A DNA stretch of 64,000 nucleotides from Pontiella desulfatans (GCF_900890425.1 NZ_CAAHFG010000003.1:1054001-1118000), one strand, 5' to 3'. Shown: positions 1-64,000, counted from the stretch's first letter. Notes: generated from the sequence alone by a model not told the origin. Translations and numbers: made by a program.

Positions 1-2
1 CC

Positions 3-926
3 GATCTTGCGCCACAGATCATTACAGAAGGTGGAAAAACCATCATATCGACGGATAACGGAGTGCTTTGTGCCTTCGATCATCAAAAGGGCATTCCTGT
101 ATCACTCTCCATTGATGGACGCGAGCTGTTGGCTCCGACGGACAAGCTGAATGACCGCACCTTTGATCATAATCAGGCCCTGATCGATAATTATATGCGC
201 AAAGGACAAATGCGCCTGGAAGAGTTTGCAGAACTTAAGCTGGGAAATCTCAAGAAAACCGAGCCATCCAGGGTGGAGGTCAGAACGATTGAGAACAAGG
301 CTGTGGTGCGTATCACCACCTCATTTCGCAGCCTTGCAGGAGCAGGCTTCGATGAAACGCAAACCTGGAGCATTGATGGGAATGGACAAATTGAAGTGGT
401 TGAAACTGTCCTTCCGGTTGGGGGGCTGGGAGCGGATGTCTGGATTCCACGGATGGGACTTTGCTTTCAGTTTACCCGGGATCTGGATCAGGTGATGTAT
501 TATGGCAAGGGGCCGCATGGAAACTATTCCGATCGTTCATACAGTGCATGGATGGATCTCCACCAAGGTTCTGTTTCCGATTTTTATATTCCTTATGGAA
601 AGCCGCAGGACCATGGAAACCGCGAGGGAGTCCGTTGGATGAAGCTTGCTGACCAGCAAGGGCGCGGCTTAAAAATCATTGCGCCCTCGCCGCTGTCGAT
701 GAGCGTGCTGCCCTACACGCAGAAGGAACTGCAGGCCGCACGGCATACCGTTGATCTTCCAGAGTCGTCTGTTACAGAGCTTCGGATTGCTACCCGGGTT
801 TCCGGGGTGGGGAATGGGTCATGCGGTCCACCGACCCTGCCCGAATACCAGGCGCTCTCAGCACCTGCTGAATACCGTTTTGTGTTGGTACCCTTTTCAG
901 GTGAACAAGTCAGAGATGTACGTTAA
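3..926 (+). CDS. GH2 beta-galactosidase, C-terminal part (5' end outside window)
   Basis: The frame is open from the window edge, so this is the end of a larger protein; an ATG at 63 is probably internal because in-frame residues upstream continue the same domain. About 307 residues are visible. They match the C-terminal beta-sandwich (small-chain) region of large GH2 beta-galactosidases: the segment VWIPRMGLCF, then YYGKGPHGNYSDR, then an HGNREGVRW stretch and a final YRFVLVPF strand. The catalytic glutamates would lie upstream of the window. As the first gene of a run with six sulfatases, a GH16 and a GH3, it probably removes terminal galactose from a sulfated galactan. The substrate is inferred from context only. 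The next gene starts 17 bases after the stop. Confidence 0.85.
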   Translation, partial: DLAPQIITEGGKTIISTDNGVLCAFDHQKGIPVSLSIDGRELLAPTDKLNDRTFDHNQALIDNYMRKGQMRLEEFAELKLGNLKKTEPSRVEVRTIENKAVVRITTSFRSLAGAGFDETQTWSIDGNGQIEVVETVLPVGGLGADVWIPRMGLCFQFTRDLDQVMYYGKGPHGNYSDRSYSAWMDLHQGSVSDFYIPYGKPQDHGNREGVRWMKLADQQGRGLKIIAPSPLSMSVLPYTQKELQAARHTVDLPESSVTELRIATRVSGVGNGSCGPPTLPEYQALSAPAEYRFVLVPFSGEQVRDVR

Positions 927-943
927 TTTGCAGGAAATGAAAG

Positions 944-2332
944 ATGAAGAGATTGATCATTGCTTTAAGCGTTCTGGGTGCCTGCTGTGCCTTCGCTTCC
1001 GAAAAACAACCTAATGTCTTGTTTATTGCCGTAGACGACCTGAACCACTATGCCGGGTTCACGGGGCGTAATCCGCAGGCGAAGACGCCGAATATTGATC
1101 GGCTGGCCGCTATGGGCACGGCGTTTACACACGCCTACTGTACCGTTCCGGCGTGCAACCCTTCGCGCGGATCGCTGATGTCGGGCATGCGGCCGAGCAC
1201 GACCGGACTTTATGTGAACAGCCAGAAGTGGAAGGATTTCATTAAGGAAGGGCAGGGGCTGAACCACCACTTCAGGAATAACGGCTATTACACAGCGGCC
1301 ATGGGCAAGATCTACCATGAAAATACGAAGCCCATTGATTATCCGTCCGGTTGGGACACATATCCGTCGGTTCCTGTGGATGTGAACGGATCAAAAAAAC
1401 GGGATAAAGTGTCGAAGTATGAGGCCTATTTCGATCCGCTAAAGCACGATTTAACGGATGAGGATCTGGGTGACTGGCACACCGTGAATTTTGCAGTCGA
1501 ACAGTTGCAGAAAAAACACGATAAACCGTTCTTCATCGCGTGTGGTTTATATAAACCGCATATGCCGTTTGTTGTTCCCCGAAAATATTACGATCTCTTT
1601 CCGCTTGAAGAGATCGAGCTTCCTCCGCATCGGAAGGATGACCTGAATGATGTGCCGCCGATTGCGCACACGTTGCCGTCAAACAACGAGGACCATAAGC
1701 GAATGCTCGCAGATGATCGCTGGAAATCGGCCATTCAGTCTTACCTTGCAGCATGCGCCTACACCGATATGAACATCGGACGCCTGCTGGATGCGCTGGA
1801 AAAGAGTGGTCATGCAGACAATACCATTATTGTGCTCTGGGGTGATCATGGCTGGCATCTGGGCGAAAAACAGAAATGGCGCAAATTTACGCTTTGGGAA
1901 GAGGGCACTCGCGCCCCGCTGATCTGGGTTGCTCCCGGCGTCACCAGGCCCGGAACGGTCTGTCGCAGAACCGTGGACTTTCTGACGATTTATCCAACAC
2001 TGTGTGATCTCGCCGGGCTTCCGTTTCCGGCACACGTTGAAGGGAAAAGCCTGCGACCGTTGCTCGCCGATGTGAACGCGGAATGGAATGAACCTGCGAT
2101 TACGACGCATGGCTATATGAACCATGCGGTGAGGACGGATCGCTGGCGATATATCCGGTACAGCGACGGCAACGAAGAGCTCTATGACCATTCGAAAGAT
2201 GAGTACGAGTTTCAGAATCTTGCATCCAATCCGGAGTATCTAGCGGTTAAAAAAGAACTCGCCGCGCTGCTCCCGGCTATAAATACACCTATGGAAAAGA
2301 GTGGTGAGCAGAAAAAGAAGTCGCGGAAATGA
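944..2332 (+). CDS. S1-family sulfatase, iduronate-2-sulfatase-like
   Basis: A secreted type I sulfatase of 462 residues. Residues 1-19 form a signal peptide ending near AFA. The metal-binding DD pair is at 31-32 and the C-x-P-S-R signature (CNPSR) begins at Cys71, which in this family is oxidised to formylglycine by a sulfatase-maturing enzyme; no such enzyme is in the window. The MGKIYH segment and the later WGDHGWHLGE motif are typical of the iduronate-2-sulfatase-like branch of S1. It would hydrolyse sulfate esters on a polysaccharide or oligosaccharide outside the cytoplasm. The exact substrate cannot be read from sequence. It is co-directional with the GH2 gene upstream and the next sulfatase 28 bases downstream, which suggests one transcript. 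Confidence 0.9.
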   Translation: MKRLIIALSVLGACCAFASEKQPNVLFIAVDDLNHYAGFTGRNPQAKTPNIDRLAAMGTAFTHAYCTVPACNPSRGSLMSGMRPSTTGLYVNSQKWKDFIKEGQGLNHHFRNNGYYTAAMGKIYHENTKPIDYPSGWDTYPSVPVDVNGSKKRDKVSKYEAYFDPLKHDLTDEDLGDWHTVNFAVEQLQKKHDKPFFIACGLYKPHMPFVVPRKYYDLFPLEEIELPPHRKDDLNDVPPIAHTLPSNNEDHKRMLADDRWKSAIQSYLAACAYTDMNIGRLLDALEKSGHADNTIIVLWGDHGWHLGEKQKWRKFTLWEEGTRAPLIWVAPGVTRPGTVCRRTVDFLTIYPTLCDLAGLPFPAHVEGKSLRPLLADVNAEWNEPAITTHGYMNHAVRTDRWRYIRYSDGNEELYDHSKDEYEFQNLASNPEYLAVKKELAALLPAINTPMEKSGEQKKKSRK

Positions 2333-2360
2333 TGTGGCCTCTTTACGAAAAGGATGAGTG

Positions 2361-3758
2361 ATGTTTAAGAAATGGTTTATTCTATCGGTGATTGTCTGTG
2401 TCATGAGCCTGGGTGCGGAAGCCCGGGAGGAAGCGGAACAACCCAATATTCTTTTTATCCTGATTGATGATATGGGGTGGATGGATCTGGGATGTTATGG
2501 GAACAGGCTTCATCAAACACCGCATATTGATCGGTTGGCCGAGGAAGGGGTGCGCTTTACGCAGGCCTATGCGGCGGCACATATATGTTCACCGACCCGG
2601 GGCAGCATCATGACCGGCAAGTTTCCTGCGAGGACGCACATCACGGATTGGATCCCAGGCTGGAAGGAACCGGGCAAGCTGACTCCTCCGGACTGGCAAA
2701 TGTTTTTACCTGCCGGGGAATTCACGCTGGGCGAGATGCTGCAACAGGCCGGTTATCGAACCGCCTGGCTGGGTAAATGGCATTTGAATGAGGTGCCTGA
2801 AGGAAAACGGTCCGGTGCCAAAGAGGGCCATGAAGATCGTATTTCGACTCCGCAGCAGGACCACGGATTTGATGTCGGGACGCAAAACTGGCTGCTCAAC
2901 AGCAACAAGAATTCATCTGATCCGAAAGGGGTCTTTCAGTTAACCCGGGAAGCGCTGGACTTTATGGATGCGGCGGAAAAACGTCCTTGGTTTATCGGTC
3001 TGTCGCATTATTCCGTGCATTCACCGAAACGGTTTAACGAGACCGTTCGCCAGAAATATATTGATGCTTTAGGGGCCGAAGCGAATGCTGCGCAAGCGGG
3101 TTATGCGGCCATGGTGGACGCGCTGGATGAGAGCATCGGTCAACTGATGGCCGGCTTGAAAGAACGTGGACTTAATAAAAATACGCTGTTGGTCTTTTTC
3201 TCGGATAACGGCGGGCTGGAGGGGCCGACCAGTAATGCGCCGTTGCGGGCAGGTAAAGGGACGCTCTACGAAGGTGGGACGCGCGTTCCATTGATTGTGC
3301 GCTGGCCCGGAAAGGTGCCCCAGGGAAAAACGTCGGATGCGATGATCTGTTCCATAGATTTTTATCCCACCTTTGCCGCTGCTGCCGGGGTGAACCAGTT
3401 GAAACAGCAGGTGGACGGTATCAATGTGCTGGATCATTTTCTGAAGAATGCACCGGTCGATCGTGATGCGCTGTATTGGCATTACCCCCATTATCATAAA
3501 GGGAAACCGGGAAGCTCCATCCGCAAGGGCGACTACAAGCTGATCGAATTCTTTGAGAACGGGAGGCTGGAACTATATAACCTGAAAAATGATCCGGGCG
3601 AACGGTATGACCTAGCCACTGAACAGCCGGAAAGGGCCACGGAGCTGCACGGCATGCTGAAACAGTGGCGCATGGAGGCCGGGGCTCAGATGATGGCTAA
3701 AAATCCCGATTACAAAGTGGGGTCAACTAAGCCGGGTAAGAAGAAGGGCAACAGATGA
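2361..3758 (+). CDS. S1-family sulfatase, arylsulfatase-like
   Basis: A 465-residue secreted sulfatase. I chose ATG 2361 over the GTG at 2358 because a GAAAAGGA ribosome-binding site lies at 2346-2353, seven bases before the ATG. Residues 1-22 form a signal peptide. The DD pair is at 36-37 and the formylglycine signature CSPTR starts at Cys76, so this member has Thr where its neighbours have Ser. LGKWHLNE and FSDNGG supply the usual catalytic lysine/histidine and metal-ligand segments. The Lys-rich C-terminus (residues 450-465) is unusual but probably just a tail. It follows the previous sulfatase closely, and 364 bases of mostly non-coding DNA follow it. Confidence 0.9.
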   Translation: MFKKWFILSVIVCVMSLGAEAREEAEQPNILFILIDDMGWMDLGCYGNRLHQTPHIDRLAEEGVRFTQAYAAAHICSPTRGSIMTGKFPARTHITDWIPGWKEPGKLTPPDWQMFLPAGEFTLGEMLQQAGYRTAWLGKWHLNEVPEGKRSGAKEGHEDRISTPQQDHGFDVGTQNWLLNSNKNSSDPKGVFQLTREALDFMDAAEKRPWFIGLSHYSVHSPKRFNETVRQKYIDALGAEANAAQAGYAAMVDALDESIGQLMAGLKERGLNKNTLLVFFSDNGGLEGPTSNAPLRAGKGTLYEGGTRVPLIVRWPGKVPQGKTSDAMICSIDFYPTFAAAAGVNQLKQQVDGINVLDHFLKNAPVDRDALYWHYPHYHKGKPGSSIRKGDYKLIEFFENGRLELYNLKNDPGERYDLATEQPERATELHGMLKQWRMEAGAQMMAKNPDYKVGSTKPGKKKGNR

Positions 3759-3975
3759 ACTGGAAATCAGCGCTTTGATTCTTGGCCTGTATCCGTTGAA
3801 AACGTTGACGAAGGCGAGATTATTCCCGCTCAACCACCCGACAGGAATCCCGATGTTCCAATTCCTGACTTTATATGAGCATAAAGGCGAGCATCTGAGT
3901 TGCCGCAGATAGCGACATGGATGTCGCCTAATGGTCAGTTTTTTGTCGGGTCCGGGTTAACGCTGTATTGAATTC
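3759..3975. other. intergenic DNA, no gene seen
   Basis: No reading frame here has coding character. The stretch separates the second sulfatase from a small FecR-like remnant. Together with that remnant it breaks the otherwise tight spacing of the cluster, which suggests that a gene was lost here. Confidence 0.4.
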
Positions 3976-4119
3976 ATGTGCCATCTTATGAAATTGCCCG
4001 GTGACGAATCTAACGAGCGGTTGGATGCGCTGATTTCAGGGGATGAAGAAGCGCAAGTCTACTACCTCAGGTTAGGAATACTCTTGCAGGAGTTGGAAAA
4101 CGAATTCCGCGGAGAATGA
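3976..4119 (+). pseudogene. short FecR/anti-sigma-like N-terminal fragment
   Basis: A 47-codon frame starts at ATG 3976 and stops at TGA 4117. The peptide contains LDALISGDEEAQVYYLRL, which resembles the N-terminal helix of FecR-type anti-sigma proteins common in PVC bacteria, where a short acidic LLDGEL-like segment precedes a transmembrane helix and FecR domain. Nothing of those later parts remains before the stop, and the next sulfatase starts 54 bases later. I infer a remnant of a sigma/anti-sigma pair that may once have controlled this cluster. A functional micro-protein is the alternative. Confidence 0.35.
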
Positions 4120-4134
4120 AAGATGACGGATGTG

Positions 4135-4154
4135 AGCCGACTTTTAGTCGGCAT
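4135..4154 (+). repeat. short inverted repeat in sulfatase leader
   Basis: GCCGAC, then TTTTA, then GTCGGC forms a small hairpin just upstream of the ribosome-binding site of the sulfatase starting at 4174. It could modulate translation or be chance; its stem is only six pairs. Confidence 0.3.
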
Positions 4155-4173
4155 GGAAAGAATAAGGCACGTA

Positions 4174-5721
4174 ATGAAATTTAAATCTCTACTGGCATTA
4201 ATCGCTCTAGCGGTTGTGGTGCAAGGCGCTCCGCAGAAACCGAATGTGGTGTTGATTGTATGTGATGATCTGAATGACTATATCACCGGAATTCCTGGGC
4301 AGACCGGCCATTCACAAAGCATAACACCGAATGTCGAGAAGTTGGCTTCCTCGGGCGTCGCCTTTCGGCGCGCCTATTCCAACAACCCTGTTTGTGCGCC
4401 GTCAAGGGCCAGCTTTTTAACCGGTATCTATGGGCACCACTCCGAAGGGAATGTGTGGCCTAAATGGTATAAATTACCGGTGCTTAAAAACTCCAAATCC
4501 CTGATGCACTATTTTAGGGAAAACGGATACGAAGTTGTTGGTTCGGGAAAGTTGATGCACTACCTCAAAAAAGACGAGTGGTCTCATTTTGAACATCAAG
4601 CGGACTATGGTCCTTTCGCCTTCGATGGCAAAAACAATGTCGCCCACACGGATGTTCCGAAACCTTTTTCCGAAATCGGCTCGGTGGACGGATCCTACGG
4701 TTCCCTGGAAAGCCTGGGCTATCTCAACGACGATGACCCGAAGACGGGCTGGGTCCGTTCCGAAAACTGGGTGCGTAAACCTATGAGATACTCTAGTGAT
4801 ACAGATCGCGATCCCACGCCCGACGAACGCAATGCCGCGTGGGCTGCCACAAAACTCCGCGAATACGCTGCGGATGAGCACAGAAAGCCGTTTTTTCTCG
4901 GCGTCGGGTTCATCCGTCCGCACACGCCGCTGCATGTGCCTCAGAAATATTTCGATCGTTTCCCGCTCGATGAAATTCAACTTCCGCTGATCAAAGAAAA
5001 CGATAATGCTGACACCTATCTGAAGGATTACATCACGGATCCCACCAAGGAAAAGGGCCATCGCTACTTTAAAACGCTTGTTGAGTCCTATGGTGGCGAT
5101 ATGGAGCTTGCCATTAAGACCTTTACCCGAGCCTATCTGGCCTGTGTGACCGCTGTGGACGAATGCATCGGGCAGGTGGTGGATGCCATTGATGATGGGC
5201 CCCTTTGTGAAAATACAATCATTGTGCTGGTAAGCGACCACGGCTGGCAGATGGGCCAGAAAGATTTTCTGTTTAAAGGCGCACCCTGGGAGGAAGCCAC
5301 ACGCATACCGTTCATTGTACGTGCGCCCGGAGTCTCGAAGGCCGGCGGTGTGGCTGAGCATCCTGTTTCATTGATCGATCTCTATCCGACGCTCGTGGAT
5401 CTATGCGGTCTGGAAGGCGACACCAAAAAGAATGAAGACGGGCATGACCTCGATGGCTTCAGCGTGCGGCCCTTTCTGGAAGACCCGCAGGCACAAAACT
5501 GGGATGGTCCCGATGGGGCATTGAGTACCTTGAAAGGCGAGCACTGGACGCTGCGTACAAAATGCTGGCGCTATATCCGCTATTCAAACGGCGAAGAGGA
5601 GCTCTATGACCACGACAGGGATCCGCATGAATGGAATAACCTCGCCGAAAGCCCGGAATATTCAACAATCAAGGCCGAGTTATACCGCAAGCTGCGTAAA
5701 CAGGCTGAATTGGATCAATAA
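4174..5721 (+). CDS. S1-family sulfatase, iduronate-2-sulfatase-like
   Basis: A 515-residue secreted sulfatase. The start at ATG 4174 gives a clean signal peptide (MKFKSLLALIALAVVVQG) with AAGG at 4164-4167 as ribosome-binding site; the frame also opens at 4123 but those 17 residues are not signal-like. The DD pair is at 31-32 and the formylglycine signature CAPSR begins at Cys74. The VSDHGWQMGQK motif places it near the iduronate-2-sulfatase-like sulfatases, like the gene at 944, so the cluster probably holds two related exo-sulfatases with different specificity. Its stop codon directly abuts the start codon of the GH16 gene, indicating translational coupling. Confidence 0.9.
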   Translation: MKFKSLLALIALAVVVQGAPQKPNVVLIVCDDLNDYITGIPGQTGHSQSITPNVEKLASSGVAFRRAYSNNPVCAPSRASFLTGIYGHHSEGNVWPKWYKLPVLKNSKSLMHYFRENGYEVVGSGKLMHYLKKDEWSHFEHQADYGPFAFDGKNNVAHTDVPKPFSEIGSVDGSYGSLESLGYLNDDDPKTGWVRSENWVRKPMRYSSDTDRDPTPDERNAAWAATKLREYAADEHRKPFFLGVGFIRPHTPLHVPQKYFDRFPLDEIQLPLIKENDNADTYLKDYITDPTKEKGHRYFKTLVESYGGDMELAIKTFTRAYLACVTAVDECIGQVVDAIDDGPLCENTIIVLVSDHGWQMGQKDFLFKGAPWEEATRIPFIVRAPGVSKAGGVAEHPVSLIDLYPTLVDLCGLEGDTKKNEDGHDLDGFSVRPFLEDPQAQNWDGPDGALSTLKGEHWTLRTKCWRYIRYSNGEEELYDHDRDPHEWNNLAESPEYSTIKAELYRKLRKQAELDQ

Positions 5722-6555
5722 ATGATAAAGATGAAAAAAAACGGGTGTTTCGCCTGTATCCTGTTTTTCACCGGAAGCCTCTTTGCTGCGACGTCCGACT
5801 ATAAACTTGTTTGGGCAGATGAGTTCAGCCGGAACGGCGCTCCCGATCCGGAAAACTGGACGTTTGAGCACGGCCATGTGCGCAATCATGAGGCGCAGTG
5901 GTATCAGCCCGAGAACGCCTTCTGCACCAACGGACTGCTGGTGATCGAAGGACGGCGCGAGCGCGTCCCCAATACAAACTTCCTGCCCAACTCCAAGCAC
6001 TGGGCAACGAAGTGGAAGTTTGCCAAATACACCTCGTCCTGTCTCATCACCAAAGGGCTTCATAGTTGGAAATACGGGCGCTTTGAGATGCGTGCAAAAA
6101 TCGATGTTCGTGCAGGATTATGGCCGGCATTCTGGACGTTGGGTGTCGAAGGTGAATGGCCGGACAACGGTGAAGTCGATATCATGGAATATTACAGAGG
6201 CTCCCTGCTGGCAAACGCCTTTTGGGGATCGGGTAAACGTTTCCAGCCCAGAAAGAATGCCGCCAAAAAACCTTTGACGGAACTCGATGATCCCGATTGG
6301 GCGGATCATTTCCACATATGGCGTATGGACTGGAATAAGGACTCCATCAAGTTGTATGTCGATGACCTTTTACTTAACGAAATCGATCTGGAATTGACCT
6401 ACAACCCTCCGGGACACCCCATTGAAAATCCATTCCGCCAACCGCACTATCTGCTCGTCAACCTTGCCATTGGCGGAAGTGCAGGAGGTGATCCTGCTGA
6501 AACCGATTTTCCGGCACGCTACGAAATCGATTATGTGAGGGTATACCAAAAATGA
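5722..6555 (+). CDS. GH16 family endo-glycanase, secreted
   Basis: A 277-residue glycoside hydrolase family 16 protein. A signal peptide runs to about residue 23 (ending LFAAT). The catalytic signature ExDxxE is EVDIME with Glu151 as expected nucleophile, Asp153 as helper and Glu156 as acid/base; it follows WPAFWTLGVEGEWPDNG, the usual preceding strand. The catalytic domain fills the protein and no carbohydrate-binding module is visible. GH16 includes agarases, porphyranases, kappa-carrageenases and laminarinases. With sulfatases and GH2 nearby I favour a sulfated galactan as substrate, but laminarin-type beta-glucan cannot be excluded given the GH3 gene. ATG 5731 is an alternative start. The stop overlaps the start of the small ORF at 6552. 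Confidence 0.85.
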   Translation: MIKMKKNGCFACILFFTGSLFAATSDYKLVWADEFSRNGAPDPENWTFEHGHVRNHEAQWYQPENAFCTNGLLVIEGRRERVPNTNFLPNSKHWATKWKFAKYTSSCLITKGLHSWKYGRFEMRAKIDVRAGLWPAFWTLGVEGEWPDNGEVDIMEYYRGSLLANAFWGSGKRFQPRKNAAKKPLTELDDPDWADHFHIWRMDWNKDSIKLYVDDLLLNEIDLELTYNPPGHPIENPFRQPHYLLVNLAIGGSAGGDPAETDFPARYEIDYVRVYQK

Positions 6556-6665
6556 AGAAACTGTTGGTCGCCCTAAGCTTACTTTCCAATACCGTGCTAC
6601 CTGCCGCCCAGTCATGGTTCGGTAACGAGCATTGTACCGAAAAGGGGAGATGGTCCTATGCATAG
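6552..6665 (+). CDS. 37-residue signal-peptide ORF, possible truncated secreted protein
   Basis: This small frame starts at ATG 6552, overlapping the GH16 stop (ATGA), and ends at TAG 6663, overlapping the start of the next sulfatase at 6658. The peptide begins with a convincing signal sequence (MKKLLVALSLLSNTVLPAAQ) and then has only SWFGNEHCTEKGRWSYA. The two overlaps mean it is translationally coupled on both sides. It is probably the stump of a secreted enzyme whose body was deleted, kept because it links translation of its neighbours. A real short secreted peptide with one Cys is less likely. I do not recognise a family. Confidence 0.45.
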   Translation: MKKLLVALSLLSNTVLPAAQSWFGNEHCTEKGRWSYA

Positions 6666-8097
6666 GATACGATTCTGTATAGGCGCTCTGGCAGGGATGA
6701 TCGGGCTTGTTTCGGCCGGAGCGGTCCGCAGTCCCAACATCGTATTGATTATGGCCGATGATGTCAGCTGGGAAGCTTTCAGCTGCTATGGCGCGGAGGA
6801 TTATAAGACACCGAACATTGATCAACTGGCGGCGAATGGGGTTCGGTTCAATCACTGCTATTCCACGCCGTTGTGTACACCGTCGCGGGTGATGATTATG
6901 ACGGGGCAGTATAACTTCCGGAACTATACCGACTTCGGCTTTTTGGACCCTGCGAGTAAAACCTTTGGACATTTGCTTCAAGAGGAAGGCTACAAAACGG
7001 CCATTGCCGGTAAGTGGCAGTTGAACGGCTTGTACAATAAGAATAAACATCGTGACTGGAATGACAATGCGCGGCCCTTCAAGGCTGGGTTTGATGAATA
7101 TTGCCTGTGGCAGTTGACAAAGGGGAAGAGCGATAAGGATGGAGGGGGAGAGCGGTTCTGGAGTTCGCCACTGGAGACCAATGGACGTTTTGTGCAAGCC
7201 AGAGAAAATGCGGGTCGGTACACACCGGATATCATGAGCGACTTTGTTTGCGACTTTATTGAAAAGCATCGAAATGAACCTTTTTTTGTCTATTACCCAA
7301 CCGTGCTGGTGCACGATCCCTTTGTGCCGACGCCGGATACGATTGGTGATGGCGCGCGGGATCAGAGTGCCAACGAGCAGCCGGATGATACGAAGCAGGT
7401 CAAACGGAACTTTGTGGCGATGGTTGAATACCTGGACTACATCGTAGGCAAGGTGGTCCGGAAGCTGGAAGAGGTCGGCCAGCTTGAGAATACCCTGATT
7501 CTGTTCACGGCTGATAACGGAACCCACAAACAAATCAGTTCTACCTGGAATGGGGTGCGGATCGACGGCGGCAAGGGAACGATGACCGATATGGGAACCC
7601 ATGTGCCCCTGCTTGTGTACTGGAAGGGCCGGACCGAGACGGGTGCTGTTATTGATGATCTGGTTGACTTTAGCGATTTCTATCCGACGATTGCCGACGC
7701 TGCGGATATCACGCTTGCAGAGGACGATCCCATTGATGGCCGAAGTTTCCTGCCGCAGGCAATGGGGGAGGCGGGAAGGCCGCGAGATTGGGTGCTTTGT
7801 CATTATCAGCCCTATTGGGGCAAGTTTGATGTAGGTAAATTTATCCGGACGGCCGAGTACAAGCTATACGGCGACGGGCGTTTCTACCATGTGCCACAGG
7901 ATTTATACGAAATGCACAATCTGGCCGGCAGTATCCCTGACGGTGAAGTGGCGATCGTGAATGAACATCTTAAAATCGTTCTCGAACATACGCCGGATGT
8001 TCCTGGATTCCGGGTCGGGGAAAAACCGGTGCCGTTCAGGAAAATCAGTAATCGGGCGGTTTATCCCGGATGGGACCGTATCCCGGACTTTGAATAA
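6658..8097 (+). CDS. S1-family sulfatase with altered GKW motif
   Basis: A 479-residue secreted sulfatase with a signal peptide to about residue 21. The DD pair is at 34-35 and the formylglycine signature CTPSR begins at Cys73. The segment that is usually GKWHLG in arylsulfatases reads GKWQLNG, so the histidine normally next to the catalytic lysine is Gln. A TADNGTH segment supplies the later metal ligands. The enzyme probably remains active, since Cys and Lys are kept, but it may have a different sulfate-binding geometry or substrate. Its start lies inside the preceding 37-codon ORF, and GH3 follows 20 bases after its stop. Confidence 0.88.
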   Translation: MHRIRFCIGALAGMIGLVSAGAVRSPNIVLIMADDVSWEAFSCYGAEDYKTPNIDQLAANGVRFNHCYSTPLCTPSRVMIMTGQYNFRNYTDFGFLDPASKTFGHLLQEEGYKTAIAGKWQLNGLYNKNKHRDWNDNARPFKAGFDEYCLWQLTKGKSDKDGGGERFWSSPLETNGRFVQARENAGRYTPDIMSDFVCDFIEKHRNEPFFVYYPTVLVHDPFVPTPDTIGDGARDQSANEQPDDTKQVKRNFVAMVEYLDYIVGKVVRKLEEVGQLENTLILFTADNGTHKQISSTWNGVRIDGGKGTMTDMGTHVPLLVYWKGRTETGAVIDDLVDFSDFYPTIADAADITLAEDDPIDGRSFLPQAMGEAGRPRDWVLCHYQPYWGKFDVGKFIRTAEYKLYGDGRFYHVPQDLYEMHNLAGSIPDGEVAIVNEHLKIVLEHTPDVPGFRVGEKPVPFRKISNRAVYPGWDRIPDFE

Positions 8098-8117
8098 CCT
8101 ATAGAAAGAGATGAAAT

Positions 8118-10298
8118 ATGAGGCTTAAGAATAAAACATACATAATGCTTTTGTCAGCGTTGATGCTGAGCTGCGCTGCTTCCGCTAAGCGCGCAGAAAA
8201 AACCGTACCGGATTTGACACCGGCTGAAATCACAGCAGCCCGTGAGAGCTTTAAGGGTGCCGTATACCTTGATCCTTCCAAGACTGCCGGTGAACGTGCA
8301 CGCGACCTGGTGGAACGTATGACGCTGGATGAGAAAATTGCTTATCTGGGCGGTACCGGCTTTGTGACCGACAAGGTGATTGGGCAAACGCAACCCTTAG
8401 CTCGCTTAGGGATTCCGAAGTTTAAAATGACGGATGCCACCCTCGGCAGTAAACTGACGAAGGATGCGATCCTTTTTCCTGCCTTTATCGGCCTTGCCGC
8501 TTCATTTAATTCGGAGCTGTCCTATGCGTACGGCAAGGCGGTGGCAGAGCAGTGCAAGGCTGGCGGTTACCGCATTCTGCTGGGGCCGGGGGTGAACCTC
8601 TATCGGGTTCCTAACTGCGGTCGCAACTTTGAATATCTGGGTGAAGACCCTTTCCTGACTTCGGAGCTGACGGTCCCGTACATCAAAGGCTGTCAGGATG
8701 CCGGTGTGCTGGCCACCGTAAAGCATCTCTCCGCTAATAATTCGGATTATATGCGTAAGTCCAGCAACTCGGTGATTGATGAACGGACATTACATGAAAT
8801 TTACTTCCCGCCCTTTGTTGCTGCCATTGAGAAGGCTGATGTAAAGGCGGTGATGACCGCCTACAATTTGCTGAACGGGGAGTGGGCGGCAGAGAGCCGC
8901 TGGTTGGTGACGGACATGTTGCGTAATTCCTGGGGCTTTGACGGGATGGTGATGACCGATTGGTGGTCTGTCTATAATACGGAAAAGCTGATTACTTCCG
9001 GTGTGGATATTGAGATGCCGGCGGCCAAGGTCCTGGCTGCTGACCAGGTTCGTGCGATGCTGAGCAATGGCGTAATTACCAAAGCCTATCTGGATGAACG
9101 TATTCAGTGCAGCCTGCGTCCCTGCATCGAAATGGAGCTGCTGGAGGTGGAACATAGACAGCCGGAGATGCGCCAAAAATGGCCGGAACATCAGCAGGTG
9201 GCTGAAACGATTGGCCGGGAAAGCCTGGTGTTGCTGAAAAACGAAAACAACCTGCTGCCACTCGATCGATCAAAAGTGAAAAATATTGTGCTCTACGGTG
9301 GAAATGCCGTTGAAACCGTGGCGACTGGTGGAGGGGCGGCTGGTTTTGATCCGGGTAAAAATTTTGTGACCTATGAACAGGCAATCAAAAAGGCGGCTGG
9401 AGAAAACGTTACGGTGAGTTACCTGCCGAAACTGAACAGGAAAAAACTGCAGGGCGCAGATGCTGTCGTGGTCTTCTTGACTATGGTTGAACATGAGGCC
9501 ATGGATCGTAATTTCGTGCTGGATGAAGACTCCCGCTATGCGTTGGCGCGGATTACAGAGGCTAATCGAAATGTAATTGCCGTGGTCTCTCTGGGCGGAG
9601 GGGTGGAGATGGCCTCCTGGGTCGATGATGTTGAGAGTCTGATTTATGCATGGTATCCGGGAACCTATGGAGCCACGGGGCTGGGGGAGATGCTCTTTGG
9701 CGACGTCAATCCATCCGGCAAGCTGCCGATCACTATTGAAAAGCGAGTGGAGGACACCCATTACCATGGCAATTATCTGGCCGAAGGAACCGTGCTTCCG
9801 CGCATGTTCCCGGGCTTTGGCTGGAAGGCACCGATTCATGATGTGAACTATGCCGAGGGCATCTTCACGGGCTATCGCTGGTATGACAGCAAGGCGATAG
9901 AGCCGTTGTTTCCGTTTGGTTTTGGACTCAGCTATACCCGCTTTGAAATCGCTGAACCGAAGCTTTCTTCCAGTACGCTAAAATCCGGGGAAACTCTGAC
10001 TGTTCAGGTGGAGGTGTCCAACTGTGGCGACCAGGAAGGGGCGGAAGTCGTGCAACTTTATGTGAGTGATCTGGAGGCCGGAGTGCCGCGTCCGGAAAAA
10101 GAGCTGAAGGGATTCCGGAAGGTGTCGCTTAAACCGGGAGAGAGCCGGGTTGTGACGCTGAAAGTGAACGAGCGTGACCTGGCCTTTTGGGATCCGGAAT
10201 CCAAGGGTTGGAAAACGGAACCAGGACGTTTTGAAATTCGGGTCGGCAGCTCGTCGCGTCATATAACCGGCACAGCCGCATTTGAGTATATTCGCTAA
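8118..10298 (+). CDS. GH3 family glycosidase (beta-glucosidase/xylosidase type) with fibronectin-III-like C-terminus
   Basis: A 726-residue secreted exo-glycosidase. The N-terminal signal peptide ends near ASA (residue 23). The (beta/alpha)8 domain covers roughly residues 55-340, with KHLSANNSD matching the substrate-binding KH motif and the nucleophile Asp281 in VMTDWWS. The alpha/beta sandwich domain follows from about residue 365, and a fibronectin-III-like domain (GEEVVQLYVSD-type strand and a PEKELKGFRKV motif) ends the protein. GH3 enzymes cleave terminal beta-linked sugars. Here it would act on oligosaccharides released by GH16 and desulfated by the neighbouring sulfatases. Which sugar it removes cannot be decided from sequence. 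It lies 11 bases before the next sulfatase. Confidence 0.9.
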   Translation: MRLKNKTYIMLLSALMLSCAASAKRAEKTVPDLTPAEITAARESFKGAVYLDPSKTAGERARDLVERMTLDEKIAYLGGTGFVTDKVIGQTQPLARLGIPKFKMTDATLGSKLTKDAILFPAFIGLAASFNSELSYAYGKAVAEQCKAGGYRILLGPGVNLYRVPNCGRNFEYLGEDPFLTSELTVPYIKGCQDAGVLATVKHLSANNSDYMRKSSNSVIDERTLHEIYFPPFVAAIEKADVKAVMTAYNLLNGEWAAESRWLVTDMLRNSWGFDGMVMTDWWSVYNTEKLITSGVDIEMPAAKVLAADQVRAMLSNGVITKAYLDERIQCSLRPCIEMELLEVEHRQPEMRQKWPEHQQVAETIGRESLVLLKNENNLLPLDRSKVKNIVLYGGNAVETVATGGGAAGFDPGKNFVTYEQAIKKAAGENVTVSYLPKLNRKKLQGADAVVVFLTMVEHEAMDRNFVLDEDSRYALARITEANRNVIAVVSLGGGVEMASWVDDVESLIYAWYPGTYGATGLGEMLFGDVNPSGKLPITIEKRVEDTHYHGNYLAEGTVLPRMFPGFGWKAPIHDVNYAEGIFTGYRWYDSKAIEPLFPFGFGLSYTRFEIAEPKLSSSTLKSGETLTVQVEVSNCGDQEGAEVVQLYVSDLEAGVPRPEKELKGFRKVSLKPGESRVVTLKVNERDLAFWDPESKGWKTEPGRFEIRVGSSSRHITGTAAFEYIR

Positions 10299-10309
10299 AG
10301 GGGGGCTCT

Positions 10310-11722
10310 ATGATTGAAAAGAGCGTGTTTGCTGGATGGATTGCGGGCCTTTGCTGTGCCGCTTCCGTAGCGGAGCCGTTACCGAACTTTGTGGTGATTT
10401 TTACCGACGACCAGGGGTATCAGGATGTGGGTTGCTTTGGATCACCTGATATTCAGACACCAAATCTGGATCAGATGGCATCCGAAGGGATTCGCTTTAC
10501 CGATTTTTATGTCGGAGCATCCGTATGCACACCCTCGCGTGCGGCACTCTTAACCGGTCGTTATCCTGCTCGCTACGGCATGGAAAAAGGGGTTTTATTC
10601 CCGAAAGATAAAAAGGGCCTGCCCCCGGCGGAAAAGACCATTGCTGAGGTGTTGAATCAGAAGGACTACGCAACAGCCTGTATCGGAAAATGGCATCTCG
10701 GCCATCTGGATCGTTTTTTGCCGACCGCGCAGGGGTTTGATGAATATTACGGCATTCCCTACAGCAATGACATGTGGTTGGCACCCGAGCTGAAGGTGGC
10801 TGATTCGTTGACGCTGACGCACGGGATGACCCGGGAAAAGATGGAGCAACTGCGGGGTGACCGCAAGGGCGGCAAACAGATGGTGCCCCTGATGCGCGAT
10901 AACCGTGTCGTAGAATTTCCGGCTGAGCAGACCACGTTGACCCGTCGATACACTGAGGAGGCTGTACGCTTTATCGAGGCAAACCGAAATAAGCCCTTTT
11001 TCCTCTATATGACGCCGGCGATGCCGCATGTTCCGCTCTTTGCCTCTGAGACCTTTAAGGGACGCAGCAAGGCCGGGCTTTACGGGGATACGATTGAAGA
11101 GATTGATTGGGCCGTCGGTGAGGTGCTGAACTGTCTCAAGCGAAACGGGCTGGATGAAAATACGTTTGTGGTGTTTACCTCAGACAACGGCCCATGGCTG
11201 AAGATGAATGAGTTTGGCGGCTGTGCATTGCCCTTGCGTAACGGTAAGAGCACGACCTATGAGGGAGGGATGCGCGTTCCCTGCATCATGAAAATGACCG
11301 GAACACTCCCGGTCGGCCGGACCTGTTCGGCACCGGTCTCTACACTGGACCTGCTGCCTACCTTTGCGGCTATGGCCGGTATCAACGTAGAGCATACGGT
11401 GGACGGGGTTGATATCCTGCCGCTGATGTGCGCGGATGAGCAGGATGATAGGGAACGGGAAGCATTTCTCTATTATAATAAGTCCGGTCAGATTTCCGCT
11501 GTTCGGATGGGCGATTGGAAGCTCATTTTCGACAATCCGGCCTCCGGGGACTCAGGGTGGAAGGCGTCGCGTAAGAAGGCCGGGAAAGGAATGAAGCCGG
11601 AACTCTACAACCTGCGGGAAGATATCGGTGAGCAAAACAACCTAGCGGCAGCTCACCCGGAACGTGTCGAAGCTATGTTGGCCCGGGCTCGTCAGGAAGA
11701 TCGTGACGTGCGCAGGAAGTGA
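10310..11722 (+). CDS. S1-family sulfatase, arylsulfatase A-like
   Basis: A 470-residue secreted sulfatase with signal peptide to about residue 21. The DD pair is at 33-34; the formylglycine signature CTPSR begins at Cys73 and continues as AALLTGRYP, the full classic pattern of arylsulfatase A-like enzymes. IGKWHLGH and FTSDNGPW complete the active-site segments. This is the most canonical sulfatase of the six and probably prefers accessible sulfate esters. It lies 11 bases after GH3, and its stop is nine bases before the ATG of the next sulfatase, so both are almost surely co-transcribed. Confidence 0.9.
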   Translation: MIEKSVFAGWIAGLCCAASVAEPLPNFVVIFTDDQGYQDVGCFGSPDIQTPNLDQMASEGIRFTDFYVGASVCTPSRAALLTGRYPARYGMEKGVLFPKDKKGLPPAEKTIAEVLNQKDYATACIGKWHLGHLDRFLPTAQGFDEYYGIPYSNDMWLAPELKVADSLTLTHGMTREKMEQLRGDRKGGKQMVPLMRDNRVVEFPAEQTTLTRRYTEEAVRFIEANRNKPFFLYMTPAMPHVPLFASETFKGRSKAGLYGDTIEEIDWAVGEVLNCLKRNGLDENTFVVFTSDNGPWLKMNEFGGCALPLRNGKSTTYEGGMRVPCIMKMTGTLPVGRTCSAPVSTLDLLPTFAAMAGINVEHTVDGVDILPLMCADEQDDREREAFLYYNKSGQISAVRMGDWKLIFDNPASGDSGWKASRKKAGKGMKPELYNLREDIGEQNNLAAAHPERVEAMLARARQEDRDVRRK

Positions 11723-11730
11723 GGATTGGT

Positions 11731-13323
11731 ATGAAGAGAACGTTTATAAAAGGATGGTTGATTGCCGGTAGCTTGGTCGCGAGTGCGGTGCAGGCCTCTC
11801 AACGCCCGAATATAATCTTTATTTTCAGTGATGACCATACGCGGCAGGCGATTGGGGCCTATGGCGGGCCGTTGGCCAAGCTCAACCCGACCCCGAACAT
11901 TGATCGGCTGTTTCATGAAGGTATGCGGTTTGATCATTTTTATGTGGAAAATTCGATCTGTGCTCCAAGCCGGGCCACATTGCTGACCGGGAAAATGAGC
12001 CATAAGCATGGAAAGATCGATAATTCCGGACCGTTCAACCACCGGCAGCAGACGTTCCCGAAATTGCTGCAGCAAGGGGGCTACCAGACGGCCATTTTCG
12101 GCAAAACTCATCTTGATGGTGACATCGAAGGTTTTGATCATTGGGAGGTGCTGCCCGGCCAGGGAAATTATTATCAGCCCGAGTTCATAACCTCGAGTGG
12201 TCGTATCGTGGAACAGGGGTATGTGGCTGATGTTATTACCCGCAAGTCGCTGGATTGGCTGAAGCAACGAGATGCAGATAAACCGTTCATGCTGATGATT
12301 CATCATAAGGGGACGCACCGGAACTGGTGTCCGGCCTTGCGTCATCTGAATGTATTTAAGGATGCTGATGTGCCACTGCCACAAAGCTTTAATGATGATT
12401 ATTGCACGCGCACAACGGCGGCGCATGATCAGACACTGTCGATTCGTGACAACATGAAGTTGGATAATGACTTGAAAGTGCTCACCGATACGATTCGCAG
12501 GCAGCGTCAGAAAAAATATTCCAAACGGAAAAATCTCCCGAGTGGTGACAGCGGTTCCTATTTCCGGATGACACCGGAGCAGCAGAAGGCCTGGGATGCG
12601 GCCTATGAACCGGAAAATCAGGCGTTCCTAGCCAACAAACCGAATGGCGAAGCCTTGGCCGAATGGAAGTATCGGCGTTACCTGAAAGATTACCTGCGAA
12701 CAGCCCTGAGTATTGATGAAAGTGTCGGGCAGGTACTCGATTATCTGAAGGCCAATGGTCTGGATGAAAACACAGTGGTCATGTATTCCTCGGACCAAGG
12801 CTTTTATCTCGGTGAACATGGATGGTTTGACAAGCGTTTTATGTATCAGGAATCGTTCAGCACTCCGATGCTGGCTCGCTGGCCGTCTAAGATTCGGGCC
12901 GGGACGGTAAATACAGACCTTTGCCAGAACATTGATTTTTCAGAAACCTTCCTCGACCTCGCCGGAGCGCAGATTCCTGAAGATATGCAGGGGCGAAGCC
13001 TGCTCCCTTTGTTCTCTGGAGAAACACCGAATGATTGGCGCTCTTCACTCTACTATCATTATTATGAATACCCCGGGCCACACAACGTCCGCCGACATGA
13101 AGGCATTTTCGATAAGCGATTTAAGCTGATCCGGTTCTACGGGAAGGATGTTCCGGGCGGTGAGGAGTGGGAATTCTATGACCTGAAGAACGATCCCGAT
13201 GAACTTCTGAACATGTACGGAAATCCGGAATGTCAGGAACGGGTTGTACTGTTGAAGCAGGAACTGAACAGGTTGAAGACTTCGTATCAGATCGGTGTGC
13301 CGCCACCACAGATAAACCAATAA
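11731..13323 (+). CDS. S1-family sulfatase
   Basis: A 530-residue secreted sulfatase, the last gene of the cluster. ATG 11731 is preferred over the GTG at 11719, since AGGAAGTGAGG precedes it and gives a signal peptide ending near QAS (residue 23). The DD pair is at 34-35 and the formylglycine signature CAPSR begins at Cys77, followed by ATLLTGKMSH. FGKTHLDG replaces the usual GKWHLG. A lysine/arginine-rich insertion near residues 253-271 (RRQRQKKYSKRKN) is not a common family feature. The motif SSDQGFYLGEHGW resembles sulfatases that act on polysaccharide chains. A terminator-like hairpin follows after the stop. Confidence 0.9.
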   Translation: MKRTFIKGWLIAGSLVASAVQASQRPNIIFIFSDDHTRQAIGAYGGPLAKLNPTPNIDRLFHEGMRFDHFYVENSICAPSRATLLTGKMSHKHGKIDNSGPFNHRQQTFPKLLQQGGYQTAIFGKTHLDGDIEGFDHWEVLPGQGNYYQPEFITSSGRIVEQGYVADVITRKSLDWLKQRDADKPFMLMIHHKGTHRNWCPALRHLNVFKDADVPLPQSFNDDYCTRTTAAHDQTLSIRDNMKLDNDLKVLTDTIRRQRQKKYSKRKNLPSGDSGSYFRMTPEQQKAWDAAYEPENQAFLANKPNGEALAEWKYRRYLKDYLRTALSIDESVGQVLDYLKANGLDENTVVMYSSDQGFYLGEHGWFDKRFMYQESFSTPMLARWPSKIRAGTVNTDLCQNIDFSETFLDLAGAQIPEDMQGRSLLPLFSGETPNDWRSSLYYHYYEYPGPHNVRRHEGIFDKRFKLIRFYGKDVPGGEEWEFYDLKNDPDELLNMYGNPECQERVVLLKQELNRLKTSYQIGVPPPQINQ

Positions 13324-13354
13324 GTTTTAGAGGCGTTCGGCAACAAAACCATTT

Positions 13355-13420
13355 CACGGAGGCTCGGGACTTGGGGTTTCTCCTCCTCTTTTCCTCAGGG
13401 CTCGATGCCTCCGTGTTTTT
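13355..13420 (+). terminator. Rho-independent terminator of the sulfatase cluster
   Basis: A nine-pair perfect stem (CACGGAGGC at 13355-13363 and GCCTCCGTG at 13407-13415) is followed directly by TTTTT at 13416-13420. The loop is long (43 bases) and can form inner G/C pairs. It lies 31 bases after the last sulfatase stop and marks the end of the polysaccharide cluster. Confidence 0.6.
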
Positions 13421-13806
13421 ACTTATTCACTTTTTTTTGATAAACAATCCCTTCGAAACATTTCAAAATTTTTACAAGGTGATTGGCGTTTGCCTCTATT
13501 ACTAGGGGAGCAACAGGACAACTTGCATATTTTAAAACACGGGGTGTATTTTTTGCAGCAGCAACGGATCTGGAGCAAGGTGGTGTATCCAAAATGCAGC
13601 TTCGGATTGTGATGCGGCAGGTTCACAAAGAAGCACGTTCGTTGAAAATTTCAACATAGTTTTCTCAGCCATTCGGTTGCACCTGAATCCTTCATGTTTC
13701 AGATGGTTATATCCTTCGGCAATCGGGCCTTTTAGCCCGTTTGAAAAATCATCTCTAAGTAAGGGGAAATGGTTTTCCCGGTCAACTTAGCCCGAAGGAT
13801 CCTGTC
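13421..13806. other. intergenic region at left side of integrated element
   Basis: No coding frame is convincing. It holds several small inverted repeats: GTTGAAAATTTCAAC at 13641-13655, a CGGGC/GCCCG hairpin near 13724-13739, and ATCCTTCGG (13711-13719) matching CCGAAGGAT (13792-13800) just before the primase-helicase start, whose ribosome-binding site GAAGGA lies in the second arm. The left boundary of the element should be here. I looked for a direct repeat shared with the DNA upstream of the integrase and found none by eye. Confidence 0.4.
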
Positions 13807-16020
13807 ATGTTTTATGCAATACCGAACCTCTCCTCGTCCCGCACCGTAGAATGCACGCCTTGGGAGACAACGACCACAGCACCACCCAAGGCCCGTTGGA
13901 ATAACCCGAGTGTGGAGCACACGTTCTACTCCGGCTATGAAGGTCTTGTTGCCGGGGCCCGGATCGATTCCAAAAACAACCCGGCGGTTATGCTCCATTG
14001 GATCGTTGCGGATTATGACGGTAACATTGACGAGCATATGCGCGATAGCGTCCTTGAGCGCTGCGTCGATTTCAGGCCGCAATACATCTGTCGCACGTTC
14101 TCCGGTGGAGCCCGTCTGCTCTGGAAACTCGAATTTCCGTTGCCGTTGCATAACAACGAGCTGTCCAAAAAGCTCATGCGGTACATCAGAAAGAAACTCC
14201 GGCTTTCAAAGCTGCTGGTTGGACTCGATGCCGAGGCCCTGGAAGATCCCTGTAAGTATTATGAGGCTGGTACCGACTGGGAAAAGTTGTCAGATGACGA
14301 AATCCCTTCCGCATTCATGATGCAGTGGGCCATTGAATCTACCCATAATTATGCCTGGCCCAAACTGGGGCCGGTCATTCCGATGGATGTGCTTGAGGAA
14401 GAGGTGCATCGTCAGTATCCCGGTCGCTGGAAGGGGCTGTTTGATTTTGGCGCACGTAGTACACGTTTTTGGGATCCCGATGCAGACAACGAGACCGCGG
14501 CCATCGTGCGCGAGTCGGGGATGCAGTGTTTCACCGGCGGGCAGGCCTTTGTTCCGTGGGCATCGATTCTGGGGAGAAAATTTGTCAAACAGTTCGTGGC
14601 TGACCGGATCGGGGGTAGCATTGCGTACATTTATTTTGATGGACGCGAGTGCTGGATGCAGCTTCCCGATGGCAACTGGGAATCCTATTGCAAATCCGAT
14701 ATGGCCATGATCCTCAAGGTCGACCGTGGCCTGCGCGGCAGTCCCGCTCGCGGGGAAAATTACAGCGAGGTGGAGCAGGCACTTACGCGTATTATGCAGC
14801 ACCAGCGCATCGCCTGCGCCGCTCCATTAGTTCACCGCCCCAAAGGCATCGTTATGATCGGTTCAGACCGAGTTCTCAACACCTCCACCATCAATGTCCT
14901 CCAACCCGCAGAGGTTGTAGCCGGGGGCGGTGTCCCCGGATCATCCGCACCGCAATGTACCGCCGGCGGCCCGCCGGCTACTGTAGCCGAGGGCCGTGAC
15001 CTCGGATCGCCCCCTAATGCCCCGGCCCTAACGCCCAGTGCCTGCCCTTATCCCTGGCTGCACAACTTCTTCACCGGCTTCTTCGACCCACCCGAACAGC
15101 TCGACTATTTCTACGCCTGGCTGCAGCGCTGGTATCAATCAGCGCTCGACGGCCGTATGCTCCCCGGGCAGGCATCCTTCTTTGCCGGAGTTCCAAACAC
15201 TGGAAAAACCCTGCTCTCCAATGTGATCCTGTCCCGCATCTTCGGCGGCCATATTGATGCCAGCTCATTCCTGTCCGGAGACGATAACTTCAATAGCCAT
15301 CTCTTCACCAGTGCCGTTTGGGCGGTCGACGATGTCGTACCGCTTACGGATAACAAGTCCCATCTGAAGTTCTCTGCCCTCATCAAGAAGATGGCCGCCA
15401 ATCGCACCTTTTCCGTGCGCGAGAAATACCGCGTCGACAAGTTGATCGAATGGAACGGCCGAGTGGTGGTGACGTGCAATACCGATCCCGAGTCGATCCG
15501 TATTCTGCCCGACGTCGACTTGTCCAATCGGGATAAAATCAATCTCTTCCGGGTTTCTGAACGCGACACCTTTACCTTCCCGCGCGATGTAGAATCGATC
15601 ATCGCTACAGAGTTGCCGTTCTTTCTTCGTTGGCTGCTCGACTGGCAACCACCGGACGAAGTCATCGGCGATACGCGGTACGGAGTGCGAACGTACTGCG
15701 AGGATTCCCTGTTCGAAGCGGCACGTCATTCATCCAGCGCCTATTCATTTCTTGAGGTCCTGCTCAAGTTTTTCGAGGGGCAGGTGGAGGACATCTGGGA
15801 AGGTTCCGCCACAGATCTTTTGACAGCGATGCTTAACGACACCGACGGCCTTGCCGGCATCGCTTCCAAATACACCACCCGCCAGGTAGGGCGGGAACTC
15901 TCTAAACTCTTTTCTCAGGGGTATCCGATCACACAGCGGCGGCATGAGTTCAAGCGAGTGTGGTGCATCGATATCAAGAACCTTATGAACGGAGGTGAAT
16001 CCAATGTTGTTCCATTCTAA
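13807..16020 (+). CDS. primase-SF3 helicase replication protein of an integrated element
   Basis: A 737-residue replication protein. The N-terminal third looks like an archaeo-eukaryotic-type primase: WIVADYDGN (residues 65-73, a D-x-D metal site) followed by RTFSGGARLLWKLE (96-109). The C-terminal third is a superfamily 3 helicase: Walker A GVPNTGKT at 461-468, Walker B AVWAVDDV at 503-510 and sensor motif VVVTCNTDP at 553-561. Such fusions initiate replication of satellites, phages and integrative plasmids. Between the domains (about residues 366-408) lies a Gly/Ala/Pro linker encoded by palindromic repeats. GAAGGA six bases before the ATG is a good ribosome-binding site. A probable iteron array follows the gene. 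Confidence 0.85.
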   Translation: MFYAIPNLSSSRTVECTPWETTTTAPPKARWNNPSVEHTFYSGYEGLVAGARIDSKNNPAVMLHWIVADYDGNIDEHMRDSVLERCVDFRPQYICRTFSGGARLLWKLEFPLPLHNNELSKKLMRYIRKKLRLSKLLVGLDAEALEDPCKYYEAGTDWEKLSDDEIPSAFMMQWAIESTHNYAWPKLGPVIPMDVLEEEVHRQYPGRWKGLFDFGARSTRFWDPDADNETAAIVRESGMQCFTGGQAFVPWASILGRKFVKQFVADRIGGSIAYIYFDGRECWMQLPDGNWESYCKSDMAMILKVDRGLRGSPARGENYSEVEQALTRIMQHQRIACAAPLVHRPKGIVMIGSDRVLNTSTINVLQPAEVVAGGGVPGSSAPQCTAGGPPATVAEGRDLGSPPNAPALTPSACPYPWLHNFFTGFFDPPEQLDYFYAWLQRWYQSALDGRMLPGQASFFAGVPNTGKTLLSNVILSRIFGGHIDASSFLSGDDNFNSHLFTSAVWAVDDVVPLTDNKSHLKFSALIKKMAANRTFSVREKYRVDKLIEWNGRVVVTCNTDPESIRILPDVDLSNRDKINLFRVSERDTFTFPRDVESIIATELPFFLRWLLDWQPPDEVIGDTRYGVRTYCEDSLFEAARHSSSAYSFLEVLLKFFEGQVEDIWEGSATDLLTAMLNDTDGLAGIASKYTTRQVGRELSKLFSQGYPITQRRHEFKRVWCIDIKNLMNGGESNVVPF
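14918..15008 (+). repeat. pair of REP-like palindromic repeats inside the primase-helicase gene
   Basis: Two direct copies of a 25-base palindromic unit, GTAGCCGRGGGC then SGTGWCCYCGGATC, lie at 14918-14942 and 14984-15008, exactly 66 bases apart. Each folds as a six-pair hairpin (CCGGGG/CCCCGG and CCGAGG/CCTCGG). A third GCCGGC/GCCGGC hairpin at 14962-14978 lies between them. The arrangement looks like an intergenic repeat module, yet it is in frame and encodes a Gly/Ala/Pro-rich interdomain linker. Confidence 0.7.
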
Positions 16021-16097
16021 TCATGAGGTAGGGCAGTATAGCCACGGCAGACGCTGTAGGTTTGGTTCCCGACCGGGCGAAGCATTACACCGTTCTA

Positions 16098-16352
16098 CTG
16101 ACGTCCTGACGTCTGACATCATGCTGAAAAAAGTCTCTGGAACTCCCAGATCAGCAGGTTCACGACGTCAGCGCGGCTTTCAGCCCCCCTCTATATATCT
16201 TTTTATATTAATAGTGATAATGTCAGGAATGTCAGAACGCCCTGTTTGCAGGGGTTTCCTGCCTGACATCATTCCTGACGTTTCGGTTTTCATGGTTTTA
16301 CGTCAGGCCGTGAGCCGCACCGCTCCCGCATTACGTCAGTTCCAGCTGACAT
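16098..16352. repeat. array of eleven CTGACRT sites: candidate iteron origin or operator field
   Basis: CTGACRT occurs in + orientation at 16098, 16106, 16113, 16263, 16275 and 16346, and in - orientation (AYGTCAG) at 16165, 16220, 16229, 16300 and 16333. The first three are tandem and the last two form an inverted pair around six bases. An AT-rich stretch (16191-16220) separates left and right groups. By rough calculation less than one copy is expected by chance in 255 bases. The layout, directly after a primase-helicase gene, is that of an iteron origin with an unwinding element. Binding sites for the small regulator at 16376 are the alternative. Confidence 0.65.
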
Positions 16353-16375
16353 AACATTCAACACAGGAGATCATC

Positions 16376-16687
16376 ATGAAATACACCGATACCCAAACCA
16401 CTGTTGGGTTATTATCCAGCGCCTGTTCCCCCATCCCGGCGGGGGCTCTCTTGCCCGCTGATCTGCTAACTGAATTGATCAAGGGAATATTCATGCTCGA
16501 TCCGGAGTTGCGGGATGTGGTCGGACTACGTTTTCTCGGCGCCACCTACCGTGAGATCGGAGAGCAACTCGGCATATCCACCCAGCTCGCCGAGATGCGA
16601 CATAAACGCGCACTACGCGATTGGCCAGCACTGCGACCCCTTTTCCCCGAGAAGATAGTTAAGCGTGCTCGACGTAAATCCCAATAA
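16376..16687 (+). CDS. small sigma-70 region-4-like helix-turn-helix protein
   Basis: A 103-residue protein with ribosome-binding site AGGAG ten bases before the ATG. Residues 40-85 (LDPELRDVVGLRFLGATY, then REIGEQLGISTQLAEMRHKR) match the sigma factor region 4 helix-turn-helix: the acidic LDPELRDVV helix, the GATYREIGEQLGIS turn and the RHKRAL recognition tail. There is no region 2, so it is not a complete sigma factor. It is probably a DNA-binding regulator or replication accessory of the element. It follows the CTGACRT array immediately, which suggests it binds these sites or is controlled by them. The C-terminus is Lys/Arg-rich. A truncated sigma factor is the alternative. Confidence 0.65.
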   Translation: MKYTDTQTTVGLLSSACSPIPAGALLPADLLTELIKGIFMLDPELRDVVGLRFLGATYREIGEQLGISTQLAEMRHKRALRDWPALRPLFPEKIVKRARRKSQ

Positions 16688-17537
16688 AATAGCAGCTATG
16701 CAGCAAACGCGCTCAGAACCTACTGCGCAGAACGCTGTCACGTTTCCAGCTTACCTATGCCGCAGCGCCAGGCGCCCTTTGCTCCTTCCGGTCCTCCAGG
16801 GCTGCGGAGCACGCACCTACGGTTTGCCGCCCCGCACCCCTTGCGGCCCGTCATCCACAAAGTTCACCTCGCGCTGCTTCGCGTTACCCCCCAAGCCCCC
16901 CGCAACGGGGGGGATGTGCTCCGCGCTTAGAGCCAAAGAAGAAATTGTTCATCCAGCTTCACTCGTCGACCCGTCCACTCCCAGCGCCGCCAAGTGGAGG
17001 GACGGGTTCCATCCCGTCCTTGGTTCGGTCGTTATAGTGGGGGATCTATGTTCCCGCGAAGGCGCTGTCCGTTTCCGGTCTCCTCAATCAGCCTCCTTCA
17101 CAAATTCTCCTTTGTCAGCGCTGTATCGGTGTCGGCTATTACCGCCACGGCGCACTTCAGCCGCCTTTGCGTTCCACTCACCGGGCAGCCAAGGCTATCG
17201 CCAGCCTGCCCAGCCTTCGCCCTCCGGGGAGTTCCACGCAAATTCGGCTCAAGCGCTTCAGCTGCACTCCGGAAGCCCGGCTGATCCGAACGGCTCAAGG
17301 CGTTCCGGTCGCACGCTCCCTTCTCGCCTTCAGCCGCCCGGGCCGTTCTTCCTCCGGGGGCCTACGGCCTACCCTGCGGGGCTTGGCGCCTTCGGCCGCA
17401 CCCCGTCGGCAGTTTCGCCGCTACGCTTAAGCAAAATTTGCCGGGCTGCTCCAGTCGGTCACGTTGCTCCCTCTCATTGTCCTGCGGCGGCGGACCCGCT
17501 CGCTTTCGGGCGCAGAATCCTTCGGACCACTCAAAGT

Positions 17538-17557
17538 CGCATAACCGCGGTTATGCG
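17538..17557. repeat. perfect 20-bp palindrome
   Basis: CGCATAACCGCGGTTATGCG reads identically on both strands with its centre at the SacII-like CCGCGG. Palindromes of this length without a spacer are typical binding sites for dimeric proteins. No gene start is adjacent, so the partner is unknown. Confidence 0.6.
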
Positions 17558-17704
17558 TTCGCGGTGCACATTTCGCTTTCTTGCACCCGGCTCGCTTAAA
17601 CAGAACCCATTCTGTTAAGTCCGCCTTGCTGCTCATTTCATTCGGGGGTTCCGGCTGTGGCAAGGCTCGCGCACTCCCACTTGCCAAAGCCTTCATCGGA
17701 TAAC

Positions 17705-18353
17705 TTCCAATCTCTGGAAAAAGGGGCAGCCCCCGGCGGGCGCCCGCTTCCCCCTCGGCCTTCGGCCTCACCCCTTTGCCCCATAGCGGTCACAGCTTCG
17801 GCTTACGCCTAACCCGCGCCAGCCCCGGCCCCTTCCTCCAGGTCCTTTACGTAGCGCTATGGCGGTCGGGCGGGGCGGTCGTGGTCGCGTGGTTTCGGCT
17901 ATCGCCTGCACCCACCGCATCCCCCTCCCGCCCGGCCATGGCGCGCCCATCTCGCAAGCTCGCTGGCCACGCCCAAGGCCCCCGCCCGGGAACCGGGGCA
18001 CCTCGCGCTCGGGTTTTTTAATTATCGCGCTCCGGAACGGCCGCCCTGCGGCTACCCTGCGGGGCAAGTGGGACTTCCAGACATTGGAAACTTTGGTTTT
18101 CCAACCATTGGAACTTTTCCCAGGGAGAGGGATGATCTCGCGCTAAGACGCGAAGAACGGAGTGGGGCCCCAAGCGACGTTTCAATCCGTTTCAAAACTT
18201 CCAATCATTGGAACTTTTGCCCCGGAGGTTTCCAACCATTGGACACAAGCTTGCGCAGTGAGGCTTCCCGAAGGCGAAGCAACGACCAGCGGGAGTGGCA
18301 CAAAAGGTTTCCCCCGGACCCCCTTCCAAAAAAAAAGTTTCCAATGCCTGGAA
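17705..18353. repeat. six copies of palindrome TTCCA-N5-TGGAA
   Basis: Copies begin at 17705, 18075, 18099, 18199, 18230 (last base mismatched) and 18339. The commonest forms are TTCCAACCATTGGAA and TTCCAATCATTGGAA. Five of the six lie within 280 bases. They occur only inside the gene-poor part of the element, so they may be binding sites or a short mobile palindrome that spreads in non-coding DNA. Confidence 0.65.
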
Positions 18354-18568
18354 AATTTCGCCCGAGCGGCGCGAGGCCGAGCAGAGCGAAGCGAGCCGGC
18401 GGCGAAGCCAAACCGGATGGTTTCCCCCCGGAGGGACCCCCCTTCCAGCGCTGCGCGTGCGCTCCGCGCCCCTGCATTTCCCTGCACTTTGCAGGGATTC
18501 TACACCCCTTTGCCCCTGTTAATCCCTGTTATTAACAGTCGAATGAAACCGTCTGCAACATGCGGCGG

Positions 18569-19879
18569 TTAAGCAGCCATTTCGTCGAGAATCTTTTCAA
18601 TCTTTCTGACCAGTTCCTTCTTTTTCATTGAACCGGCCTGAGCGATCAGTTCCTGTAATCGTGTTGTGTGGGATTTCTTCTTCGTTGTCCTGCCGGTCAT
18701 CATTTCGGGCAGGGCGGTTTCCAGGGCTTCGCGGAAATCCTCGCGACCGGGGTGGAAGTAGTGCTTCAACACGATGTTGACGGTGGAGTGGCCGGTTACA
18801 CGTCGTACGAGCTCCATCGGAACTCCGGCTGTCAGAGCCATGGTAATCCACGTTGTTCGTAACGAGTGGAAATCCTTGACGCTGGCCATGCGCTTCGTGT
18901 TCTGTCGCATAACATGCGTATCCGTGATTTCCGCATCTTTCAACGCCTGTTTGAATACTGCGGTTATTTTGTCGGCATCTTGTATGTAGATAGCCGCTGC
19001 TTCGGGAAAGACGTATTCTCCATTTTTGGGGCGCCGTTCCAGTTCCTTTCGCAACAACTGGAACAGGGGGATTTCGGCATACTCTCCGGTCTTTGATGTT
19101 TTGACATTGATAAAACCGTTCGCGAGATCCACGGCTTCCCATTTCAATAGGCAGCAATCACCCCGGCGCATGGCAGTGCACATGCCCGTTATGATTACAG
19201 GGCGTATGACTTTGTTGGCATGCTTCAGGATGGCGGCCAATTCTGCTTCAGAGAACGGTTTGCGATGGACCGTGTTCAGTGGCTGGTAGGGAATGCCGGC
19301 GAATGGGTTGGAGAGTATTCCCGCTTCGGTCGCAACCTGCTCGAACAGGCTCCTGACAACCGAAAGTTTGATGTTATGGCTGGCGCCTGAGTAGGGAATC
19401 TCCTTGAGATGCTTTACCCATGCGAGGGCCATTTTGCGGGTAACCTGTGAAAGGTATTTCACTTGCGGGTGGTTTTCCTGGATATATTCCCTGAACCTTC
19501 GGATGTTGGCTTTTTGAACAGCGGTCTGCTGTGCTGAACGTTTCCGTTTTGCGGGTAATAGTTCCCAGCGCTCCTCCATCTCGGTTAACTCGATCTGTTG
19601 GATACCTCCGCCGGATTTTATTTCATACAATTCCTTTAGGTGATGTTCCGCCGCCTTTTGGCTGACGGCTTCTTTCCTCAGCTCATCCAGTTTGAGCTGT
19701 GCACGCATCCGCGAGCGTTCAAACGCCGTATCTCCCGGTTGCTTCAATGAAGACGGAACGGTTCCCGCCACTTTGACCCCAAGGTTTACGCACTTTGATT
19801 TCCCTTCGACGGTGAAGCGGCCATACCACCACTTCGAACTCAATGAACCGTTTTTCTTTCTGGTGACTTCTACACCCAT
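18569..19879 (-). CDS. tyrosine recombinase / integrase
   Basis: A 436-residue phage-type integrase. ATG at 19879 is chosen over the upstream frame opening because AGGAG lies six bases before it. Residues 1-30 form the arm-type DNA-binding start (SSKWWYGRF), an SAM-like core-binding domain covers about 95-200, and the catalytic domain follows. Catalytic residues are visible: Arg238 in CTAMRRGD, Lys263 in VKTSKTGE, His338 and Arg341 in FHSLRTTW, His364 in VTGHST, and the nucleophile Tyr374 in KHYFHP. A Lys-rich tail ends the protein. It would insert and excise the element holding the primase-helicase. It is convergent with the rest of the element. Confidence 0.92.
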   Translation of the reverse strand: MGVEVTRKKNGSLSSKWWYGRFTVEGKSKCVNLGVKVAGTVPSSLKQPGDTAFERSRMRAQLKLDELRKEAVSQKAAEHHLKELYEIKSGGGIQQIELTEMEERWELLPAKRKRSAQQTAVQKANIRRFREYIQENHPQVKYLSQVTRKMALAWVKHLKEIPYSGASHNIKLSVVRSLFEQVATEAGILSNPFAGIPYQPLNTVHRKPFSEAELAAILKHANKVIRPVIITGMCTAMRRGDCCLLKWEAVDLANGFINVKTSKTGEYAEIPLFQLLRKELERRPKNGEYVFPEAAAIYIQDADKITAVFKQALKDAEITDTHVMRQNTKRMASVKDFHSLRTTWITMALTAGVPMELVRRVTGHSTVNIVLKHYFHPGREDFREALETALPEMMTGRTTKKKSHTTRLQELIAQAGSMKKKELVRKIEKILDEMAA

Positions 19880-20377
19880 GACGATCTCCTGCTTAATGTT
19901 TCGATTTGCAATGCCCTCATACAAAGAGGGCGTTTCAAACCGGCAGACCCGAAGTTTCCCCCGAAGTCTGGTCCGGTGCAGGTAGATAAAGAAATGTTTC
20001 CTATTCGCAACATACTTTAGGTAAGTGCTTTACAGTAGATGTCTTGGTCGGATTCACCCCGTCATCCGTTTGAATTGCCATCCTGATCGTACCGATCCGA
20101 ATGGAGAGTCATTTTTAGAAGGTTCGCATCGCTATCCAACCGGGCCGACCATTTTTTCTAACGGCGAACTCAATGCGAGTTCGCCTTTTTCATTTTTACG
20201 CGAGTTTTCCCCAGTAAATGCGGTATTCGCCACGTTCTCCTCCTTTTCAAAACCCCAGTACCTAATGTCTGTTGCTGCCTTTTTAGCAACATTTCTCCGC
20301 TCGCTCTCCGTTTCTCTGCGAGTTCGACCCCTGTTTTTTCGACTGGTAGGCTTTCTAGATGGAAAAGCGAACTTTTT
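19880..20377. other. intergenic region between integrase and Fic gene
   Basis: No tRNA or convincing gene is visible. A + strand frame at 20025-20390 lacks a ribosome-binding site and crosses a terminator. The right attachment site of the element probably lies here, upstream of the integrase, but I found no direct repeat matching the left side. Confidence 0.35.
20163..20190 (+). terminator. Rho-independent terminator
   Basis: A nine-pair perfect stem, GGCGAACTC and GAGTTCGCC, with loop AATGC, is followed by TTTTT at 20186-20190. It points along the + strand although no + strand gene ends nearby, so it may terminate a small RNA or a transcript left from before the element inserted. Confidence 0.65.
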
Positions 20378-20450
20378 GGGCTATATATAGCTTTTATATA
20401 GCCCATATAATGATTATATATGAGCTATATTAAAAGGGGCTATAGCTCAT
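20378..20450 (+). promoter_or_regulatory. promoter and two nested inverted repeats controlling the Fic gene
   Basis: A perfect -10 box TATAAT is at 20406-20411. A ten-base inverted repeat GGGCTATATA/TATATAGCCC (20378-20404) covers the -35 to spacer region. A second, ATGAGCTATA/TATAGCTCAT (20420-20450), covers the expected transcription start and the first two bases of the ATG at 20449, with AAAAGGGG as ribosome-binding site in its spacer. Both share the half-site GRGCTATA. This looks like a repressor operator; the RNA form could also hide the start codon. Confidence 0.65.
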
Positions 20451-21564
20451 GAAATGGAATTGGGAACTGCCGGACTGGCCAAATTTTGAATATGATAAAT
20501 CTGCGTTTGCGGCGATGGAGTCCAGGTTTCTGACTTCATCGGGTATTTTGTTGGGCTCTTACAAACACCTTGATGAGAGTGAGAAAACTGCACTCAAAAT
20601 TGAGCTGATGAGCGAGGAAGCACTGAAGACGTCGGAGATAGAAGGGGAATACCTGAATAGGGAGAGTCTGCAATCCTCGATTCGGCATCAGTTTGGGCTG
20701 CCGACGGAGCATGGCCGGATTCCTCCGGCGGAGCAGGGCGTCGCGGAAATGACGGTCAATCTTTACGAAACCTGGAAGAAGGCGCTGTCTAACAAAGTTC
20801 TGTTTAAATGGCATTCCCTGCTTATGAGCGGCCGACGTGATATTGTTGATGCAGGCTGTTATCGGACATCCGGCGATCCAATGCAGGTGGTGTCCGGTCA
20901 CGTTGGTAAACGTAAGGTGCATTTTGAGGCTCCGCCATCGGATCGGATGCAGCCGGAGATGAATGGTTTCATACAGTGGTTCAACCAAACTGCACCAAAC
21001 GGTGAGCAGCCGTTGTCTGCCTTGATTCGGTCGGGTATCGCTCATCTCTATTTTGTGAGCATTCATCCGTTTGAAGACGGCAATGGCCGGGTTGGCCGCG
21101 CCATATCCGAGAAAGCCCTTTCGCAGAACCTAGGGCAGCCAACGTTGATCGCATTGGCACGAACTATCGAAGCCAAACGAAAAGATTACTATGCGGCGTT
21201 GGAGCGTGCGAATCGGAAGCTGGAAGTTACTGAGTGGCTTCATTATTTCGCTGAGACCATTTTGGAGGCGCAGGCTTACACGATCCGGTGCGTTGATTTT
21301 CTCATCGAGAAGGCTCGTTTCTTTGATCGCTTGGGTGATCAATTGAACGCCCGTCAGCATAAGGTTCTCGTTCGTATGTTTGCCGAGGGGTTGGAAGGGT
21401 TTAAAGGCGGCTTAAGTGCCGAAAACTACATCAGCATTGCCAAGACCTCCGCATCGACCGCGACACGTGATCTTAAGGATTTGGTGGAGAAGGGCGCGCT
21501 ATCCCGCACCGGCGAACTCAAACACACCCGATATCATCTGAACATGCAGAGTTTCCAATCTTAA
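20449..21564 (+). CDS. Fic-domain AMP-transferase with N-terminal inhibitory helix and C-terminal winged helix
   Basis: A 371-residue Fic protein. The N-terminus resembles the DUF4172-type Fic extension and carries the inhibitory motif TSEIEG (Thr61, Glu65, Gly66), which in class II Fic proteins blocks ATP binding until relieved. The active-site motif HPFEDGNGRVGR begins at His206, and all residues needed for nucleotidyl transfer are present. A C-terminal winged helix (about 300-371, with SASTATRDLKDLVEKGAL) suggests DNA binding. Such proteins transfer AMP to Ser, Thr or Tyr of target proteins; the target is unknown. The inverted repeats over its start suggest self-regulation. A degraded HipA fragment lies downstream, so the area has a toxin-antitoxin flavour. 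Confidence 0.88.
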   Translation: MKWNWELPDWPNFEYDKSAFAAMESRFLTSSGILLGSYKHLDESEKTALKIELMSEEALKTSEIEGEYLNRESLQSSIRHQFGLPTEHGRIPPAEQGVAEMTVNLYETWKKALSNKVLFKWHSLLMSGRRDIVDAGCYRTSGDPMQVVSGHVGKRKVHFEAPPSDRMQPEMNGFIQWFNQTAPNGEQPLSALIRSGIAHLYFVSIHPFEDGNGRVGRAISEKALSQNLGQPTLIALARTIEAKRKDYYAALERANRKLEVTEWLHYFAETILEAQAYTIRCVDFLIEKARFFDRLGDQLNARQHKVLVRMFAEGLEGFKGGLSAENYISIAKTSASTATRDLKDLVEKGALSRTGELKHTRYHLNMQSFQS

Positions 21565-22155
21565 CTATGGGTATGACGCCCAAGTTCGGCATCACACCTG
21601 TTGGCAAGCATGTCAACCCGGCTGGAATCATGAGTGGTCAAGTAATGTTGGCATGTTAAAGGAAAAAGCGCCGGAGGTAGTTCCCTGAGCCGGAGGTTAT
21701 CGATTTTGCCAGTTTATTCTGGGCTCCGGCCAAGGAGAGGCGGGCTTCCACCTCCCCGGCAAGAAGGAATTTATTAGGCAGGGTGCCGAGAATGGTTTCA
21801 AGTTCCTTTGACTGACGTGACAGGACGACGGCTGCCGCGACGAAGAATACCTCCTCCATCTGAATATCTACGACCTACCTCATCTGGCAACGCGACGGGA
21901 TCTCTGAGCCGCACTTCCGTGAACAACCTTTTTTTGTGGCTTGACGGCAGAGCGAGCGCAAATAAATGACACAGTGTATCCGTTCAGGTGTGACATTTTT
22001 TCACGCGCTATCTCGTTCGTTTTTTCAAGAAATGGCGATTTCATTTGGAAAAACAACCAATCCTCCGTTGGCACATTTTTTGATAATGGGCGGTTGAAGC
22101 CATTGGGCGCACTTCCGCGATGGGCGCGGGAGTGGAAACGAAAGGAATACAGATC
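21565..22155. other. intergenic region with HipA fragment, before heat-shock genes
   Basis: Apart from the HipA remnant on the - strand (21656-21859), no gene is visible. The part from 21880 to 22150 should contain the promoter of the Hsp20 operon, but no clear sigma-70, sigma-32 or CIRCE site was recognised. Confidence 0.4.
21656..21859 (-). pseudogene. HipA-like kinase fragment
   Basis: A 67-codon frame with the HipA signature RLSLAGAQNKLA, which in full-length HipA precedes the ATP-binding kinase core. The product ends about 20 residues later (GNYLRRFFL) and lacks the catalytic domain, so it cannot be an active toxin. No HipB antitoxin is next to it. It is a remnant of a HipBA-type toxin-antitoxin locus. 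Confidence 0.6.
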
Positions 22156-22590
22156 ATGTACTGGAACGATTCAAGATCATGGAGCCCGTTCGAAGAGCTT
22201 CGCGGCCTTCAACGGGAAATGAACCGTCTGTTCGACGGATACGATGGCGGGACTGCCATGTCCCGCTTCCCGGCACTCAACGTGTGGGGCAATGCCGACA
22301 GCGCCGTCGTCACGGCCGAGCTGCCTGGACTGGAAACGAAAGACCTCGACCTGAGCGTGGTCAACAACCAGCTCACGATCAAGGGCGAGCGCAAGGGCGA
22401 CAAGCCGGCGGAGGATGCGGTCTGCCACCGTAGCGAGCGCGACACCGGTAAGTTCGTGCGCACCGTGCGCCTCCCCTTCGCGGTCGAGAACGACAAGGTG
22501 ACCGCCAACTATGAAAACGGGGTGCTGACGGTGGTGATGCCTCGGCACGAGGCCACCAAACCCAAGCGCATTGAAATCAAAACATCCTAA
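22156..22590 (+). CDS. Hsp20 family small heat-shock protein (first of three)
   Basis: A 144-residue small heat-shock protein. ATG 22156 is chosen because AAAGGA at 22141-22146 precedes it, and the protein then starts MYWNDSRSWSPFEELRGLQ, a normal Hsp20 N-terminus. The alpha-crystallin domain spans about residues 40-135, with ADSAVVTAELPG at its start and the conserved YENGVLTV (A-x-x-x-G-V-L type) near the end. The C-terminal KRIEIK provides the I-x-I-type anchoring motif. It holds unfolding proteins for refolding by ATP-dependent chaperones. The second Hsp20 gene follows 13 bases after the stop. Confidence 0.92.
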   Translation: MYWNDSRSWSPFEELRGLQREMNRLFDGYDGGTAMSRFPALNVWGNADSAVVTAELPGLETKDLDLSVVNNQLTIKGERKGDKPAEDAVCHRSERDTGKFVRTVRLPFAVENDKVTANYENGVLTVVMPRHEATKPKRIEIKTS

Positions 22591-22603
22591 GGAGGTATGC
22601 ATC

Positions 22604-23005
22604 ATGAAAGACAACAAGGAAAAAGCCCTCGAAAAGATGGATCGCAACGAACTTGAACCCACGCGAGACGCCAAGGTGTTTGTCCCCGCAACGGACATCT
22701 ACGAAAAGGATGATGCCATCCTTGTCCGCTGCGACATGCCCGGCGTAGCGCAGGATCAGGTCGATATCCGGCTCGACAACACCGAGCTGGAAATCACCGG
22801 AACCCAGGCTGCCGCCAAGCCCGATGGGGTGGACCTGCTGACGGGGGAATACCAAACCGGCGTCTTCCGCCGCAAGTTCAACGTGCCGCAACTGATCGAC
22901 CGCGACAAAATCCGCGCCCGGTTGCACAACGGGGTGCTCGATATCGAGCTGCCCAAGGCCGAACAGGCCAAGCCGCGCAAGATAGAAATCTCAACCGGAG
23001 GATAA
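22604..23005 (+). CDS. Hsp20 family small heat-shock protein (second of three)
   Basis: A 133-residue small heat-shock protein with a perfect AAGGAGGT ribosome-binding site at 22589-22596 overlapping the end of the previous gene. The alpha-crystallin domain begins at VPATDIYEKDDAILVRCDM and contains the LHNGVLDIELPK strand. The end KIEISTGG has the I-x-I motif. It is shorter at the N-terminus than its neighbours, which usually changes oligomer size. Tandem copies of different length suggest hetero-oligomers. It is co-transcribed with the genes on both sides. Confidence 0.92.
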   Translation: MKDNKEKALEKMDRNELEPTRDAKVFVPATDIYEKDDAILVRCDMPGVAQDQVDIRLDNTELEITGTQAAAKPDGVDLLTGEYQTGVFRRKFNVPQLIDRDKIRARLHNGVLDIELPKAEQAKPRKIEISTGG

Positions 23006-23024
23006 TGCAAGGAGGTGTGTTGAT

Positions 23025-23483
23025 ATGAAAGACAAGTTGGTTCCTTGGAAAAAGCGCGACGAACATCCGTTCGACTTGCTCCACCGGGAGATCAATGACC
23101 TGTTCGATGTCTACTACCACGGATTTGGAGGCCGTGCCCGTCGGTTCGCGGGGGATACCGGCTACGAAGTCTCGGAAACCGATGATGAAATCCGCGTCAA
23201 GGCCGAGCTTCCGGGGATGGAAGAGAAGGATATTGAAGTCACGATCGATGAAGAAGTCCTGACCATCCGCGGTGAACGCCAGGAACAGCACGAGGAAAAA
23301 AAGCGGAACTACCGGGTCTCTGAAATGAGCCACGGCAGTTTCTTCCGCTCCTTTCCGCTACGGGTGGCGATCGACCGCAACAAGGTCAAGGCCAAGTTCA
23401 AGCGCGGCGTGCTCACACTGACGTTGCCGAAGACGGAACAGGCCAAGACCGCGAGCAAGCGTATTCCCATCAGTACCGATTAA
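23025..23483 (+). CDS. Hsp20 family small heat-shock protein (third of three)
   Basis: A 152-residue small heat-shock protein with a perfect AAGGAGGT ribosome-binding site. It has a charged N-terminus (KKRDEHPFDLLHREINDLFD), an alpha-crystallin domain from about residue 42 (YEVSETDDEIRVKAELPGM), the FKRGVLTLTLPK strand, and the ending KRIPIS with an I-x-I motif. It completes a three-gene Hsp20 array. A GC hairpin of nine pairs follows before the YggT gene. Confidence 0.92.
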   Translation: MKDKLVPWKKRDEHPFDLLHREINDLFDVYYHGFGGRARRFAGDTGYEVSETDDEIRVKAELPGMEEKDIEVTIDEEVLTIRGERQEQHEEKKRNYRVSEMSHGSFFRSFPLRVAIDRNKVKAKFKRGVLTLTLPKTEQAKTASKRIPISTD

Positions 23484-23493
23484 CACATGGGAC

Positions 23494-23517
23494 GGGCGGG
23501 GCTCGCACGCCCCGCCC
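23494..23517 (+). repeat. GC-rich hairpin between Hsp20 and YggT genes
   Basis: GGGCGGGGC pairs with GCCCCGCCC over nine perfect pairs with a six-base loop. No T-run follows on the + strand, so it is more likely an mRNA-stabilising or partial attenuation hairpin within the operon than a terminator. Confidence 0.5.
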
Positions 23518-23546
23518 TCGGATCAAACCATTGGAGATGAAGGACA

Positions 23547-23825
23547 ATGACAATGCTGTTGGCAAGATTGGTTCACTATGGATTCGGCCTCTACAATCTG
23601 GGGTTGCTGGCCTATGTGCTCTGCACGTGGTTCGCGCATCCCGCGGCCGATGGCCTGCGGTCGTGGCTTTCCCGCTGGTACGAACCGCTCCTTGCACCGA
23701 TCCGGCGGTGGATCCCCTCCCCGCAGTTCGGATGCACGGCCGTGGACTTGAGCCCACTTGTGCTCTATATCGGGTTGGGCTTGCTCAAGTCCGCCATCCT
23801 GTCGCTGTTGGTGCCGCCATTCTAG
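23547..23825 (+). CDS. YggT family membrane protein
   Basis: A 92-residue membrane protein of the YggT family, with two hydrophobic segments (about residues 8-30 and 67-90) around the signature WYEPLLAPIRRWIPSP and VDLSPLVLYIGL. YggT proteins are small inner-membrane proteins implicated in envelope or osmotic stress and cell-shape functions. ATG 23553 is an equally good start, with AAGGA eight bases before it. It is placed in a heat-shock operon after three Hsp20 genes, with a DnaJ remnant directly behind its stop codon. Confidence 0.82.
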   Translation: MTMLLARLVHYGFGLYNLGLLAYVLCTWFAHPAADGLRSWLSRWYEPLLAPIRRWIPSPQFGCTAVDLSPLVLYIGLGLLKSAILSLLVPPF

Positions 23826-24044
23826 AAACAAGGTTGGAACGATGGCCGTGCCTCGCTTAATATTCCTCCCGGCACGCAGCCCGGCCGCAAGTTCCGGCTT
23901 TGCGGAAAGGGACTCAGCAAGCCCGGCGGCGGACGGGGCGATGTCTACGCGGTGGTGAAGATCGTCGTGCCCCGCAATCCATCCGCCGAGGAAAAGAAGC
24001 TCTACAAAAAGCTTGCCGATCTCGCCAATGAAAAGCGGAATTAG
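23826..24044 (+). pseudogene. C-terminal fragment of a DnaJ/CbpA co-chaperone
   Basis: Directly after the YggT stop, and in the same frame, about 72 codons encode LNIPPGTQPGRKFRLCGKG, then LSKPGGGRGDVYAVVKIVVP and a charged end. This is the last part of the C-terminal substrate-binding domain of DnaJ or CbpA; the J-domain and most of the protein are missing. No start codon with a ribosome-binding site is visible, so it is probably an untranslated relic. A deletion that fused the YggT end to the DnaJ end would explain the shared frame. Its stop codon overlaps the complement of the kinase stop on the other strand. Confidence 0.7.
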
Positions 24045-25456
24045 TTTTTCTTCAAAGCCACCTTGCGCGGCAGAAGCAGGCTGAAGGTGGCTCCTTCGCC
24101 GGGATTGCTTTCCACCTGCACGGTGCCGCCGTGCGCCTCGGCGATGGCGCGCACCATGCTCAGTCCCAGCCCGAGCCCCGGCGTGCCGCGGCTGGGTTCG
24201 GCGCGGTAGAGCCGGTTCCAGATCTTTTCCATATCCTCTTCGCCGATGCCGCACCCCTGGTCTGAAACCCGAAGCACCACGTCCTGTTCGGACGAGCTTC
24301 CGCCAAGGGTCACCGTGGTGTTGGGGCCGCTGTATTTCAGGGCGTTGTCGACGAGGTTGGCCAGGCATTGGCGCAACCGCATCCGGTCGGCTTCGACGGT
24401 CAGGTAGGTCGGCACCTCGTTGCGCAATGCAATGTTCCGTTCCTCCGCCACGATGGCGTAGAGTTCGGTCACTTCGTCCGCCAGCTCGCGCAGGGCGCAG
24501 GATTCCGGCGCGAGCGCCATGCCGCCCGACCGGGCTTCGGCCAGATCCATCAGGGCGTTGAGCAGCTGCAGGATGCGTTCGGATTCCTCCATGCAGTCGG
24601 CCAGCGCCTCGCGTTGCACCCGCAGGTCGGGTTCGGCCTGCAGGGCGTGTTCGGCCGAGTTGCGCAGGTGGGTCATCGGGGTGCGCAGATCGTGGGCGAC
24701 ATGGTCGAGGGCTTCGCGCGAGCCTTCCACCAGTTTTTCATTCTGGTCGAGCACCTTGTTGAAGAGGGCTCCCAAAACCGCCAATTCGCCGCGTTGCCTT
24801 TGTTCCGGGACGCGCCGCTTCTGGTCGCCGGTGTCCACGATATGCTCGGCGGTATCCACCAATGCGCGCAAGGGGGAGAGCGCGCTGCGCGAAATCAGCC
24901 AACCGCCCAGCAGACTGACCAGCAGGGCGGGAAGCAGAATGCGAAGTCCGGTGCGCCGCAGGTGCGCCATGACGACCCGGCCGGTCGCATTGCTATGGCC
25001 GACCTGCAAATAGAATCCTCCGCTGAGCGGCTGCGTCCCGACCATCCAACTGCCCTCGGCTTCTTCCTGGGCGAGCATGTCCCAGCGCGATTTGCCGTGG
25101 ATGTCGCCGGCCTTCCGCATCTTCTGGTCGAGCAGGTTCCAAAGGGGGTGCGAGACGGTGATGAAGCGAACCTGGTTGTAGCGGTCGACGATGCGGACAA
25201 ATACCGGTTCAGTCTGGGTGACCGGTTGGCTGAAATAGTTAGCCAGCGCCGGTTCTCCGCCGTGCCGGTAGAGCGTGCTGAATTTTTCAACCTGCGCCTG
25301 GATCACATCGCGATCACGTTGTTGCATAATGCGGTCGACCCGTTGGTAGATCACGGTGAAAAGCACGGTGAACGATACGGCGAGAAAGACGGTGTAGAGC
25401 AGTGCGAGCCGGAAGGCGAGGGGCGAACGGCGCGGTTTAGTCGGCCTTGAGGACAT
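24041..25456 (-). CDS. sensor histidine kinase, heavy-metal/envelope-stress type
   Basis: A 471-residue two-component kinase. ATG 25456 is preferred over an upstream TTG. The first transmembrane helix spans about residues 15-37, a periplasmic sensor region 40-165, a second helix 170-190 and then a HAMP domain. The phospho-acceptor His255 lies in DHVAHDLRTPM. The ATPase part has the N box (LANLVDNALKYSG), DQGCGIG and GLGLGLSMV. The architecture is that of CusS/CopS-like sensors, but the signal is unknown. It overlaps the response regulator gene by 20 bases and lies next to the heat-shock island, so a stress signal is plausible. Confidence 0.9.
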   Translation of the reverse strand: MSSRPTKPRRSPLAFRLALLYTVFLAVSFTVLFTVIYQRVDRIMQQRDRDVIQAQVEKFSTLYRHGGEPALANYFSQPVTQTEPVFVRIVDRYNQVRFITVSHPLWNLLDQKMRKAGDIHGKSRWDMLAQEEAEGSWMVGTQPLSGGFYLQVGHSNATGRVVMAHLRRTGLRILLPALLVSLLGGWLISRSALSPLRALVDTAEHIVDTGDQKRRVPEQRQRGELAVLGALFNKVLDQNEKLVEGSREALDHVAHDLRTPMTHLRNSAEHALQAEPDLRVQREALADCMEESERILQLLNALMDLAEARSGGMALAPESCALRELADEVTELYAIVAEERNIALRNEVPTYLTVEADRMRLRQCLANLVDNALKYSGPNTTVTLGGSSSEQDVVLRVSDQGCGIGEEDMEKIWNRLYRAEPSRGTPGLGLGLSMVRAIAEAHGGTVQVESNPGEGATFSLLLPRKVALKKN

Positions 25457-26111
25457 AGCCAACCCCCCGTACGGTCTGGATCATCTTTTGATCGAACTGC
25501 TTGTCGATCCGGTTGCGCAGGCGGCAGACCAGCACATCCACCACATTGGTCTGCGGGTCGAAGCTATAGTCGTAGACATGTTCCAGGATGGCGGTTTTGG
25601 TGACGACCCGCCCGGGGTTGCGCATGAGGTATTCGAGCAGGGCGAACTCGCGCGGCTGGAGTTCAATCGGTTCCCCGTCGCGCTCGGCCGTGCGGTCGGT
25701 CAGGTTGAGCCGGAGATCGCCGACCCGCAGGATCGTGGCCTGCGGAGTTCGCTGCGCCCGGCGCAACAGGGTTTGGATGCGTACCAGCAGCTCGGAAAAG
25801 GAAAAGGGTTTCACCATATAGTCGTCGCCCCCGGCCTGCAGGCCGCGGATGCGGTCGTCCACCGAGCGCTTGGCGCTGAGAATGATGACCGGGGTGTCGG
25901 TGCCTTCCGCACGCATGCGCTCGATCATGCCGAGCCCATCGAGCTTTGGCAGCATCAGGTCGGCCACGATGGCGTCGTATACATCCTGCCGGGTCATCGA
26001 AAGTCCCGCCTCGCCATCCTCCGCCACATCGGCGGCATAGCCCACCTCCCGGAATCCCTTTTCCAGAAAGGACGAAATCTTCGGATCGTCTTCGATAATC
26101 AACATTCGCAT
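25437..26111 (-). CDS. OmpR/PhoB-type response regulator
   Basis: A 224-residue response regulator. The start at 26111 (or ATG 26105 two codons later) gives the normal MLIIEDDPKI beginning. The receiver domain has the acidic pair ED (DD) near residues 7-9, the phospho-acceptor Asp in VADLMLPKLDG and the conserved Lys in MVKPFS. The C-terminal winged helix (about 130-224) has LQPREFALLEYLMRNPGRVV and ends YDYSFDPQTNVVDVLVCRLR with TVRGVGYVL. It overlaps the kinase gene, its likely partner. A perfect palindrome 42 bases upstream of its start is a likely autoregulatory site. Confidence 0.92.
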   Translation of the reverse strand: MRMLIIEDDPKISSFLEKGFREVGYAADVAEDGEAGLSMTRQDVYDAIVADLMLPKLDGLGMIERMRAEGTDTPVIILSAKRSVDDRIRGLQAGGDDYMVKPFSFSELLVRIQTLLRRAQRTPQATILRVGDLRLNLTDRTAERDGEPIELQPREFALLEYLMRNPGRVVTKTAILEHVYDYSFDPQTNVVDVLVCRLRNRIDKQFDQKMIQTVRGVGYVLKAD

Positions 26112-26152
26112 GGCTTGAGCTAATCGGGATGGCCGAGCCTTGTCAACCGGGA

Positions 26153-26176
26153 AAACATTACCGCGTTGTAATGTTT
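26153..26176. promoter_or_regulatory. palindrome upstream of the response regulator, likely operator
   Basis: AAACATTAC (26153-26161) and GTAATGTTT (26168-26176) are perfect complements around a six-base centre. It lies 42 bases upstream of the regulator start and 173 bases upstream of the ABC ATPase start, in the divergent region. The CATTAC/GTAATG pattern resembles boxes of OmpR-type metal-response regulators. Binding by the adjacent regulator is an inference. Confidence 0.6.
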
Positions 26177-26349
26177 CCGAAAGGTTGCCGCAATGTTCAC
26201 GGGGTTGCATGTCCGCAGCAAATGGAGAAACCAGGCAAGTCGCTTAAATGGATCGTGGAACCATGGGTCGTTCAGTTCCTGTGCGGGCTCCCGGACGGCA
26301 GCACGATGCCGCCTAGCCAAAATGTATTAACCAACAAGGAGAAGAGCAT

Positions 26350-27288
26350 ATGATCAAAGCTGTTGATTTGGTCAAGGACTTCGGGAAACGGCGCGCAGTC
26401 GATGGCGTGTCGTTCGAAGTCGAGAAGGGAACCGTGCTGGGTTTCCTGGGGCCGAACGGCGCCGGGAAGACCACCACGATCCGCATGGTGGCTGGATTCC
26501 TTCCGCCCACCGAAGGCAATGTGTTCGTCAAGGGCATCAATGTGGCCAGCGATCCCGTCGCCGCCCAGAAAAGCATCGGCTACATGCCCGAAACCACGCC
26601 GCTCTACGAGGACATGACCGTATCCGGTTTCCTACGCTTCCTCGCCGAGGTGCGCGGATTCAGCGGAACCGAGCGCAACAGCCGGGTCGAGCGCGCCATC
26701 GAACGCTGCTTCCTGCATCCGGTGCGCAACCAAACGATCGACACCCTGTCGAAGGGCTACCGGCAGCGCACCTGCCTTGCGCAGACGCTGCTGCACGATC
26801 CCGACATCCTGCTGCTCGATGAGCCGACCGAGGGGCTCGACCCCAACCAGAAACAGGTGGTGCGCGACATGATCAAGGAGATGGCTTCCGAGCGCGTCGT
26901 GATGCTTTCGACCCACGTGCTCGAGGAGGTCGAAGCCATTTGCACCCGCGCCATTATCATCAGCGCCGGAAAGGTCGTGGCCGACGATACCCCCGCCGCG
27001 CTCAAGGCGCGCAGTCCCAAATACAACGCCGTCACCCTCACCGCCGAAGGCGAGGGCATTGCCGACAAGCTCGGCAAGCTGCCGGGCGTCAAGGAAGTCC
27101 ATGCGCTGGAGGATGGCAAGATTGTCGCGTTCCCCAAGGCCGGCAAGTCCATTGCCGCCGACGTGCTCGGAACCGCCCAGCAAAACCAATGGAAGGTTTC
27201 CGATATCAAGGTCGATGAAGGCCGGTTGGACGATGTCTTCCGCCAGATCACCAGCACCGAAGATTCCAAGAAAAAGGAGGTGGCCTGA
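26350..27288 (+). CDS. ABC transporter ATPase, GldA-like
   Basis: A 312-residue ATPase with AAGGAG eleven bases upstream of the ATG. Walker A GPNGAGKTT is at 34-42, the signature LSKGYRQR at about 134-141, Walker B ILLLDEPTEGLD near 154-165 and the switch STHVLEE near 187-193. The extra C-terminal region (about 220-312) is typical of ABC-2 export ATPases. It pairs with the permease that starts on its last base and with the GldG-like and DUF4340 proteins downstream. In Bacteroidota such genes relate to gliding, but in PVC bacteria the substrate is unknown. Confidence 0.9.
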   Translation: MIKAVDLVKDFGKRRAVDGVSFEVEKGTVLGFLGPNGAGKTTTIRMVAGFLPPTEGNVFVKGINVASDPVAAQKSIGYMPETTPLYEDMTVSGFLRFLAEVRGFSGTERNSRVERAIERCFLHPVRNQTIDTLSKGYRQRTCLAQTLLHDPDILLLDEPTEGLDPNQKQVVRDMIKEMASERVVMLSTHVLEEVEAICTRAIIISAGKVVADDTPAALKARSPKYNAVTLTAEGEGIADKLGKLPGVKEVHALEDGKIVAFPKAGKSIAADVLGTAQQNQWKVSDIKVDEGRLDDVFRQITSTEDSKKKEVA

Positions 27289-28034
27289 TGAACGAATCAA
27301 CCTCCCATGTTCTCGCCATCGCCAAGCGTGAATGGCGCGCCTATTTCGACTCGCCGGTGGCCTATGTCTTCATCATCATTTTCCTGATGCTGGCCGGGTT
27401 CTTCACCTTCTCGCTTGCGCAATTCTTCGAGGCGGGGCAGGCGAGCCTGAACGGCTTCTTCACGTGGCATCCGTGGCTCTACATGATCCTCGTGCCCGCC
27501 GTGGCCATGCGCCTCTGGGCGGAGGAGCGGCGGTCGGGCACCATCGAGCTGCTCTTCACGGTATCCGTCACGCCGCTGCAGGCGCTGCTCGGCAAGTTTG
27601 CCGCCGCGTGGCTCTTCATGCTGTTGGCGCTGACACTCACCTTGCCGGTTCCGATGACCGCCGCCTACCTCGGCTCGCCCGACATGGGTTCCATTGTTTC
27701 CGGCTACATCGGCAGCGGCCTGTTGGCCGGTGCCTATGTCGCCGCCGGCATGTTCACTTCCGCCCTAACGCGCAACCAGGTGATCAGCTTCATCCTGGCC
27801 GTGGTGATTGGCCTGTTCCTGATCCTGGCAGGCTACCCGCCGGTGACTGATCTCCTGGCGCGTTGGGCACCCATGTGGCTGGTCGACGGCGTCGCCTCGT
27901 TCAGCTTCATGCCGCACTACGAAGCCTTGCAACGCGGGGTCATCGACCTGCGCGACCTCGTCTACTTTGCATCGGTGATGGTCTTCATGCTCTTCGCCAC
28001 GCAGGTTGTTCTGAAAAACAAAGTCGGCAGGTAG
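27288..28034 (+). CDS. ABC-2 type permease, GldF-like
   Basis: A 248-residue membrane protein with six predicted helices. The N-terminus AIAKREWRAYFDSPVAYVFI is typical of ABC-2 permeases of the GldF group, and the RLWAEERRSGTIELLFTV segment is the conserved cytoplasmic coupling motif. Its ATG overlaps the stop of the ATPase gene (TGATG), so translation is coupled. It would form the membrane channel for the ATPase before it. About 95 bases separate it from the GldG-like gene. Confidence 0.9.
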   Translation: MNESTSHVLAIAKREWRAYFDSPVAYVFIIIFLMLAGFFTFSLAQFFEAGQASLNGFFTWHPWLYMILVPAVAMRLWAEERRSGTIELLFTVSVTPLQALLGKFAAAWLFMLLALTLTLPVPMTAAYLGSPDMGSIVSGYIGSGLLAGAYVAAGMFTSALTRNQVISFILAVVIGLFLILAGYPPVTDLLARWAPMWLVDGVASFSFMPHYEALQRGVIDLRDLVYFASVMVFMLFATQVVLKNKVGR

Positions 28035-28129
28035 GGGGTGGCCACGAAGGAACGCAAAGAAAACAAAGACCCTTCTTTTGCGGTCTCTGCGCTCTCTTGT
28101 GGCAAATAATTCCAGAAAGGATTTTAGAC

Positions 28130-29965
28130 ATGAACCAGATGAAAAAAATGACCGGCCTGGCGGGCGTGCTGCTTTTGCTGGGCATATTGATCGCCTTCAA
28201 CGCGGTGCTGCGCCCGATACGGATGCGCGCCGACGTGACGGAGGACAAGCTCTACACGCTCTCCGAGGGAACCAAGCTGCTGCTGGGCGAGCTGGAGCGC
28301 GATGTGACGCTGAAGTTTTACTTTTCCAAGAGCAACGACCGCCTGCCGGTGCCGATGAAAAATTTTGCGGCGCGCGTGCGCGACCTGCTCAAGGAATACG
28401 AGTCGCGCTCCGGCGGCTACCTCGTGCTCGAGGAATACGACCCGAAGCCCGACTCCGACGAGGAAGAGTGGGCGCAACGCTACGGCCTGCAATCGCAGGC
28501 GCTCGATATGTTCGGTATGGGGGGCGGGCTCTATTTCGGCATCGTCGCCGTTTCCGGCAACCGCGAGGCGGCCATCCCGATGCTCGCGCAGAGCGCCGAG
28601 CCGCGGTTGGAATATTTGCTGACCCGCATGGTTTCCGAAGTGTCTACGGAAAAGTCCGCCAAGGTCGGAATCATGAGTGCGCTTCCGGTGAACGGTTCCA
28701 TGCCGTCGAATCCCTACATGATGCAGCAGGCCGGCGGTTCGCGAAAGTGGGCGGTTGTTTCCGAAATCGAGCGGCAGTACGAGGTGGAGGGAATCGATAT
28801 GACGGCCACCAACATTGCTTCGGACATCGATACGCTAATAGTCATCCACCCGGCGGACATCTCCGACGACGCGCTCTATGCCATCGACCAGTTCGTGCTG
28901 CGTGGCGGCCGTCTGCTGGCCTTCACCGACCCGATGAGCATCACCGCCCAGGAGAGCGCCAATCCGCAGCAGATGCAGATGGGTATGCCGCCCCCGCAAG
29001 GGGCATCCGATCTCAACCGCTTGACCTCCGCCTGGGGCATCGAAATGACGCCCGGTCAACTGGCGGCCGACGAGTCGGCGGCGAGCCTGCTCAATGCCGG
29101 CGGCGGACGTGCCCAGCGCAACGCCACCTGGCTGTCGTTGCGCACTGCGCACATCAACCGCGACGATATTGCCACCGGTTCCCTCAACGAAATGATGATG
29201 CCGTTCGCCGGGGCGTTCGCGGTGTCCGCCAGCAATGGGGTTGACGTGGCCGAACTCGTCTTTACCGCAGACGACGGCTTCACCGCCGGCACCATGGCCG
29301 CCCGCTCGGGACGCGTTGATATTCCGTCGGCCAAAAAGCGCGTGCCGCTGGCGTTGCGGGTAACCGGCTCGTTCAAGACGGCGTTCCCGGATCGGGACGG
29401 CGGTCTCAAGCAGGCCGAAAAGCCCGGTGTTGTGATTCTCGTTTCGGATGTCGATATGCTGGCCGACCGCATTGCGACCGACAGCATGAACTTCATGGGG
29501 CAGACCATTGTGCAACCGCGCAACGACAACCTGACGTTCGCCGTCAACATGGTTGAACAGCTGTGCGGCAGCGAGGCGCTCATCGGCCTGCGCAGCCGTA
29601 ATTCGTTCGACCGGCCGTTCGACCGGGTGATCCAAATGGAAAAGGAGGCCGCCTTCAAATGGCAGGCCGAGGAGCAGCGGCTGAATGCCGAGCTGCAAGC
29701 CACGCAGGCCAAGCTGTCGCAGCTCCAGCAGACGCGCGACGACGGCCAGCAAATGTTCCTCAGCCCGGAGCAGGAGGCCGAGCTCAAGAAGTTCCGCGAA
29801 CAGGTTTTCCAGACCCAGCAGTCGCTTAAGGAGGTGCGCAAGAACCTGCGGCGCGATATCGAAATGCTGGGTGTGCGCCTGAAGGCCATGAACATTGTCG
29901 GCATCCCGATCCTCGTCGCCATCTTTGGCATTGCACGCGGACTCTGGCTCAAGAAAACGAGGTAA
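28130..29965 (+). CDS. GldG-like ABC-associated protein
   Basis: A 611-residue protein. ATG 28130 with AAAGGA at 28115-28121 is the supported start. A transmembrane helix spans about residues 8-27, followed by the GldG-like region RADVTEDKLYTLSEGTKLLL, a large extracytoplasmic part, a coiled coil (about 500-575, EEQRLNAELQATQAKLSQLQ) and a C-terminal helix (about 585-608). This layout, next to ATPase, permease and DUF4340 genes, defines the GldG-like group. It probably links the transporter to its extracytoplasmic substrate. The Gln/Met-rich loop near residue 285 (NPQQMQMGMPPPQ) is unusual. Confidence 0.87.
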   Translation: MNQMKKMTGLAGVLLLLGILIAFNAVLRPIRMRADVTEDKLYTLSEGTKLLLGELERDVTLKFYFSKSNDRLPVPMKNFAARVRDLLKEYESRSGGYLVLEEYDPKPDSDEEEWAQRYGLQSQALDMFGMGGGLYFGIVAVSGNREAAIPMLAQSAEPRLEYLLTRMVSEVSTEKSAKVGIMSALPVNGSMPSNPYMMQQAGGSRKWAVVSEIERQYEVEGIDMTATNIASDIDTLIVIHPADISDDALYAIDQFVLRGGRLLAFTDPMSITAQESANPQQMQMGMPPPQGASDLNRLTSAWGIEMTPGQLAADESAASLLNAGGGRAQRNATWLSLRTAHINRDDIATGSLNEMMMPFAGAFAVSASNGVDVAELVFTADDGFTAGTMAARSGRVDIPSAKKRVPLALRVTGSFKTAFPDRDGGLKQAEKPGVVILVSDVDMLADRIATDSMNFMGQTIVQPRNDNLTFAVNMVEQLCGSEALIGLRSRNSFDRPFDRVIQMEKEAAFKWQAEEQRLNAELQATQAKLSQLQQTRDDGQQMFLSPEQEAELKKFREQVFQTQQSLKEVRKNLRRDIEMLGVRLKAMNIVGIPILVAIFGIARGLWLKKTR

Positions 29966-29976
29966 ATGAAGAATGT

Positions 29977-30074
29977 AGATTTCAGAATGTAGAATGATGG
30001 AACTCAGGCGGCGTTGGCCTTTCCAACAGAAGCTGTCGCAGACCAACCATTCTTCATTCTTCATTCTGAAATCT
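29977..30074. repeat. inverted-repeat element A (MITE- or REP-like)
   Basis: AGATTTCAGAATG (29977-29989) is the perfect complement of 30062-30074. Inside the right arm lies a 23-base sequence (30039-30061) that recurs exactly in the opposite orientation at 37384-37406 in element B. The element fills the gap between the GldG-like and DUF4340 genes, so it has inserted inside a probable operon. Confidence 0.7.
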
Positions 30075-30093
30075 TAATTAGGAGAGTTTGATC

Positions 30094-31068
30094 ATGACTT
30101 CAAAGAAACTAATCGGAATGGTGATTGCGCTGGCGGTGCTGGCGGGGATTGCCCTCATGCAGAACAAGGGCGGAAACAAGCACCGGGCGGACATGGATAA
30201 AACCGCGGCAACCCTATTGCAGGGTCTGGATCTCAACACCGTTGACGGCGTTGCCATCGCGGAGGGATCGGACTCGGTGGAGTTGGTGAAGCAGGACGGG
30301 AAGTGGGTGGTTGGCTCGTTGTTCAACTATCCCGCCGACTTCAAGAAGCTGGCCGATGCCCTGCGTGCGGCCTCGGAAGTGACGATGGGCAGCCCGGTTC
30401 GCTCGGCGAATGTGGATGCCGCAGAGTTCGGGCTGGATAAGGCCAAGTCGATTGTGCTGAAGACCGGCGGCAACGACGCGGTCAAGCTGGCAGTCGGCGC
30501 GCGTCGGGAGGCCTCCAATACGGCAGGCTGGGCGAACCAGCACTTTGTCCAGAAGGGCGGGGCGGACGATATTTATCTGGTCGACTACGACTTCCGTCCA
30601 TTCACAGAGGAATCCGACGACTGGATCGATACCGAGCTGATCAACGTTTCCTCGTCCGACATCGTTTCCGTCAAGGCGGGCGATATGGAGCTGAATTCGG
30701 TGAGCAACACGTGGACGCTCGCCGACCTCGACGAGGAGACCGAGGAATTCCAATCCTCCGAGGCCAACAAGCTGCGCATGGCGCTGCAATACCTCAACTG
30801 CACGACCGTCGCCGATCCGGCAATGACGGACGCCGATCTCGGATTCACCAACGCCGTCGCCTATACCGCCTCGACGACCAACAAGTCCTATACGGTCACG
30901 TTGGGCGGCGAAGCCGACAACGGCCGCTACCTCCGTCTCTCCGGCGATGTGCCCGAAAAGGTCAACGGCTGGACATACGTAGTGAGCACCTACGAGGCCA
31001 ACGATTTCCTCCTCACCCGCGACAAGCTCGTCAAAGCCAAGGAGCCGGAAGAGGAGGAGGCGAACTAG
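30094..31068 (+). CDS. DUF4340 protein of the Gld-type ABC cluster
   Basis: A 324-residue protein with AGGAG twelve bases before ATG 30094, which is preferred to the TTG at 30088. An N-terminal transmembrane helix (about 5-24) anchors a mostly beta-stranded extracytoplasmic region. Matches to DUF4340 are the VELVKQDGKWVV strand, the EFGLDKAKSIVLKT stretch (a GL-based lipid or ligand motif of this family) and VSSSDIVSVKAGDMEL. DUF4340 proteins consistently accompany GldG-like proteins. The acidic C-terminus EEEEAN is unusual. It is the last gene of the transporter block. Confidence 0.82.
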   Translation: MTSKKLIGMVIALAVLAGIALMQNKGGNKHRADMDKTAATLLQGLDLNTVDGVAIAEGSDSVELVKQDGKWVVGSLFNYPADFKKLADALRAASEVTMGSPVRSANVDAAEFGLDKAKSIVLKTGGNDAVKLAVGARREASNTAGWANQHFVQKGGADDIYLVDYDFRPFTEESDDWIDTELINVSSSDIVSVKAGDMELNSVSNTWTLADLDEETEEFQSSEANKLRMALQYLNCTTVADPAMTDADLGFTNAVAYTASTTNKSYTVTLGGEADNGRYLRLSGDVPEKVNGWTYVVSTYEANDFLLTRDKLVKAKEPEEEEAN

Positions 31069-31164
31069 TTTTTGGTGCGGCGGGAAACGAAGTGCCCCGC
31101 CGCTGTAGGAGCGGTGTCGACTTTCGGTTGCCCCCGCACTCCAAGGCCTTTTTGTTTGTCCGGC

Positions 31165-31192
31165 GGGGCAAAGCGGGATACCTTTTTGCCCC
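31165..31192 (+). repeat. hairpin abutting the DUF362 start codon
   Basis: GGGGCAAA (31165-31172) pairs with TTTGCCCC (31185-31192), which ends at the base before ATG 31193. The GCGGGA ribosome-binding region lies in the loop. An earlier GC hairpin (GCGGCGGG/CCCGCCGC, about 31077-31104) may end the transporter transcript. The role is inferred. Confidence 0.4.
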
Positions 31193-32389
31193 ATGACCGA
31201 CAACCCCCTCAATCCGAATCCCGAACGCCCTGAAGTCCATGTGGTGCATGGAGCCGATGCCTACGCCAACACGCTGACGGTGCTCGACGCGTTCGACCTT
31301 ACGGCGGTAAATGGAAAGACCGTGTTGTTGAAGCCCAATGTCGGGCGGATGTCGGAGGTCGGCTCCGGGGTCAATACCAATCCCAAGGTGGTCGCCGCCG
31401 CGATCGATGCCTTCCGTGCTGCCGGAGCAATCGTGTCCATTGGGGAAAGCCCGATCACCGGTGTCAAGACCATGGAGGCGTTCGAGCTTTCCGGCATCGC
31501 CGACGTGGCGAGGGAGAAGGATTGCCCGTTGATCGATATGGATGAGCGCAAGCCGGTCATCACGCCCGTTCCGGAGGGCAAGGTGATCGACTCACTTAAA
31601 ATCTGCGCCGATGTCTTTGATTTTGATTTCGTGGTCTCCATCCCGGTGATGAAGATCCATATGCACACCGGCGCAACACTCTCGATCAAGAACATGAAGG
31701 GCTGCCTTTGGCGGCGTAGCAAGGTCGATCTCCACATGCTCCCTCAGCTGGAAGGCACAACCGACAAATCGCTGGATATTGCCATTGGTGATATGGCTGG
31801 GGTGCTCCGGCCTCACTTTGCGCTCATTGATGGTTCCATCGGTCTGGAAGGCCTGGGGCCGGGTGCCGGGACGCCCAAGGAACTGAATGTGGTGTTGGCC
31901 GGGGGCGATGGTTTTGCGGCCGATGCCGTGGCCTGCCGGTTGATGGGGCGCAAGGCGGAGGAAATTCCCCATTTGCGGATCGGTGCCGCGAATGGGTTTG
32001 GCATCATCGATCTGGATCGGATCCGGGTATCACCGGACAGCTGGCAGGACTATGCGTCCGAATTCAAGGCCGCGCCGAAAAACCTGTCGTTCGAATTTCC
32101 GAACATCGAGGTGCTCGATAAAAATTCCTGCAGTGCTTGCCAGTCCACGTTGCTGCTGTTTCTCCAACGTTTCGGCGAGTCGCTGGCTGACTATATCCCG
32201 GAAGACGAACCGTTGCGGGTGGCGATCGGGAAGGGGCACGACGAGCTGCCCGATGGAACCTTGTGCATTGGCCAATGCACCATTCGGCAAAAAGAGGGCG
32301 GCATCTTTGTTCCCGGATGCCCGCCCGTCGGCAGCCAAATCTTTAAAACGCTTCAGCAACATGCTGAGGACGAATCCTCCAACCCATAA
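31193..32389 (+). CDS. DUF362 domain protein
   Basis: A 398-residue cytoplasmic protein of the DUF362 family: VLLKPNVGRMSEVGSGVNT and NPKVVAAAIDAFRAAGA at the front and the central KIHMHTGATLSIKNMKG, which carries the family core. A Cys pair (SCSACQ) near residue 315 and CIGQC near 360 could bind metal, but the ferredoxin CxxCxxC cluster of some DUF362 proteins is not complete. The biochemical role is not established. It lies six bases before pdxA and is probably co-transcribed. Confidence 0.78.
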   Translation: MTDNPLNPNPERPEVHVVHGADAYANTLTVLDAFDLTAVNGKTVLLKPNVGRMSEVGSGVNTNPKVVAAAIDAFRAAGAIVSIGESPITGVKTMEAFELSGIADVAREKDCPLIDMDERKPVITPVPEGKVIDSLKICADVFDFDFVVSIPVMKIHMHTGATLSIKNMKGCLWRRSKVDLHMLPQLEGTTDKSLDIAIGDMAGVLRPHFALIDGSIGLEGLGPGAGTPKELNVVLAGGDGFAADAVACRLMGRKAEEIPHLRIGAANGFGIIDLDRIRVSPDSWQDYASEFKAAPKNLSFEFPNIEVLDKNSCSACQSTLLLFLQRFGESLADYIPEDEPLRVAIGKGHDELPDGTLCIGQCTIRQKEGGIFVPGCPPVGSQIFKTLQQHAEDESSNP

Positions 32390-32395
32390 GGTTAT

Positions 32396-33352
32396 ATGAA
32401 ACGGATCGGAATCAGTATTGGCGATATCAATGGCATTGGCCCCGAGGTCACGCTTAAGGCGGTTGGTTTGCATGATTGGCCGCGCGATGTGGAGTTTATG
32501 CTCTATGGCCCGGTCACCGCAATCAAGATGCAGGCGCGTGAGTTGAAGCTGGAGTTGCCTGAACATGTCCATTTGCGCGATGTCGGAATTGACGTGGCGT
32601 GGAATGTGGGCTCGGTGGCCGTTGATGCTTCTCAGGCGGCGGAGCTAGCGATCCGGCGGGTGGTCGAGGGCTGCCTGAGCGGGGATTTGGATGCCATGGT
32701 TACGGCGCCGATCTGCAAGGAGGGCTTTCATGAAGCTGGAATTCACGTGCCGGGGCATACCGAATTGCTGGCTTCCCTGACCGGCACTTCAACCTTCGGC
32801 ATGATGCTGATGGGCGGTGGGCTGCGCGTGATGCTCGTGACGCGCCACCTGCCGATTTCCGACGTGCCGAAAGCGCTGACGAAGGAGCTGGTTCGTGAAC
32901 ACATCGAATTGACCGGCCAAGCCCTAAAGTTGTTTGGGATCGAAAATGGAAAAATCGGCGTGTGTGGCCTCAACCCCCATGCCGGCGATGGCGGGGTGCT
33001 GGGTTGCGAGGAAAAGACGCTGATCAACCCGGCCATCCAGGAAGCGCGTAAAAAGGGGTTCCATGTTTCCGATGCGGTTCCGGCCGATACGATTTTTTAT
33101 GAAGCCTTGAGAGGGGACTATGATGCGGTGGTGGCGATGTACCACGACCAAGGCTTGGCTCCGCTGAAAATGATTGGTTTCGACGAGGGGATCAACGTAA
33201 CGCTCGGCCTGCCGATCATCCGCACCTCGCCCGACCACGGCACCGCCTTCGGCATTGCCGGGAAAAACGAGGCCTCGCCGAAAAGCATGCAAAACGCAAT
33301 CGCCCTCGCCATCGAAATGGCCGGCAAGCCCAACCCTTGGAAAAACAAGTAG
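32396..33352 (+). CDS. pdxA: 4-hydroxythreonine-4-phosphate dehydrogenase
   Basis: A 318-residue PdxA of normal length. It oxidises 4-phosphohydroxy-L-threonine with NAD(P) in the DXP-dependent route to pyridoxal phosphate. The start MKRIGISIGDINGIGPEV is the family N-terminus. The divalent-metal histidines are visible as His151 (RHLPISDV), His195 (GLNPHAGDGG) and His250 (AMYHDQGLAPLK), and HTELLA (His121) and RTSPDHGTAF complete the active site. The end of the protein, GKPNPW, is normal. It precedes rsmA as in many Gram-negative bacteria, where pdxA and ksgA are often adjacent. Confidence 0.95.
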   Translation: MKRIGISIGDINGIGPEVTLKAVGLHDWPRDVEFMLYGPVTAIKMQARELKLELPEHVHLRDVGIDVAWNVGSVAVDASQAAELAIRRVVEGCLSGDLDAMVTAPICKEGFHEAGIHVPGHTELLASLTGTSTFGMMLMGGGLRVMLVTRHLPISDVPKALTKELVREHIELTGQALKLFGIENGKIGVCGLNPHAGDGGVLGCEEKTLINPAIQEARKKGFHVSDAVPADTIFYEALRGDYDAVVAMYHDQGLAPLKMIGFDEGINVTLGLPIIRTSPDHGTAFGIAGKNEASPKSMQNAIALAIEMAGKPNPWKNK

Positions 33353-33386
33353 CAACGAATGAATGTGAAGCAACGAATCCTCTCAG

Positions 33387-33411
33387 CCGTTATTCGTTGC
33401 AGAAATAACGG
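33387..33411 (+). repeat. small inverted repeat over the rsmA ribosome-binding site
   Basis: CCGTTATT (33387-33394) pairs with AATAACGG (33404-33411). The right arm overlaps the first bases of the GGAAG ribosome-binding site of rsmA. CAACGAAT is repeated nearby. Translational control of rsmA is possible but not shown. Confidence 0.35.
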
Positions 33412-33416
33412 AAGCA

Positions 33417-34253
33417 ATGATGTCTGAAGAACCGAAATTGACGAGCCCGAAGGAAGTGCGCGGACTGCTGGCGCAACTGGGGCACCGCCCGAACAAGGGG
33501 CTGGGGCAAAACTATCTGATCGATGCCAACATCCTCGACATCATCGCCGCCACCGCCCAGATCCAGCCGGACGAATCCGTGCTCGAAATCGGACCAGGCC
33601 TCGGCGCGCTGACGGAACGGATTATTCCCCAGGCCAAGTCGGTGACCTGCATCGAGAAGGATCCGACGATGGTGAAATACCTGAAGTCGCGCTTCTCCAG
33701 CTTCACCCTCGTTGAGTCCGATGCGCTGGACGTCGATATGGATGCGCTGTTCGAAAAGGGCATCACCAAGGTGGCGGCCAATCTGCCGTATTCCGTGGCG
33801 AGCCGCTTGATGGTGGATATTGCCGAGTGCGCGCACCGCCCGGAACTGATGTCGCTCACCATCCAGAAGGAGGTGGCGGATCGGCTGTGCGCCCCGCCCG
33901 GCGATGGGCATTATGGCGTGCTCGGGATCCTGACCGGTGTCTACTATGAAAACAAGCTGGTCAAAAAAATCAGCCCGACCTGTTTTCTGCCTCCACCAAA
34001 GGTGTGGTCGGCCGTGGTGAAGATGGAGCGGCGTTCTGAACCGCTCATTGAAGAGGAGCTATATCCGCTGTTCAAGAAGCTGGTGAAGGGCTGTTTTTCC
34101 CAGCGCCGCAAGCAGATCGGCACCATTCTCAAAAAACTCGGCGTTGAGCCGGTCGATCCCATTCTTGCCGACGCGGGAATCGAGCACGCCGAACGCCCCG
34201 AAAAGATTGAGATCGAGCGCTGGGCGCAATTGGCCCGGGTGCTATCCCGATAG
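33417..34253 (+). CDS. rsmA: 16S rRNA (adenine1518-N6/adenine1519-N6)-dimethyltransferase
   Basis: A 278-residue RsmA (KsgA), which dimethylates two adjacent adenosines near the 3' end of 16S rRNA using S-adenosylmethionine. Visible motifs are GLGQNYLID at the start, the SAM-binding EIGPGLGALTE, the acidic EKD after it and the catalytic NLPY in VAANLPYSVAS. The C-terminal domain has FSQRRKQIGTILKKLG. ATG 33420 is an alternative start one codon on. It is adjacent to pdxA, the common arrangement, and ends 52 bases before the second Fic gene. Confidence 0.95.
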   Translation: MMSEEPKLTSPKEVRGLLAQLGHRPNKGLGQNYLIDANILDIIAATAQIQPDESVLEIGPGLGALTERIIPQAKSVTCIEKDPTMVKYLKSRFSSFTLVESDALDVDMDALFEKGITKVAANLPYSVASRLMVDIAECAHRPELMSLTIQKEVADRLCAPPGDGHYGVLGILTGVYYENKLVKKISPTCFLPPPKVWSAVVKMERRSEPLIEEELYPLFKKLVKGCFSQRRKQIGTILKKLGVEPVDPILADAGIEHAERPEKIEIERWAQLARVLSR

Positions 34254-34270
34254 CGTCATATGATTCTATG

Positions 34271-34305
34271 TTGACGCGATAGTATCGTTTGATACTATCA
34301 CCGCC
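34271..34305 (+). promoter_or_regulatory. promoter and palindromic operator for the second Fic gene, possibly leaderless
   Basis: TTGACG (34271-34276) and TACTAT (34293-34298) are spaced 16 bases as a sigma-70-like promoter. A perfect inverted repeat, GATAGTATC then GTTT then GATACTATC (34278-34299), overlaps the spacer and -10 box. The ATG follows at 34306, seven bases after the -10 box and about where transcription should begin, and there is no ribosome-binding site. This suggests a leaderless mRNA repressed by a protein bound to the palindrome. Confidence 0.6.
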
Positions 34306-35289
34306 ATGACGTGGAGTCCGACAGAGCTGGTGCTTTCTCCGGAAAGTATCAAGAAATTGGCCGAAGTGGAGCAGTTGATCGGGAAAGTGGAGGGGATGCA
34401 GCTTTCCCGCCCGGTTCCGAAGCTACGCCAAAAGAACCGCGCAAAATCCATTCGGGGATCCACCGGGATAGAGGGGAACAGCTGTTCCGTTGAGCAGGTT
34501 GAGGCGATCGCCGATGGCCAGCCGGTCGCTCTATCAAAAAAGGAGCAGTTGGAGATCCGCAATGCTCTTGAGACCTACGATGCGTTGCCGTCCTTCGATC
34601 CGGTTTCGATTGCTTCTCTTTTGGATGCGCAACGGATGCTGATGGGGAACGGGCTGTTGCTGGTGCCCGGAAGGTTCCGGCAGGGGCCGGTCGAGGTTTA
34701 TGTAACCGAAACGGAAACCCTTCGCCTGCCGTCGTGGAAAACCGTGGAGCCTTCCGTGCAGGCTCTCTTTGACGACCTCGAAAACGGCGCGGAGCTAATG
34801 CTGATTTCATCGATCCGTTTCCATTTCGAATTTGTGGGCATCCATCCGTTCTCGGATGGAAATGGCCGGATGGCCCGTCTGTGGCAGACGCGGTTATTGA
34901 TGGAGGAGCATCCTGTCTTTGAATTCCTTGATGTGGAGTCGATGGTGTTTGACCGGCGCGAAGAATACTACAGGCAGATTCGGCGGGCGCAGGAGTGCGG
35001 AAATGTGGACGGCTTTGTGTTGTTCATGCTCGAGCAGATCCGGCGTTCGCTGGAAAGCCTATGGGAAAGCAGTGCACCTGGGCGGAACACCTTTGCGGAT
35101 CGGATTTCCATTGCACAGCAGACCTTCGGGGAAGACTTTTTTTCAAGAAAGGATTACATGCGTCTGTTCAAGACCGTTTCGCCGGCCACGGCGAGCCGCG
35201 ATTTGTCCGCCGGTGTTTCCTCCGGTGCGCTGGAGCGGGAAGGCGACAAACGCACCGCGGTATATCGGTTTAGGCCAATCAATGGTTGA
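34306..35289 (+). CDS. Fic-domain AMP-transferase with N-terminal inhibitory motif
   Basis: A 327-residue Fic protein, not closely similar to the one at 20449. The inhibitory motif STGIEG (Ser52, Glu56, Gly57) places it in class II, and the active-site motif HPFSDGNGRMAR starts at His180 with all catalytic residues kept. A C-terminal winged helix (about 265-327) includes SPATASRDLSAGVSSGAL. It is predicted to AMPylate an unknown protein and to autoregulate through the DNA-binding tail. Its promoter is unusual: the palindrome, -10 box and ATG lie within 40 bases. It stands alone between rsmA and the PspA-type operon. Confidence 0.88.
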   Translation: MTWSPTELVLSPESIKKLAEVEQLIGKVEGMQLSRPVPKLRQKNRAKSIRGSTGIEGNSCSVEQVEAIADGQPVALSKKEQLEIRNALETYDALPSFDPVSIASLLDAQRMLMGNGLLLVPGRFRQGPVEVYVTETETLRLPSWKTVEPSVQALFDDLENGAELMLISSIRFHFEFVGIHPFSDGNGRMARLWQTRLLMEEHPVFEFLDVESMVFDRREEYYRQIRRAQECGNVDGFVLFMLEQIRRSLESLWESSAPGRNTFADRISIAQQTFGEDFFSRKDYMRLFKTVSPATASRDLSAGVSSGALEREGDKRTAVYRFRPING

Positions 35290-35392
35290 TCGGGGCATGG
35301 CAGGCGCCATTCCCCGGAAACCCAACCCAGTCGAGCGCTGGGCGTTCCGGGTTAGTCGCTATTTCTTCTGGGTTACAATCCGGATTTCGTTT

Positions 35393-35398
35393 TATAAT
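35393..35398 (+). promoter_or_regulatory. probable -10 box of the PspA/DUF350 operon
   Basis: A perfect TATAAT lies 62 bases before the first gene at 35461. No good -35 box is seen (closest GGTTAC at the right distance). No sigma-54 site, typical for pspA operons in enterobacteria, is present. Confidence 0.4.
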
Positions 35399-35460
35399 GG
35401 TTTCACGTGTCGCGGAACGTCTAGGGTGGCGTCCGTATTAACAACAGGGAAGCTGCGCAT

Positions 35461-36171
35461 ATGATTTTCGGAAAGAAAAAGGGCAAGGAAGAACCGGTGC
35501 CGGTGTTCGCGAAGGACGATCCGGATTTCTGGCGCTCGATCCCGGTGGGCAGTGCGGTTTCGTTAACCGACGAAGCGGCCATCGAAGAGGCGATGCGCAT
35601 TGGCGTCGGGGTTTCGGGGCTCGACTATGAAGTCACGGTGGCCGAAGTTGTTCGCGACCTGGGAAAAAATGCCGAGTGGTGGTTCTACTATATCGAGGGC
35701 CACAAGACCGAAAACCTGTGGCTGATGGTCAAGATCGTTGGTGCGGACATTGTTCCGATCGTCTATTTCGAGGTGGAGGATTTTCCGCCAACGCTACGCA
35801 GCCGCCTGGTGGCCGACGGGCTGGTCTGGATGTTTGAAAAGGGCGAGGTGGGCGGTGCGCCGCATGCGCCGGTTTTTGCCTCGGACATTTTCCAGACGCT
35901 GGAGGACGCGGATGGCGACGAATACGAAGTCCATTATCGCCAAAAGCCGCAGGGCACCGTCTATGGCCGCTATTCGCGCGTTCCCGCCGATGCCGGGCTG
36001 AGCGATGTCTTCATGGCCTTTAGCGAATACGAAGCCGACGAGTCGTTCGAGAACCCGGAGCTGCTGGTGATGGAAAAGGGCGGCGAGGATGATCCGGCGG
36101 GCGGGTTGGTCAGTCTCTATGTGGGCGGGATCACGGTGTTCAACGATATTGAGGTTTTGAGGAGCTGCTGA
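35461..36171 (+). CDS. DUF2491 family protein (YjfK-like)
   Basis: A 236-residue soluble protein, probably DUF2491. The front is a short basic segment (MIFGKKKGKEE), then VFAKDDPDFWRSIPVGSAVS, then a long mixed alpha/beta region with acidic DGDEYEVHYRQKP and the end GGLVSLYVGGITVFNDIEV. I assign it from gene order (DUF2170, PspA and DUF350 follow) and overall character. In E. coli the equivalent yjfK lies in yjfIJKLMC. Its function is not known. AGGGA nine bases before the ATG is the ribosome-binding site. It is the first gene of the ten-gene operon. Confidence 0.7.
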   Translation: MIFGKKKGKEEPVPVFAKDDPDFWRSIPVGSAVSLTDEAAIEEAMRIGVGVSGLDYEVTVAEVVRDLGKNAEWWFYYIEGHKTENLWLMVKIVGADIVPIVYFEVEDFPPTLRSRLVADGLVWMFEKGEVGGAPHAPVFASDIFQTLEDADGDEYEVHYRQKPQGTVYGRYSRVPADAGLSDVFMAFSEYEADESFENPELLVMEKGGEDDPAGGLVSLYVGGITVFNDIEVLRSC

Positions 36172-36207
36172 TGCAGCAGGAAATTAACAACGAAAGCGAG
36201 GTTCGGA

Positions 36208-36657
36208 ATGGTAGATAAGATCGAAACATTGGAACAGGTGGCAGGGGTGTTGGAATCGCAGGGCTATGATGCCCGGTTGGTTTCCGGCGAAGCGGTCATG
36301 GTGGATGTCGGCGGTTCGGAGCATCCGTTCGCGGCGGTCGTTACCAAGAACGACAATGGCGCCGAGTTTGTGCTGACCTGCCAGTTGGCCACGCTGGGCG
36401 ATATCGAAGAAGACCTCTCCGCCCAGTTCATGCTGGCGGCGTTGGATGCCAATACGGCGATCCGGCCGTTCGCCTTCGCGGTCATCAGCGATACGGACGA
36501 TCCGGCCCTGGCCGAGCCCGAGCAATGGCCCGTGGTGCTGACCTCCAGCATTCCCGTCGGCGATCTCTCCGAAGGGGAACTCTGCGTGGCGATGGACGGG
36601 CTGTGGAGCGCGCTGACCGCCGCCGCCCCGGTGCTGAAGCTTGGAATCACAAAATAA
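36208..36657 (+). CDS. DUF2170 family protein (YjfI-like)
   Basis: A 149-residue soluble protein matching DUF2170: an N-terminal helix (KIETLEQVAGVLESQGYDA), then a beta-rich core with VVTKNDNGAEFVLTCQLATL, LSAQFMLAALDANTAIRPFA and VLTSSIPVGDLSEGELCVAM. The fold is reminiscent of type III secretion chaperones. In E. coli yjfI is next to the PspA-like yjfJ. GAGG eight bases before the ATG is the likely ribosome-binding site. It lies between the DUF2491 gene and the PspA gene, 26 bases from the latter. Function unknown; a chaperone or adaptor for PspA is plausible. Confidence 0.75.
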   Translation: MVDKIETLEQVAGVLESQGYDARLVSGEAVMVDVGGSEHPFAAVVTKNDNGAEFVLTCQLATLGDIEEDLSAQFMLAALDANTAIRPFAFAVISDTDDPALAEPEQWPVVLTSSIPVGDLSEGELCVAMDGLWSALTAAAPVLKLGITK

Positions 36658-36683
36658 CCGTTTGGAATAGAAGGAGTAGAATC

Positions 36684-37367
36684 ATGGCAAGTTTATTCAA
36701 GGCAATTTCGAATGTAGTGCGCGGCGCGAAGGATGATTTGGCCAAGTCGATGGCCGATCCGGTGCGGGATGGAAAGATTGCCATCGCCGACAGCGAAAAG
36801 CAGGTGGCGGAATTCACCACCAAGATCGCTTCGTTGGTCGCGGAAAACAAGCGGCTGATCAAGCAGCGCGACGAAGCGGCCGAGGAGGTCGAAAAGTTCA
36901 CCCGCATTGCCCAGAAGGCGGCGCAGGCCGGCAACGAGGCGGACGTCCGCTCGGCGCTGGAAATGAAAACCCGCGCGGACGAGCGCGTGGCTTCGTTGAC
37001 CGCCGAGGTGGCCAAGAGCGAGCAGCTCACGTCGATGCTGCGCGACCAGCTGGGCAAGGCGCGTGCCAAGGTGGCGCAGGCCAAGAGCAACATGACCCGC
37101 ATGTCGGCCCGCGTCGAAGGCGCCAAGATCCGGACGGAACTGGCAAAGGCTTCGTCCGAATTCAACGCCGGAAACAGTCCGCTGGGTGCGCTGGACGACC
37201 TGGAAAAATCCGTGCAGGAAAAGGAGAGCGAAGCGGAGGCCTGGGAAGAAATGGTCGGCATGGAAAACCAAGGCAGTGCCGCCGACCTGGCATCCAAATA
37301 CGATACTCCTGCAAGCGCGCTGGACGATGAAGTCGCCAAGCTCATGGCAGCCAACAAAAAGGGATAA
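36684..37367 (+). CDS. PspA/IM30 family protein (YjfJ-like)
   Basis: A 227-residue coiled-coil protein of the PspA/Vipp1 family, which assembles on the inner membrane to keep it sealed under stress. The start SLFKAISNVVRGAKDDLAKS is the PspA-type amphipathic front; a nearly unbroken coiled coil covers about residues 40-190 (VAENKRLIKQRDEAAEEVEK and on) and ends in AASKYDTPASALDDEVAKLM. AAGGAG precedes ATG 36684 by seven bases. The E. coli counterpart is yjfJ rather than pspA itself. The partner genes suggest that it guards the membrane around the DUF350 protein and the channel. Confidence 0.88.
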   Translation: MASLFKAISNVVRGAKDDLAKSMADPVRDGKIAIADSEKQVAEFTTKIASLVAENKRLIKQRDEAAEEVEKFTRIAQKAAQAGNEADVRSALEMKTRADERVASLTAEVAKSEQLTSMLRDQLGKARAKVAQAKSNMTRMSARVEGAKIRTELAKASSEFNAGNSPLGALDDLEKSVQEKESEAEAWEEMVGMENQGSAADLASKYDTPASALDDEVAKLMAANKKG

Positions 37368-37372
37368 TTAAG

Positions 37373-37496
37373 AATGAAGATTTAAGAATGAAGAATGGTT
37401 GGTCTGTCGCCATTCTTCATGAACCACTCGCAAGCTCGTTATTTGCATGTGCAGATTATTTGCACTGCGCTTCGGCTGAATTCTTAAATCTTCATT
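37373..37496. repeat. inverted-repeat element B (MITE- or REP-like)
   Basis: Seventeen-base perfect inverted repeats (37373-37389 and 37480-37496) bound a 124-base element in the gap between the PspA and DUF350 genes. It shares with element A an exact 23-base core, here at 37384-37406 in the opposite orientation. It is the only large gap in the ten-gene operon and probably arrived by insertion. Confidence 0.72.
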
Positions 37497-37518
37497 TCTC
37501 CAAGCAAGGGGGCAGGAA

Positions 37519-38382
37519 ATGATCTATCTATCGTGGAGCCTGTATGCGGCGGTCTGGTTGGCTGTCGCTTTGGTGTTTTTGTTCGTTGCGAAAAAGCTGT
37601 TCGATCTGCTGACGCCATATTCGCTCGAAGTGCAGCTGACCGAAAAGGACAATCCGGCGGTTGGCCTGGTGCTGGGCGGTTTTCTGCTGGGGGTTGCGGC
37701 GGTTGTCTGCGGAACCTTTGCCGGGGAGTCGGGCGAAGTGTCGGTTGCCGGGTTTGCCGCCGACATTGGTTGGGTGGCGATCTATGTGGTGATCGGGATG
37801 GTGCTGCTGTTCTTCGCCGGCATCGTGAACGATAAGCTGGTCTTGCATCGCTTCCAGAACCAGCATGAGGTGGTGGAGGAACGCAACATGGGCGTCGCGG
37901 CCATCGTTGCGGCGACCTATCTCGGTTCCGGGTTGATTGTGGGCGGAGGCATTTCGGGGAGCTTCAGCCTGACGACGGCAATCCTGCCCTTCATTGCCGG
38001 CCAGATTGCGTTGGTGCTCTTCGCCCACCTCTACCAAATCCTGACGAAGCATGATGATTTGAAGGAGATCGGCGAAAATAAGAACGTTGCGGCGGGCGTG
38101 GCCTATGCCGGCAACATCCTGGCCTACAGCATCATCCTGATGAAGGGGGTGTCGATGGGCGGCGAGGGCATCGAGATGCGCATCGACCGGCTTTGGCATT
38201 TCCTCTACTACGCCGTGGCAGGCAGCATCCTGCTGTCGGTGGTTCGCATGGTTGCCGACCGTGTGTTCCTGCCGAAGGCGCGGCTGCACGACGAGATCGT
38301 TGAAGACCGGAACCTGGGCGCCGGATTTATTGAAGCGGGGTTGGCCTTGGCCACGGCCGCGGTTTTGGGTTTTTGCCTGTAA
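37519..38382 (+). CDS. DUF350 membrane protein, duplicated domain (YjfL-like)
   Basis: A 287-residue integral membrane protein with about eight helices. It holds two DUF350 units: residues about 1-140 ([20 protein letters not shown] and ERNMGVAAIVAATYLGSG) and about 150-287 (ENKNVAAGVAYAGNILAYSI and EDRNLGAGFIEAGLALA). The repeated E-x-N-x-G motif is the family mark and may bind a small ligand or ion. E. coli yjfL has one unit per chain. It follows the PspA gene after the palindromic element and is 12 bases before the next gene. Confidence 0.87.
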   Translation: MIYLSWSLYAAVWLAVALVFLFVAKKLFDLLTPYSLEVQLTEKDNPAVGLVLGGFLLGVAAVVCGTFAGESGEVSVAGFAADIGWVAIYVVIGMVLLFFAGIVNDKLVLHRFQNQHEVVEERNMGVAAIVAATYLGSGLIVGGGISGSFSLTTAILPFIAGQIALVLFAHLYQILTKHDDLKEIGENKNVAAGVAYAGNILAYSIILMKGVSMGGEGIEMRIDRLWHFLYYAVAGSILLSVVRMVADRVFLPKARLHDEIVEDRNLGAGFIEAGLALATAAVLGFCL

Positions 38383-38394
38383 GGGAGGTGGAGC

Positions 38395-39309
38395 ATGGAA
38401 ACGACTGAAAAAGTAATTGCCGGGGCATTTGTCACCGTAGTGGGGGTGAGCATGCTGGGGACGTGTTCCCGAAACCGTTCCACCCAGGAAGAGTACATCC
38501 GCTATTCTCCCCAGCCCGTTCCGGTTCCGCCGGCGGTGGATTCGGTGGATGTTCGCGCCGCCGAAGGCATCATCAACTTGAACGAAGTGCGCGACTCGTT
38601 CCGTGCGACGCACGAGATGGCCGTCTTCGAACAGCGCGTCAACGAAATCTACGAAGGCGAACAGATGGTCGTCTTCGAAGCGAAAGAGGTGGGCAATGGC
38701 TTCCAGCTCCTCGCCCGCGAGGATCTGGATGGAAGCAAAAGCACCACCGCGTCCGACGATCTGCTCTTCACGCTCAGCGTCATGGGACGCGAAGCCACGC
38801 TCAAGGGGCATGGCGCGAACGACTACTACAAGGAAACCTGGCTCTACGAACCGCCGGCCGATGCCGCGGAGCGCGTGCGCGAGGTGCACCACCACTCTTC
38901 GTTCGCCAGCTCGCCGTTTTTCTGGTGGTGGCTGCTGTCGCCGGGGTGGGGCGGCTACTACACCCCGATGGCGCGCTACGATTCCATGTATGCCTATCGG
39001 GGCGGCTATCGCAATTCGGGGGCCTACCGCGACCAGGTTTCGCGCAATACCAGCTATGCCCGCAGCAAGAGCTCCTCGTTCCGCAACACATCCAGCACGA
39101 TGTCGTCGCAACGCAAGAGCTATGTGAGCAAGATGCCCAGCACCTCGGGCTATAAGCAAAAGATGGCTGCATCGGCCCGCAAGACCGGCACCAGCGCCAA
39201 GTCGCAAACCCGTACATCGGGCACAAAGAGCGGCAGCTTCTCCGGTACGAGCAATAAAAGCAGTTCGTCGAAGGGCTATGGCGGGTTCCGCGGTTCGAGC
39301 GGCTTCTAA
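38395..39309 (+). CDS. membrane-anchored protein with Ser/Gly/Lys-rich tail
   Basis: A 304-residue protein of unknown family, in the position where E. coli has yjfM. A hydrophobic N-terminal segment (about 5-24, VIAGAFVTVVGVSMLGTC) could be a lipoprotein-like or membrane anchor. A globular part covers about 50-155, with INLNEVRDSFRATHEMAVFE and a beta-rich NGFQLLAREDL stretch. After an aromatic patch (SPFFWWWLLSPGWGGYY) the last 100 residues are almost only Ser, Thr, Gly, Lys, Arg and Tyr. The tail is poor in acidic residues and could be a modification substrate or an envelope-binding region. It overlaps the next gene by one base. Confidence 0.65.
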   Translation: METTEKVIAGAFVTVVGVSMLGTCSRNRSTQEEYIRYSPQPVPVPPAVDSVDVRAAEGIINLNEVRDSFRATHEMAVFEQRVNEIYEGEQMVVFEAKEVGNGFQLLAREDLDGSKSTTASDDLLFTLSVMGREATLKGHGANDYYKETWLYEPPADAAERVREVHHHSSFASSPFFWWWLLSPGWGGYYTPMARYDSMYAYRGGYRNSGAYRDQVSRNTSYARSKSSSFRNTSSTMSSQRKSYVSKMPSTSGYKQKMAASARKTGTSAKSQTRTSGTKSGSFSGTSNKSSSSKGYGGFRGSSGF

Positions 39310-40109
39310 TGGCGCCGCGCTACGCAAAGGAGATGCCGGGGGCGGAGCAGGTGCTTCGTCCCGGCAACCTGGCCGACTATGAAGGCGAGGCCTGGGACAT
39401 CCGTATCTCCGTTGGCGATGCCCCGTTGGATGAAGCCTTCTTTTTCCCGGTCGAATCGTTGGCCGACTCCGACCGGTCGGTGCGCGAACTGCTGGAGCAG
39501 TTTGCCCTGAATCCGGATCGCGAGGCCGAGCTGGATATCGACCACTATCCCGACCTCCCGTTCCTTCAGCAGGAGCTGGTTCAATTCTACGAGGCGGCCC
39601 GGAAAGGCCAATTCAACCTCAAGGTGTTCGTGAACCATGGGGAGGGTGAGTTGGATCTGGAATCTTCCGCCCGCGAGGTGCTGGCGAGCTGCACCTTCCG
39701 CAACCGCGCGTGGGACTATCTCGTCCTCGATCTGGTGTTCGAGGCCGAAACCGCATCGGCCGATTCCACGGCGGTTGAAGCCTTTGTTGGCCGGCATCAA
39801 AACAACGGGAGCCGCGAGGCGCTTCAAGGCGAGGCGGAAGCCTTGGCGGCCACCTATGAAAAGTTCGCTTCGGTATCGGTGGCCCCCTGCGCGCTCGGTG
39901 TGCCCGATGGCTTCGACGTCCGCCTGCAAATGATGGAGTTCGATGGGCTCGATCCCGAACGGTGCGTGTTGGCCATGCTGATGGCCGAGGGCGGGGTGGA
40001 ACTTGCCGAAGCCTTCGGGCCCGTCTGCCAGGCCCTCGCCTTCAAGACCAACTTCACCACAGAAATCTTGGAGGGGCTCAAGTCGCTTGAAGACGCTTCG
40101 ATTAGTTGA
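39309..40109 (+). CDS. unknown protein of the PspA/DUF350 operon
   Basis: A 266-residue soluble protein that I do not recognise. It starts on the last base of the previous stop (TAATG) and overlaps the next gene by 23 bases, so it is firmly part of the operon. It is acidic, has no signal peptide or membrane segment, and contains ELDIDHYPDLPFLQQELVQF and FVNHGEGELDLESS in its middle. Only two cysteines are present and no catalytic pattern is visible. It may be a partner subunit for the acetyltransferase-like protein that follows. Confidence 0.6.
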   Translation: MAPRYAKEMPGAEQVLRPGNLADYEGEAWDIRISVGDAPLDEAFFFPVESLADSDRSVRELLEQFALNPDREAELDIDHYPDLPFLQQELVQFYEAARKGQFNLKVFVNHGEGELDLESSAREVLASCTFRNRAWDYLVLDLVFEAETASADSTAVEAFVGRHQNNGSREALQGEAEALAATYEKFASVSVAPCALGVPDGFDVRLQMMEFDGLDPERCVLAMLMAEGGVELAEAFGPVCQALAFKTNFTTEILEGLKSLEDASIS

Positions 40110-41505
40110 CTTGCATGGCAACCGTTCCTCCTACGAGCTGTGCCTGCCCGATGGCATGGCGTGTTGGCAGGTGCAGTCGTTGCGCGACTATCTAGCCCTC
40201 GCTCCATCCGTCGCCCGCGAGCGGGGGTTCATGGCGGAGCCTCCGGGCCGTTTGCGGCACGAAACCCTGCGGCGATTGGTTGCGCATCCTTCTTCCGCAT
40301 TCCACCGCCCGGTACAATTTGTGCAGGATGGCGTCCTGCTCGACGACTTCGGCATAATTGATCTGCGGGATGCCGAGACCGAACTGCTGCTGGAGCGCGA
40401 CGAAACGGCTTCGCCGGGCAACCCCCGGTCGGTTTCGTTGGCCGAATGCAACCGGCGTGCATTCAAAGGGGCCGCGGCGGAAGTGGTTCGGTGCGTCGAT
40501 GCGCTGTTTGATTTCGAAACCCACCGGATCGAGGATCGCGGGGGGAGGCGAATGGGCTCCTTGTCGGAACTCTACGAAGGCTTTGCCGGCTTGCTCGACG
40601 AAGCCAACCAGCTCCGCTTTCTCTTTCGAGTGGCCGAGGTGGTGCATTCGCATCCATTCGAAAATATTTCGAAAATGGTCGAGGGGGTTCCGTTTTGTTC
40701 GGGCTGGGAAATGTGGGGGCGGATGCAGCAGGGCGGGGGCGGCATCTGTGCCGAAAAAACCGGTGCCCTAAAATTCATCTGCGATGTGCTTGGGGTTCCA
40801 ACCTTCTATGCCGCCGGTTCGCAATACACGATCCCGGACGATTACGAGCTGCAACTGAAGCGCTACATTGCATCGGAAGGCGATGCTCCGCAGCCCGTTT
40901 GGATCCAGCATCTGCTGCTGGGTTTCAAGATCGGTGGCAGGGAATATCTGGCGGATGTCTCGAACGGGAACCTGCCATTGCTGTTCCTGGCGGGGGCCGA
41001 CATGCACCGCTATCTGGCCGCCGGCTACCGGGCGCGCATGGTCTACCACGTGGAGCACATGAACCTGCGCCGCGTCTCCAACTGGGCGGGCGACGCGTTG
41101 TTGACCCTCTGCGAGTTCCATGTGCCCGACCTGCATTTCCAATATATTTTCGACCAGGCACTGGGCTTGCATATTTCACCGAAGGCCTATGTCGGGGCCT
41201 TCTTCGACTATGGCGGAATCCGCACCGCGCGCTACCAAGGCCACTACACGGCGCTCGCCGATGCACTCCGGCTGCCGTGCCCGCGCTTCATTCGCGAGGG
41301 CAACTTGCAAAGCGTGCCCGATGAGGCCTTGCGGGAAACCTTGTTCCGCGTGCTTGTGGCGTTGCGGGAGCACTATGCCAACCCGCACTATACCGGCGAC
41401 TTCACCTTCGTGGTGCAGCCCTTGGGTGGACGTTCGGTTCCCCCGCGCATCAGCCGCGCGGTGCGTGGTTATTTATGGAACCGAACAGAACATGAAGGGG
41501 TTTGA
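40087..41505 (+). CDS. arylamine N-acetyltransferase/transglutaminase-fold acyltransferase
   Basis: A 472-residue protein with a TTG start at 40087 preceded by GAGGGG; no ATG fits the overlap better. The front third (about 1-175) is unlike known NATs. The middle holds the family pattern: HPFENIS (189-195), GGGGICAEKTGAL with Cys221, WIQHLLLGF with His275 and YLADVSNG with Asp290. In arylamine N-acetyltransferases these form the Cys-His-Asp triad that carries an acyl thioester; transglutaminase-like cysteine proteases have the same triad. The gene lies before an adenylate-forming ligase, so I infer that it takes an activated acyl group and transfers it to an amine. Substrates are unknown. Confidence 0.7.
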   Translation: MKTLRLVDLHGNRSSYELCLPDGMACWQVQSLRDYLALAPSVARERGFMAEPPGRLRHETLRRLVAHPSSAFHRPVQFVQDGVLLDDFGIIDLRDAETELLLERDETASPGNPRSVSLAECNRRAFKGAAAEVVRCVDALFDFETHRIEDRGGRRMGSLSELYEGFAGLLDEANQLRFLFRVAEVVHSHPFENISKMVEGVPFCSGWEMWGRMQQGGGGICAEKTGALKFICDVLGVPTFYAAGSQYTIPDDYELQLKRYIASEGDAPQPVWIQHLLLGFKIGGREYLADVSNGNLPLLFLAGADMHRYLAAGYRARMVYHVEHMNLRRVSNWAGDALLTLCEFHVPDLHFQYIFDQALGLHISPKAYVGAFFDYGGIRTARYQGHYTALADALRLPCPRFIREGNLQSVPDEALRETLFRVLVALREHYANPHYTGDFTFVVQPLGGRSVPPRISRAVRGYLWNRTEHEGV

Positions 41506-42267
41506 ATGGAAACGATTTTAGGAGCGGCGCAACAGGCGTTTGACCGGGTGGGTTTTTTCCGTTTGCTTTATGGTGAACGGCCGGAGCGAACCGAAGCGGT
41601 TCCGTTTGTTGGAAGCACGCACTATTTCCGCGCGGAGGGGACGCTGGATTGCATCGATCCCGCGGTGGCGATTTGCGGGGCGTTGCCGCCGTTCCATCGC
41701 GGGTTCAGGCGGCTTCCTTTCACGGTGGTGGAGTCGGAGGCGGATATCGACCAGCGGCAGGAGCGGCTGGAGCGGGCGCTCGGGGATGTCGGCATTGCCG
41801 AAGAACCTTCCCGGCGGATGCTGATGATCACCAACGAAGCCAACGGCCCGTTCGCCTGCGATCTCTCGACCGGCCTGGGTTGGGAGGGGCACCCCGCCTC
41901 GATCCACTATTGGGGCGGAACCGAAGAGGAGCTCGGCTTCCAGCTTGCTGCGCATGAACCGGACTATGTGGTTTGGTGTTTGCCGCAGAACCCCACGGGC
42001 TTGCTGCCGTTCCCCGGCGAGCAAACCATCGTTGCCCACTGCATCGATGCCCCGTTGCCGGACTGGCAGGGCATGCTCTGGCTTTTCTGCGACGAAATCA
42101 ATCTGATCGGTTCGCGTCCCCCGGGGCGAACGGCCTTCCGGGTGGATTGGGAACAGCTTTTGATAGAAGCCGGCCATTCCGGCCGGCCGGCCATCACAAC
42201 CTTGAAGCACGAGGCCTTCCCGCTGGTGCGCTATGAACTCCCCAACGCCTTTGAGGTGCTCGTGTGA
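41506..42267 (+). CDS. unknown protein, possible degenerate adenylation domain
   Basis: A 253-residue soluble protein beginning directly after the previous stop. It has no clear database-type motif. Its last part, RPAITTLKHEAFPLVRYELP, lines up with the end of PaaK/LuxE-type ligases (where the pattern is TTL, PL, RYR-GD), but the key Asp is replaced and no P-loop (SSGS-T) is visible. A WQGMLWLFCDEINLI segment could correspond to the Y-TE motif. I infer a degenerate, non-catalytic relative of the ligase encoded next, which would make a hetero-dimer. It overlaps the ligase gene by four bases (the GTGA at its stop). Confidence 0.5.
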   Translation: METILGAAQQAFDRVGFFRLLYGERPERTEAVPFVGSTHYFRAEGTLDCIDPAVAICGALPPFHRGFRRLPFTVVESEADIDQRQERLERALGDVGIAEEPSRRMLMITNEANGPFACDLSTGLGWEGHPASIHYWGGTEEELGFQLAAHEPDYVVWCLPQNPTGLLPFPGEQTIVAHCIDAPLPDWQGMLWLFCDEINLIGSRPPGRTAFRVDWEQLLIEAGHSGRPAITTLKHEAFPLVRYELPNAFEVLV

Positions 42268-43553
42268 ACCTCGAATGGATCCAGCACGAAAACTCGCTGA
42301 CCTTGGTCGATAAAGGGGAGCATTCCGCCCTCGTGGTGGAGCGCTTCCTGCGGCATCTGTTTCAAACCTCGCGGTTCTACCGAAGGCAAATCGAAGAAAC
42401 CGGGGTTCCACTGGATGCTCCGTTCGAACTGCTTTCCCGCATGCCGGTCTCCTCCAAGGAAGACTATCGCGACGCCCTGCAAACCGAGGCCTTGCAGACC
42501 CTGCATGCGCGCCCGTTCATCAGCGACTACAGCTCCGGCTCCACCGACAAATGCGTGCTGCGCTTTTCGTCGGTTGCAGAGGAGTTGGCCGAGTTGGAGA
42601 TTACCGAAACCGTGTTCCGCCGCGCGGGCATGGGGGCGGGCGACCGCTTTGTTTGCCTCGAAGTGGGGGCGCCGGAAATATACGACTTCTATTTCCGCGC
42701 CGCGCGCAACATCGGCGCCGCCCAGACGACCTATATCAAGGTGACCAGCCACTATGCCGCATCGTTCGCCCCGCTGTTGCGGTTGGAACCCACGGTGATC
42801 CTCTCCTTGCCGAGCCTGATGGTCAAGGCCTGGCCCTACATACGCGACCATTGGCCGAAGGGGGCGTCGCCGGTCAAGTCGTTCATCCACATGGGCGAGG
42901 CCATGCATCCCGACCTGAAGCGGGAGATTGAAACGGTGTGGGGTTGCAAGGTTTATTCCTTTTACGGGACGACGGAACTCGGCGGCATGGGCGGCGAATG
43001 CATCCATGGCAACGGGTGCCATTTCGACCCCCGCATGGTTTGCCCAACGCTCGGCAATCCAAGCGAGCTTTCCCCGGGCCTATTCGAAGGCGAAGGATAT
43101 TTCACGACGCTCCATTTCCGGAGCCAGGCGGTGGTCAAATACCGTGCGGGCGATGTGGTGCAGCTCGATCTCAACCCCTGCCCCTGTGGCGAGGACTCGC
43201 CGCGGTTGCGCTTTGTCGAACGTACCGCCGATAGCTTCATTATCACCGGCGACAAGTTCCGCTACGAAACCGTCTTCAATGCCCTGCGCAAGGCGGTGCC
43301 TGAGATCGATTTGTTGACCATCCGGCTCGACGACATCCCGGGTTCCGACAAGGCCCGCATCACGCTGGTGTTGCCGAAGGCCGCCGAATCCCGGCGGGAA
43401 CGCATCGCCGAAACCCTGCGCCGGGGCATCTTCGAACTGGACGCGGTGTTCCACTATGGATTTGCCGAATTCGAGCTGGAGTTTGTTTCGCCGGAGGCGT
43501 TCGGCGAACGAAAGATGAAGCGTGTCGTTGATGCAAGGAAGTATTTCTCGTAA
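42264..43553 (+). CDS. PaaK/LuxE-type adenylate-forming acyl ligase
   Basis: A 429-residue ANL-superfamily-like ligase of the phenylacetate-CoA ligase/acyl-protein synthetase group, starting at a GTG or ATG in the overlap with the previous gene. The P-loop SSGSTDKC is at 90-97, the Y-G-T-T-E core motif at 234-238 and the YRAGD motif with the ribose-binding Asp297 at 293-297. It would convert a carboxylate to an acyl-adenylate and pass it to a thiol. Four Cys near 310 (NPCPCGEDS) are a zinc-type turn also seen in PaaK. It follows a NAT-like protein whose Cys could accept the acyl group. Confidence 0.8.
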   Translation: MNLEWIQHENSLTLVDKGEHSALVVERFLRHLFQTSRFYRRQIEETGVPLDAPFELLSRMPVSSKEDYRDALQTEALQTLHARPFISDYSSGSTDKCVLRFSSVAEELAELEITETVFRRAGMGAGDRFVCLEVGAPEIYDFYFRAARNIGAAQTTYIKVTSHYAASFAPLLRLEPTVILSLPSLMVKAWPYIRDHWPKGASPVKSFIHMGEAMHPDLKREIETVWGCKVYSFYGTTELGGMGGECIHGNGCHFDPRMVCPTLGNPSELSPGLFEGEGYFTTLHFRSQAVVKYRAGDVVQLDLNPCPCGEDSPRLRFVERTADSFIITGDKFRYETVFNALRKAVPEIDLLTIRLDDIPGSDKARITLVLPKAAESRRERIAETLRRGIFELDAVFHYGFAEFELEFVSPEAFGERKMKRVVDARKYFS

Positions 43554-43587
43554 AACGTTTGGAAGTGGCCAAAGGCAAGGTGGGGTT

Positions 43588-44628
43588 ATGGTTCAATTGT
43601 TGATGATGATCTTTAGGCGGTTCGCCGTGCTGCGCTCGGTGCAGGTGCTGCGCGTCTGCATCGTCTTTTTCGCTTTGCTGCTCTATGCAACGGCGGGATA
43701 CCGCTACTTCGAAGGACGGGTGAACCCGGACCTCGGTTGGGGCGATTCCCTCTGGTGGGCGATTGTTACCATGACCACGGTTGGCTACGGCGACCTTTAT
43801 CCCAGCACCGCCGCCGGCCGCTTCCTGGTCGGGTTCCCGACCATGCTGCTGGGCGTCAGCATCCTGGGCTATGTGCTTTCCGTGGTGGCGACCGCGATGG
43901 TGGAATCTAGATTGAAGGAGATCAAAGGCATGAACGATATCGAATTGAACAACCATATTCTCATCTGCAACTTTGCCGGCCTCGAAAAAACATTGCAGTT
44001 GATCCATGAAATCCGCCAGGACGAATCCACGCGCGAGGCCCATGTGGTGATTATCGACGAACAGCTCGACGAGCTTCCCCCGGAACTCCAGCAGCAGGAG
44101 AATGTCCATTATGTGAAAGGCTCGCCGGCACGCGAAAGCACGCTCGAGAAAGCAAACATGGCTGGCGCCCGCGCGGTCATCCTGCAGGCCGATCCGTCCC
44201 GACCGAAGGAGTCCGACATTGCCAACCTCCGTGCGGCGCTCACCATCGAAACCCTTTGCCCGGAAATCTTCAGCTGCGTGGAATGCATCGACCCCGACAG
44301 TGCCGTGTTTTTCGAGCGCGCCAACTGCGACAGTGTGGTTTGCATTGCAACGCTATCCGGGCAGATGGTTGTGCAGGAGCTGCAGGATCCCGGCGTCTCC
44401 GCCGTGGTTGCCGAGCTGACCTCCAACCGGCACGGCCGGCAATTCTATCTCGTTGACGTTGCGCAGGGATGCAGCGACTTCAAGGCGGCGAAAGCCCATT
44501 ACGATAACGACGAGACCCTGTTGATGGGCATCCGCCGCAAGGAGGAAAATATTCTGCTTCCCAAGCCGGGCTTCAAGCTGGAACCCGGCGACCGCGCCGT
44601 ACTCGTGGCCGCCACGCGGCCCGCATAA
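43588..44628 (+). CDS. potassium channel with RCK (TrkA-N) domain
   Basis: A 346-residue channel of the two-helix type. Helix 1 spans about residues 20-40, the pore loop carries the selectivity filter TMTTVGYGD (61-69) and helix 2 spans about 76-97. A TrkA-N/RCK ligand-binding domain follows (NNHILICNFAGLEKTLQ; the usual glycine-rich G-x-G-x-x-G motif is degenerate) and a TrkA-C-like end with ILLPKPGFKLEPGDRAVLV. ATG 43588 with AAGG before it is better supported than the ATG at 43522 inside the ligase gene. As the last gene of the PspA/DUF350 operon it suggests that the system controls K+ flux under membrane stress. Confidence 0.88.
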   Translation: MVQLLMMIFRRFAVLRSVQVLRVCIVFFALLLYATAGYRYFEGRVNPDLGWGDSLWWAIVTMTTVGYGDLYPSTAAGRFLVGFPTMLLGVSILGYVLSVVATAMVESRLKEIKGMNDIELNNHILICNFAGLEKTLQLIHEIRQDESTREAHVVIIDEQLDELPPELQQQENVHYVKGSPARESTLEKANMAGARAVILQADPSRPKESDIANLRAALTIETLCPEIFSCVECIDPDSAVFFERANCDSVVCIATLSGQMVVQELQDPGVSAVVAELTSNRHGRQFYLVDVAQGCSDFKAAKAHYDNDETLLMGIRRKEENILLPKPGFKLEPGDRAVLVAATRPA

Positions 44629-44641
44629 GGGCATCGAGGGT

Positions 44642-45070
44642 CTAATCGTCGTCCCTGCTGTAGGAGCGCAACGAACGCAGGAAAAGGCCGAGCCCGCCGA
44701 TCGACAGCACGAGGATGACAATCAGGTCGAACGCGCTCATGGCTCGGAAGCGGAACTGGATCGATGAGATGACACCGAAGACCAGCGCAATCAGCGAACC
44801 GACCGCCAGCAACCAGCCATACCACTTTTTGCTGTCGTAGAAAATGATGCCGACCCCGAACATGAACGGGATCATGACCATGCCGCTGGTGATGCCGAAG
44901 CGCCCGAAGCTATAGAGATGGTAGCCGAAACCGAAATGGGTGCTGACGATGATGGAGTTGAGCAGCATGTAGATCCCGCCACACATCATCACGAGCCCGA
45001 TCAAAAACTGGCCAATTCCCCCCGACGATCCGCCGGCGCCCCGTTTTTCAATGTCGTTGGGCTTTCCCAT
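44642..45070 (-). CDS. small integral membrane protein, unknown
   Basis: A 142-residue protein beginning MGKPNDIEKRG with a Gly-rich lead (GAGGSSGGIG) and then four predicted helices (about 20-40, 55-75, 80-98 and 110-130). The end is a charged RSLRSYSRDDD. I do not recognise the family. It lies two bases after the glycosyltransferase gene, its likely operon partner, so it may help to flip or anchor a lipid-linked sugar. It is convergent with the K+ channel gene. Confidence 0.6.
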   Translation of the reverse strand: MGKPNDIEKRGAGGSSGGIGQFLIGLVMMCGGIYMLLNSIIVSTHFGFGYHLYSFGRFGITSGMVMIPFMFGVGIIFYDSKKWYGWLLAVGSLIALVFGVISSIQFRFRAMSAFDLIVILVLSIGGLGLFLRSLRSYSRDDD

Positions 45071-45072
45071 GC

Positions 45073-45813
45073 CTATGCCCTGGCTTTGGGGTTGCGGCGG
45101 AATCCGTTGCGGACGGCGAGCGTCCAGACCACCCAAAGGGCTTCGTAGACAATGTTGCCACTCATCTTCGATGTGCCTTCCTGGCGGTCTTCGAAGGTAA
45201 TCGGCACCTCGCCGATCTTGAAGCCTTTCATCCAGGCCTTGTGCGTCATTTCAATCTGGAAGCCATAGCCGTTGGCCTTGACGGCGTCGAAGTCGTAGGC
45301 CTGCAGCACCTCGCGGCGGAAGCACTTGAACCCGCCGGTCGGGTCGGAGACCGGCATGCCGGTGATCAGGTGGACATAGATGGCCGCGCCGCGGCTGAGC
45401 AGCAGGCGCGACATCGGCCAATTCAGCACGCGGATGCCGCCGCAATAGCGCGAGCCGATAACGAGGTCGCAACCCCCGAGAATCTTGTCGCGGAAGTTGG
45501 GGATTTCGGTGGGGTCGTGCGAGAAGTCGCAGTCCATCTCCATCACGAATTTATAGTCGCGTTCGAGCGCCCATTTGAAACCGGCAATGTAGGCGCGCCC
45601 CAGGCCGTCTTTCGATGTGCGGTGCAGCACATGCACCCGTTCGAATTTTTCAGACAGGGCGTCGGCCATCTCGCCGGTGCCGTCGGGGGAGTTGTCGTCA
45701 ACAAAAAGGATGTTCACATGCGGAGAGGTGTCCAGCACCGCGGTGGTGATCCTGTTGATGTTCTCTTTCTCGTTGTAGGTCGGGATGATGACCAGTGTGT
45801 CAATCTCGCTCAT
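45073..45813 (-). CDS. polyprenol-phosphate mannosyltransferase (dolichol-phosphate mannose synthase-like GT2)
   Basis: A 246-residue GT2 glycosyltransferase. ATG 45813 gives the normal start LVIIPTYNEKENI. DDNSPDGT and the D-x-D-type MDCDFSHDP bind nucleotide sugar and metal, and the RQEGTSKMS segment near the end is diagnostic for polyprenol-phosphate mannose synthases (Dpm1-type). It has no extra C-terminal helices and would transfer mannose (or a related sugar) from GDP to a polyprenyl phosphate at the cytoplasmic membrane. The small membrane protein downstream may be its partner. Confidence 0.87.
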   Translation of the reverse strand: MSEIDTLVIIPTYNEKENINRITTAVLDTSPHVNILFVDDNSPDGTGEMADALSEKFERVHVLHRTSKDGLGRAYIAGFKWALERDYKFVMEMDCDFSHDPTEIPNFRDKILGGCDLVIGSRYCGGIRVLNWPMSRLLLSRGAAIYVHLITGMPVSDPTGGFKCFRREVLQAYDFDAVKANGYGFQIEMTHKAWMKGFKIGEVPITFEDRQEGTSKMSGNIVYEALWVVWTLAVRNGFRRNPKARA

Positions 45814-45864
45814 GGTGCAGACTGTGGCTGAAATGTGTATGGGTTTCAAGTGGTAAAGGCGGAA

Positions 45865-48800
45865 CTACATACATTTAACCGTCCGCACGCCGGCGGAAGA
45901 AGCCACGATGAGCCGGATGTCCGCCGTTCCGGCATGGGGATATTTCTTTTCCGCCGCCTTGCGGTAGATCTCCATCTGCCCCTGGTAGTCCGCCACGGCC
46001 TTTTCGTCGCTGGCCTCGGTGAATTTATAGTCGAAGATCGCAAATCCATCGCTCGTTTGGCAGAGCAGGTCGATGGTTCCGTCGATCAATGTGTCGTCCT
46101 CGTGCAGGACGAACGGGAACTCGGGAAGCAATTCCTTCATGCTGCCGGTCAGCTGGATCATTAGTTCGCGGGTCTGCCCGATCCGCTCCTCCATCGCCCC
46201 CGCCTCGGCCTTGGTTGCCCCGAAATCCTCGCGCAGGATTTCCAGCCATTCCGCAACCGACCCTTCCCATCCGTTCAAGGCCAGCTGCTCCAGCACGGCA
46301 TGGCCGAGCGAGCCGATGGCCGCGGCGTTTTCCACGCTGCGGAATCCGGTTGGATCGAAAGGACCGTCGCTTTCCAGTTCATCCTGCTCCTTGGCCAACC
46401 GTGTGGCCGGAATGCGGCGGAGCGTGGGCTGCGGCGGAGGCGGGGGGAGGGAATCCAGCGCGCGGGCCAACCCGCCCTCCGTCGGCAGGGCCGCCGGTTC
46501 CGCCTCGGCGATCTCGACGGCGTCCGCAAGCCGGGCATAGGGAATGGCCGGAATCTCCTTGCCGATGAACGGCTCCATATCCTTCAGCCAACCGCCGGAA
46601 ATTTTCCCCTTCGTGGAGGAGGTAACCACCAGGTCGCGTGCGCGGGTCATGGCCACGTAGAACAGGTTTTTCAATTCGTGCGCACGTACGGCCTTGGCGC
46701 GTTCGTTGGCGGCGGCGAAGCCGGGCGAGGCCGCCTGGCTCTTGTCCGGCGAAGTCACCTTGACGCCCAGCATGGGCTGGTGCTCGTCGTCGAAGCTGAT
46801 CCGGGCAAAGCCGCGGTCGGAGTCGGGGCGGAAGCTGGTGTCCGGCAGGAAGACGACACGTTTGGTCAACCCCTTCGAGCCGTGCACGGTCATGAGGGTA
46901 ACGGCGTTCTGGGCGGGATCGAGCAGGGCCGCTTCGGGAACCTGGGGCGGGTTGGCGATTTGCTGCGCCAGTTTACGTGCCACGGCCGCGGGGGTGGTCC
47001 GGGCCCCGCGCTCCGCATCGCGCAGCCAGTCGAGCACCTTGCGCAGGTTGGCCAGCCGTTGCGCGCCGCGCGGCAATCCCGCCAGCAGGGCATCGTAGCC
47101 GGTTTCATCAATCAGCAGGCGCACCAGCTCCGACGCCAGCTTGGTGCCGGGCAACTCGCGGTAGCGGTCGATTACATCGGTTTGGTTTGCAGCGTTGGCC
47201 ATGAGGGTGCCGATGGAAAAGCCTTCATTGCTCCAGGCCAGCTCGGCGATGGTTTCGTCGGACAGCCCAATCCAGGGCGAGCGCAGGAAGCCGACGAGCG
47301 AATAGGCGTCCTTCGGATTCGTGACGACGTTTAGGAACAGCGAAACATCGCGTGTTTCCTGCCGGGTAAAGAGACCGCGCCCCTTGCCGCCGAGGGTGTA
47401 GGGGATGCCCTGGTGGCGCAAGGCCTGCTCCAGTGCCGACTGATGGGTTGTGCGGCGCAGCAGGATCAGGATGTCGGAATACCGGTAGGCGTTGCCGCCG
47501 CCGGTCGGTTGGAAGCCATCGGCGTGGCGATAGGCCGGTTGCCAGTCGCTGTCGCCATGGACTAACAACTGAATGCGGTTGGCCACGGCCTTCATTTCGG
47601 CGGCAACCTGGTCTTGCTTCGAAAGGTCTTCGTCGATATCCGATTCGAGGAATTCGACGCAGGCTTTCTCTCCATCCGTTTCAAAGTCCGGATTGGCTTC
47701 CAGCCGGTCGCCTTCGGCATAGTCCTCCGCGCCATAAACCGAAGAGAAGAGCGCGTTCACCACGTCGAGAATCGGCGCCTTGCTGCGGTAGCTGGTGTTC
47801 AGGTTTTCCAGTTCCCCTCCCGCCGCCACAATCAGTTGCTGGAGGTCGGGCATCACCTCCGGATCGGCGCCGCGCCAGGTATAGATGCTCTGTTTCTTGT
47901 CGCCGCAAATGATGAGCCGGGTGTGCTCGTTCCAAAGCGCCTGGATCAGGTCGCACTGGATGCGCGAGGTATCCTGCACCTCGTCGACGATCACATAGTC
48001 GAATTCCGGCTTGGCTTTCCCGGATGCGAGCAATTCGGCCGCCATGCGCAGCTGGTCGTCGAAATCAACCGAATCCATCGCATGCTTGCGCTGTTGGAAC
48101 CGTGTTGCCACGGTCTGAACATAGCGGGCGAAGGCCTTGGCCGCCGGGAAGCGTGTCCGGTAGTGCTCCCGTTCAACGGTTTCCTCCCGCAGTTGCTTGA
48201 AGCGGGGATAGATGCTTTTCGCTTCCCCGTAGGAAAAGTGGCCGGAAAAATTCTGCCCGAAGAGTTCAACCAGCCGAAGCGGATCGTCGGTCTGCTCCAA
48301 CGCCTTTTCTAGGGCGACGATCGCTTCCGTGGTTTTTTTCGTCTGTTTGGCGAGGCCTTTAAGTTCCTTGAGGATTTGGAGGAAATCGACGATCGATACC
48401 GGGGGCCGGGGTTCCGGTAGCATGGCTTCGGCATGTTCGAGCGAGATGCCCAGGCTGCCGGCTTGGCCAATGAGGGCCGGGACGGTTTCCGTCACGCTCG
48501 ATCCAAAGCCCCCGCCGGTTCCGATCATCTGGGCCCCGGCGCAAAAGGTCTTGAAGTCCGGATCGGTTTCCAATTGCTTGAGCAGTTCCTCGCGGCAGAT
48601 TTGGTTGAGCAACTCCTTGTGCTCGTCGCCCACCAAAACGGAAAAACCGGGCGAGAGGCCGGCTTCGAGCGCATGTTCGCGCAGCAGGCGCGTGCAGAAC
48701 GAATGGATTGTGCCGATTGGGGCCGACGGCAGATGGGTCATGGCCGCAATGGCGCGCTCGGCCGTTGCATCGTTCCCGGATTCCTCCGCCTCCCGCCGTG

Positions 48801-48975
48801 CGCGCAGCAGCCGGTGCGCAACCCGCATCCGCAGCTCGGCCGCTGCGTTGTCGGTGAAGGTCATCAGCAGGATCTTGCGCGGGTCGATCGCCTCGTCCAG
48901 GACCAGTTTTTCATAGAGCCCGGTAACCTGGTAGGTCTTGCCCGTGCCGGCGGATGCATTGTAGACGATGTTCAT
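45865..48975 (-). CDS. AddA/RecB-like UvrD-type helicase-nuclease
   Basis: A 1036-residue DNA repair enzyme. The SF1 helicase part opens with VYNASAGTGKTYQVTG (Walker A, residues 4-19), has DEVQDTSRIQ (motif II) near residue 329 and VHGSKGLTKRVVFLP (motif V) in the second half. The C-terminus has a PD-(D/E)xK nuclease: IDGTIDLL then IFDYKF, where Asp and Lys are the metal and catalytic residues. This is the AddA or RecB architecture for processing double-strand breaks to load RecA. No addB or recC gene is adjacent, and the neighbour upstream is an unrelated lactonase, so the partner lies elsewhere or is absent. Confidence 0.87.
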   Translation of the reverse strand: MNIVYNASAGTGKTYQVTGLYEKLVLDEAIDPRKILLMTFTDNAAAELRMRVAHRLLRARREAEESGNDATAERAIAAMTHLPSAPIGTIHSFCTRLLREHALEAGLSPGFSVLVGDEHKELLNQICREELLKQLETDPDFKTFCAGAQMIGTGGGFGSSVTETVPALIGQAGSLGISLEHAEAMLPEPRPPVSIVDFLQILKELKGLAKQTKKTTEAIVALEKALEQTDDPLRLVELFGQNFSGHFSYGEAKSIYPRFKQLREETVEREHYRTRFPAAKAFARYVQTVATRFQQRKHAMDSVDFDDQLRMAAELLASGKAKPEFDYVIVDEVQDTSRIQCDLIQALWNEHTRLIICGDKKQSIYTWRGADPEVMPDLQQLIVAAGGELENLNTSYRSKAPILDVVNALFSSVYGAEDYAEGDRLEANPDFETDGEKACVEFLESDIDEDLSKQDQVAAEMKAVANRIQLLVHGDSDWQPAYRHADGFQPTGGGNAYRYSDILILLRRTTHQSALEQALRHQGIPYTLGGKGRGLFTRQETRDVSLFLNVVTNPKDAYSLVGFLRSPWIGLSDETIAELAWSNEGFSIGTLMANAANQTDVIDRYRELPGTKLASELVRLLIDETGYDALLAGLPRGAQRLANLRKVLDWLRDAERGARTTPAAVARKLAQQIANPPQVPEAALLDPAQNAVTLMTVHGSKGLTKRVVFLPDTSFRPDSDRGFARISFDDEHQPMLGVKVTSPDKSQAASPGFAAANERAKAVRAHELKNLFYVAMTRARDLVVTSSTKGKISGGWLKDMEPFIGKEIPAIPYARLADAVEIAEAEPAALPTEGGLARALDSLPPPPPQPTLRRIPATRLAKEQDELESDGPFDPTGFRSVENAAAIGSLGHAVLEQLALNGWEGSVAEWLEILREDFGATKAEAGAMEERIGQTRELMIQLTGSMKELLPEFPFVLHEDDTLIDGTIDLLCQTSDGFAIFDYKFTEASDEKAVADYQGQMEIYRKAAEKKYPHAGTADIRLIVASSAGVRTVKCM

Positions 48976-49031
48976 GCAAGCACTATAAAGGGAGCCGCCG
49001 ACCGCCGGAAGCCGAAAGCCCCCCGATCCTC

Positions 49032-49081
49032 AAGGTATATCATCCAGCACCCACGATCGTGGGTGCTGGATGATATACCTT
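49032..49081. repeat. perfect 50-bp palindrome
   Basis: Every base from 49032 to 49081 is complementary to its mirror image, with the centre at GATC (49055-49058). It begins AAGGTATATCATCCAGC. It lies between the lactonase and AddA-like genes, both on the - strand. No T-run follows on either side, so it is not an ordinary terminator. Confidence 0.85.
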
Positions 49082-49123
49082 TGGGGCGGAAGGGGGCAGG
49101 GAGCGGTTGGCTGGTTTCGGAGG

Positions 49124-50221
49124 TTAATCGAGGAATTCGATGCAGATGGGGCCGCCTTCGAAGGGGACTTTTTTTTCCGTGAAGGTGAGCCTGCCGGTTT
49201 TTTGATCGACCTCGAAGAGGGCGATGTTGTGCGATTTCATGCCGCCGACGAGCATCCATTTCCCGGTGGGGTCGATGTTGAAGTTGCGGGGGATCCACAC
49301 CTGCGCAGGTGTGGTTTCCAGTCGTTCGAAACCATCCTCGAAGCGGGTGAAGACGCTGATGGAGTCGCGGCCTTGTTCGGTGAGGTCGCGGTTGGAGGCA
49401 TAGATGAACCGGCCGTTGGGATGAATGCGGATTTCAGCGCAGGTCATCTCGGATTTATCGCCCCCTTCCGGGAGAGTGGAAGCGGTTTTAACGAACTCGA
49501 GTTGACCGTTTTCGGCCGCCTTGAAAATGGAGACGCTTAGGTCGAGCTCGTTGAGGAGGTAGAGCAGGGAGCCGTCCTGGTTCCACTTCATGTGGCGCGG
49601 CCCCATGCTTCCACCGGGGACTTCCGCGAATCCGGCTGCGGAGAGGGTGCCGGCCTTGGGATCGAGCTGGTAGATCATGATTTTGTCGATGCCGAGGTCG
49701 GCCGCATAGGCGTGGGTGTTGGCCGGGTTGACGAAGACGGAGTGGGCATAGGCCTTTTTCTGGCGTTTGGGGTGCGTGCCGGAACCTTCGTGTTTGAAGA
49801 AGGATTTTGGCGCGGAGAGCGAGCCGTCGTCCTGGATTTGGTAGGAGGCCACGGCGCCGCCGCCGTAATGGGCGGTCATGACGCATTGGCCGGTTTTATC
49901 GAGGCTGACGTGGCAGGCACCGCCGCCCTCGGTTGTTTGGGTGTTGAGTTCCGTCAGCGATCCGTCGGTGTTGATTTTAAAGGCGGTGGTTCCGGTGGAG
50001 TAGAGGAGTTCCTTGTTTGGGTGGATGGCGATGAAGCCGCAGCCCTTGGTTTCGGCCGCGAGTGCCGGGGTGGAGAGTTCCCCGGTCTGGGCATCGAAGT
50101 CGGCGAAGTAGATGCCTTTGCTTTTTTGGGTTCCGAAGTAGACGCGCGAAGTGCTGGCACACGCGGTCATGAGGAGTGCGGTGCTTGCGAGGGTGAGTTG
50201 GGTGAACAGTACGGTTTTCAT
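49124..50221 (-). CDS. secreted lactonase-like beta-propeller lipoprotein (6-phosphogluconolactonase family)
   Basis: A 365-residue seven-bladed propeller of the YkgB/Pgl lactonase family. A lipoprotein-type signal (ALLMTACAS, Cys at residue 21) shows export, unlike cytoplasmic Pgl. Blades repeat with strands such as GFIAIHPNKELLYSTG, HSVFVNPANTHAYAADLGID, PRHMKWNQDGSLLYLLNELD and IRIHPNGRFIYASNRDL. The family hydrolyses or binds lactones, but secreted forms have no proven substrate. Here it might act on sugar lactones outside the cell. It is flanked by the 50-bp palindrome and the DUF5615 toxin gene, and is unlikely to share a transcript with the repair gene. Confidence 0.82.
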   Translation of the reverse strand: MKTVLFTQLTLASTALLMTACASTSRVYFGTQKSKGIYFADFDAQTGELSTPALAAETKGCGFIAIHPNKELLYSTGTTAFKINTDGSLTELNTQTTEGGGACHVSLDKTGQCVMTAHYGGGAVASYQIQDDGSLSAPKSFFKHEGSGTHPKRQKKAYAHSVFVNPANTHAYAADLGIDKIMIYQLDPKAGTLSAAGFAEVPGGSMGPRHMKWNQDGSLLYLLNELDLSVSIFKAAENGQLEFVKTASTLPEGGDKSEMTCAEIRIHPNGRFIYASNRDLTEQGRDSISVFTRFEDGFERLETTPAQVWIPRNFNIDPTGKWMLVGGMKSHNIALFEVDQKTGRLTFTEKKVPFEGGPICIEFLD

Positions 50222-50225
50222 TTGC

Positions 50226-50561
50226 TTATCCTTTTATTTCGATGATGGATTCCCCCGAGGCCAGCATTTCAAGCGCAGGGTGGAGTGTTGTGGATAGAAT
50301 CCGCTGAAGGTTAAGGTTTGTTGTGTTCCCGCAGGTCAGCCAAATGACCTGGGGTGGTGTGCCGTGTTGAGATAAAAGATGGGGGAAGTCGGCATCCTTG
50401 GTCAAAACAATCACGTTCGCTTCACGGGCGGCTTGGAATATTTCGAAGTCATCTGCGTCGCGCAGGCCGAGGTCGCGTACGGCCTTGGTTGGGATGGCTA
50501 ACGTTTCCTCAATCCAAGGAGCGAGCCTTGGCGAGAGTTGGGCATCGAGCCAGACCGTCAT
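50226..50561 (-). CDS. DUF5615 PIN-like toxin
   Basis: A 111-residue protein starting at ATG 50561, overlapping the antitoxin stop (ATGA). The front MTVWLDAQLSPRLAPWIEE and the central DADDFEIFQAAREANVIVLT and KDADFP are typical of the DUF5615 PIN-like fold; the acidic residues Asp6, Asp (in RDADD) and Asp (in TKDAD) would form the nuclease site. It belongs to a DUF433/DUF5615 toxin-antitoxin pair, in which DUF433 neutralises the nuclease. The target RNA is unknown. Confidence 0.82.
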   Translation of the reverse strand: MTVWLDAQLSPRLAPWIEETLAIPTKAVRDLGLRDADDFEIFQAAREANVIVLTKDADFPHLLSQHGTPPQVIWLTCGNTTNLNLQRILSTTLHPALEMLASGESIIEIKG

Positions 50562-50782
50562 GCCGCGATGATGGGGTGGTCGATCAGTTTGGATGCGTAT
50601 TGGAGGCATGCCTGGAGATCGGCTTCTTCAAGATCCGGCATTTCCTCAAGAAGTTGCTTGGCATCCAATCCCGCAGAAAAGAGGTCTAGTACATCGGTAA
50701 CCCGGATGCGCATGCCGCGGATACACGGACGACCTCCGCACTGGTTGGAATCGACCGTAATGCGTTCGTTCAGATATGTCAT
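50558..50782 (-). CDS. DUF433 antitoxin
   Basis: A 74-residue protein of the DUF433 family: ITVDSNQCGGRPCIRGMRIR followed by VTDVLDLFSAGLDAKQLLEE, a helix-turn-helix-like front, and CLQYASKLIDHPII at the end. GGAGAT seven bases before ATG 50782 is the ribosome-binding site. Its stop overlaps the toxin start, ensuring that antitoxin is made first. It probably binds DNA to repress the pair; no obvious palindrome is visible upstream. Confidence 0.85.
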   Translation of the reverse strand: MTYLNERITVDSNQCGGRPCIRGMRIRVTDVLDLFSAGLDAKQLLEEMPDLEEADLQACLQYASKLIDHPIIAA

Positions 50783-50854
50783 TGAAATCTCCTTCGAGAG
50801 TTGCATGCACAGTACACGTATAAACGGCGGTTCCGCAAGTATGGGCGGTGAATA

Positions 50855-51394
50855 CTATTGGAAATTTACTTTGGCGATGTGGGGGAGTTCGCGGTAGAGG
50901 TTGTCGTAGTCGAGGCCGTAGCCGACCACGAAAAGGTCGTCGATTTCAAAGCCCTTGAAGTCGGCCTCGAACTCCACGGCGCGGTTGGCCTTTTTGTCGA
51001 GCAGGACGCAGGAATGCACGGTTTTCGCGCCGCGTTCAATCATCAGTTTCTTGGTGAAGGCCAGGGTGCGGCCGCTATCGAGGATGTCGTCGACGAGCAG
51101 GACGTTGGCATCGGTCAGGTTTTCGCGGATGTCGTGGATGATTTGGACGGTGCCGGAGGAGACGGTGCCCGCGCCATAGCTCGAAAGCGTCATGAAATCG
51201 ATGTGGGGATGGGCGTTGTGGCGGTAGAAACTACGCATCAAATCGGCGAAAAACATGAAACTGCCCTTCAGGATGCCCACCACCACCAGGTGGTCGGGTT
51301 GGTCGGTTGCAATGATTTCGTCCACCAGGGAGTCCACCCGCCGGGCAATGGTTTGTTTATCGATCAGGATTTCTTTTACATCGTGCGCTCTCAT
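50855..51394 (-). CDS. hpt: hypoxanthine phosphoribosyltransferase
   Basis: A 179-residue enzyme of purine salvage that makes IMP or GMP from hypoxanthine or guanine and PRPP. ATG 51394 with GGAGA before it is chosen; the longer frame (to 51565) has no ribosome-binding site. The PRPP loop VLLVDDILDSGRT, the flexible loop SSYGAGTVSSG and the purine-binding KKANRAVEFEADFKGFEI region are all present. It is divergent from gltX and shares a 146-base regulatory region with it. Confidence 0.92.
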   Translation of the reverse strand: MRAHDVKEILIDKQTIARRVDSLVDEIIATDQPDHLVVVGILKGSFMFFADLMRSFYRHNAHPHIDFMTLSSYGAGTVSSGTVQIIHDIRENLTDANVLLVDDILDSGRTLAFTKKLMIERGAKTVHSCVLLDKKANRAVEFEADFKGFEIDDLFVVGYGLDYDNLYRELPHIAKVNFQ

Positions 51395-51474
51395 GGGTAG
51401 TCTCCGCAGTTCTTCCAAAATTTGGTAGTAAGCATGCCCAACGTTTTGGATTTGGGCAACGAAAGAGTGACGAT

Positions 51475-51521
51475 TGATCCGTGACGCGTGAATTGAATCT
51501 CGCCTCAATCGCCACGGATCA
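51475..51521 (+). repeat. inverted repeat in the gltX leader
   Basis: TGATCCGTG (51475-51483) is the perfect complement of CACGGATCA (51513-51521). It lies in the gltX leader just before the GGAGA ribosome-binding site, so it may be an attenuator-like or regulatory hairpin. A protein site for either divergent gene is the alternative. Confidence 0.4.
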
Positions 51522-51540
51522 CGTTCACTGGAGATTTGAA

Positions 51541-52848
51541 ATGAAAGTACGTACACGTTTTGCACCGAGCCCTACGGGCCATGTCCACATCGGCAACATG
51601 CGTGCCGCGATCTACAACTGGTTGTTCGCCCGCCACATGGGTGGGGAATTCCTTCTGCGCGTGGAAGATACGGACCGCGAGCGCTCGACCCCCGAGGCCA
51701 TCCAAACCCTGCTCGAGGCCATGGAGTGGTTGAAGCTGGATGTCGACGGGGAACCGCTCTACCAGAGCACCCGCATGGAGGCGCACCTCGAAGCGGCGGA
51801 AATGCTCCTCTCCAAGGGCATGGCCTACAAGGAGGACAAGGGCGGAACCGGACAGGGCGAATGCATCATCTTCAAGATGCCCGGAACCGACAGCACGTTC
51901 GAGGACGGCATCAAAGGTACGCTTTCGAAGGCGGCGGAAAACATGCAGGATTTCGTCATCGTCCGCTCCAACGGGACGCCGGTGTTCCATTTGGCCAACG
52001 TGCTCGACGACATCGAACAGGGGGTCACCCACGTGATCCGCGGCGACGACCATGTGGAAAACACCTTCCGCCATATTGCGCTCTATAAGGCCCTCGGCGC
52101 CGAAGTCCCGAACTTTGCCCACCTTCCGATGATCGTCAACGCGCAGGGCAAGCCCTACTCCAAGCGCGACGGCGACGCGTTCGTCGGCGATTTCCGCGAA
52201 AAGGGATTCCTCGGCGATGCGCTCTTCAACTATCTCGCCCTGCTGGGCTGGTCGCCCGGCGACGACCGCGAAGTGATGAGCCGCGACGAGATGGTCGAGG
52301 CCTTCACGCTGGAGCGCTGCCAGTCGTCCGCCGCCCAGGTCGACCTGAAGAAGCTGACATGGATGAACGGCGAATACATGCTGAAGCTTCCGGAGGAGGA
52401 GTTCGATTCCATGGCATTCGCCGAGCTGGAGAAGGCGGGGATCGAGGCGGAACCCGAATATGCCCAGCGTGTGTTCGGGCTGGTCCGCGAGCGCGTCAAG
52501 ACCGTGGCCGACCTTGCGCCGATGGTGGGCTATTTCTTCACCGATGACTATGCATACGACGAGAAGGCCGTGAAGAAGAAAATCCAGAAGGACGGCGTGG
52601 CCGACATCCTGGCCCAGCTGAAGGAGCTCCTGGCTGCCCTGGAAGTCTTCGACGAAGCCTCGACCGACCAAGCGTTGCACGATTTTGTCGAAGCGTCCGG
52701 CCTCGGTTTCGGAGCGGTGATGGCGCCGGCGCGCATTGCGGTTTCCGGCATCCAGTCCGGGCCGGACTTGTTCCCCATGCTGGATGTGCTGGGGCGCGAG
52801 CGTGTGCTGAAAAGAATTGATCGCACGGTTCAATTGTTTTTGGCATAG
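51541..52848 (+). CDS. gltX: glutamyl-tRNA synthetase
   Basis: A 435-residue class I synthetase that charges tRNA(Glu) with glutamate. ATG 51541 is preceded by GGAGA. The HIGH motif is HIGN (in PSPTGHVHIGNMRAA, near residue 16) and the KMSKS motif is YSKRDGD near residue 208. It is somewhat shorter than common GltX (about 465-490), mainly through a small gap near residue 105 and a short C-terminal anticodon domain. The core active-site residues are kept, so it should be functional. No other GltX or GlnRS is visible in the window. Confidence 0.92.
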   Translation: MKVRTRFAPSPTGHVHIGNMRAAIYNWLFARHMGGEFLLRVEDTDRERSTPEAIQTLLEAMEWLKLDVDGEPLYQSTRMEAHLEAAEMLLSKGMAYKEDKGGTGQGECIIFKMPGTDSTFEDGIKGTLSKAAENMQDFVIVRSNGTPVFHLANVLDDIEQGVTHVIRGDDHVENTFRHIALYKALGAEVPNFAHLPMIVNAQGKPYSKRDGDAFVGDFREKGFLGDALFNYLALLGWSPGDDREVMSRDEMVEAFTLERCQSSAAQVDLKKLTWMNGEYMLKLPEEEFDSMAFAELEKAGIEAEPEYAQRVFGLVRERVKTVADLAPMVGYFFTDDYAYDEKAVKKKIQKDGVADILAQLKELLAALEVFDEASTDQALHDFVEASGLGFGAVMAPARIAVSGIQSGPDLFPMLDVLGRERVLKRIDRTVQLFLA

Positions 52849-52890
52849 TTTTCCAAGCGGAGGCAAGAGTCTCCCTTCAGGCTTGGAAAA
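52849..52890 (+). repeat. inverted repeat abutting the hybrid kinase start codon
   Basis: TTTTCCAAGC (52849-52858) directly follows the gltX stop and is the perfect complement of GCTTGGAAAA (52881-52890), which ends at the base before ATG 52891. It could end the gltX transcript in part or hide the kinase start site. No strong ribosome-binding site is seen otherwise. Confidence 0.45.
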
Positions 52891-54465
52891 ATGCAGCTCA
52901 TATCCACATCATGTTTCACAACGCTTGCGGCGGTCGACCTGGTCAAGGCATGGCCGTTCGTCATGGCGATGCAACTGCTGGTGCTCCTTGTGTTGGTTTG
53001 GGTGCTGGTCTGGAACCGGCGGCTCAAGCGGCGGATGCAACGGCAGTCCGTAGATCTCGAGCGCGAGCTGGAGCGACGCGTGATGGCCGAGGCCGCCCGC
53101 GAGGAACGGTTGCGCGACCGCGATGCCAACATCGCCATGCTGGTGAGCGTGAACGAGGATACCGAGGAGGCGCGCGAAAAACTCGAGGAGGCCAACGAAC
53201 AACTGCAGGAGGCCATCCGGCGTGCCAATGAACTGGCGGTCGAGGCCCAGGCGGCCAACATTGCCAAAAGCGAATTCCTCGCCAACATGAGCCATGAAAT
53301 CCGAACCCCCATGAACGGCATCATCGGGGTCACCAACCTGCTGCTGGATTCGGGGCTCACGGAAGACCAGCAAGACCTGGCCGCCACGGTGCACCGCAGC
53401 GGCAAATCATTGTTGGCCATCGTGAACGATATCCTGGATTTCTCAAAGATCGAGGCGGGGCACATGGAGATCGAAATACTCGATTTCGATCTGAAGGTTG
53501 TGCTGGGCGATCTGCGGGCCATGCTGAGTCTGCAAGCGCAACGCAAAGGGATCGGCTTCGACGTGCGTGTGGACCCGGAGGTGCCTGCCCGGTTATGCGG
53601 CGATGTGAGCCGCCTCCGGCAGATCCTCACCAACCTCGTCGGCAACGCCATCAAGTTCACCGAAGAGGGTGAGGTGGCATTGGCTGTATTGCTTTCCGAC
53701 CGCCATGATGGCCACGTCCATATCCGGTTCGAAGTCAGGGACACGGGCATTGGCATCGATCCCGGGCATTTGGCCCATATCTTTGGCGCATTCCATCAGC
53801 AGGATGCCTCGACCTCCCGCAAATATGGAGGAACCGGCCTGGGGCTGACGATCTGCAAGCAGCTGGTGGAAATCATGGGCGGCGAGATCGGGGCTGAAAG
53901 TGCCGCTGGCGAAGGTTCCGTTTTCTGGTTCGAAATCCCGGTTGATCTGCAGAGTGGGACAAGTGTCCAGACCGCATTCGACTTCGTGAAGACCGGCACA
54001 CCCAAGCCGTGCGAGGACGAAGTGAGCGCCACCCAGGACATACTTTTGTCAACCCGTATGGAAATCCAGGCCATGGATCGGGATGTCCGGGTGTTGGTGG
54101 TGGAGGACAATCTCGTGAATCAAACCGTTGCCGTGCGCACGCTGCATAAGATGGGGTGTATTGCGGAGGCTTCGAAGGATGGTGCCGATGCCATCGAACT
54201 TTTGGCGAACCGCCATTTCGACCTGGTGCTGATGGATGTGCAGATGCCCAAGATGGACGGACTCGAAACTACCAAGGCCATCCGGGAAAAGGAGGTGGCG
54301 GAGGCGTTGCCCCGACTACCCATCATCGCAATGACCGCCCACGCCCTCAGTGGCGACCGCGAACGTTGTTTGGAAGGCGGCATGGATGGCTATATCACCA
54401 AGCCCATCAATGTTGCGGAGCTGTCCAACGCGGTCTTCCAATCTCTGGGGTCTCAATCGGATTAA
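52891..54465 (+). CDS. hybrid sensor histidine kinase/response regulator
   Basis: A 524-residue hybrid kinase. One transmembrane helix (about 22-42) is followed by a coiled coil (about 50-125), then the HisKA domain with phospho-acceptor His135 in [13 protein letters not shown]. The ATPase domain has [20 protein letters not shown] and [13 protein letters not shown] linker of about 45 residues leads to a receiver domain (398-520) with phospho-acceptor Asp449 in [14 protein letters not shown]. There is no separate output or sensor domain, so an Hpt partner elsewhere is likely. It lies between gltX and a Wzz-like gene and may control envelope polysaccharide. Confidence 0.9.
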
Positions 54466-54477
54466 GTCGGGGGAACG

Positions 54478-55110
54478 ATGAAAAAAGCGTTGATGGTTTT
54501 GGGGATCATCCTGATTTCGATGGTTCCCGTTGTGATCCTGGCGAGCACCGTATATACCTTGATGCTTCCGAACATCTATCAATCAACGGCGGTGGTTTCC
54601 GTGCGGGCCCTGGGAGGGGCGGGGTGCCCGAATCCTTGCGAACATTGCGGACTCTCGGCCTCGGCGTTGATTCAAACAGAGATGGCGATCCTCGAATCCA
54701 AGCCGATTCTCCATGAGGTGATCAAACGCCTCGATCTGCAGTCTGAATGGGGGCGCGACCGGGAGAAACTGCCTCGTTCCGTGGCTTGCAAGATTCTGCG
54801 GAATAGCATCAACATATCAAACCGTCGCAACTCACCGATCGTTGAGATCAGCGTCAGGCGCGACAATCCGGATGAGGCCGCCGATATTGCGAATGAAATG
54901 GTGGCAACCTATCGCGACGCCAAGAGGGCGCAAGCCAAGATGGATTCGGTTGAGCTCATCGACATCGCCGAACCCAACCGCCGGCCCGTCAGCCCCAACC
55001 TGTTCTTGAACACCCTGCTTTCCGTTGCGTTCGCGCTGGGCATGGGCATCGTCGGGCTGATCCTGTTGCTGGCCGGCCTGAATAAGAAACCGCCGCCGGT
55101 TCCCCGCTGA
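54478..55110 (+). CDS. Wzz-like chain-length determinant / polysaccharide co-polymerase protein
   Basis: A 210-residue membrane protein with two helices (about 6-30 and 178-200). Between them lies a Wzz-type region: YQSTAVVSVRALG, then ILESKPILHEVIKRLDLQ and IVEISVRRDNPDEAADIANE with MVATYRDAK, ending with the PNRRPVSPNLF motif that precedes helix two in Wzz/BY-kinase proteins. It is shorter than full-length chain-length regulators and has no kinase domain. Four Cys (CPNPCEHC) near residue 46 are unusual. It is 12 bases downstream of the hybrid kinase and is probably co-transcribed. Confidence 0.8.
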   Translation: MKKALMVLGIILISMVPVVILASTVYTLMLPNIYQSTAVVSVRALGGAGCPNPCEHCGLSASALIQTEMAILESKPILHEVIKRLDLQSEWGRDREKLPRSVACKILRNSINISNRRNSPIVEISVRRDNPDEAADIANEMVATYRDAKRAQAKMDSVELIDIAEPNRRPVSPNLFLNTLLSVAFALGMGIVGLILLLAGLNKKPPPVPR

Positions 55111-55530
55111 CTAGGGCCGGTTGCGGCAACGATCGGCGGGAACGGAAAGGCGCTTGAGCAGGAACTCCTGGAACTCGCGGGGATAGTCCTGCAGGGCCAG
55201 CGCCTTTTCCATGCAGAGCAACCAGGCTTCCTTTTCCGCGGTGCCAATGGCGAGATGGGCGTGGGCCGGCGCCAGTTGCATCGGTCCGTATTTTTCCGCA
55301 TACCGGTCGGGGCCGTCCAGGTAGCCGCAGAGGAACACCGCCAGCTTTTCGCGCGACATCGTCAGGTCTGTCGGGTGCATGAATAGGATCTTCCGCGCCT
55401 CCGGAAGCGATTCCATCACATCGTAGAAGTCGTTGGCCAGTTTCGTGATTCCCTCAATTCCCCCGGCCATGCGGAACTGGGTGTCGCCTTCGCGGTATTG
55501 GGCATGCAGATTTTCCAAATTGTCGGACAT
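55111..55530 (-). CDS. group II truncated hemoglobin
   Basis: A 139-residue globin of the truncated group II type. GGIEGITKLANDFYDVMES covers helix B, FLCGYLDGPDRYAEKYG covers the E-F region, and APAHAHLAIG contains the proximal heme His. EKEAWLLCMEKALA is the G-helix Trp motif typical of group II. These proteins bind O2 or NO and often detoxify NO. It is convergent with the Wzz-like gene. The product has a short C-terminal tail rich in Arg and Pro. Confidence 0.82.
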   Translation of the reverse strand: MSDNLENLHAQYREGDTQFRMAGGIEGITKLANDFYDVMESLPEARKILFMHPTDLTMSREKLAVFLCGYLDGPDRYAEKYGPMQLAPAHAHLAIGTAEKEAWLLCMEKALALQDYPREFQEFLLKRLSVPADRCRNRP

Positions 55531-55672
55531 TTAAACCTCACTAAAATGGTACTATATACCGGTCCGGCTTTTGGAAGGCCAGCCCTTCGAGTAAAAAATG
55601 TATCTCCCTCCTTGTGCTGGAGCGCATTGGGCGGCATCTTGTGATCCTCGATTAAACAATCAGGAGAATTTC

Positions 55673-56131
55673 ATGGCTAAGATGCAGAAGGTTTTTGGGT
55701 TAGGGATTGTCGCGCTTTGTTCCGCATCGGTTGCCATGGCAGCCCTTCCGTCCGCGAAACTGGTCGATTCCGAAACGGGTGCGAGTTCCGAGGTCACCGT
55801 GCTGACAAACGGGGCCAGCTTCAAAATGGGCGAAAAGACGTATCGGCTGGAACTCGACCAATCCGCGGACGACAAATTCATTGAGAGCCTCAGCCAGGAA
55901 CGTGCCCCCCTGCGCATTCATGATTTGCCGGCCTATGAAGCATTCAACATGCTGACGCTGCTTTCCGACGCGGCCATCGTATGTTCCCGCAGTGTCGAAA
56001 AGGATCTCAAGATCAGCATCAACACGCAGCACGACTCCATCATATCCATCATCGATCAGATCTGCTTCCAAATCGATGCCGAAGCCACCGTGCGCAACAA
56101 AACCTTCTGGATCACCGCGAAAAAACAGTAG
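55673..56131 (+). CDS. secreted protein with STN/secretin-N-like fold
   Basis: A 152-residue exported protein; ATG 55673 with AGGAG before it gives a clean signal peptide ending near AMAA (residue 24). The second half, PLRIHDLPAYEAFNMLTLLS and then IDQICFQIDAEATVRNKTFW, has the beta-alpha-beta pattern of STN and secretin N-domains, where LSDAAIVCSRSV and SINTQHDSIISI fit the strand and helix spacing. No TonB-dependent receptor or secretin is encoded nearby. I infer a periplasmic binding or adaptor role. Confidence 0.6.
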   Translation: MAKMQKVFGLGIVALCSASVAMAALPSAKLVDSETGASSEVTVLTNGASFKMGEKTYRLELDQSADDKFIESLSQERAPLRIHDLPAYEAFNMLTLLSDAAIVCSRSVEKDLKISINTQHDSIISIIDQICFQIDAEATVRNKTFWITAKKQ

Positions 56132-56141
56132 GTTGCGGGCG

Positions 56142-56573
56142 CTATAGTTCGTAGGGCACAACCGTCATAGCCTGCCGGAAATCCTTGGCATTGCGTGTGG
56201 CGAGTTCGAGTCCAAGTTCTTCCGCCGTGGCTTCGATGAGGAAATCGGCCATCTTCCGTTTTAGGTTCCAGCGCCGCTGATAACCGGCGGCTCGGGCGCC
56301 AAACTTCACCAGCGCCCGGATGGCATACTGCTGCGTTTGCGGATGCCGTGCTTCTTTTGCCAAAGGCGCAAGGGCGGCCACGGCCCGCTTTGCGTCCACT
56401 CCGAATTCGGCAAGCTTCCCAATGGCCGAGGCCGCCAGCCGCTGAACGTCGTTCGAGGGGGTAGAAAGTAAGACTCTCAGCTCGTTCAAGGCTTCAGGAC
56501 TCCCGCTTCTACCCAGCTCCAAAGCGCGTTTCCGAGCTGCTTGGTGGTCGGAGGGAAGCATAGGGCTTTTCAT
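56142..56573 (-). CDS. HEAT-repeat/VapC C-terminal chimera, probably non-functional toxin remnant
   Basis: A 143-residue protein with AGGAG before ATG 56573. The front (about 1-95) is helical with HEAT-like repeats (EALNELRVLLSTPSNDVQRL and AASAIGKLAEFG). The end, ADFLIEATAEELGLELATRN then AKDF, is the C-terminal part of a VapC PIN-domain toxin, which normally has two acidic residues there. The N-terminal PIN half with its first acidic residues is missing. I infer a fusion by deletion of a HEAT-repeat gene with a vapC gene. A genuine two-domain protein is possible but no ribosome-binding site for a separate vapC is seen. Confidence 0.55.
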   Translation of the reverse strand: MKSPMLPSDHQAARKRALELGRSGSPEALNELRVLLSTPSNDVQRLAASAIGKLAEFGVDAKRAVAALAPLAKEARHPQTQQYAIRALVKFGARAAGYQRRWNLKRKMADFLIEATAEELGLELATRNAKDFRQAMTVVPYEL

Positions 56574-56593
56574 CGCAGGTTCTCCTTTGCTTA

Positions 56594-56644
56594 ACTCGCA
56601 TTCGCTCGCCAATCAACCTAATGGATTATCGAGCGAATGCGAGT
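56594..56644. repeat. 15-bp perfect inverted repeat
   Basis: ACTCGCATTCGCTCG (56594-56608) and CGAGCGAATGCGAGT (56630-56644) are exact complements with a 21-base spacer. It lies between the methyltransferase/MTHFR stop and the chimeric gene start. It may end the metH transcript (no T-run follows) or be an operator left from the lost toxin-antitoxin pair. Confidence 0.6.
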
Positions 56645-56658
56645 CAATCCTGCGGTTG

Positions 56659-58491
56659 TCAATTTTCCAGCACCTGCAGCGCAAGATCCACAATGCCGAA
56701 CGGGGCGCTGACCTGGTAGCCGGCAACGCGGTCGGCAATCGCCTCGCAGATCTCGCGGGCGATCTCGATGCCGAGCTTGCGGCCGTCTTCCTTGGTTTTG
56801 GCATGGCTCATCCGTTCAAGAATGGCATCCGGAATTTCAACGCCCGGAACTTCGTTGGCGAGGAATTCGGCATTGCGCAGCGATACCAGCGGCCAGACGC
56901 CGGCGACCACCGGAATGGTTCCGCCGCGGGCCGCCGCCGCATCCATGAAGCGCAGCAGGGCTTCCGGATCGAAGATCGGCTGGGTGATGGAATATTCCGC
57001 CCCGGCATGAATCTTGTTCATGTAATGCTGCAACTCGCGCTCCGGTTCGACCGCGCACGGGTTGGCGCCCACGCCGATCAGGATGCCGGTCGGCGGATTG
57101 ATCGGGTTGCCTCCAACATCCACGCCGTGGTTCAGGTTGTTGACGACCTGCGTCAGGCCGACGGCATCCACGTCGAATACGGGTGTGGAATCCGGATAGT
57201 CGCCGAGCTTGGGCGGATCGCCGGTGATGATGAGATAATTCCTCAGGCCGCCGGCATAGCCGCCGAGCAGGTCGGACTGCATGCCGATCAGGTTGCGGTC
57301 GCGGCAGCAGTAGTGCAGCACGGTTTCAATGCCCACTTCGCGCTCGACGAACAGCGCCGCAACCATTGGCGAAATGCGCGCGCTGGCGCGCGGGCCGTCG
57401 GGAATGTTGATGGCGTCGATGCCGGCATCCTTGCAGGTTTGGCACTGGGCGAGCATCGGCTTGAGATCGATGGAGCGGGGCGGGGTGATCTCTACGCTGG
57501 TGACTTTTTCGCCGCGGGCCAGCTTGGCCGCAAAGCCGCATTTTTCCGCCATTGGAACCACGTCCACCTTCGGGGCTTCCTGGTCGGTATGGCTGGAAAT
57601 GGCCACATGCTGCTTTACGCCGGTCATGGATTTGATGCTCTTGGCCGCCGTGGCGATATCGGCCGGGGTGGTGCCGCAGCATCCGCCGACGCCGCGCACG
57701 CCGAGTTCGATCATGCGTTTGGCATATTCCGTGAAATATTCGGGGGAAGCCATGTAGATCATCCGGCCGTCCACTTCTTGCGGGTAGCCGGCGTTGGCCA
57801 TCACCACCATCGGCTTGGAGGTCAGTGGCAGGGCGCGCTCGGCATTGCTGTAGGCCGCCGCAGGGCCCACGCCGCAGTTGAGCCCGATGCCGTCCACGTT
57901 CCCGTCGTTTTCCAGCGTTTGGACCAGCTGTTCGACCTTGCGGCCTTTTTCGGTTGTTCCTTCAATGCCGACCGTCATGGAAACAAAAACGGGAATGCCC
58001 AGCGTCTTGGCCACCTTGGCCGCAAGCTGCGCTTCCTGGATATGCGTAAAGGTTTCGAGCATGAAAAAGTCGACGCCCTCGTCCGCAAGAATGGCCAGTT
58101 GTTCGCGGAATATTTCCGCCAGTTCGCCGGCTTGGCTTTCAAGGAAGACCTGGCCCGACTTCAGCAACGGCCCGACCGATCCCGCAACCAACGCGGCATC
58201 ACCCGCGGCTGCCCGGGCCAGCCGGACGGATGCGCGGTTGATGTCTTCGAGTTGGTCGGCCAGTCCGTGCCCCTGCAGTTTCAGGCGGTTGGCGCCGAAC
58301 GAGTTGGTTTCGATCACGTCCGCCCCGGCATCGGCATATTCCTGATGGATGCCGCCAACCAGTTTGGGATTGGTGATGCAAAGGTGTTCGTAGCACGTAT
58401 TGATGAACACGCCCTTCGAATAGATCATCGTTCCCATCGCCCCGTCGAAGATCAGGGGTTGGTCTGCCATGCGTTCTAGGATTGTTTTCAT
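56659..58491 (-). CDS. bifunctional homocysteine S-methyltransferase/methylenetetrahydrofolate reductase
   Basis: A 610-residue two-domain enzyme. The N-terminal domain (about 1-290) is a BHMT/MetH-type homocysteine methyltransferase: [12 protein letters not shown], the zinc Cys in GIGLNCGVGPAAAY and the Cys pair in [11 protein letters not shown]. The C-terminal domain (about 315-610) is an MTHFR barrel, with VTSVEITPPR, NIPDGPRAS and YLIITGDPPK. YitJ-type proteins have the same fusion. It can supply 5-methyltetrahydrofolate to MetH encoded upstream. The 27-base gap to metH shows an operon. Confidence 0.92.
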   Translation of the reverse strand: MKTILERMADQPLIFDGAMGTMIYSKGVFINTCYEHLCITNPKLVGGIHQEYADAGADVIETNSFGANRLKLQGHGLADQLEDINRASVRLARAAAGDAALVAGSVGPLLKSGQVFLESQAGELAEIFREQLAILADEGVDFFMLETFTHIQEAQLAAKVAKTLGIPVFVSMTVGIEGTTEKGRKVEQLVQTLENDGNVDGIGLNCGVGPAAAYSNAERALPLTSKPMVVMANAGYPQEVDGRMIYMASPEYFTEYAKRMIELGVRGVGGCCGTTPADIATAAKSIKSMTGVKQHVAISSHTDQEAPKVDVVPMAEKCGFAAKLARGEKVTSVEITPPRSIDLKPMLAQCQTCKDAGIDAINIPDGPRASARISPMVAALFVEREVGIETVLHYCCRDRNLIGMQSDLLGGYAGGLRNYLIITGDPPKLGDYPDSTPVFDVDAVGLTQVVNNLNHGVDVGGNPINPPTGILIGVGANPCAVEPERELQHYMNKIHAGAEYSITQPIFDPEALLRFMDAAAARGGTIPVVAGVWPLVSLRNAEFLANEVPGVEIPDAILERMSHAKTKEDGRKLGIEIAREICEAIADRVAGYQVSAPFGIVDLALQVLEN

Positions 58492-58518
58492 AGTCTGTTC
58501 TCGTTGTTGGATATTTCG

Positions 58519-61500
58519 TCACGCATTGTATCCCAGGTTGGGTGAGAGCCATTTCTCCGCGACTTCAATGCTCCATCCTTTGCGCTGGGCATAGTCCTCC
58601 ACCTGCTCCTTGCTGATTCGGCCGAGCGGGAAGTAACGCGAGTCGGGGTGCGAGAAATAGAGGCCGGACACCGAGCTGGGCGGGTTCATCGCCATGCTTT
58701 CGGTCAGCTCGATGCCGGTCTGTTCCGTTGCGTTCAGCAGTTCGAAGATCGTGATCTTTTCGGAGTGGTCGGGGCAGGCGGGATAACCGGCCGCCGGGCG
58801 GATGCCCTGGTATTTTTCGTTGACCATTTCGTTGGGCGAAAGGTTTTCGTCCTTCCCAAAACCCCAGTCACGGCGCGCTTTTTCGTGCAGGTATTCCGCG
58901 AACGCCTCGGCCAGCCGGTCGCCCAGCGCCTGCACAAGAATGGCGTTGTAGTCGTCGTGGTCGGCCTTGTAGCCGTCGGCGATTTCCACTACGCGGGGCC
59001 CGGTGGTCACGGCGAACGCGCCGATATAGTCGGCGCAACTCGCCTCTTTCGGTGCAACAAAGTCGGCCAGCGACCGGTTGGGCGTTCCATCCTTCTTGAT
59101 CATCTGCTGGCGCAGGAATTGAAGGGTGTTCAGCTTTTCGGTACGCGATTCATCGGTGTAGACCTCCACGCTGTCGCCGACGCGGGCCGCCGGGAAAAAG
59201 GCGTGCACACCGCGTGGTTCGAACCAGTTTTCGGCCATGGCTTGCCGGAGCATCGCCTGGGCATCATCGAAGAGCGACTGCGCTTCGGGGTGGTCGAGCA
59301 CGGCGGGATATTTGCCTTCCAGCTCCCAGGTCCAGAAGAACGGAGTCCAATCGATGTAGGGCACGAGCGCCTCCACAGAAACCTGAACCGCCTGGGTTCC
59401 TATGAAGTCCGGGCTGGGCGGGACATAGCCCTTCCAGTCCGCATCAAAGGCATTGGCGCGCGCCTTGTCCAGCGGCATGAAATCTCGGATTTCCTGCGAT
59501 GCCTCATGTTGTTCCCGGATCGCGTTGTATTCAAAGCGTACGGCGCTGCGGAACTTCTCGTCGCCGCTCAGCAACGATTGCACCACGGTCACGGCGCGGG
59601 AGGCATCGAGCACATGCATGGCGGTTCCGCTGTATTCGGGTGCAATCTTCACCGCCGTGTGCTTCTTGCTGGTGGTGGCGCCGCCGAGCAGGAGCGGAAT
59701 CTTCAGTCCTTCGCGCTCCATCTCCTTGGCCACGTGAACCATTTCGTCGAGCGATGGCGTGATCAGGCCGGAAAGGCCGATCACATCCGCACCCCATTCC
59801 TTGGCTTCCTTGAGAATCGTATCCCACGGAACCATGACGCCGATATCCTTCACCTCGAAGTTGTTGCAGGCCAGCACCACGCCGACAATGTTTTTGCCGA
59901 TGTCGTGGACATCGCCCTTGACCGTGGCCATCAGCACCTTGCCGGCGCTGGACGATCCACCGCCGTCCTTTTCGGCATCCATGTAGGGCAGGAGATAGGC
60001 CACCGCCTTTTTCATGACGCGCGCGCTCTTCACCACCTGCGGCAGGAACATCTTGCCCGATCCAAACAGGTCGCCAACAATGCCCATGCCGGCCATCAGC
60101 GGCCCCTCGATCACGTGCAGCGGGCGTTCGTATTTTTGCCGCGCCTCCTCGACGTCCGCATCGATGTGGTCGACGATGCCTTTCACCAAGGCGTGCGAAA
60201 GACGCTCCTCAACCGAGCCTTCGCGCCATGCCTGGATTTCGGCTTCCTTCTTGGTGTCGCCGCCCTCGGCCTTGATGCGTTCCGCAAAATCGATCAGGCG
60301 TTCGGTTGCGTCTTCGTCGCGGTTCAGCACAACATCCTCAACCGCCTTGAGCAGCCCGGGTTCGACTTCGTCGTAGACCTCCAGCATGCCGGGGTTGACG
60401 ATGGCCATGTTGAGCCCGGCTTCCATGCCGTGGTAGAGGAAGGAGGCGTGGATGGCTTCGCGGACGCGGTTGTTGCCGCGGAACGAGAAGGAAACATTGC
60501 TGATGCCGCCGCTGACCGAGCAACGGGGCAGCGTTTCGCGGATCATCTTGGTGGCTTCGAAAAAGGAGGTGGCGTTGATGCGGTGCTCCTCCATCCCGGT
60601 GCCGATCGGGAACACGTTCGGGTCGAAAATAATGTCGGTCGGGTCGATGCCCAGCTCCTCCACGAGGATCCGGTAGGCGCGGGTGCAGATTTCAATCCGA
60701 CGCTCGGTGGTGTCGGCCTGGCCTTTTTCATCGAACGCCATCACAACCATGCCGGCACCGTAGCGCTGGATCTTTTTGGCATGCTCCCGGAAGGCGTCCT
60801 CGCCCTCCTTCATGCTGATGGAGTTGACGATGCCCTTGCCCTGGACGCATTTGAGCCCGGCCTCGATGACTTCCCATTTGGAGGAATCGATCATGATCGG
60901 CACGCGGCAGATGTCGGGCTCGGAAGCCACGAGGTTGAGGAACTTGACCATCATCGCCACGGAGTCGATCAGGCCCTCGTCCATGTTGATATCAATCAGG
61001 TTGGCGCCCGTTTCGACCTGCTGGCGGGCCACCTGCAGCGCCTCTTCCAGATTACCCTCGCGGATCAGCCGCGCAAACTTGGGGGAGCCGGTAATGTTGG
61101 AGCGCTCGCCGACCATGCACAGGTTCATTTCCGGTGTAATGCGTAGCGGCTCCAGTCCGCTGAAGCGCGGGGCGCCGTCCGGTTCGGGCGGAACGCGCGG
61201 CGGGTGTTTTTTGACGACCTCGGCCATGGCGCGGATATGGTCGGGGGTGGTGCCGCAGCAACCGCCCCAAATGTTGGCAAGCCCATGTTGGGCAAAGTCG
61301 TCGTAGATTTTGGCCATGTCGGCCGGCGAGTCGTCGTAGCCGCCGAAGGCGTTGGGCAGGCCGGCGTTGGCGTAGATGCTGATGTAGCACGGGGCAACCT
61401 CGCCCAGCTCTTCGATATAGGGGCGCATGTCTTCCGCGCCGAGGGCGCAGTTGATGCCGACCGAAATCGGGTGCGCATGTTCGATCGAATACCAGAACGC

Positions 61501-62217
61501 GGTCGGCGTCTGGCCGGAGAGCGTGCGGCCGGATTGGTCGGTGATCGTGACGGATACCATGACGGGCAGGCGCTGGCCGATCTTTTCGAACACTTCGTCG
61601 ATGGCATAAAGCGCGGCCTTGGCATTGAGCGTGTCGAATACGGTTTCGACCAACAAAACATCGACGCCGCCTTCAATGAGGGCCTCGGCCTGTTCGGAGT
61701 AGGCGGCAACCAAATCATCGAAGCTGACGGCGCGGTAGCCCGGATCATTCACATCCGGCGAAATGGAGGCGGTACGGTTGGTGGGCCCGATGGAACCCGC
61801 CACGAACAAGGTGCGCGATGGATCCTTTTCTAGCACACGGTTCACCGCCTTACGCGCCAGTTTTGCTCCCTCGATGTTCAACTCGCGCACCAGCGACTCC
61901 AAGCCATAGTCGGCCTGGGAAACGGTGGTGCAACTGAAGGTGTTCGTTTCAACAATATCCGCCCCGGCTTCGAGAAACTCGGTGTGGATATCCTCGATCA
62001 CCTGCGGTTGGGTCAGCGTGAGCAGGTCGTTGTTGCCCTTGAGGTCGGATGGATGGTCGGCAAACCGGTCTCCGCGGAAGTCGGCTTCCTCCAGCTTGTG
62101 CTTCTGGATCATGGTGCCCATGGCCCCATCCAGCATGAGCACCTGTGTTTGAAGCAGTTCCGCGAAAAGCTGCCCGTGTTCATGGGTGAAAGGGTTCAAA
62201 TATTTTTTATGTGCCAT
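58519..62217 (-). CDS. metH: cobalamin-dependent methionine synthase
   Basis: A 1232-residue MetH of full length. ATG 62217 is preceded by GGAG. The four modules are visible: homocysteine domain ([16 protein letters not shown]; zinc Cys pair in [13 protein letters not shown]), pterin domain ([13 protein letters not shown], near residue 390), cobalamin domain with [12 protein letters not shown], His at about residue 771, and the SAM-dependent reactivation domain (about 900-1232, ending [19 protein letters not shown]). It methylates homocysteine with 5-methyltetrahydrofolate. No cobalamin or SAM riboswitch was recognised upstream, although a 52-bp palindrome lies 76 bases before the start codon. 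Confidence 0.95.
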
Positions 62218-62292
62218 GGCCTGCTCCGGTTTAAAGGGTTGAAGGGTATATATCCGTTTATCCGGATATTTCAATTTAATTGTGCGGGCAAA

Positions 62293-62344
62293 TCTCTTCC
62301 GGACGGAAAAACTGACGGCCGTCAGTTTTTCCGTCCGGAAGAGA
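62293..62344. repeat. perfect 52-bp palindrome upstream of metH
   Basis: Positions 62293-62344 are complementary to their mirror image throughout, centre between 62318 and 62319. It begins TCTCTTCCGGACGGAAAAAC. It lies between metH (start 62217) and the dinB terminator. With runs of five T or A in its arms, a weak terminator function in both directions is possible. Confidence 0.85.
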
Positions 62345-62346
62345 GG

Positions 62347-62395
62347 TCAAAAAGGAAGCGGCGCAAGGTAGAGGGGTATAAACCTTGCGCCGCTT
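62347..62395 (-). terminator. Rho-independent terminator of dinB
   Basis: A perfect 14-pair stem, 62356-62369 with 62382-62395 (AAGCGGCGCAAGGT on the + strand), with loop of 12 bases. On the - strand it is followed by CCTTTTTGAC at 62355-62346, giving a T-run. It lies 81 bases after the dinB stop. Confidence 0.7.
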
Positions 62396-62476
62396 AGGAA
62401 GAAGAAACCAGTAAAGTCTCTTGCACAGGGAACGACTTATGGACTGAATAGTGGACAAGATATTAACTAAATTCTT

Positions 62477-63670
62477 TTAAGGCAGGTCGGAGGCCCGTTT
62501 CAGGCTGTTTTTTCCATATTTTTCCCGGACGGAATCGGTGGTTTGGCTTAATCGGCTTCTCTTTTTTTGCAGGGCGGTGTCGGGGGTTTCGAAAAGGTTG
62601 AGCTGCCGGGTTTGGGGTTCCTCGGTTTCCGTGAGGCCGCTGACGCCAAACCCGATCAACCGGACGGGCCGGTGGCGGAGATGTTCCTCCAGCAGCTGCA
62701 TGCCGGCTTCACGCAGGCTGGTGTCGTCGGAGCAGGGGACGGGGAAGCGGGTTTGGCGGGTGATGGTGGAAAAATCGCTCCATCGGATCTTCAGGTGGAC
62801 GGTGGTGGCAAAAAAGCCGGCCTTGCGCAAGCGGGTTCCAACCTTGTCCATGAGGCGTTTATAGGTGGCCTCGATGGTTGGACGGTCGGCAATATCCTCC
62901 TTGAAGGTGATTTCGTTGGAAATGCTTTTTTCATCCACTTCGCCCACGATGCCGCGCTCATCGATGCCGTGCGCCAGGCGGATGAACCCATTGGCGGCTC
63001 GGGAGCCGATGGCGCTTTCGAGTTGTTTGGGGTCGCATTGCTGGAGTTTGCCGATGGTGTTGAGGCCGAGGGAGAGCAGTTTTTTCTGGGTAACCTTGCC
63101 CACTCCCCACATGCGGGCAATGGGCAGGGGGGCCAGGAACGCCTCGATGGCCTCCTGTTCGAACGGGACAACGGTCAGCCCGTCCGGCTTATCCATGTCG
63201 GACGCGATTTTTGCGAGGAACATGTTGGGGGCCACGCCGACGGAGGCGGTGAGCTGCGTCTGTTCGCGGATATCGCGCCGTATTTTTTCGGCGATGGTTG
63301 GCCCGTCACCGAAGAGGCGCCGGGCGCCGGTGACGTCGAGGAAGGCTTCGTCGATGGAGAGGGGCTGGACGATGGGGGTGTAGGATTCGAAGATCCGCAT
63401 GATCTGGCGGGAGGCTTCCTTATAGTTTCCCATGTTGTGGGAAACAAAGATGGCGTGCGGGCACTTTTGCTTGGCGGTGCGGGAGGGCATGGCCGAATGG
63501 ATGCCGTATTTGCGGGCCTCGTAGGAGGCGGCGGCCACCACGCCGCGCTGGTCGGGCGGTGCTCCGACCACCACCGGCTTGCCGCGCAGCTCCGGGTGGT
63601 CGCGTTGTTCGACGGATGCGAAGAAGGCATCCATGTCGACATGCAGAAAGGTTTTGCGTGGCTCGTTCAT
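62477..63670 (-). CDS. dinB: DNA polymerase IV
   Basis: A 397-residue Y-family translesion polymerase. ATG 63670 gives the start MNEPRKTFLHVDMDAFFASV, with catalytic Asp in VDMDAFF. SIDEAFLDV contains the second Asp-Glu pair. The thumb helix-hairpin-helix (MWGVGKVTQKKLLSLGLNTI) and the little-finger domain (about 240-345) follow. A C-terminal tail with QLNLFETPD resembles a sliding-clamp binding motif (QLNLF). It extends DNA past lesions with low fidelity; an SOS box was not found upstream. It is divergent from the Arg-rich gene. Confidence 0.93.
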   Translation of the reverse strand: MNEPRKTFLHVDMDAFFASVEQRDHPELRGKPVVVGAPPDQRGVVAAASYEARKYGIHSAMPSRTAKQKCPHAIFVSHNMGNYKEASRQIMRIFESYTPIVQPLSIDEAFLDVTGARRLFGDGPTIAEKIRRDIREQTQLTASVGVAPNMFLAKIASDMDKPDGLTVVPFEQEAIEAFLAPLPIARMWGVGKVTQKKLLSLGLNTIGKLQQCDPKQLESAIGSRAANGFIRLAHGIDERGIVGEVDEKSISNEITFKEDIADRPTIEATYKRLMDKVGTRLRKAGFFATTVHLKIRWSDFSTITRQTRFPVPCSDDTSLREAGMQLLEEHLRHRPVRLIGFGVSGLTETEEPQTRQLNLFETPDTALQKKRSRLSQTTDSVREKYGKNSLKRASDLP

Positions 63671-63769
63671 GTTTCGGCTGAAGGGCAAATCAGGCGGTCG
63701 TTATTGCTTTTCATTGGAAATGATTTCCCTAAACTGTTTTTCAATAAACTAAACCGATGGTGCAGACCT

Positions 63770-64000
63770 ATGGAAGAGAAAACACACGCACAGGAAGAGC
63801 ATAAGGATCCGCGCGATGTGATCCTGGATCTCAACTTTGTGCCCCAGTGGGCACGCAAGCCCCCGGGCGAAAACCACTATAGCAAGAAGGAATATTCCGA
63901 CGAGCGTCCGCGCCGCGATGATCGCCGTCCGCCGCGCCGCGATGGCCGACGGGATGAGCGCCGCGATGATCGCCCGCGCCGGCCCCGCCCCGAGGGCGAG
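63770..64000 (+). CDS. Arg/Asp-rich protein, N-terminal part (3' end outside window)
   Basis: At least 77 codons run from ATG 63770 to the window edge. The start MEEKTHAQEEHKDPRDVILD and then LNFVPQWARKPPGENHY is ordered-looking; after that comes an Arg/Asp/Pro-rich repeat (ERPRRDDRRPPRRDGRRDER). Such low-complexity RD/RG-rich segments often lead to RNA-binding domains, but none is seen before the edge. No strong ribosome-binding site is present. Another ATG at 63757 is in a different frame. Function not assigned. Confidence 0.6.
   Translation, partial: MEEKTHAQEEHKDPRDVILDLNFVPQWARKPPGENHYSKKEYSDERPRRDDRRPPRRDGRRDERRDDRPRRPRPEGE

Follow-up and report, generated by a model that had tools for sequence, protein, structure and literature searches.

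A putative ATP-dependent amide-forming gene module in a PspA/DUF350 operon of Pontiella desulfatans

The stretch of Pontiella desulfatans DNA analysed here (64,000 nucleotides; hereafter the window) carries ten co-directional open reading frames at 35461-44628, designated p1 to p10 and all encoded on the + strand. The genes are tightly packed, with overlaps of 1 nt (p5/p6), 23 nt (p6/p7) and 4 nt (p8/p9), and p8 starts directly after p7. The co-directional arrangement with overlaps or short gaps described in the original prediction is confirmed, but the run is not seamless: p3 and p4 are separated by an interval of 151 nt (37368-37518) carrying a perfect 17-nt inverted repeat (37373-37389 and 37480-37496). 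This repeat is MITE/REP-like and marks the border between p1-p3 and the p4-p10 block. At a Pfam threshold of E<=1, p1, p2, p5, p7 and p8 gave no match, and p6 gave a chance-level match only.

The first three genes encode a PspA protein and its partners. p3 (36684-37367, +) is a PspA/IM30-family protein of a distinct subfamily (PF04012, E=9e-17), as had been predicted, and stands next to a CesT/Tir-fold protein, p2 (36208-36657, +), a small chaperone-type protein that resembles YbjN/DUF2170 in its predicted structure. An AlphaFold model of p2 based on seven homologs (pLDDT 80) and compared by Foldseek matches SpcU, CesT, DR_1245 and BacA (8q8o) at TM 0.63-0.70; BacA is a DUF2170 protein adjoining a PspA (PMC10948618). 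The DUF2170 protein named in the original prediction is thus recovered at the level of fold, but not by sequence, where p2 has no match to DUF2170/YjfI. A DUF2491 protein, also expected in the operon, was not recovered: p1 (35461-36171, +) failed every test of this assignment, with no Pfam match and an hhalign comparison to E. coli YjfK of E=0.39, and one of its homologs gave a weak match to DUF4178 (E=0.019). p1 fits no known family and is a conserved partner of the PspA block. The order p1-p2-p3 together with a DUF350 gene recurs in Lentisphaerales (L049), Victivallales (L044/L050), Ca. Hatepunaea (L054) and genome G454 (L078), and p1-p3 are also found in a metagenome-assembled genome (MAG; L051). 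A Ser-rich protein different from p5 is encoded alongside p1-p3 in L049, L044, L051 and L054. p6-p9 are absent at L049, L044/L050, L054, L078 and L051 within the sequence examined, which at some of these loci extends only a little beyond p3. Relatives of p2 and p3 additionally occur in Poribacteria (L053), where DUF350, an amine oxidase and a spermidine synthase are encoded in the same operon.

Three genes of the second block encode membrane or envelope proteins. p4 (37519-38382, +) places DUF350 (YjfL family) in the same operon as PspA, as predicted, in the form of two DUF350 units of the eight-transmembrane (8TM) type (PF03994, E=2e-52). The predicted channel with a TVGYGD filter and RCK domain is likewise present as p10 (43588-44628, +; RCK/TrkA_N). 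p5 (38395-39309, +) is a lipoprotein-like protein of 304 aa, comprising a signal that contains a lipobox-like Cys, then a body and a Ser/Lys-rich tail ending in GGFRGSSGF. It had been taken for a small envelope protein like YjfM, a view no longer held: p5 has no detectable kinship to YjfM/DUF1190, and its body is akin to the lipoproteins of spermidine-synthase-type DUF350 operons (L045, E=9e-5; L053, E=5e-4). The terminal GGFRG.SGF is common to p5 and its homolog at locus L070 (41% identity), and the Ser-rich linker varies. At L045 and L053 the p5-type lipoproteins likewise end in GGF motifs, and GGF occurs 30 residues from the end of the YgiB tail and GGY in the YjfM tail, YgiB and YjfM being encoded beside peptide-spermidine ligases. 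So short a motif is weak evidence, arising by chance in 0.3-0.5% of shuffled Gly/Ser tails, and these shared GGF/GGY tails are treated as a lead, not as proof.

Between p5 and p10 lie four genes, p6-p9, that set this operon apart. p9 (42264-43553, +; GTG start) bears out the predicted PaaK/LuxE-type ligase as an AMP-binding protein of the PaaK/FlxY/DVU1553 type, matching the PaaK profile end to end (E=3e-46). It retains most of the motifs of adenylating enzymes, with A3, A5, A7 and A10 present (SSGST at 90, YGTTE at 234, GD at 296-297 and Lys417), and SSGST, YGTTE, GD and the terminal lysine are kept in L070, where the A3 lysine following SSGST varies. Other than the L070 ortholog, relatives of p9 in the phylum sample are at most 32% identical to it, and the nearest of them lie in aryl-polyene-like clusters. 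A role for p9 as a secondary-metabolite ligase was rejected, these clusters being without p6-p8. p8 (41506-42267, +), originally proposed as a possible degenerate adenylation domain, proved to be PaaK-like over its full length (hhalign, 230 aligned columns, E=4.4e-4, against 0.1 at best for the controls and the reversed sequence), with its catalytic motifs replaced and its end falling after the A7 region, before the C-terminal lid. Whereas p9 and p8 share these alignments with known PaaK/FlxY/DVU1553 ligases, the operon is distinguished from those systems by what appears to be an active and a degenerate copy paired beside a NAT-like enzyme. p6 (39309-40109, +) is a conserved member of the module (L070 homolog 1.2e-56, 43% identity) with no family or PDB match; a resemblance to MoaE (E=0.19) was dropped as chance, unsupported by the p6 homolog.

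p7 (40087-41505, +) was originally assigned a NAT/transglutaminase-type Cys221-His275-Asp290 triad, and comparison of its homologs upholds this. Its TTG start at 40087 is backed by a homolog. C221, H275, D290, PFEN and GG.C.EK are invariant in three homologs of 37-46% identity, and the spacing of the motifs is identical over 101 residues, an outcome matched in 0/200,000 shuffles. A profile of the p7 family, consisting of three sequences, aligned to ten NATs with E=2e-5, placing C221/H275/D290 on C69/H107/D122; five unrelated profiles and the reversed sequence all scored 0.04 or worse. The arylamine N-acetyltransferase signature (triad, FEN and GG.C.E in order) is therefore present in p7, and the order PFEN, GG.C.E, H, D is common to p7 and the arylamine N-acetyltransferase/amide synthase family (PF00797; RifF, GdmF). 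In contrast to that family, p7 has N-terminal (~180 residues) and C-terminal (~175 residues) extensions, neither matching NATs, and no significant Pfam match: p7 falls below the PF00797 cutoff, with no match of its own and E=0.15 for the best homolog. Pfam matches of the homologs are marginal, Transglut_core (0.006-0.011) being slightly ahead of Acetyltransf_2 (0.15). PDB matches suggesting a glycogenin-like N-terminus (E 0.016 or worse) were rejected as unspecific, and an AlphaFold model of p7 alone, from one sequence, was unusable (pLDDT 36).

p4-p10 form a conserved block known in two distant genera. In the distant genome G450, locus L070 has the order p4-p5-p6-p7-p8-p9-SNase-p10, with one extra nuclease gene, and its proteins match those of the window with E-values of 1e-50 to 2e-160 (p4, E=1e-101; p10, 6e-135; identity 46% for p7 and 54% for p9). 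A further p7 homolog (37% identical) lies on a 3.9-kb contig of G454 (L067), with an nspC-like gene 2 nt downstream. This neighbour encodes an Orn/DAP/Arg-type decarboxylase, for which the best NCBIfam match is TIGR01047, the model of a polyamine enzyme, carboxynorspermidine decarboxylase; the score of 239 bits does not reach the equivalog cutoff. p7 is otherwise rare: no homologs were found in a set of 146 relatives that includes the genus mates, or in the remainder of a 388-genome sample spanning the phylum, and strong matches were limited to two in a set of 198 genomes from the class to which G233 belongs, making three genomes overall. Two of these three are fragmented or contaminated, low-quality MAGs (G450 measures 14.1 Mb with 9% contamination). 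Among the 198 genomes, p9 was found only in G450 (E<=1e-30), its absence from G454 not being firm at 83% completeness. No relatives of p7 were found in plasmid and viral collections or in the genome contigs searched with p7; one of the viral scans used patterns from randomised p7 copies with the motif windows kept, and gave no match. An anti-phage defence role was set aside, PADLOC having returned only coiled-coil cross-matches of PspA.

p1-p3 are thus a unit separable from p4-p10. At L070 the p4-p10 block stands without p1-p3 beside it, and the sole PspA match in G450 is weak and distant, beside PspC-like genes. The proposal that the module acts under PspA control is not supported as a general feature, because the module and p1-p3 each occur without the other. 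One of the grounds named for refuting the original proposal holds to the letter, as a NAT-like gene and a ligase gene were seen beside PspA only in this genome, but the module itself is also present in at least one other.

The locus can be set against two classes of operons described by Ravi et al. 2024 (PMC11237479). The closest, their 'third group' (E. coli yjfIJKLMC), combines a GspS-type ATP-grasp enzyme with the same other partners: the CesT/Tir-fold protein, PspA, DUF350, a K+ channel and a tail protein of lipoprotein-like character are common to both. In both, the tail protein is also followed by bond-forming machinery, here the putative p6-p9 set instead of the ATP-grasp. This locus further differs in its double (8TM) DUF350, in p1 not being DUF2491 and in an enzyme block separable from PspA. 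The predicted absence of the YjfC ATP-grasp was borne out genome-wide, with no GSP_synth (PF03738) protein found in this genome and E. coli serving as the positive control. The 'second group' combines CesT/Tir-PspA with a membrane spermidine synthase, 8TM DUF350 and DUF4178 (PMC11237479; L042, L043, L045, L053). The 8TM DUF350 is shared, and individual members have a p5-type lipoprotein (L045, L053), a p10-related K+ channel (L043) or p2/p3 relatives (L053); in contrast, spermidine synthase and SpeD are absent here, and p6-p9 are absent there. Sister operons attach or make polyamines by means of GspS-type ATP-grasp, spermidine synthase, SpeD or polyamine oxidase (PMC11237479), and YjfC and YgiC are reported to be peptide-spermidine ligases (Pederick 2023, cited in PMC12568646). 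Spermidine synthase, SpeD or amine oxidase was also seen in the related operons recovered in the present analysis. A family search of the ten proteins found no spermidine synthase or SpeD, and the window's operon has no polyamine gene. No earlier description of the p6-p9 variant was found in the open-licence literature.

These comparisons suggest, tentatively and with a confidence somewhat short of even, that p5-p9 constitute an ATP-dependent amide-forming module standing in for the polyamine-ligating or polyamine-making enzymes of other DUF350/PspA operons, with a polyamine as the most likely amine. p9, helped by the non-catalytic p8, would adenylate a carboxylic acid, as its adenylation motifs imply. 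The acyl group would then move to Cys221 of p7 as a thioester and on to an amine, as expected of a Cys-His-Asp triad. The acceptor is most likely a polyamine because of the nspC-like gene beside the G454 homolog of p7 and the polyamine genes in related operons; the same neighbour fits the earlier idea of an amine as the modified target. The product may act at the membrane together with p4 (DUF350), p5 (lipoprotein-like) and p10 (RCK-gated K+ channel). Of the original proposal that acyl activation and thiol transfer replace the ATP-grasp step, the genetic part stands (the module is in the ATP-grasp position, gene order and triad are kept in L070 and no YjfC-type enzyme was found), and we infer the chemistry, acid, amine and physiological effect. 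Counted against the amide-forming module were the rarity of p7, the lack of a polyamine gene in the window's operon, the marginal Pfam matches, the three-sequence profile behind the NAT match, the varying A3 lysine of p9, the low nspC score and the unusable p7 model.

Among alternatives, p9 and p7 might N-acylate a non-polyamine amine, such as an amino acid or ethanolamine, yielding a signal, or a lipid, that the RCK channel senses. Substrates of the PaaK and NAT families are mostly aryl or fatty acyl groups, a habit that favours such a small-molecule pathway, as does the aryl-polyene-like setting of the nearest p9 relatives. It is nonetheless unlikely, since a carrier protein, ketosynthase and exporter are absent from both operons, and the nspC-like neighbour and sister operons favour polyamines.

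The acid of the amide-forming module may be either a small molecule or, alternatively, the tail of p5. For the latter, p9 and p8 would activate the C-terminal carboxylate of p5 and p7 would join it to a polyamine, as a two-enzyme equivalent of a peptide-spermidine ligase. In both operons p5 immediately precedes the enzyme genes, its end is conserved where the Ser-rich linker is not, and GGF/GGY tails occur in L045, L053, YgiB and YjfM, the last two beside peptide-spermidine ligases. However, the lipobox-like signal should carry the p5 tail out of the cytoplasm, the compartment of p7-p9, which argues against the tail; GGF in Gly/Ser tails carries little weight; and we know of no PaaK-type ligase that adenylates a protein C-terminus. 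A tail substrate is rather improbable. The fuller proposal, that a relay of adenylating ligase and NAT-fold cysteine transferase, E1-E2-like in logic but unrelated, couples a polyamine to a membrane lipoprotein's C-terminal tail and has convergently replaced the ATP-grasp peptide-spermidine ligase, must be considered a little more doubtful again.

Transglutaminases and NATs have a Cys-His-Asp core in common, and Transglut_core is the top Pfam match for two p7 homologs (E 0.006, 0.011), so p7 might load polyamines onto glutamines, or crosslink or clip p5, with the ligase pair serving another step; this is the least probable reading, given the invariant NAT-specific PFEN and GG.C.E with NAT-like spacing and the coupling of an acyl-activating ligase to p7 in both operons.

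If the amide-forming module is correctly read, unrelated machinery with analogous predicted chemistry occupies the enzyme slot of these envelope-stress operons, suggesting that they need an amide-type product and not one protein family. p5-p9 make up a small, testable gene set, with p5 providing the candidate substrate tail.

The border between the PspA block (p1-p3) and the DUF350-to-K+ channel block (p4-p10) coincides exactly with a MITE/REP-like perfect inverted repeat (37368-37497; arms of 17 nt, inner stem of 11 nt), and this position suggests that the two blocks were secondarily joined. In the homologous operon of the distant genome G450, p9 and p10 are separated by an inserted staphylococcal-nuclease-like gene (PF00565; L070:7315-7980). 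In genome G454, a carboxynorspermidine-decarboxylase-like gene (L067:73-1227) is located 2 nt 3' of the p7 homolog.

Two Fic-domain proteins are encoded in the window, one directly upstream of the p1-p10 operon (34306-35289) and one that also contains DUF4172 (20449-21564). Also upstream of the operon are ORFs resembling a gliding-type ABC transporter (26350-29965; putative ATPase and permease) and a tyrosine recombinase of the phage integrase family (18569-19924, minus strand), which lies in a stretch of shifting G+C content that is possibly a mobile-element border. The sulfatase array at 944-13323, with at least five Pfam-confirmed members and further sulfatase-like and glycosidase-like ORFs interspersed, is probably a cluster for sulfated-polysaccharide degradation.
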